A stretch of 21,917 bases of DNA, taken from a virus. The notes under the pieces were generated by a model that saw only the letters and a list, made by a program, of their open reading frames with translations, was not told where the DNA came from and made no database searches. This document shows positions 1-21,917 of the stretch, one piece after another. Numbering within the stretch: position 1 is the first letter of the stretch; every line of letters begins with the position of its first letter. The DNA is taken from positions 1-21,917 of IMG/VR virus record IMGVR_UViG_3300002835_007898. One strand, given 5' to 3'. Both the position numbers and the translations under genes were made by a program.

Positions 1-721
1 TAGATCGTTTAACGGCCCCATCAATATATCTATCAACAAATTCCACCAATTCTGGTGTTCTTGTTACTGCACAATAATCTAAATTCGTCTTATTTTTATA
101 TATTAACTTAAAATCAACATTAAATTTATTTGACATATAATCTTCAAGTTCTTTTAAATTATTAAAATCAAACTGTTTAACAATAACTTTATCATTTGTA
201 ATCCATTGATACTGTGAAACAAAACTAAAGATATGTACGGTATATCTTTCTATAAATCCCCCATCTATAGGGTATTCTTTTGAGATACCTAATTTATCAA
301 CTAATTTAATTAGTAATGATTTTCTAGATTCAAGTGAGTTATATGCATTGCAAAATTCTAAATGATTTTCTTTTATAAAATTGATTATAAACTCATTACC
401 TACGTTTTTAATTTTTTCGCCTAGAGTACTATTAATTGAGTTTACCATAGCCTCTACGAAATATTTCCAAGCAGATATGAATCTGTCTGTAGAATCTCTA
501 ATTATGGCTATATATTCAAAATTAGTTCCAAATCTTTCTAATAAATCATTTATAGTTGAGTGGAGGTGTTTTTCCGTATTTTTATAATCCGACTTTAACT
601 GATTCTCCCAAATCTTACTTGGATATTTTAAATCAAATTCATATTCAACGCATGTATGTTCCATAGACCAAGACGCGTTTTTAGGTATTGGTATAAATAC
701 CACTTTATCATCAATAACCAT
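1..721 (-). CDS. PAPS-dependent sulfotransferase-like protein, 3' end cut by window edge
   Basis: Reading frame opens with ATG at 721-719 and stays open for 240 codons to the left edge, so the C-terminus is missing. Residues 12-20 (IPKNASWSM) look like the 5'-phosphosulfate-binding loop of family-2 type sulfotransferases (IPKtaStS). Residues 74-85 (IRDSTDRFISAW) match the 3'-phosphate-binding motif (vRdPxeRfiSaw). These enzymes move sulfate from PAPS to a hydroxyl of a sugar, lipid or tyrosine; the acceptor cannot be read from this. An APS kinase and an HxGH nucleotidyltransferase lie in the same gene string at 4757-5553, which could supply PAPS. It follows a 38-codon ORF by 10 nt; an A-rich tract precedes the ATG. 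The two motifs are directly visible; the sulfotransferase role is inferred from them. Confidence 0.75.
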   Translation of the reverse strand, partial: MVIDDKVVFIPIPKNASWSMEHTCVEYEFDLKYPSKIWENQLKSDYKNTEKHLHSTINDLLERFGTNFEYIAIIRDSTDRFISAWKYFVEAMVNSINSTLGEKIKNVGNEFIINFIKENHLEFCNAYNSLESRKSLLIKLVDKLGISKEYPIDGGFIERYTVHIFSFVSQYQWITNDKVIVKQFDFNNLKELEDYMSNKFNVDFKLIYKNKTNLDYCAVTRTPELVEFVDRYIDGAVKRS

Positions 722-731
722 TTTATTTTTT

Positions 732-848
732 TTACTGAGTTACGTCTGCGTATATGAGTGTTGCAACTTCTTGCATTATAGTTGCAACATTAGTGTTGGT
801 TGTTGCGCTTGTTAATACAACTTCGCTAGATATTATTTTTGGTTTCAT
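732..848 (-). CDS. short hypothetical ORF, 38 aa
   Basis: ATG at 848-846, TAA at 734-732, 38 codons. It fills the gap between the ATP-grasp/Hint fusion gene (ends 871) and the sulfotransferase gene (starts 721), spaced like its neighbours. The product begins MKPKIISSEVV and is rich in Thr, Val, Ala and Ser, with no Cys, no membrane segment and no recognised motif. VAT occurs twice in it, because the DNA carries two GTTGCAAC palindromes. No Shine-Dalgarno is visible, as for most genes here. It could be a small virion or regulatory peptide, or untranslated leader of the sulfotransferase gene. Support is position and an open frame only. Confidence 0.4.
   Translation of the reverse strand: MKPKIISSEVVLTSATTNTNVATIMQEVATLIYADVTQ
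759..789 (-). other. possible RNA hairpin from paired GTTGCAAC palindromes
   Basis: GTTGCAAC occurs at 760-767 and 781-788, 21 bp apart. Because each copy is self-complementary, the two can pair into a 9-bp stem (759-767 with 781-789) around a 13-nt loop. It lies in the short ORF just upstream of the sulfotransferase start. No U-tract follows in the direction of transcription, so it is not a typical terminator. It may be fortuitous. Confidence 0.25.
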
Positions 849-870
849 ATTATTTTTAATTTATATTTTA

Positions 871-2406
871 TTATTTCTGCGGTCCCGGTGAATCACAAAA
901 CCAACATTGGTCACAACACCAAACGGCACATGTCCATGAAGCACACCAACTAAAACAAGCACCATTGTGTTGTATAAATGTTAACCCGAGCGATTCATCA
1001 GCAACTGGTAAAAATATATCATTTAATTCTACGTTTATGTCATATACTCTTCTAGTTACATAAACAATCCCCAGATTGATTATTTTAGATTTAATTAATG
1101 TATTATTTACATAATCAAAAAATATAATTGAGTCATTTATTCTAAATTTATTAGTATAAGCAAATGTGGTTTCTAAGGTATCATATTCTTCAATCATCAT
1201 TGAACTTCCCGGTAAATCTTCATAAACTATACCATTTTCCAAAGTTACTTTAATCATTAATGATTCTCTTGTTTGACCACCTAAATCAATAACAGTTGAT
1301 GACCCTGTCGAAAATGTGGTTAAATCAGATGAGAATACCCCTGAATTAATGTCAGGGATATACTGAACTTCTCCTGTTTCTGAAGTTTCATTTTCGGGAA
1401 CCCATGTTAAATTAATGGTTTTAATAAGATCGTTTACTAAAATTTCGTTAGGGTGTTTCAAAGTTCCGTCAGCATACAAAATTGGGGTGTCATCATCTAA
1501 AAAGTAACTTGGCCCAAAATTTCTAAATGTCGGGGATTTACTCATCCATAATGGTCTAGCGTCCTGATTCATTTTACCGTTAGAATCGTATGTGGTATCC
1601 CAACTATTGAATTTAACAGGACTTGTCATTATGTATGAACCTAAATGTAAACAATCAAGATTACCTCCATATATAATATCTAAACTTCTGATTACCCCCA
1701 TTTTATCATTTACGATGTTTTCTGAATTTGTATGAAATTCTTCCATAAATTCATGATCCATTAATGAGCTTTTTAAGGTTTCGAGGTTAGCTAAAGAATC
1801 TATCTTGTAAAATTTAGGGTAGTCAATATAATTTGTGTTTGGAAATCTAGTTTTTACAATGTAATTTGGGGTTGTCCCTGGTGTTATATGTAATTCATTT
1901 AACTGGTCAATGTTTAATGACGGTTCTGATTCTGAATTATAGTATACATTTGGGGTATATGGTTTTTCTGATATTAACCTGTGAAAATTTACCTTATCTT
2001 TAGCATATTCTTCATCCACAACAGCTGTAGTATCATAAGATGTTCTAATAATTAAAATACCATTTCCGTCTTCAATATGTGGCACCGTTATTGAATTTTT
2101 AGCAACTTCATAATGTGTGAATGTACCATTAATTTCAGACATTATTTCTGACATTTTATCTTTTAAACTAACATTTATAGATGTAGTATCAAATACGTTT
2201 TCTTTCTCATTATTGATAAAATTACCGTCTGTTGATATAAAATGTAAATTAACAATTGAGTTGTCTAATAAAAATTGCTTAAAGGTTCCCCAATCCAAGT
2301 CAGGTACAATTTTATTGTGAACGTCAACATTCGTATTTGTCTCAACTATTCGTAAGTCACCATTATCATCTTTTAAGAAGTCAGTGCCTAATATAAGTGC
2401 TTTCAT
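871..2406 (-). CDS. ATP-grasp-like / Hint fusion protein with Cys/Trp-rich C-terminal tail
   Basis: 511 aa in three parts. (1) Residues about 1-296 look like an ATP-grasp domain in permuted order. D9 and ETNTN (22-26) resemble the metal-binding D...ExN end of ATP-grasp folds but sit at the N-terminus. IIRTSYDTTAVVDEEYAKDK (119-138) may belong to the Rossmann-like pre-domain. YIVKTRF (182-188), EFMEEF (219-224) and GVIRSLDIIYGG (237-248) resemble the ATP-binding lysine, hinge and sheet. (2) Residues about 298-481 look like a Hint/intein fold: DDDTPILYADG (304-314) matches its first strand, VYDINVE (454-460) and FIQHN (477-481) match its C-terminal blocks. The usual first Cys is absent (F or Y there) and no clear block-B His is seen. 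(3) Residues 482-511 hold seven Cys and four Trp. Asn cyclisation at HN could release this tail. Domain calls are by eye; substrate and function are unknown. A phage structural role is a plausible alternative. Confidence 0.7.
   Translation of the reverse strand: MKALILGTDFLKDDNGDLRIVETNTNVDVHNKIVPDLDWGTFKQFLLDNSIVNLHFISTDGNFINNEKENVFDTTSINVSLKDKMSEIMSEINGTFTHYEVAKNSITVPHIEDGNGILIIRTSYDTTAVVDEEYAKDKVNFHRLISEKPYTPNVYYNSESEPSLNIDQLNELHITPGTTPNYIVKTRFPNTNYIDYPKFYKIDSLANLETLKSSLMDHEFMEEFHTNSENIVNDKMGVIRSLDIIYGGNLDCLHLGSYIMTSPVKFNSWDTTYDSNGKMNQDARPLWMSKSPTFRNFGPSYFLDDDTPILYADGTLKHPNEILVNDLIKTINLTWVPENETSETGEVQYIPDINSGVFSSDLTTFSTGSSTVIDLGGQTRESLMIKVTLENGIVYEDLPGSSMMIEEYDTLETTFAYTNKFRINDSIIFFDYVNNTLIKSKIINLGIVYVTRRVYDINVELNDIFLPVADESLGLTFIQHNGACFSWCASWTCAVWCCDQCWFCDSPGPQK
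874..963 (-). other. Cys/Trp-rich 30-residue tail, candidate released peptide
   Basis: Encodes residues 482-511, directly after the Hint His-Asn. Cys spacing is C-x3-C-x4-C-x3-C-C-x2-C-x2-C (residues 484, 488, 493, 497, 498, 501, 504), with Trp at 487, 491, 496 and 502; the end is DSPGPQK. Three of the Trp sit in repeated W-C, W-x-C or W-C-C contexts. Composition is unlike the rest of the protein. It could be a metal- or disulfide-bearing peptide, a RiPP-like core, or a structural tail. Confidence 0.5.
964..1515 (-). other. Hint/intein-like domain with C-terminal His-Asn
   Basis: Encodes residues 298-481 of the fusion protein. The start (DDDTPILYADGTLKHPNEI) parallels the intein pattern C-x3-DT-x-ILxxDG, but the nucleophilic Cys position is Phe or Tyr. 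The end has VYDINVE, then hydrophobics, then IQHN followed by Gly. The penultimate His plus Asn are the residues used for C-terminal Asn cyclisation. Loss of residue 1 but retention of HN would predict C-terminal cleavage without splicing. This is an inference from Hint chemistry. Confidence 0.6.
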
Positions 2407-2439
2407 TTGTTTTTCTTTTACTATAAATATTAATGTTTA

Positions 2440-3069
2440 TTAAATTAAACTCTTTGATTTTTTCACATATTCAAAGCCAACATTACCCGCAATAACAACT
2501 CTATCTTTTGTTGAATTTGGTGATTTGTCAGGTGAATGTGGTAAAAACCCTTCCATTATTAGTAGATCCCCCTCCTCAGGAAGATAATAATACCTATTTC
2601 CGTCATTTCCCCCAATTATTAATGTACCTTCTGTATCTAGTAAATTATTTGGCATTTGAACATAATATACAAAAGTGTATGTTGGGTGAAAAGAATTAAC
2701 GAGTTTTTGTAAATCAATGTGGTTGTGTAAAGTAACCTCGCCCCCTCTTTTAAAATCGTCTTGCTTTGGTTTTCCCTTTTTAACAATATTAATCCAGGAA
2801 TTGACGTTAGTTTTATTAAAAGGTGAAATGTCCACACTCCTTAATTCGTAACAACTTTGTACCCCAAATTTAATTATTTCTTCAATAGAATTGGTTGGTT
2901 TCATTTCGTTTTGAAAATCAAAGCTCGACCAATCTCCCATGTAAGCGTAGTTATCTTTTGGTGAGTATGAGCTTGATTTTAAAAATACATTAACATCATC
3001 AATGACATTTATTGATTGTATTTTTGTTTTATATATGACAACGTTTTTTTCAAAAACTATTTCTTCCAT
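2440..3069 (-). CDS. 2OG-Fe(II) oxygenase family protein
   Basis: 209 aa. The C-terminal half has the double-stranded beta-helix pattern seen in marine-phage 2OG oxygenases. LHNH (114-117) is a candidate for the first metal ligands, TFVYYVQMP (132-140) is the 'vyYv.vP' strand, EEGDLLIMEGFLPHSP (165-180) carries the distal His178, and R190 in KDRVVIAGN would bind the 2-oxoglutarate carboxylate. The first ligand pair is not the clean H-x-D, so the metal site assignment is less certain than in neighbouring paralogues; H128 is an alternative. Such enzymes hydroxylate proteins, nucleic acids or small molecules; the substrate is unknown. It is transcribed immediately before the ATP-grasp/Hint gene, 33 nt away, and after the six-Cys protein gene (4 nt). 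A long A-tract precedes its ATG. Confidence 0.72.
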   Translation of the reverse strand: MEEIVFEKNVVIYKTKIQSINVIDDVNVFLKSSSYSPKDNYAYMGDWSSFDFQNEMKPTNSIEEIIKFGVQSCYELRSVDISPFNKTNVNSWINIVKKGKPKQDDFKRGGEVTLHNHIDLQKLVNSFHPTYTFVYYVQMPNNLLDTEGTLIIGGNDGNRYYYLPEEGDLLIMEGFLPHSPDKSPNSTKDRVVIAGNVGFEYVKKSKSLI

Positions 3070-3094
3070 TAAACTAAATTATGGTTTTTTTTTT
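3070..3094 (-). promoter_or_regulatory. A-rich element before the 2OG oxygenase start
   Basis: Reading toward the gene: ten A, then CCATAATTTAGTTTA, then ATG. It resembles A7-8-C-x-(T)TAAT elements before the genes starting at 3361, 4017 and 5553. It overlaps the end of the preceding coding region (Lys-Lys-Thr-Ile-Ile-stop). It may serve as an A-rich translation initiation signal in place of a Shine-Dalgarno. Confidence 0.3.
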
Positions 3095-3361
3095 GATTTT
3101 TAAATGGTTCACGTAACTATCCTCAATAATTTTCCACTTACCTAATGGACATGAGCCATATTCATTTGTAAATATTTTTTCATTTATTGGGCACCCACAA
3201 GGGCCGCAATAATGCAACCATTCTTTGTTATGTATCCCTTCTTTTCTAAATTCACATTTTAAACAAAAATCGAGTCTTTCTTTTGCTAATTTTAATCCGG
3301 TCTCATCGGGATTAAAAGTTATTATACCTAAATTAATAATTTCTATAGGATCGAATTTCAT
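3074..3361 (-). CDS. small six-cysteine, zinc-ribbon-like protein
   Basis: 95 aa from ATG at 3361-3359; an in-frame TTG one codon upstream is less likely because the ATG overlaps the upstream TGA as TGATG. Cysteines are C33, C36 (CLKC), C52, C55, C57 (CGPCGC) and C71 (CPLGKW). This arrangement, CxxC, then CxxCxC, then CPxGKW, recurs in small uncharacterised proteins and would suit a zinc or Fe-S site. No membrane segment or enzymatic motif is seen. It lies between two 2OG oxygenase genes, suggesting an accessory or metal-handling role in the same pathway, which is inference. The C-terminus KKKTII is encoded by the A-rich junction element. Confidence 0.65.
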   Translation of the reverse strand: MKFDPIEIINLGIITFNPDETGLKLAKERLDFCLKCEFRKEGIHNKEWLHYCGPCGCPINEKIFTNEYGSCPLGKWKIIEDSYVNHLKIKKKTII

Positions 3362-4017
3362 CAAATTAACGTTTTTTTATTCCCATCCAATAAATTAATA
3401 TTCCCTGCTACCGATATTCTTTCAACCCCATCACTAAAAAATGGTGAAACATAGTGAGTTAAGTATGATGGAAAAATAAACATTTCTCCGTTTGATGGTA
3501 AATGTGATATTTGTGTTATTGGTGAGATAAAAGAATTAACAATATTAATAAATTGATTATTATTTAGTTCATTTTTTTTTATATTTTGACCATACATAAA
3601 AGATATACTACCATTTTTAAACCCCCTCTCAATGCTTGGCTCCGATTTAATTTTTTCAGGTATGTCTACATATATAACAAATGAAATGTCTGAGGAATGA
3701 AAATGTGGTGAGTTAAAATCTTTAGTTTTTTGAAAATTGATCCATAAATCTTCAAGATGATATTTGAAATTGTAATTTGGTTGTTTTCTGTGTTTCCCAA
3801 TTTCATTAATATAATTCTCAATAAATACAAAAATTCTATCCTTAAAATAGGAAACATTTTCTGAACTATACTTAAATGAGGAATTAAAAGATATTGATTT
3901 TATTTTTTCATTAATTAGTTGTTCATTTTTACCAACCAATAATAGTTCTTCACATAATTGCATATCGACATTAACGCTCATCAATTCTGGACCAAAATTA
4001 TACTTTTTAAATTCCAT
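3361..4017 (-). CDS. 2OG-Fe(II) oxygenase (PF13759-like)
   Basis: 218 aa. Motifs follow the putative 2OG-Fe(II) oxygenase family common in marine phages. HFHSSDISFVIYVDIP (105-120) supplies H105/H107 and D110 and the 'sfv.Yv.iP' strand; GSISF (136-140) follows. NGEMFIFPSYLTHYVSPF (176-193) carries distal His188; R200 in ERISVAGNI would hold 2-oxoglutarate. The N-terminal 90 residues are less conserved and likely helical. It overlaps the upstream oxygenase gene and the downstream six-Cys gene by one base each. The C-terminal NKKTLI mirrors HKKTLI of the upstream oxygenase and arises from a near-identical junction sequence. Substrate unknown; protein hydroxylation or sugar modification are both possible. 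Confidence 0.8.
   Translation of the reverse strand: MEFKKYNFGPELMSVNVDMQLCEELLLVGKNEQLINEKIKSISFNSSFKYSSENVSYFKDRIFVFIENYINEIGKHRKQPNYNFKYHLEDLWINFQKTKDFNSPHFHSSDISFVIYVDIPEKIKSEPSIERGFKNGSISFMYGQNIKKNELNNNQFINIVNSFISPITQISHLPSNGEMFIFPSYLTHYVSPFFSDGVERISVAGNINLLDGNKKTLI
3362..3378 (-). promoter_or_regulatory. repeated gene-junction element (A7-C-x-TTAAT)
   Basis: Immediately upstream of the six-Cys gene: AAAAAAACGTTAATTTG then ATG. It matches the element at 4018-4034 at 14 of 17 positions. It encodes the end of the upstream oxygenase (Lys-Lys-Thr-Leu-Ile-stop). The A-tract sits about 10-16 nt before the start, near where a ribosome-binding site would be expected. Confidence 0.4.
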
Positions 4018-4577
4018 TATATTAATGTTTTTTTATGATTTTCAATCTTCTTTAATTTTAACCAACTAACTAACGAATATCTAGTACCCGATTCTATTGG
4101 CATTACTCTATGAAAGACGTTCGACGGGAAAATATATAAATTACCGGCACCAAATTCCATTTTAGTTTGTTTATTATTTATTATCAATTCAAAATCACCC
4201 CCAGTGTAATTTTCATTTAATTGGATTACAATAGTATAGAATCTATCCTTAAATATTGTGTCATTAGAGTCTATGTGCCAATCAAAATAATCTCCCACAT
4301 TATATTTTGTAAATTGAAATGTTTCAATAGAGGGTTCAAAACCTTTTATTTTAACTTTTTCCATTACTTTTGAAAGCGTTATATTATTAATATGTCCTAG
4401 GTCATCAATAAATGCAACCTTTGATTTTCGAGTTTCTTTTTTATTTAATTTAATAAGCTCAATTTCGGAATATGTTTCAGCGTCTAACAAATCAAGTTCA
4501 TCTAAACATTTTTTTATTATCGCCCCACATTCTTCTTTAGGTAAAAATTCAGTAATGGTGTATATATTATTGATCAT
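4017..4577 (-). CDS. prolyl-4-hydroxylase-type 2OG-Fe(II) oxygenase
   Basis: 186 aa. The core is a textbook P4H/PKHD-type arrangement. YNVGDYFDWHIDSND (92-106) gives H101-x-D103; TIVIQLNENYTGGDFEL (115-131) is the 'l.vyLN..feGGe' region; GAGNLYIFPSNVFHRVMPI (143-161) gives distal H156; TRYSLVSWL (165-173) gives R166 for the co-substrate. This is the most clearly catalytically complete of the five oxygenases in the window. Members hydroxylate prolyl or other residues in proteins; the substrate here is unknown. It starts one nucleotide beyond the DUF2061 gene and overlaps the next oxygenase gene by one base. Confidence 0.87.
   Translation of the reverse strand: MINNIYTITEFLPKEECGAIIKKCLDELDLLDAETYSEIELIKLNKKETRKSKVAFIDDLGHINNITLSKVMEKVKIKGFEPSIETFQFTKYNVGDYFDWHIDSNDTIFKDRFYTIVIQLNENYTGGDFELIINNKQTKMEFGAGNLYIFPSNVFHRVMPIESGTRYSLVSWLKLKKIENHKKTLI
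4018..4034 (-). promoter_or_regulatory. repeated gene-junction element (A7-C-x-TTAAT)
   Basis: Immediately upstream of the oxygenase starting at 4017: AAAAAAACATTAATATA then ATG. Near-identical to 3362-3378. It also encodes the last residues (Lys-Lys-Thr-Leu-Ile-stop) of the upstream oxygenase. It could be a translation signal or a scar of cassette duplication. Confidence 0.4.
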
Positions 4578-4578
4578 T

Positions 4579-4785
4579 TTATTTTTTTAACCCGAATTTT
4601 ATCCATTTATACCAAACCCTTTCATGTAAAAAATATATAATTGGTTTTAATACAAGTTCACCTAAACCAACCATACCAGCCCACTTTAATGGTAGTCCAG
4701 CAGATACTGTTAAGATTATTGTAGTTAAAGTACCTACAAATCTGTAACTAATACTTTTAGCTATGTGTCGTTTTACCTGTGGCAT
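4579..4785 (-). CDS. DUF2061 small membrane protein
   Basis: 68 aa. The sequence follows the DUF2061 pattern: a basic start (KRHIAKSISYRFVGT), two hydrophobic segments at about residues 17-33 and 35-52, and the family's YFLHERVWYKW near the end (52-62). Predicted to be a small inner-membrane protein with two transmembrane helices. DUF2061 has no known biochemical role but tends to accompany sulfate-activation genes such as APS kinase, and here it follows the HxGH nucleotidyltransferase and APS kinase directly. Its start lies 29 nt inside the nucleotidyltransferase gene and has the clearest Shine-Dalgarno in the window. Family assignment is from recall of the motif; role in sulfation is inference. 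Confidence 0.82.
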   Translation of the reverse strand: MPQVKRHIAKSISYRFVGTLTTIILTVSAGLPLKWAGMVGLGELVLKPIIYFLHERVWYKWIKFGLKK

Positions 4786-5122
4786 CTATTTCTCCTTTTC
4801 TAATTTTAGTTCCGCTTATTTCAGCAATTTCTGTAGGTGGTTCGTGGTATATTACTTCATACCCAACACCCCTACCATAATTAACAGATTCAATATCTGG
4901 GATAATAGATATCATGATCTTATCCCAATTATTTTGAAAGAATGGTTCGTTTTGTAACATGAATAACACTTCTTGTGCTGTTTTGGGGTTATTTTCATCA
5001 ACTTGCACATCTCTAATTGCTACCCAAACGTTTTTCCCTTTGTTTAATTGTTGGTTAATCAACCATTCGTGTCCAGCATGCCAATTTTGCCATCTCCCAA
5101 TGTAAATTGCATATTTTTTCAT
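4757..5122 (-). CDS. HxGH nucleotidyltransferase, possible mini ATP sulfurylase or NMNAT-like enzyme
   Basis: 121 aa, a single cytidylyltransferase-fold domain. YIGRWQNWHAGHEWLI (7-22) carries the HxGH motif (H15-x-x-H18) that binds nucleotide triphosphate; EISGTKIRKG (101-110) is the ISxTxxR motif that closes the active site. IPDIESVNYGRGVGYEV (74-90) is a conserved middle region. The family transfers AMP or CMP onto an acceptor. The ISGT form also occurs in ATP sulfurylases, and the adjacent APS kinase makes sulfate a possible acceptor; NMN adenylyltransferase-like activity is the main alternative. It overlaps the APS kinase gene by 4 nt (ATGA-type) and the DUF2061 gene by 29 nt, implying translational coupling. 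Confidence 0.8.
   Translation of the reverse strand: MKKYAIYIGRWQNWHAGHEWLINQQLNKGKNVWVAIRDVQVDENNPKTAQEVLFMLQNEPFFQNNWDKIMISIIPDIESVNYGRGVGYEVIYHEPPTEIAEISGTKIRKGEIDATGKTTHS
4792..4797 (-). promoter_or_regulatory. Shine-Dalgarno for the DUF2061 gene
   Basis: AAGGAG, six nucleotides before the ATG at 4785, inside the nucleotidyltransferase coding sequence. It stands out because most other starts in the window have only A-rich leaders. It fixes the DUF2061 start. Confidence 0.75.
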
Positions 5123-5553
5123 GGTAATATAATATTAAGTAATTTATTAGTGGTTTCTTCTATTGTTTGATTTGTGGTATCTAGATCCAAATAATTTTCA
5201 GTAGGTGGATCATAGTCATTAACTGCAAAATGTTCTCTACCTCTAATTTCGGTGGTGTAAACATAAATTTCTGTAACCTGATTTTCAGATTTAAAGTTTT
5301 CTCTTTGATCTTTATAGGGAGAAACTAATGAAACAACAACCGAATACCCCTTGATACTCAAGAACTTAGCAATATCCTGTGCTCTTTCGATGTTTTTACG
5401 CCTACCTGCTTCGGAATAATCTTTATTTTTAAAAATATCACGTAGATCATCACCGTCAATATGAACGGTAGTTTCAGCTGGAAGATGTTTTATTAATTCT
5501 AGCGCTAAGGTTGTTTTCCCTGATCCGGGTTGACCTGTAAACCAATATATCAT
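5119..5553 (-). CDS. cysC: adenylylsulfate (APS) kinase, short form
   Basis: 144 aa against about 200 for cellular CysC. FTGQPGSGKTT (5-15) is the P-loop; HIDGDDLRDIF (31-41) matches the CysC 'DGDnlR' motif; RRKNIERAQDIAKFLSIKG (51-69) and VSPYKDQRENF (77-87) match 'R.eNirR.aevAkl' and 'iSPy...R'. YDPPTENYLDLDT (115-127 region) matches 'YEpPenPdl.ldT'. It would phosphorylate APS to PAPS in the cytoplasm, the donor for sulfotransferases such as the one at the left edge. The lid and inter-motif loops appear trimmed. A 36-nt gap separates it from the upstream glycosyltransferase gene. Family assignment is strong; use for sulfation rather than assimilation is inferred from neighbours. Confidence 0.88.
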   Translation of the reverse strand: MIYWFTGQPGSGKTTLALELIKHLPAETTVHIDGDDLRDIFKNKDYSEAGRRKNIERAQDIAKFLSIKGYSVVVSLVSPYKDQRENFKSENQVTEIYVYTTEIRGREHFAVNDYDPPTENYLDLDTTNQTIEETTNKLLNIILP

Positions 5554-5577
5554 ACATATAATATAATGGTTTTTTTT
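5554..5577 (-). promoter_or_regulatory. A-rich leader before APS kinase gene
   Basis: In the only noticeable gap of this part (36 nt): eight A, then CCATTATATTATATGT, then ATG. The A8-CCAT-(T/A)-AT start resembles the leader at 3070-3094. No Shine-Dalgarno is present. Candidate A-rich translation signal. Confidence 0.3.
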
Positions 5578-5589
5578 GAAAAAACAAAA

Positions 5590-6735
5590 TTAAATCATAC
5601 CTCTATTATAGAACCTAAAACCAGTTACCTTTTCATATAATTTTTCACCCGGAGATAGGTTTGGTAACCCCAAATTCAAATCTTGGTTTTTAATTATAAA
5701 ATGTTCATTGATTTTATATAACCAATCAACACCAAAATTATGTGCTATTTGACCAATAACAAGACATTGAATTATTGGTGACCATTTGTGATGACTTAAA
5801 TGCCATATACCGCCAAAATCATGATTAAAAAAGTCTTTTAAGCCATATAAACTTTCTATTGTATGCTCATTTCTTCTTAGATCTACACCACCACAACAAT
5901 CACAAGTGAAATTTTTATCTAAATGGTTTTTAAAAGTTAATGGAAATGTAAAATCGTTTTCAAGATAGGTGCCACTTTTACGTTCTTGTAATATCTGGAA
6001 AAACCACTTATCACATAAAAACGCTTCGTTATTTTTAATGCTATTATAATAATCATCACTTATCTCCATCAAATTTAGATGTATCATAAGTTGTTCCACA
6101 TAGCAAGCCCCATAACCTTTATCATAGGAATCTATTTTTTCTTTGTTCTTATAATAATGATCTAATGATCTTTCGGTAGCTTCAGCGAATAATTCATAAT
6201 CATTAACACATAATAAATTCATATTAGGTACTTCCCCCACAAAGAAATTTTTAATTTTATTTTCACTGTGTTGATCTTTAAAATCATTAAATGGAAACCC
6301 ATATGCATTCATTGAGCTAATTAAATAGTCATTGAATCCTTTTGGGGTTGTGTTTGGGCCCAGATCTGGAAAGTCCTTATGTGCATAAATGACTGGTAGA
6401 TCAGATTTGAAATCTATTTTTTTAGTTAACATTGTATCAATATCAATATGTAAAAATCTTTCAGACATCGCTTTAAAGACTTTCATTTTAACAACACTAA
6501 ACGTATTTACATCTGTTTTTGATAAAACATCAACATCAATGTTCTCATATGGTATCCCAATTTCTTGAATTTGTTTGGCTATAGTTTCATTGGTATATAA
6601 TGAAATCTTCCCGTAGTTCTTATTTGTAAAAAGAGTACTTAAGACCTGTGAATATATCATTTCTTTCCATATGATTTGAGTATATGGTATATCCAAATTA
6701 AAATTGCTTGGTATGTAGCTATGGACAATCTTCAT
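5590..6735 (-). CDS. DxD glycosyltransferase-like protein (DUF6734-like)
   Basis: 381 aa. The N-terminus MKIVHSYIPSN and the segment RFLHIDIDTML (93-103) with a D98-x-D100 motif resemble GT-A-fold, retaining-type glycosyltransferase-like proteins grouped under DUF6734; recall of the family is moderate. DxD normally binds the metal-nucleotide sugar. A C-x-C-C cluster (TCDCCGG, near residue 276-282) and GIWHLSHHKWSP (about 312-323) late in the sequence are unusual; the latter could supply a metal-binding His. No signal or membrane segment. It overlaps the upstream glycosyltransferase-like gene at its ATG (TAATG). Together with the next two genes it suggests assembly of a surface or protein-linked glycan. 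Sugar donor and acceptor unknown. Confidence 0.68.
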   Translation of the reverse strand: MKIVHSYIPSNFNLDIPYTQIIWKEMIYSQVLSTLFTNKNYGKISLYTNETIAKQIQEIGIPYENIDVDVLSKTDVNTFSVVKMKVFKAMSERFLHIDIDTMLTKKIDFKSDLPVIYAHKDFPDLGPNTTPKGFNDYLISSMNAYGFPFNDFKDQHSENKIKNFFVGEVPNMNLLCVNDYELFAEATERSLDHYYKNKEKIDSYDKGYGACYVEQLMIHLNLMEISDDYYNSIKNNEAFLCDKWFFQILQERKSGTYLENDFTFPLTFKNHLDKNFTCDCCGGVDLRRNEHTIESLYGLKDFFNHDFGGIWHLSHHKWSPIIQCLVIGQIAHNFGVDWLYKINEHFIIKNQDLNLGLPNLSPGEKLYEKVTGFRFYNRGMI

Positions 6736-7676
6736 TAAATTATTTTCTTATTAAATTTACCAATTTCTTTTTTATATTCATCAACCCTATATTTTCTATA
6801 TTCTTCGTTAAGTTTTAATGCGTGTTTATTAAACCATACATGTTCATAATTTAAATTTTCAACGTGGTCTATTCTGTTGGGGTCTTTCAACCAAAATAAA
6901 GCTTTACCTGGTGCTGGTGCATCACCTATAGTGTGTGATTCAGAATATGACATATATATATTATTCTCAATACTCTCCACTTTAGCGTTTAACTTTCTAA
7001 TAGCATAACCTAGTATTCCTTGATCTGCAATTAACCATAACCATTCTGGAATATACTCATATTCTCTTGTGATTATATCTAAATGTCTTCTTAAATAATC
7101 GTCCCTTAATGACTCACTATTCATAAAAATAAATGATGTATTTGGTATAAACATGTTTTGATTAAAATCTTCAATTCCACCAATTCTATTAATTTGATTT
7201 TCAAAAACAAAAAACTCGCCTCTTTGAATTTCCCATTGTGTATGAACCAAATCGTAATTCCACACCCAACTAGGCATTTCACTTCTAACAATGAAATCTA
7301 AATCTAGAAATAGATATGGTACTGGCTCTTTACCCATAACAATAGATTTACCGGTAGTCCAAAATCTACCCGGTTCAATGTATGAGTATTCTTTATTGAA
7401 TGTTTCTAAAACATCCGTATCTACTTCATCCCATAATCCCAACATTCCTTTTTTCTTATAAAATTCATACCCAACATTATCAGTGTATAATTTTGTTACC
7501 CCTACATACTTTTTCGCGTTTCTTACTGCTAATTCCTGTATAACTAATTCATAATCAACAATATCATATTCATCGTCGGGTAAATCAAACATTTTCATTC
7601 TATTATACCCTTGAGCATCATTCTTGTGAAAAAATGGTGCGGTCCAATTAACAAAGATTACTTTTAAATTATTCAT
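6735..7676 (-). CDS. DxD glycosyltransferase-like protein
   Basis: 313 aa. VPYLFLDLDFIV (119-130) contains a D125-x-D127 motif at the end of a hydrophobic strand, as in GT-A glycosyltransferases. FIPNTSFIFMNSE (about 176-188) and LIADQGILGYAIRK (about 216-229) fit the acceptor-side and 'DQ' regions of such folds, and YEHVWFNKH (279-287) late in the sequence could be the C-terminal metal His. General layout matches the 5590-6735 protein, so the two may be distant paralogues. No transmembrane segment. The stop overlaps the next start (TAATG); the start overlaps the upstream glycosyltransferase-like gene by 8 nt. Exact specificity unknown. Confidence 0.65.
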   Translation of the reverse strand: MNNLKVIFVNWTAPFFHKNDAQGYNRMKMFDLPDDEYDIVDYELVIQELAVRNAKKYVGVTKLYTDNVGYEFYKKKGMLGLWDEVDTDVLETFNKEYSYIEPGRFWTTGKSIVMGKEPVPYLFLDLDFIVRSEMPSWVWNYDLVHTQWEIQRGEFFVFENQINRIGGIEDFNQNMFIPNTSFIFMNSESLRDDYLRRHLDIITREYEYIPEWLWLIADQGILGYAIRKLNAKVESIENNIYMSYSESHTIGDAPAPGKALFWLKDPNRIDHVENLNYEHVWFNKHALKLNEEYRKYRVDEYKKEIGKFNKKII

Positions 7677-8364
7677 GTATAAAATATAAGTCTTGTTTTA
7701 AATCATTGGTTTTATATAAAGGTACCCCCGAATTTAAAATTGATATACCTATTATTAAACCCTCACCTCTACCTAATGGTTTGTTATTAAATTTAACATC
7801 ATTATTGTTTATTTCTTTTTTTAAACAATTAAAAATTTTAAAAAAGTCATTCAGCTTTTCATCTCTACTAATAACGAAAAATCTTTCACCAATTAATTTA
7901 GCATCGTTAATTTTTAAATTATTTTTTTTACAATGATTTTCAATATGATCAAAATAATCATCTTTAATGATGTTCTTAAATTCTTGATATATTAAAGGGA
8001 TTTCTAACCAATCTTCAGTATAATAAATCCCTGGGTTAAATTTTGCTTCACAGAAGTTATCAATATTTAATGTGATATCAGAATCAATATATAATATCGT
8101 CTCATATTTTTTTAAAGCGATTTCACAAATCAATAATTTATCCGTATAAGATTTGTCTACTTCAGTATACAGGACAATGATAACATTTAAGTCCTTAAAC
8201 TCTTCTGGACTGTCAGTTAAAACAAGAATATCTACTGGGTAAGATTTATAGGTCTTAATATTTTTAATCGCCAAATCAATATAATAATTGTCTTCTTCTT
8301 TTTCTATTATACCATTTTTAACTAATGGAGATTTAAATACAAATAAACAAATAGCTTTATTCAT
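7669..8364 (-). CDS. small DSD glycosyltransferase-like protein
   Basis: 231 aa from ATG at 8364-8362. An in-frame TTG two codons upstream is less likely because the ATG gives the same 8-nt overlap with the upstream gene that recurs locally. ETILYIDSDITL (88-99) contains a D94-S-D96 motif after a hydrophobic strand, and VDILVLTDS (44-52) fits an earlier Rossmann strand. This resembles the GT-A nucleotide-sugar-binding half. The protein is short and lacks a clear second half motif beyond GRGEGLIIG (about 198-206). Likely donor-binding, but enzymatic activity is uncertain. It sits first in a run of three glycosyltransferase-like genes. Confidence 0.6.
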   Translation of the reverse strand: MNKAICLFVFKSPLVKNGIIEKEEDNYYIDLAIKNIKTYKSYPVDILVLTDSPEEFKDLNVIIVLYTEVDKSYTDKLLICEIALKKYETILYIDSDITLNIDNFCEAKFNPGIYYTEDWLEIPLIYQEFKNIIKDDYFDHIENHCKKNNLKINDAKLIGERFFVISRDEKLNDFFKIFNCLKKEINNNDVKFNNKPLGRGEGLIIGISILNSGVPLYKTNDLKQDLYFIHE

Positions 8365-8938
8365 AATCAATTTTATGGTTTTGTATTAATGTTAAGCTTT
8401 GCCCAACCAAAACATCTCTTCGCCCATCTGTAACTGGTTTTATAAAATGTGGGTGTGTCAATCCACCTGGAAAGATAATAATATCACCCAATTCTAAATT
8501 ATAAGAAATGTCTTGTCTTGGAAAACAAAGTTCGCCACCTTTAAAATTATTATTAAGTAAACCAACAAATGTTAAACCACTAAAATCCCAATGAACATTC
8601 TTTTCTGAAAAAATTGTATTGTCTCTATAATAATGTAATAAAAACATATCCCTCCATTTTGTTTTAACAAAATCTTTTATATTTTTTATTGTTTCGTGAG
8701 ACGCGTTTAATCCAATACCATTTTCAATATCATAAATTTTTAGGTAGTCGTCTAAAAGCGGATATTCAATATTATTGAACCAAAAATCATTAATTTTATA
8801 AAATAAACTCATATCAATTTTATCTACATCAATCCTATCAATACCACCAATATTATCACGAACTAATAATAATTCATCAATAATAGATTTTGGTATTATA
8901 GATTTAAAAACGAAAATATCTGAATCTATTTTTATCAT
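8357..8938 (-). CDS. 2OG-Fe(II) oxygenase
   Basis: 193 aa with a complete catalytic signature. NVHWDFSGLTFVGLLNN (114-130) has H116-x-D118. FKGGELCFPRQD (132-143) is the 'f.GGel.fp' turn, and LGDIIIFPGGLTHPHFIKPV (150-169) contains the distal His (162 or 164). TDGRRDVLVGQSL (170-182) contains the Arg that salt-bridges 2-oxoglutarate. The N-terminal 90 residues are family-specific. It is translated next to another oxygenase (one-nucleotide spacing at 8939) and overlaps the following glycosyltransferase-like gene by 8 nt. Substrate unknown; location between radical SAM and glycosyltransferase genes would suit either peptide or sugar hydroxylation. Confidence 0.85.
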   Translation of the reverse strand: MIKIDSDIFVFKSIIPKSIIDELLLVRDNIGGIDRIDVDKIDMSLFYKINDFWFNNIEYPLLDDYLKIYDIENGIGLNASHETIKNIKDFVKTKWRDMFLLHYYRDNTIFSEKNVHWDFSGLTFVGLLNNNFKGGELCFPRQDISYNLELGDIIIFPGGLTHPHFIKPVTDGRRDVLVGQSLTLIQNHKIDYE

Positions 8939-9649
8939 TTATATTTCAATATTAAAATTAATTACACATCTATGGGTTTTACCATAGAATGGTTTAACTG
9001 AATGTATAATATCAGCCGGCCACATCATTAACATACCTTTTTTAGGTCTTATAAAGTGAGACATTCCTCTGATATGAAACGTAAAAACACCACTGTATGG
9101 ATGATCTGCGATTGGCTCACCATCTGATAAATAATATCCACCAACAAAACTTAAAGGTGCTGATTCATAAATAGACCACCTACAATGGTTGTGTTGATTA
9201 TGTCCTCTTCCAGAAGTTGGCTCATAATATTGTATCCAACTTTCTGTCACCTTTGGGTTGTTGTTATGTTTAAAATTTAATAAATTTAAAAAATCAATAA
9301 AACCATCTGTACATCGTTTCTTAATTAGTTTAACACATTCTTCTTCTCTATCTAAAAACTCATTTGTGGGCACAAGAAAACGACTACCTATTGGGTTGAA
9401 TTCTGTCGGTTCAACCCATTTATCATGTTTACCATAATTTATTTCATATGTACTTTGTCTATCCTGATCATATTGTTCAGGTAATTCTTGCCCCATTAAT
9501 TTTTGTTCGGGTGTTAACTCATTAAACCCTAAATTATAAACCAAATCATGTAAATCATGATCATCAAATTGTTTCATGTATACTGGTATGGGGGCTAAAA
9601 GATATAGATTGTCTTGACCGCTTGGCCAAAGTGGATTGTGAAAATACAT
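8939..9649 (-). CDS. 2OG-Fe(II) oxygenase-like protein
   Basis: 236 aa. The C-terminal half carries the oxygenase barrel. GRGHNQHNHCRWSI (147-160) offers H150, H153 and H155 as first metal ligands, and LSFVGGYYLSDGEP (166-179) is the 'sgvyYl..g' strand. KKGMLMMWPADIIHSVKPF (203-221) gives distal His216 and THRCVINFNI (225-234) gives Arg227. The first ligand set is His-rich rather than H-x-D, a variation seen in some PF13759-type proteins, so activity is likely but not certain. The N-terminal 100 residues (MYFHNPLWPSGQD...) show no known motif. It immediately follows the last radical SAM gene, sharing one base (TAATG). Confidence 0.75.
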   Translation of the reverse strand: MYFHNPLWPSGQDNLYLLAPIPVYMKQFDDHDLHDLVYNLGFNELTPEQKLMGQELPEQYDQDRQSTYEINYGKHDKWVEPTEFNPIGSRFLVPTNEFLDREEECVKLIKKRCTDGFIDFLNLLNFKHNNNPKVTESWIQYYEPTSGRGHNQHNHCRWSIYESAPLSFVGGYYLSDGEPIADHPYSGVFTFHIRGMSHFIRPKKGMLMMWPADIIHSVKPFYGKTHRCVINFNIEI

Positions 9650-10842
9650 TAGCTTAATTTTAAAATATTATATGTTATTGGGAATATATCTTTAAATTTT
9701 TGATCCCTAGATTCATCTAGTAAATTATTTATTTTAATAAATGAATTCCAGTCCTGTTCTGTTGATTCTTTACTATTAAGGTATTGCGTAATATTTGTAA
9801 ATTGTTCTTTAATTTCTGGGCTTTTTACCGGTAAACTATTATAAGATTCATTAACATATTTTTCAATATCTATTTTTAAGTTTTCTGGAATATTGTTTAT
9901 GCAATAGTATTTTGGTTGTGATAAAAAGTTACAATGTATTCGAATATTATTCTCAATTGCAAATTCAGCGACTTCGTTAAAATCTAGGACATTCATAATT
10001 GAAACTGTGTAACAAATATGAAACTTGAAATTTTTTAAATCTTTTGTTTTATCTAACCATAATAAAATATTATTTTTTACTTCATTCCAGTTTGCACCAT
10101 ATCTTAAATAATTAAATTTATCACCAACACCGTCTATACTAAATGAAATATCAGAAAGCTCAAAGTTTTTTAATATTTTAAAATATTCATCTTTAAAAAT
10201 AGTACCATTAGTGTTAAAATGAACATACTTATTTTTAGCAATACCAGTATATACACATTTTTCTAAAATGGACCATTGTTTTTTCATTAACATTGGTTCA
10301 CCACCATATAGATCAAGTATTTTTACTGATGATATATTTTTTTCAATTTCATCCCAAACCATACTGTCGTCAGCAAATGGTAAAGAACAAGATTTTGTAA
10401 TCTGATTTAGTTTTTCATCTGAAATATCTGGGTTTAGAACTGATTTATGTTCTTTTTTCCAGTTTGAAGATGAATATACATTACAAATTCTACAGGATAA
10501 ATTACATATGTTACCCATGTTAAGTTCTAAAAAATGAATTTCGTTTTCTGATAAATTTAAATGTGAAATTCTTTGATTATCTCTCATCCTTTTACTTTCA
10601 ACCCCAGAATCTTCTAAATCCCAACAGCCGTTACATTCGGGAGATTTAATTCCTTTTTTAAAATCTTCTTTTATTTTTTTTAATGTGGGAGATTGTTGTG
10701 CTTCTTGAAATGTGGTGTTTAAAACACTCATAACATTATCCCCATCATCTTTAAGATACACTTCACTTGCAATACAACATGGTGTAAACTTCCCGTCTGT
10801 TGTTACTCTCAAACCATTAGTTATGTTTGCACACTTAATCAT
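9649..10842 (-). CDS. radical SAM protein with N-terminal Twitch/SPASM cluster
   Basis: 397 aa. The N-terminus has the auxiliary Fe-S cysteines C4, C22-C23 (TPCCIAS) and C70-x-x-C73 (PECNGCW). The radical SAM 4Fe-4S triad is CNLSCRIC (113-120); YGGEPML (179-185) is the SAM-binding GGE motif; HFNTNGT follows as the next barrel strand. The order, auxiliary-cluster domain first and barrel second, matches the 'N-terminal Twitch' radical SAM group, which is inverted relative to ordinary SPASM enzymes. The end carries the shared signature R-DQKF-KDIFP. Such enzymes usually modify peptides or sugars through a 5'-deoxyadenosyl radical; this one's substrate is unknown. Last of eight such genes in transcription order. 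Confidence 0.88.
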   Translation of the reverse strand: MIKCANITNGLRVTTDGKFTPCCIASEVYLKDDGDNVMSVLNTTFQEAQQSPTLKKIKEDFKKGIKSPECNGCWDLEDSGVESKRMRDNQRISHLNLSENEIHFLELNMGNICNLSCRICNVYSSSNWKKEHKSVLNPDISDEKLNQITKSCSLPFADDSMVWDEIEKNISSVKILDLYGGEPMLMKKQWSILEKCVYTGIAKNKYVHFNTNGTIFKDEYFKILKNFELSDISFSIDGVGDKFNYLRYGANWNEVKNNILLWLDKTKDLKNFKFHICYTVSIMNVLDFNEVAEFAIENNIRIHCNFLSQPKYYCINNIPENLKIDIEKYVNESYNSLPVKSPEIKEQFTNITQYLNSKESTEQDWNSFIKINNLLDESRDQKFKDIFPITYNILKLS

Positions 10843-10843
10843 A

Positions 10844-11866
10844 TTATATTGTTAAATTATGTCTTATTCTTTCAGTTTTTGGTAGCTGATTATATATTTC
10901 CAAGAGATTAGAATATTCAGGGTGGTTTGGATTACCAATATCTGTTTTTTCAAAATGTTCGGGGGTATATGTCCCCCAATTAACAACCCTATTATAAAAA
11001 ACTGACCAGTTCTTCTTTTTCATTGAGAATATATTTTTAACCATGTCATAGAATAACCCCATCTCTTTATAATTTTCATATTGAACAACAAAAGATAGTG
11101 TTATATCGTGTAGATATGGTAAACTAGAAATGAAATCTAGGTTACTTTGTATATCTTCCCATTTACCTCCGATTCTAACTTTATTCTCATATGTTTCTTT
11201 AGTCGCTGAATCAACAGATATCTCACAACTACGCACGTATTTGTGAATGTTTTTCATTCTTGACCAGTTAGAATCATTCCATAATGTTCCGTTGGTGTGT
11301 AAATGTATCTTTTTAAGTTTTGGGTATTTGTTAAAATCGAAACCCATCATCCATTTTCTAAATGTTCTAGAAAAAAACGGGTCGCCAGATCCTGTACATT
11401 CAATATGTTCTAAACCGTTACTTAATTCTTTTTCTATGTGCTGTATTAATTGTTCGGTCCTTTCTCTTTCTTCACCTTCATAATTAATAAATTTGGTTCT
11501 ACACGATGGGCACTTTAGGTTACAACTTTGATCAAAATTCATTTTGATACTGGTTGGAAGACCGGTATCGTATTTTTCTCTATTTTTTAAAAACTCATCT
11601 TTTTTAACAAAACCATGTGTTTTACCTTCTTTAAGACCGGTTAGTTTAGGACATCTTGATTCAATACAAAATTTATAGGAACCATCTAACATACTTTGTC
11701 TAACCTGTTCCGCAATATCTGATTTCCAATTAGTTTCAATAGACATTGGGTCACCCAAATTAACAGGTAACCAATTAGGACAACACATAAATGTTTTATG
11801 GTCAAATAACTCTGAAAAGTTAAATGGTTGTGTACATACCCAATCTTTCTTATCTAATGGTATCAT
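10844..11866 (-). CDS. divergent N-terminal-Twitch radical SAM protein
   Basis: 340 aa, the shortest of the eight. Auxiliary cysteines are C11, C28-C29 (MCCPNW), C67 and C72 (FCIESRC); here the second pair is C-x4-C rather than C-x2-C. The radical SAM triad CNLKCPSC (115-122) is intact. The GGEP motif is replaced by TGSGDPFF (158-165), keeping an acidic residue and Pro. HLHTNGT matches the following strand. The C-terminus stops at ERIRHNLTI without the R...FP signature of the others. It overlaps the upstream paralogue by 4 nt. Likely still binds SAM, but it is the most divergent copy and may act on a different substrate. Confidence 0.82.
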   Translation of the reverse strand: MIPLDKKDWVCTQPFNFSELFDHKTFMCCPNWLPVNLGDPMSIETNWKSDIAEQVRQSMLDGSYKFCIESRCPKLTGLKEGKTHGFVKKDEFLKNREKYDTGLPTSIKMNFDQSCNLKCPSCRTKFINYEGEERERTEQLIQHIEKELSNGLEHIECTGSGDPFFSRTFRKWMMGFDFNKYPKLKKIHLHTNGTLWNDSNWSRMKNIHKYVRSCEISVDSATKETYENKVRIGGKWEDIQSNLDFISSLPYLHDITLSFVVQYENYKEMGLFYDMVKNIFSMKKKNWSVFYNRVVNWGTYTPEHFEKTDIGNPNHPEYSNLLEIYNQLPKTERIRHNLTI

Positions 11867-13176
11867 GTTAAACTTGGATAGCCTTTTTTCTCCATTAAAA
11901 ATGTCTTATCATCAATTGTAGATTCAATCTCATCAAACCAATCTTTATACTGTGGATTTACTTCTAAAAATGACTCATTTCTTCTATTATCTAATATATA
12001 TGTTGATCTAAATAAGTGTCTTCTGGCATCTTGAATATCCCCTTCAAATGGTGTATACAAGTGTTTTTCCCAACCATCCTTTGCTTGTTTAACAATACTT
12101 CTAGTATAACTGTCACCAATTGTTTCTATGTAGGTATTCAGTTTATTAATCAAACTAGTTTTTAAGTTATCTGGTAAAATTCTAATATCATACCACATCG
12201 GAGATGTTAATAAATTATTTAAAGAAACCGTACTAGGGTTGACGCCAATACTTATAGCCATATCAATTAATTCATTGATGTGAAATATGTTTAAGATACT
12301 AATTGTGGGAGATATGTGGACTTCCATTCCTTTATCAACACAAGATTTAATGTTTTGATAAACCGCATTCCATTTTGTTCCATTTCTAACAACTTCAGCT
12401 AATTTACCAACAGCATCTAAAGAAGCGAATAGAAAAATTCTACCTTTTGGATCTTTTAAGAAGTGATCCCATAAACCATGTAAATCCCATTTTTTAAAAT
12501 GTATATGGCTGAAATTTGTGTTGTATCTAATTCTAACATCAGTTCTACCTGCAGCTATTAATTTTTCCAAAATAATATAATGTTCATCCATTATAAGCGG
12601 CTCTCCACCAGCAAAATAAATTTCTTCAACCTCATTTATAAATTGATCAACATATTTGAATATATCTTCTTTACTATCAATATTAAAATTGATCACCCCG
12701 TTGTTATTTACGTGAGTTCCAAATAGTGCAGCTTCATCATCATACCATTTACTACTGGAAAATATGCCACACATTCTACACTTAAAATTACACATATTGG
12801 ACCATCTGAAATCCCAATATTTTAGTACGAACTTATCATTATGCCCAGTTTCCTTATTTGTCTGGCTTATTAATTCATTAATACCATCATTGAAAAAATA
12901 GTTATGTGTTTTTCTTGGGCTTAATAAACCGCTATCCTCAATTAAAAAACATCTTTCGCATAGTTTAGGTCTGTTACCGGATAACATATCTTTTCTAATG
13001 CTCATCATCTGTTCATTGTTCCAGATTTCTTCTAATGTATTATCTTTAGTATTCCCTATAGGCATACCATATGGTGCCATACAGCAAGGGTATATGTCAC
13101 CATTGGGTTGTATATTTAAATGTATCCAAGGTAGTACACAAAATGTGTTTGATATATTTTCTGAATTATTAATCAT
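11863..13176 (-). CDS. N-terminal-Twitch radical SAM protein
   Basis: 437 aa. N-terminal cluster residues: C13 in FCVLPWIHL, C31-C32 in YPCCMAP, and C73-x-x-C76 in KLCERCF, with NGDIYPCC being the usual 'dG...PCC' context. The radical SAM triad is CNFKCRMC (129-136). FAGGEPLIMDE (188-198) is the GGEP motif; IRYNTN follows. The C-terminal signature is RRNESFLEVNP. About 40 residues longer than the 397-aa copies, mainly through an insertion between the cluster and GGEP regions. It overlaps both neighbours by 4 nt, indicating translational coupling. Intact by motif; substrate unknown. Confidence 0.88.
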   Translation of the reverse strand: MINNSENISNTFCVLPWIHLNIQPNGDIYPCCMAPYGMPIGNTKDNTLEEIWNNEQMMSIRKDMLSGNRPKLCERCFLIEDSGLLSPRKTHNYFFNDGINELISQTNKETGHNDKFVLKYWDFRWSNMCNFKCRMCGIFSSSKWYDDEAALFGTHVNNNGVINFNIDSKEDIFKYVDQFINEVEEIYFAGGEPLIMDEHYIILEKLIAAGRTDVRIRYNTNFSHIHFKKWDLHGLWDHFLKDPKGRIFLFASLDAVGKLAEVVRNGTKWNAVYQNIKSCVDKGMEVHISPTISILNIFHINELIDMAISIGVNPSTVSLNNLLTSPMWYDIRILPDNLKTSLINKLNTYIETIGDSYTRSIVKQAKDGWEKHLYTPFEGDIQDARRHLFRSTYILDNRRNESFLEVNPQYKDWFDEIESTIDDKTFLMEKKGYPSLT

Positions 13177-14408
13177 ATTATTTTTTTATTTAAAATATCT
13201 TTTATTTTTGGGAACGTTTGTAGGAAGCTTTCACTTCTTATTTTATCAACTTCGCTTGTTACTTTTAAAAACGTGTTCATTTCTCCATTCTCTTTAGCAT
13301 TGTAATAAACACTATACAAATCATTATAATATTCATCACTAATTTTACCTTTTATTTCATCTATTTTTTTTCTTCTTACCTCTATTGGAAATAAATTAGC
13401 ATTTTGATATGCTGGTGAAAAGACATGATTAGGAACTAATCTATATATTTTTCCAGTACCATCTAATTTATACAATCCCTCTGCAATTAGAAATTGAGCT
13501 AGTTCTTCAATATATAAAAAATTGAAAGCATTAACCGTTTGTGTAACTGATATATAAAAATCATATTCGTTTAGAAATCTTTTTAAGTTTGTTATTGTAA
13601 GCTCCCAATTACTTAAACTTCTAATAAAAGTGTTTCTATCTTTAACATCATCGATACTAACAGATATGGTGACATTGTTAAATGATTTTAATTTTTCTAA
13701 CGTTGGTTTAATTGAATCAAAATTGTAATTAGCATTGGTTATGTAAGAAATTGTGGCATTTTTTGCGTACCCCTCACCAACCATTTTTTCTATCAGATAG
13801 TTGTGTTTTGGTACAAGAAATGGTTCACCACCACTAACCTGTATTAAATTTAAATCTGGGGTGTGTTTTACCAAATCGTCATAAAATTCTGCTTTGTCAG
13901 TCCAATCATAACTTGTCCCCTCACTGTTTTTTAGAACATCATATGATGAAGGTAATGGTACAATATCTTTTAATTTATAATAATCCGTAATCCACGATGT
14001 ACTCGATTCAGCATTACAGGATCTGCATTTAAAGTTACAGTAATTACCCAGCCTTAATTCAACGTTCGTTAGATTTGGTTTAATGCTACCATCTTCATTT
14101 ATTGAAATGTCAATAGGTGTTCTGGATTCCTTAATTCTTTTTGATATGTCGCCGTTCTGTTCTACATTATAACAAGTTAAACAAGCTTTAGGTATTTCAC
14201 CATTTACCATTTGCTTTCTAACTTTTTTAAAACTATCGGAATTGATAATTTTTTCAACACCTTGTTCAATGTTAAGCATTTTACCGTCTGTTTTAGCGAA
14301 AGTTTCATCAGCCCCCCAATTAGCTTCACAACATACAGAACAATGACCATGTGGGTGTACACTAATGTGGTTCCATAATAAGTTGCATATGAATTTTTTA
14401 TTTTCCAT
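13173..14408 (-). CDS. N-terminal-Twitch radical SAM protein
   Basis: 411 aa. Auxiliary cluster: C8 (FICNLLW), C23 and C26-C27 (HCSVCCEAN), C76-x-x-C79 (KACLTCY). The extra Cys at 23 is unlike the other copies. The radical SAM triad is CNFKCRSC (124-131), then VSGGEPFLVP (191-200) and a YITNANYN strand. The end carries IRSESFLQTFP and finishes LNKKII, encoded by an A-rich junction like those between the oxygenase genes. All catalytic motifs appear intact. Substrate unknown. Confidence 0.88.
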   Translation of the reverse strand: MENKKFICNLLWNHISVHPHGHCSVCCEANWGADETFAKTDGKMLNIEQGVEKIINSDSFKKVRKQMVNGEIPKACLTCYNVEQNGDISKRIKESRTPIDISINEDGSIKPNLTNVELRLGNYCNFKCRSCNAESSTSWITDYYKLKDIVPLPSSYDVLKNSEGTSYDWTDKAEFYDDLVKHTPDLNLIQVSGGEPFLVPKHNYLIEKMVGEGYAKNATISYITNANYNFDSIKPTLEKLKSFNNVTISVSIDDVKDRNTFIRSLSNWELTITNLKRFLNEYDFYISVTQTVNAFNFLYIEELAQFLIAEGLYKLDGTGKIYRLVPNHVFSPAYQNANLFPIEVRRKKIDEIKGKISDEYYNDLYSVYYNAKENGEMNTFLKVTSEVDKIRSESFLQTFPKIKDILNKKII

Positions 14409-14411
14409 AAT

Positions 14412-15752
14412 CTATAATCTATTAAACCAAGTAATAAATTCGTTTGGCATGTATTCATCAATTGGCTTATTTCTTCTTATTGAATATTGATAAACGAATT
14501 TCTTTAAATCGTTTACTTTGTTTTCTCTACTGTCACTATCTTCATAAGACACGTCCACTTGTCTTAGGTATAAGACCAACCTCTCAAAATGATTTACTTC
14601 CCATTCTTCCATCCACGGTTTATTAAGATTAACCACAGATTCGATTTTACTTGCCAAGTCATTTTTGATATCCTGATCAATCATATTAATACTTTGAAAA
14701 GATGGGAATCTTAAAATGTTTACACTCATTGAGAATGTATGAATGTTATTGAATTCTTTTCTCCACTTTATAATTTCTTTTAAAAATAGATCAACAGTCC
14801 ATATACTTAAAACGCTGATAGTCATCATGATATTTAATCTTCTAACTTTTTTAGACCTCTCAACTTTAAACATATTTTCTTTCCACAAATCCCACTTAAA
14901 TCCGTCTCTAACAAATTCCTGGTGTTTACCAAAACATTCTGCAGATGTATATATGTCTAATGATTTAAACTTATCAGATGAGTTAAGTAACTTATAAAGT
15001 CTTTCATCATCCATAATGAGATTACTATTAACAGCAAAATCAAATTTATCATTATTACAAACGTCCAATAATTTCCAAAAAGACGGGCTTCTAGAAGGTT
15101 CTCCACCGGATACCCGTAATTCTAATAATTCACCTCTAATTTCATCAAACCAATTAAAAAAATTATTTATATAAATGTTGTCTTCGTTTTTATTACCAAA
15201 CGGCATAGCGATCGACCCATCACTTTTATATGTTAATCCTCCATTAGTCTTCATCCCTTCATATTCCCCGTTAGTTAAAATATCTTTAGACCAGGTGGAA
15301 CTAAATTCTGAATTACAGTAACTACAAGCCAAATTACAAAGGTTATCAAAACAAATTTCAACAGTTTTAGGAATAACATTAGCATCCCACGGCATTGTTT
15401 TTATTTTTTCAATATCCTCCTTTGTATATCTAGATGTTTGATACATCCTATCGCTAAAAATATTTGGATTATCCTTTGCAGCATCTTCAACTCTCCAACA
15501 ATATGAACATTCACTGGGTCTAATCCCGTCTAACATTTCTTTTCTTCTTTCTTTCTTGAAATTGGTGTTGTGTAATGCTGAAGGGTTATTATTTAGTTCT
15601 TCCAGTGGAATTGAATGTGCTAAAGGATGGTGACAAGACGCAGTCCTACCATTACCTAACCATATAGACACATTATACCACTTTGCAGCACAAAAAGATG
15701 AGGAAAACTCATCCATTAATTTTTTTATTTCAGTATATGGTATGTTAGACAT
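14412..15752 (-). CDS. N-terminal-Twitch radical SAM protein, CHH subtype
   Basis: 446 aa. C21 (FCAAKW), then SCHHP (39-43) where most copies have a Cys-Cys pair, then C82-x-x-C85 (ECSYCW). The radical SAM triad is CNLACSYC (139-146); RVSGGEPSRSP (213-223) is the GGEP motif. It shares with the 460-aa copies the segments PSALHNT and ECxYCW, defining a subfamily of three in which His-His may replace one cluster ligand. A C-terminal R-rich segment (SIRRNKPIDEYMP) matches the family signature loosely. It follows a LamG-like gene with a one-base overlap (TAATG). Likely active by motif; substrate unknown. Confidence 0.87.
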   Translation of the reverse strand: MSNIPYTEIKKLMDEFSSSFCAAKWYNVSIWLGNGRTASCHHPLAHSIPLEELNNNPSALHNTNFKKERRKEMLDGIRPSECSYCWRVEDAAKDNPNIFSDRMYQTSRYTKEDIEKIKTMPWDANVIPKTVEICFDNLCNLACSYCNSEFSSTWSKDILTNGEYEGMKTNGGLTYKSDGSIAMPFGNKNEDNIYINNFFNWFDEIRGELLELRVSGGEPSRSPSFWKLLDVCNNDKFDFAVNSNLIMDDERLYKLLNSSDKFKSLDIYTSAECFGKHQEFVRDGFKWDLWKENMFKVERSKKVRRLNIMMTISVLSIWTVDLFLKEIIKWRKEFNNIHTFSMSVNILRFPSFQSINMIDQDIKNDLASKIESVVNLNKPWMEEWEVNHFERLVLYLRQVDVSYEDSDSRENKVNDLKKFVYQYSIRRNKPIDEYMPNEFITWFNRL

Positions 15753-16393
15753 TAAATGATCTTCTGTTTTGGCGCAACATTATTAAATGTGTCGATTGAT
15801 TTATTAACATATTTTGGATCTTCAATTAAAATTCCATGGTTCCCATTACCACTTTTATCAAAGGTTTTAAATTTAGAATTTTGTTGGAAATCAATATTAA
15901 TATACATATTTTTCTTTGTATAATCAAATGATGAATCATATATTATTATTTGATTGATCTCCCCGTTAAACCATTTTTCATTTTCATTATTATACGGATA
16001 AAGAGCGCCAATTAGTATCTTTTTATTTGAATAATCAACAATATTACCCTTAATTTTTGAGTCCATTAATATATCATTGAAATAAAGACTAATATACTCA
16101 GAAACAGTCACTTTTATATCCATTATTTGTCTAATATCATCAACTACAAATCTAACATCATTGTAGATGTGTCCTGTTGTATACCAAACAAACTTAACAA
16201 TATTTGGGAACTCTAAAAATAGCCCCATAGGGTAACCGTCTTTAGAGATCACACAAGATTCATTCTCGATAAAATCAATTAACTTAAAATTAGCGTGTAT
16301 TGTAAAATCATTCTCTATTGAGGAATAATCTTTAATATTCGTATTATTCTTTGTTTTATTTGGAATGAAATATGATGTTTTATTGAATATCAT
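15752..16393 (-). CDS. LamG/concanavalin-like jelly-roll protein
   Basis: 213 aa, no catalytic motif. The pattern is that of a LamG-like beta-sandwich. NDFTIHANFKL (28-38) is the edge strand, SLYFNDILMDSKI (about 102-114) is the 'l.vNg..v' strand, and ILIGALYPYNN...KWFNGEINQIIIYD (about 126-153) is the typical 'iG......fnGkI.ei.iYn' block. A short DKSGNGNHGIL segment near the end is also common in LamG proteins. No signal peptide. It may bind carbohydrate or serve as a decoration domain. It starts 14 nt inside the upstream radical SAM gene and ends on the start of the next. A second LamG-like protein after the preceding radical SAM gene suggests a repeated two-gene cassette. Confidence 0.7.
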   Translation of the reverse strand: MIFNKTSYFIPNKTKNNTNIKDYSSIENDFTIHANFKLIDFIENESCVISKDGYPMGLFLEFPNIVKFVWYTTGHIYNDVRFVVDDIRQIMDIKVTVSEYISLYFNDILMDSKIKGNIVDYSNKKILIGALYPYNNENEKWFNGEINQIIIYDSSFDYTKKNMYINIDFQQNSKFKTFDKSGNGNHGILIEDPKYVNKSIDTFNNVAPKQKII

Positions 16394-17762
16394 GATAAAA
16401 TTTTTCTAGCTCTGGGAAAGTTTTAACGAAGTTTGTGCCTCTTCTTCTGTCATGTTCATCGACAAAAATTTTAAAATCTTTCTTATTTGTTTTTAACCAT
16501 TCTTCATCTTCCTTAACCAACATCCAGTCATGGATTCTATTTAGTTTATTGATTTCAATATCTGTAAAACCAAAACCATCCATACCAACTCTAACTTGTT
16601 CATAAAAATCCATTAATTGCGCTTGTTCTTTTACTTCTTTTATCCAATAATCATCTACGATTTTAACGGTCTGATACTCTGGGTATCTAAGGTATGAAGA
16701 ATCTAAAATAATTGACGATCCATAGTATCTATAAGGATTATGGTATTCCTCTTTTAATTTATATACGTTTTTAATTAGTTCTTTATAATTTGGTATTGAC
16801 AACGCATTATATGTTGACATAATAATGATTGTAAGTGATGGGATCTCTTTTAATAAGATATTAATTCTATCCCAAACCAAATTAAAGTTCATCCCATTTC
16901 TAATATATTCTGCCTGTTTTCCCCATGAATCTACACTAGTGAAAAGAATCACTTCATTAACCCTACCTTCATCAATTATTCTTTTTATTTTATTTAAAAA
17001 ATCATTAAATAACTTATCTGGTGCACCCAAATTGGTGTTTAAGGATAAATTTAAATTTTTATTTGGGTTGGGGTTTTCTATAATATAATCTAAAACCTTA
17101 AATGTGTCTTTAGATAGTAGTGGTTCTCCACCAGTAATTCTAAATGTGTGTAAATCTCTGTATAATTCTGGCCACCACTTCCAAAATGATTCAACATATG
17201 GGTTATACTCATTGTGTGGAATTGGCATTTTGTTTTCGGCTTTTAACCAATCAAGATTACCAAAATCATTTGATGTTGGGTATTTACCATGTTGTAATAT
17301 TTCTTGCATCCACTGTGACGAATATGATGGGCCGCAGTATGAACACTTGTAGTTACAATGATTACTAAAGGAAACTTCAACATACTTGGGATTGTAGTTT
17401 TCATCCCAATTAAGGTTTTTTATTTCATTAAGAAACGGCTTAGACCAGGGCTCAGATGATTTATAGGTTCGATCTGAAAATGCGTTAGACGAGTCTTCAA
17501 TATTCCAACAGTAACCACATTCTTTCGGTTTCCCACCCTCTAACATCAACTTTCTTTGTTCCTTTTTGAACTGCGTGTTATGCAATGCGGATGGGTTATT
17601 ACTTAATTCATCCAACGGTATAAAATGTGGCGAGGGGTGATGACACGAATGAGTTTGCCCCATTTGTAAATGTAGCGTAACCTGTGTCCATTTCGCTAAA
17701 CAAAACCCACAGCCAACTGAATTCAATTCTTTTCTGGTCTTATCAAAAATTTCATTTAGCAT
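16380..17762 (-). CDS. N-terminal-Twitch radical SAM protein, CHH subtype
   Basis: 460 aa, the same length as its obvious paralogue at 18331-19713. GCGFCLAKWTQVTLH (17-31) has C18 and C21; HSCHHPSPH (38-46) replaces the usual Cys-Cys; ECGYCWNIED (81-90) is the CxxC. The radical SAM triad is CNYKCSYC (136-143), followed by FRITGGEPLLS. The C-terminus HDRRRGTNFVKTFPELEKFY is the family signature. Shared blocks with the paralogue include GGKPKEC, KSSEPWS and ITGGEPLL, so they are recent duplicates. Both are followed by a LamG-like gene. All radical SAM residues present. Confidence 0.9.
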   Translation of the reverse strand: MLNEIFDKTRKELNSVGCGFCLAKWTQVTLHLQMGQTHSCHHPSPHFIPLDELSNNPSALHNTQFKKEQRKLMLEGGKPKECGYCWNIEDSSNAFSDRTYKSSEPWSKPFLNEIKNLNWDENYNPKYVEVSFSNHCNYKCSYCGPSYSSQWMQEILQHGKYPTSNDFGNLDWLKAENKMPIPHNEYNPYVESFWKWWPELYRDLHTFRITGGEPLLSKDTFKVLDYIIENPNPNKNLNLSLNTNLGAPDKLFNDFLNKIKRIIDEGRVNEVILFTSVDSWGKQAEYIRNGMNFNLVWDRINILLKEIPSLTIIIMSTYNALSIPNYKELIKNVYKLKEEYHNPYRYYGSSIILDSSYLRYPEYQTVKIVDDYWIKEVKEQAQLMDFYEQVRVGMDGFGFTDIEINKLNRIHDWMLVKEDEEWLKTNKKDFKIFVDEHDRRRGTNFVKTFPELEKFYHDIQ

Positions 17763-17765
17763 TTT

Positions 17766-18347
17766 CTATATTTTATGTAAGAAGTTACAATTGTTTGTTA
17801 AATCGTAACTTTTATTGTGTATAAACTTATCAAATGTATGCTCCGATATTAATACATCATCTTTCTTAATAGATAGATAAGAAAGAACACCATCAAAGTA
17901 ATTTAAATTGAAACCATTCTTGGGAAAATTACCGGAACCGAAAATGATATGTGGTCTTTCATCACTAACCAACTTTGTACTCAAATCAATATCAAATAAT
18001 AACTCATCATTTATAGATAGTTTTATATTAAAACCACTTTTTATTATTTCTAAGCTATATTTTTTATTTGGCACCCATTGATAATTTTTGGTTAAATATT
18101 TTGTATCATTTCCTTCCTCACTATAAACCATCAACAAACCGTGGCTTTCAATATCAATCCCAAAATATGTTGGTAACTTAGCGAACAGAGTCATTTTTTC
18201 ATTAACAATGTTAGATAATTTAAATTCCAATGAAAAATTGAAATCACCTTCGTAATCAAATATTTTATTACTTGGGTATTCAATAAAATTATCGACAAGA
18301 AAGTCTGGCCACATTACCCAAATATTATCTTTATTTATTTTTAACAT
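17766..18347 (-). CDS. LamG/concanavalin-like jelly-roll protein
   Basis: 193 aa. GDFNFSLEFKLSN (34-46) is an edge strand like NDFTIHANFKL in the second LamG protein. KKYSLEIIKSGFNIKLSIND (about 94-113) is the 'y.l.v.....l.vNd' hairpin, and IIFGSGNFPKNGFNLNYFDG followed by VLSYLSIKKD is the closing 'i.iG.......fdG.i....i' block. No catalytic or membrane motif. It lies between two 460-aa radical SAM paralogues, starting 17 nt inside the upstream one. Probably a binding or structural module; ligand unknown. Confidence 0.65.
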   Translation of the reverse strand: MLKINKDNIWVMWPDFLVDNFIEYPSNKIFDYEGDFNFSLEFKLSNIVNEKMTLFAKLPTYFGIDIESHGLLMVYSEEGNDTKYLTKNYQWVPNKKYSLEIIKSGFNIKLSINDELLFDIDLSTKLVSDERPHIIFGSGNFPKNGFNLNYFDGVLSYLSIKKDDVLISEHTFDKFIHNKSYDLTNNCNFLHKI

Positions 18348-19713
18348 CGTTATATAAGCTTTTTAATTGTGGGAAAGTTGAAATGAAATCTGTTCCCCTT
18401 CTTTCATCATATTCGTCAACAAATGCTACGAAATCTTTTCTGTTTTGTTCAACATCAAAGGTATCATCATTCGCTATTGCATAATCATAAATTCTCTTTA
18501 TTTTTTGTACCTCAACATCTGAAAACCCAACATTGTCATAATTAAATTCTGGGGTAGCATAATAAAACGCTTTTTTTGCCGACTCTAAAATAAGTTCTTT
18601 ATGTTCTTTATCTAAAATCTTCACAGATAAATGTTTAGGCCATCTTAAATAAGAAGTATCTAACTGTATTGCAGAAATCCAATATCTAAGATCGTTAGCA
18701 TGTTTTTTCTTCATAAGAAATGTTTGTTCTATAACATCACTGTATGTAAAGACAGATAACGCATTAAATGTTGCCATAACATTAATTGTTACTTTGGGTA
18801 GCTTTGTTAATATTTTATCTACATTCAACCAAAATTTTTCATAATCTAGACCGTATCTAACATATTCCGCTTGTTTATCTTTTGCCTCAACTGAAGTAAA
18901 AATAATTAATTCTTTCACTTTATTATTATCACATAAATCTTTAGCAATTTCAATAAACCTATCTATTAAGTTATCCGGAACACCTAAGTTACTATTAATC
19001 GCCAATGACAAATTAGGATTATCCTCCCAATTTGTTTGAATATATTCTAAAACCTTAAAGGTATCTTTAGCTAATAATGGTTCACCGCCGGTAATTCTAA
19101 ATGTGTGTAGATCTTTATATAAATTTGGCCACCATTCCCAAAACGCCTCTAGATATGGGTTATGTTCTGAGTGTTTATATGGCATTTCTTTTTTCGCCTC
19201 TAATTCTTTAATGTTGTTATAATTGGTTGATGTTTTATAACCACCAAACTTTTCTATCTCCTCAACCCATTTCGAAGAATATTGAGGGCCACAATATGCA
19301 CATTTGAAATTACAAGTATTAGAAAAAGAAACTTCGACATATCTTGGGTTAAATTCTTCTCGCCAATGAGACTCTTTTATTTGCTCAAAATATGGTAATG
19401 ACCATGGTTCGGATGATTTAAAAACACGATCAGAAAAATTATTACTGTTGTCTTCTATATTCCAACAATAGTTACATTCTTTTGGTTTCCCCCCTTCCAT
19501 CATTTCCTTTCTTTGCATCTTTTTATAACGAGTATTATGTAATGCTGATGGATCTCTTTTTATCTCTGCTATCGGGATTTTATGTTGAGCTGGGTGGTGG
19601 CAAGAGTGTGTTAAACCAATACCTAAATGCATGGTAACTTGTGTCCATTTTGCTAAACAAAACCCACAACCAACACCATCTAATAACTCTTTTGTGTCTT
19701 TAAAATTATTCAT
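18331..19713 (-). CDS. N-terminal-Twitch radical SAM protein, CHH subtype
   Basis: 460 aa. GCGFCLAKWTQVTMH (15-29) has C16 and C19; HSCHHPAQH (36-44) is the CHH variant; ECNYCWNIED (79-88) is CxxC. The radical SAM triad is CNFKCAYC (134-141), followed by FRITGGEPLLA. The C-terminus DERRGTDFISTFPQLKSLY carries the family signature. Closest relative in the window is the 16380-17762 protein, sharing long stretches along the whole length. It starts one nucleotide after the upstream radical SAM gene and overlaps the next LamG-like gene by 17 nt. Confidence 0.9.
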   Translation of the reverse strand: MNNFKDTKELLDGVGCGFCLAKWTQVTMHLGIGLTHSCHHPAQHKIPIAEIKRDPSALHNTRYKKMQRKEMMEGGKPKECNYCWNIEDNSNNFSDRVFKSSEPWSLPYFEQIKESHWREEFNPRYVEVSFSNTCNFKCAYCGPQYSSKWVEEIEKFGGYKTSTNYNNIKELEAKKEMPYKHSEHNPYLEAFWEWWPNLYKDLHTFRITGGEPLLAKDTFKVLEYIQTNWEDNPNLSLAINSNLGVPDNLIDRFIEIAKDLCDNNKVKELIIFTSVEAKDKQAEYVRYGLDYEKFWLNVDKILTKLPKVTINVMATFNALSVFTYSDVIEQTFLMKKKHANDLRYWISAIQLDTSYLRWPKHLSVKILDKEHKELILESAKKAFYYATPEFNYDNVGFSDVEVQKIKRIYDYAIANDDTFDVEQNRKDFVAFVDEYDERRGTDFISTFPQLKSLYNDVKNK

Positions 19714-20907
19714 TTAAAACATTATTTCAATCCATGGACAGATTTCTTTGTAATCAGTATTCCTCATACTATCTAATTTTTCCAAGTATTCTTTTAAATC
19801 ATTTTTAGTTTGATTACCCCTTATTATCGATGAGTCAATTTTTAAATGATTAATAAAATCATTCATTATTGATACCGTTTTACTATAGTATTCTTTTTTA
19901 CTTAAATTTTCATTTATGTAATCAATTACTTTATTTTTAAATTCTGTTGGTGCCGCACCTACCGCAAACCAGTAAGGTGTTGTCGCCCAGTGAATGTGTA
20001 TCAAATCTTTTTTAGTATAGTTGTTATCTAAAACATAATCAATAAAGTCAAAGGTATGAAATACATTCATCATTGTGATAGTATATTCAATTTCAGCATT
20101 AACATTTGGGTGTGTTAAATTGAAATCCGCAATTTTTTTGATATTATCAAAGAACTTTTCAGAGATGAATCCAGTTCTCTGAAACTCACCAACCTTTCCG
20201 TATCCATCACATGAACACCCAATTATTACGTTTTTGAATTTTTTTAATGCTTCAAGAATATCAATTTGTTTATATTTTAAATTCGATAAATTAGAATTTA
20301 TATAAACATTAATATTCTTTGCTTGATCTTCACTAAATCTATCAATTAGTTTGAATACATCTTCATTAATAAACGGTTCGCCTCCAGCGATATAAAGATG
20401 TTCAATATAATTTAAATCTTCATCAGAAAATTTATTAACTGGGTCTTCACCAATCTTATAATGCTTACTATAAAGGTTGTTCATACCAACACCATAAATT
20501 TCAATCAAATCATCAAGCCACGACGATGATAATGTTGGGCCACACATTCTACATTTAAAATTACATAAGTTGGAAAATCTCACGTCCAAATACTGTAACT
20601 TATTTATAGAATAATCTTCATTAAACAATTCTGGATCATCAAACTTTTCTTTCCAGTTATTATTCCAAACATCTTTTAGGGTGTTACCCTTTTTAAAACA
20701 AATATCACATGGTTTAGGGGTTATACCATTATCCATGTCTTCTCTTAGTTTTTTGAATTGTTTACTGTTTAATAGATCCATTACATTATCATAATCGGAC
20801 CACAGTAATTTTTCTTCAAAATTATCAGCAACACAACAAGGTCTAACTAACCCATCTGGGTTTACATACAAAGAAGTATATGCTAAAATACATTGAGTAT
20901 CTTTCAT
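19714..20907 (-). CDS. N-terminal-Twitch radical SAM protein
   Basis: 397 aa. Auxiliary cluster: C6 (QCILAY), C24-C25 (RPCCVADN, in the NPDGLVRPCC context), C67-x-x-C70 (KPCDICF). The radical SAM triad is CNFKCRMC (115-122); YIAGGEPFINED is the GGEP motif and VYINSN the next strand. The end, MRNTDYKEICPWIE, is a variant of the family signature. First of the eight radical SAM genes in transcription order; its ATG overlaps the stop of the GT7/LamG gene (ATGA). Motifs intact; substrate unknown. Confidence 0.88.
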   Translation of the reverse strand: MKDTQCILAYTSLYVNPDGLVRPCCVADNFEEKLLWSDYDNVMDLLNSKQFKKLREDMDNGITPKPCDICFKKGNTLKDVWNNNWKEKFDDPELFNEDYSINKLQYLDVRFSNLCNFKCRMCGPTLSSSWLDDLIEIYGVGMNNLYSKHYKIGEDPVNKFSDEDLNYIEHLYIAGGEPFINEDVFKLIDRFSEDQAKNINVYINSNLSNLKYKQIDILEALKKFKNVIIGCSCDGYGKVGEFQRTGFISEKFFDNIKKIADFNLTHPNVNAEIEYTITMMNVFHTFDFIDYVLDNNYTKKDLIHIHWATTPYWFAVGAAPTEFKNKVIDYINENLSKKEYYSKTVSIMNDFINHLKIDSSIIRGNQTKNDLKEYLEKLDSMRNTDYKEICPWIEIMF

Positions 20908-21917
20908 TTCATTTTACAATTTATAAATTTTGTGTTAGGGTATGTTAAATCATCAATATTATCTATTTCCAAAACATTTAATATTTGTGATAAACCATCG
21001 TTTTTATATTCTATTTTTTTCTGTTGCATTTCTGTAACAAACCTTTTTTCATTTCTAGCTGTTGTTTCCCCCTTTGCCCATTTTCCATTTACAAACCCTT
21101 CATCAATATGAGGTAAACAATAGAACCTACTATCTCTACGATATGGAATAACATTTTCAATCACTTCAATATCTTCTTTAGTGAATTGTACATTTTGATT
21201 TATAAAAGCCACATTATTAAAATCAGAATTTAAAATCAAATTGTCGGTATTTTGATCCATCTCTTTTATATTGTCAAAAAATCTATTATAAATTTTAACA
21301 TCTGAGATTTTACCTTTGTAATAAACATTTGAATGGTTACAAAAACCGATTAAAAAAGGTTTGATAGCATCATGCGTTTTTAAATCATTACCAATTGAGA
21401 ACGGTGTGTTTTGTTTTACCCCATTCATTTGACAAATTAGTTCATCATTTACATAAAAGTACACTTTTTTCTCCTCACTATTAAAACTTAATGTTACTTG
21501 TGTCCACAACCCTTCAAACCTCTTAGCCCAGTTATAGTGATGCATACCATTTCTGTCAAATAATTGCATTGTTACTGCTCTAGAATTATTGAAAGACATT
21601 CCCCAAGTCCAGCTACCATCTTTTCTAATTAACGGGTATTCAACAAAAATTCTTTGTTCATCACCAACAAGCCAAATAGGTACTTTATCATTTTGTTGTT
21701 CAGCATTAAAGGTTATTGTAATTGTATGGTCATTATGTAAACACGAACTTATTTCTCTACTCGTAGGGAACGTTAAAAAAGAATTTGAACCATTAAAGTT
21801 AGCAACAATCTTATCGGTTTCTTTTCTAATAACTCTACCGGTTGTTAAACCTTCAAAATAACATCTCCAAAATAAATCATCATCTTCTTGCCCCCAATCC
21901 CAATAATCATTTGAATA
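20904..21917 (-). CDS. GT7-type galactosyltransferase with inserted LamG-like domain, 5' end outside window
   Basis: The frame is open from the right edge (first complete codon at 21917-21915) to TGA at 20906-20904, giving 337 visible residues; a methionine at 21599 is internal. Numbering from the edge, YSNDYWDWGQEDDDLFWRC (1-19) is the GT7 C-terminal 'NxYWGWGxEDDD' motif of beta-1,4-galactosyltransferases, which contributes the catalytic acid and sugar binding. RDSRFYCLPH (261-270), NEKRF (289-293) and KNDGLSQI (305-312) match the last part of that fold ('RmirH', 'N..RF', 'sDGLnsl'). Between them, residues about 38-245 form a LamG-like sandwich, with LWTQVTLSFN...VYFYVNDELI and KPFLIGF...YYKGKISDVKIYN. 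So a LamG-like domain seems nested inside the transferase. The N-terminal donor-binding half lies beyond the window. Expected to transfer a hexose from UDP-sugar; acceptor unknown. Confidence 0.82.
   Translation of the reverse strand, partial: YSNDYWDWGQEDDDLFWRCYFEGLTTGRVIRKETDKIVANFNGSNSFLTFPTSREISSCLHNDHTITITFNAEQQNDKVPIWLVGDEQRIFVEYPLIRKDGSWTWGMSFNNSRAVTMQLFDRNGMHHYNWAKRFEGLWTQVTLSFNSEEKKVYFYVNDELICQMNGVKQNTPFSIGNDLKTHDAIKPFLIGFCNHSNVYYKGKISDVKIYNRFFDNIKEMDQNTDNLILNSDFNNVAFINQNVQFTKEDIEVIENVIPYRRDSRFYCLPHIDEGFVNGKWAKGETTARNEKRFVTEMQQKKIEYKNDGLSQILNVLEIDNIDDLTYPNTKFINCKMK

What the first reader, a model, noticed from the sequence alone, without database searches (positions are those of the whole stretch)
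874..963. Seven-Cys, four-Trp tail placed exactly after a Hint His-Asn: candidate self-released peptide
The last 30 residues of the 511-aa protein have spacing C-x3-C-x4-C-x3-CC-x2-C-x2-C and Trp at four sites, unlike the rest of the protein. They begin immediately after IQHN, the residue pair Hint domains use for Asn cyclisation. Cleavage there would free a compact peptide starting Gly-Ala-Cys. Such peptides are typical RiPP-core or metal/disulfide-binding candidates, and the same gene string holds eight radical SAM enzymes and five 2OG oxygenases. Release and modification are inferences.
Basis: partly seen in the sequence, partly recalled or inferred. Interest (0 to 1): 0.85.

Follow-up and report, generated by a model that had tools for sequence, protein, structure and literature searches.

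The report
Phage protein with self-cutting-type peptide tail
A phage protein carries an intein-like (Hint) fold that has lost the parts needed to cut at its front end but keeps the His-Asn pair that cuts at its back end; right after that pair comes a short, very fast-evolving tail held to a fixed pattern of six cysteines, so the protein probably exists to release or present this small peptide.

Summary
Residues 482-511 of the 511-aa minus-strand ORF (871..2406) hold 7 Cys and 4 Trp directly after His480-Asn481; the other 481 residues hold one Cys. IMG/VR holds 13 further full-length orthologues, and all 14 keep HN plus a tail with six Cys (C-x3-C-x3to6-C-x4or5-C-x2-C-x2-C); window Cys497 is not conserved. 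The domain before HN is a real Hint fold (crop model pTM 0.64; best PDB matches Hedgehog and inteins, Z up to 15; profile match to a canonical Hint of related phages). The N-terminal nucleophile is replaced by Ile/Phe and TxxH by LxxS in all 14; +1 is Gly/Ala/Pro. Only Asn cyclisation (C-terminal cleavage) is left as a reaction. Conservation collapses at Asn481, and in close pairs the tail changes amino acids far faster than the Hint. One orthologue has an S74-like self-cleaving chaperone, with Ser-Lys dyad spacing, right after the tail. A 38-aa ORF follows the gene in all 14 and was found nowhere else. Radical SAM genes are not constant neighbours, so the RiPP reading is weak. Best explanation: a C-cleaving-only Hint releasing a hypervariable six-Cys peptide. 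Cleavage itself is inferred.

The parts
871..2406 (-). 511-aa Hint-fold protein, one copy per related contig
   Evidence: one match in each of 13 related contigs
1519..2406 (-). residues 1-296, conserved N-terminal region without Pfam or PDB match; its invariant motifs (D9, E22-x-N24, K185, E222-E223, R240) recall a circularly permuted ATP-grasp, inference only
   Evidence: no match; motif reading from the alignments
964..1506 (-). Hint (Hedgehog/intein) domain, residues 301-481
   Evidence: AF2 crop pTM 0.64; Foldseek PDB hits Hedgehog and inteins, E down to 9e-7; VIA Z 12-15; hhalign against a canonical phage Hint family E 1e-5, prob 82%
1501..1503 (-). residue 302 at the intein Cys1 position, Phe here, Ile in the 13 others: N-terminal nucleophile lost
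1204..1215 (-). block B: T-x-x-H replaced by L398-x-x-S401 in all 14
1018..1041 (-). block F: D456 (Asp or Glu in the family) and D463 at the usual His F:13; Asp there is also invariant in the canonical Hint family of related phages
964..969 (-). His480-Asn481, block G, predicted cyclising Asn
   Evidence: invariant in 14 of 14; paired with the last residue (440) of the Mtu RecA intein
874..963 (-). hypervariable tail with six conserved Cys (484, 488, 493, 498, 501, 504), predicted released peptide of 30 aa, about 3.4 kDa
732..848 (-). 38-aa ORF MKPKIISSEVVLTSATTNTNVATIMQEVATLIYADVTQ, constant partner directly downstream
   Evidence: 2-36 nt after the stop in all 14 loci; found in IMG/VR only in these loci
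2440..3069 (-). 2OG-Fe(II) oxygenase-like gene directly upstream, present in 11 of 14 loci
3074..3364 (-). 96-aa Cys-rich, zinc-ribbon-like protein (the L005 orthologue matches DUF6171 weakly), present in 11 of 14 loci

Best explanation
The protein is a phage Hint-fold protein reduced to the C-terminal half-reaction. It cannot splice or cut at its N-terminal end: it has no Cys1, no TxxH and no +1 nucleophile. It keeps the block G His-Asn, so Asn481 can cyclise to a succinimide and break the Asn481-Xaa482 bond. That would free a peptide of about 26-32 residues with a fixed six-Cys frame and freely changing, aromatic- and Gly-rich loops. The peptide is probably disulfide-bonded or metal-bound and acts apart from the precursor. 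The changing loops suggest that it meets a changing target (host surface, host factor or rival phage). The constant 38-aa protein is a likely partner. Shown: Hint fold (by model and profile), loss of the N-terminal active site, invariance of HN, conservation break at the bond, conserved Cys frame, fast tail evolution, constant partner gene. Inferred: cleavage, release, state of the Cys, target.
For: Hint fold. HN invariant and N-terminal catalytic residues lost in 14 of 14. The conservation drop at residues 481-484 is among the largest in the protein; mean entropy 0.68 for residues 461-481 against 1.96 for non-Cys positions 482-504. In close pairs, amino-acid-changing codons in the last 150 Hint codons versus the tail: L007/L008 4/150 vs 8/29 (Fisher p 6e-5); L014/L015 1/150 vs 5/28 (p 4e-4); L013/L014 15/150 vs 12/28 (p 9e-5). 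In the sister Hint family of related phages, conservation continues past HN (HN-KG-x3-Q, 28 sequences), so the break is not a general property of HN. Asn-Pro (+1 Pro in 5 of 14) is cut by autocleavage in EscU/FlhB proteins (PMC3189125). A-type BIL domains keep His-Asn, can cleave at their C-terminus and lie in hypervariable regions (PMC7765530); HINT peptidases sit just before variable toxin tips (PMC3482391, PMC4287609). In L016 an S74-like domain with Ser-x4-Lys (SDISFK), the spacing of the catalytic Ser-Lys dyad of endoNF and MyRF (PMC8326128), starts directly after the tail, so its cut would restore the usual tail end.
Against: No cleavage data. The Hint has lost the N-terminal active site and has Asp at F:13, where inteins mostly have His, a residue implicated in Asn cyclisation (PMC4031507); it could be an inactive scaffold. 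Many columns near HN are invariant anyway, so HN invariance alone is weak evidence. The crop model is of middling confidence (mean pLDDT 65) and the tail itself is not modelled (pLDDT below 50). No peptide family matches the tail.
Confidence: 0.6

Rival explanations
1. The Hint domain is catalytically dead and serves as a scaffold; the six-Cys tail stays attached as a disulfide- or metal-stapled tip, for instance a receptor-binding or interaction tip of a virion or host-surface protein, and its loops vary because the receptor varies.
For: Cys1, block B and the usual block F His are absent in all 14. One orthologue (L016) carries an S74-like domain, typical of phage fibres, after the tail. In the 238-kb phage G003 the gene lies about 15 kb before genes that look like baseplate genes (read by eye).
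Against: HN and the preceding Gln are invariant although +1 is free to change; a dead scaffold needs no HN. Asp at F:13 is also invariant in the sister Hint family that keeps all other catalytic motifs, so it is not a sign of decay. The gene itself has no fibre features.
Confidence: 0.25
2. The tail is a RiPP-type core modified by the radical SAM and 2OG enzymes of the cluster and released by the Hint domain.
For: Six conserved Cys in about 30 residues recall substrates of radical SAM peptide maturases (from memory). The window holds eight radical SAM genes and five 2OG genes, and a 2OG gene is the direct upstream neighbour in 11 of 14 loci.
Against: Radical SAM genes are not constant neighbours: none in contigs G004, G005, G006, G013 (fragments), and 24 kb away in G001. 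Seven of the window's eight pass the cut-off of the twitch-domain family NF033640 and score far lower with any peptide maturase model; the eighth matches NF033640 weakly. The 2OG neighbour is missing in L013-L015, which keep the tail. No RiPP model matches the tails.
Confidence: 0.07
3. Polymorphic-toxin-like logic: the tail is a variable effector freed by the Hint and the 38-aa protein is its antidote.
For: Hint between a conserved part and a variable tip, with a small gene directly downstream in 14 of 14 loci, the layout of HINT toxins and MafB (PMC3482391, PMC4287609).
Against: The 38-aa protein is conserved (mean column identity 78%) and does not follow tail variation as an immunity protein would be expected to; no toxin domain or alternative tail cassettes were found.
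Confidence: 0.08

Closest known systems
[quoted passage not shown]
   Same: Hint fold, conserved His-Asn end, no need for a nucleophilic +1 residue, sits between a conserved part and a variable C-terminal part.
   Different: No N-terminal nucleophile and no TxxH; the downstream part is only about 30 residues with a six-Cys frame; phage gene.
HINT peptidase domains of polymorphic toxins (PMC3482391)
   Same: Placed just before a diversifying C-terminal part that they are proposed to release.
   Different: No toxin domain; tiny Cys-rich tail; the downstream small gene does not co-vary.
Canonical Hint domain of a structural-looking protein next to the tail-sheath-like gene in related phages (L113:10879-12639)
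   Same: Homologous Hint by profile comparison, Asp at F:13, HN end.
   Different: It keeps Cys1 and TxxH, and conservation continues after HN (KG-x3-Q).
YscU/FlhB/EscU NPTH autocleavage (PMC3189125)
   Same: Self-cleavage after Asn, there before Pro.
   Different: Unrelated protein family and function; the parts stay together.
S74 / intramolecular chaperone autocleavage domains of phage fibres (PMC8326128)
   Same: One orthologue, L016, has such a domain with Ser-Lys spacing right after the Cys tail.
   Different: Absent from the window protein and the other 12 full-length orthologues.

Membership tests
Hint superfamily (by fold) | Hint (horseshoe beta) fold | tested here: met
   best PDB matches are Hedgehog and inteins, Z 12-15 over about 125-155 residues; hhalign E 1e-5 to canonical phage Hints
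Canonical intein or Hedgehog autoprocessing domain | N-terminal nucleophile (Cys/Ser) in block A | tested here: not met
   Phe/Ile in 14 of 14
Canonical intein or Hedgehog autoprocessing domain | block B T-x-x-H | tested here: not met
   L-x-x-S in 14 of 14
Intein | Cys/Ser/Thr at +1 for splicing | tested here: not met
   Gly, Ala or Pro at +1 in 14 of 14
A-type BIL domain | conserved His-Asn at the domain's C-terminal end | tested here: met
   14 of 14
A-type BIL domain | junction between conserved and hypervariable protein parts | tested here: met
A-type BIL domain | C-terminal autocleavage | not testable with these tools
   needs expression and mass spectrometry
RiPP precursor | constant association with a maturase gene | tested here: inconclusive
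   radical SAM not found in 4 of 14 contigs, but those are fragments; no constant position; 2OG neighbour in 11 of 14
RiPP precursor | match to a known precursor family | tested here: inconclusive
   no match in NCBIfam or Pfam; 30-aa queries have little power
Polymorphic toxin | immunity gene co-varying with the variable tip | tested here: not met
   the 38-aa ORF is conserved while tails vary
DGR variable protein | reverse transcriptase in the phage | tested here: inconclusive
   none found in 14 contigs, including 238-kb and 199-kb ones, but contigs may be incomplete
Circularly permuted ATP-grasp (residues 1-296) | ATP-grasp fold or profile match | tested here: inconclusive
   no Pfam or PDB sequence match; full-length model too poor

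The most novel reading that the evidence does not exclude
A phage system, Hint precursor plus obligate 38-aa partner, that uses a Hint stripped down to Asn cyclisation to deliver a family of hypervariable six-Cys mini-peptides: a phage-made, self-released, diversifying peptide effector or receptor ligand, possibly further modified by the enzymes of the same island.
Probability: 0.3. Interest if true: 0.85.

Novelty: new variant of a known kind. Interest (0 to 1): 0.62.

Why it matters
Hint domains are known for splicing, for N-terminal ester formation (Hedgehog) and for BIL cleavage. A conserved phage family whose Hint has uniformly lost the N-terminal half and kept only His-Asn, with a hypervariable six-Cys peptide at the predicted scissile bond, would be a dedicated C-cleaving Hint used for peptide release. 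It would give a minimal, testable natural C-cleaving module and point to a class of small, fast-evolving phage peptides that gene finders attach to larger proteins and overlook.

Tried and rejected
T4-type late promoter TATAAATA as the reason for the shared -[LI]I ends of neighbouring proteins: no enrichment. Diversity-generating retroelement as the source of tail variation: no reverse transcriptase found. Extra tail cassettes elsewhere in the phages: none by the exact Cys pattern; the other pattern matches do not read as such tails. Pfam, NCBIfam, PHROGs and PDB sequence searches with the whole protein, the N-terminal part and the tail: no significant family; only weak Intein_splicing matches at the right place. 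Pfam also misses the canonical Hint of a related phage, so a missing Pfam match says little. A weak PDB match of the tail to the NPL4 zinc finger (E 0.078) was not taken as evidence. Relatives in sequenced prokaryote genomes, annotated phages or plasmids: none. Full-length AF2 model: too poor to use (pLDDT 42).

Full report
What is there. The minus-strand ORF 871..2406 encodes 511 residues. Residues 482-511, GACFSWCASWTCAVWCCDQCWFCDSPGPQK, hold seven of its eight Cys and four of its eight Trp and follow His480-Asn481 directly. Against the Cys content of the other window proteins this has p about 4e-7. The window is one IMG/VR record of 21,917 bases.

Relatives. Searches of IMG/VR seeded on the protein found 13 further full-length orthologues plus one 3' fragment, 60-77% identical to the window protein, one copy per contig. 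The seeds of two searches lay in the N-terminal half, so a homologue without Hint or tail would have been picked up; none was. All end in F-[IV]-Q-H-N followed by Gly, Ala or Pro and a tail of the form C-x3-C-x3to6-C-x4or5-C-x2-C-x2-C. Cys497 of the window is not conserved. A scan of all IMG/VR for the HN-plus-Cys pattern, blind to the rest of the protein, returned 71 stretches; the only ones with 75 or more open residues before HN and a stop within 35 residues after it were nine members of this family. No relative was found in annotated phages, plasmids or 84,980 prokaryote species.

Is it a Hint domain? Pfam gives only weak Intein_splicing matches, but at the right place and profile end. An AF2 model of residues 297-511 from 14 sequences (mean pLDDT 65, pTM 0.64) matches Hedgehog and inteins above everything else in the PDB (Foldseek E down to 9e-7; VIA Z 12-15) and named Hint proteins of phages in BFVD. 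In the structural alignments with the Mtu RecA intein the aligned range runs from model residue 6 (residue 302), paired with intein residue 1, to model residue 185 (Asn481), paired with residue 440, its last. Related phages carry a second, canonical Hint in a protein beside a gene that looks like the tail sheath (C-L-L-F-G-T, T-x-x-H, S-H-N-K-G); profile comparison joins the two families at E 1e-5, prob 82%, HN on HN.

Active site. In all 14 orthologues the Cys1 position is Ile or Phe and T-x-x-H is L-x-x-S; block F Asp is Asp or Glu; F:13 is Asp; His-Asn is kept. Asp at F:13 is also invariant in the canonical sister family, so it does not mark decay. No +1 residue is a nucleophile. Splicing and N-terminal cleavage are therefore not expected from known chemistry (PMC4031507), and Asn cyclisation is the only Hint reaction left. 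Cleavage before Pro is possible in principle: FlhB/EscU proteins autocleave between Asn and Pro (PMC3189125).

The tail evolves differently. Mean column entropy is 0.68 bits for residues 461-481 and 1.96 bits for non-Cys positions 482-504, and the break coincides with the predicted scissile bond. In close pairs, amino-acid changes pile up in the tail: L007/L008 4 of 150 Hint codons against 8 of 29 tail codons, many of them multi-base changes; L014/L015 1 of 150 against 5 of 28; L006/L009 shows the same trend (p 0.06). No reverse transcriptase was found and no spare tail cassettes. In the canonical sister family the sequence after HN stays conserved, so the break is special to this family.

An experiment of nature. 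In L016 the tail is followed by SDISFKENL...VDYSKI, an S74 / intramolecular-chaperone-like domain (best tblastn E 6e-5, to an unannotated phage record, and 3e-4, to a protein annotated as an S74 structural protein; Pfam E 0.098). It has Ser and Lys five residues apart, the spacing of the catalytic dyad of endoNF (S911, K916) and MyRF (S587, K592); MyRF is cut just before that Ser (PMC8326128). A cut there would leave a tail end like that of the other orthologues. The L016 Cys module is thus bracketed by two self-cleavage elements. Whether either is active is not known, and L016 lacks a clear trimerising coiled coil.

Surroundings. A 38-aa ORF (window 732..848) follows the gene by 2-36 nt in all 14 loci and was found in IMG/VR only in these loci. 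It is conserved and does not track tail variation. A 2OG oxygenase gene lies upstream in 11 of 14 loci, a zinc-ribbon-like gene in 11 of 14 and a sulfotransferase-like gene downstream in 11 of 14. Radical SAM genes are frequent in these islands but not constant: none in four contig fragments and 24 kb away in G001. Seven of the eight in the window pass the cut-off of the twitch-domain family NF033640, not of a named peptide maturase family. The RiPP reading therefore lacks a constant maturase.

Mechanism. Most likely the Hint domain cyclises Asn481 and frees a six-Cys peptide of about 30 residues; fold, active-site state, conservation and partner gene are shown, while cleavage, release, Cys chemistry and target are inferred. 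The main rival is a dead Hint scaffold that presents the tail. The nearest precedents are A-type BIL domains and HINT domains before variable toxin tips (PMC7765530, PMC4287609, PMC3482391); this family differs by the loss of the whole N-terminal active site and by the tiny Cys-framed tail. The N-terminal 296 residues match no family. Their invariant residues (D9, E22-x-N24, K185, E222-E223, R240) would fit a circularly permuted ATP-grasp, which I could not test.

Verdict. Observation confirmed; interpretation partly supported; a new variant of a known kind.

Noticed in passing
window 2440-16393 (genes ending at 2440, 3074, 3361, 4017, 6735, 13173, 15752); L002, L003, L103, L106: Unrelated enzymes of the island (2OG oxygenases, sulfotransferases, SGNH-like, glycosyltransferase-like, radical SAM, zinc-ribbon protein) share a C-terminal end, mostly K-x-[LI]-I. 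ORFs of at least 90 aa ending in [LI]I: 7/23 (window), 8/17 (L002), 8/14 (L003), 10/25 (L103), 8/17 (L106), against 0/84 in other regions of related phages (L104, L105, L107, L113, L116, L117). Codons vary, so it looks like a shared peptide tail, perhaps for docking or targeting. Unexplained.
   Followed up: partly
window 4579-5553: APS-kinase-like gene (5119-5553), nucleotidyltransferase-like gene (4757-5122) and a DUF2061-like membrane protein (4579-4785), with a sulfotransferase at 2-721: reads as a small PAPS-making and sulfation set. Names other than the sulfotransferase are by eye, not by search.
   Followed up: no
window 9649-20907: Eight radical SAM genes close together, seven over the NF033640 twitch-domain cut-off, interleaved with short proteins (15752-16393, 17766-18347) that look LamG-like by eye; the one searched gave no family.
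   Followed up: partly
L113:10879-12639 (phage of L005) and L131-L164: Canonical Hint domain (Cys1, TxxH, SHN-KG) inside a structural-looking protein beside the tail-sheath-like gene, conserved in about 35 IMG/VR loci and not recognised by Pfam.
   Followed up: yes
L016:6528-6743: S74-like chaperone domain with Ser-Lys dyad spacing fused after the Cys tail in one orthologue only.
   Followed up: yes
L008, about 1,280 and 670 bases before the Hint gene: The upstream 2OG oxygenase gene is present twice in tandem in this locus.
   Followed up: no
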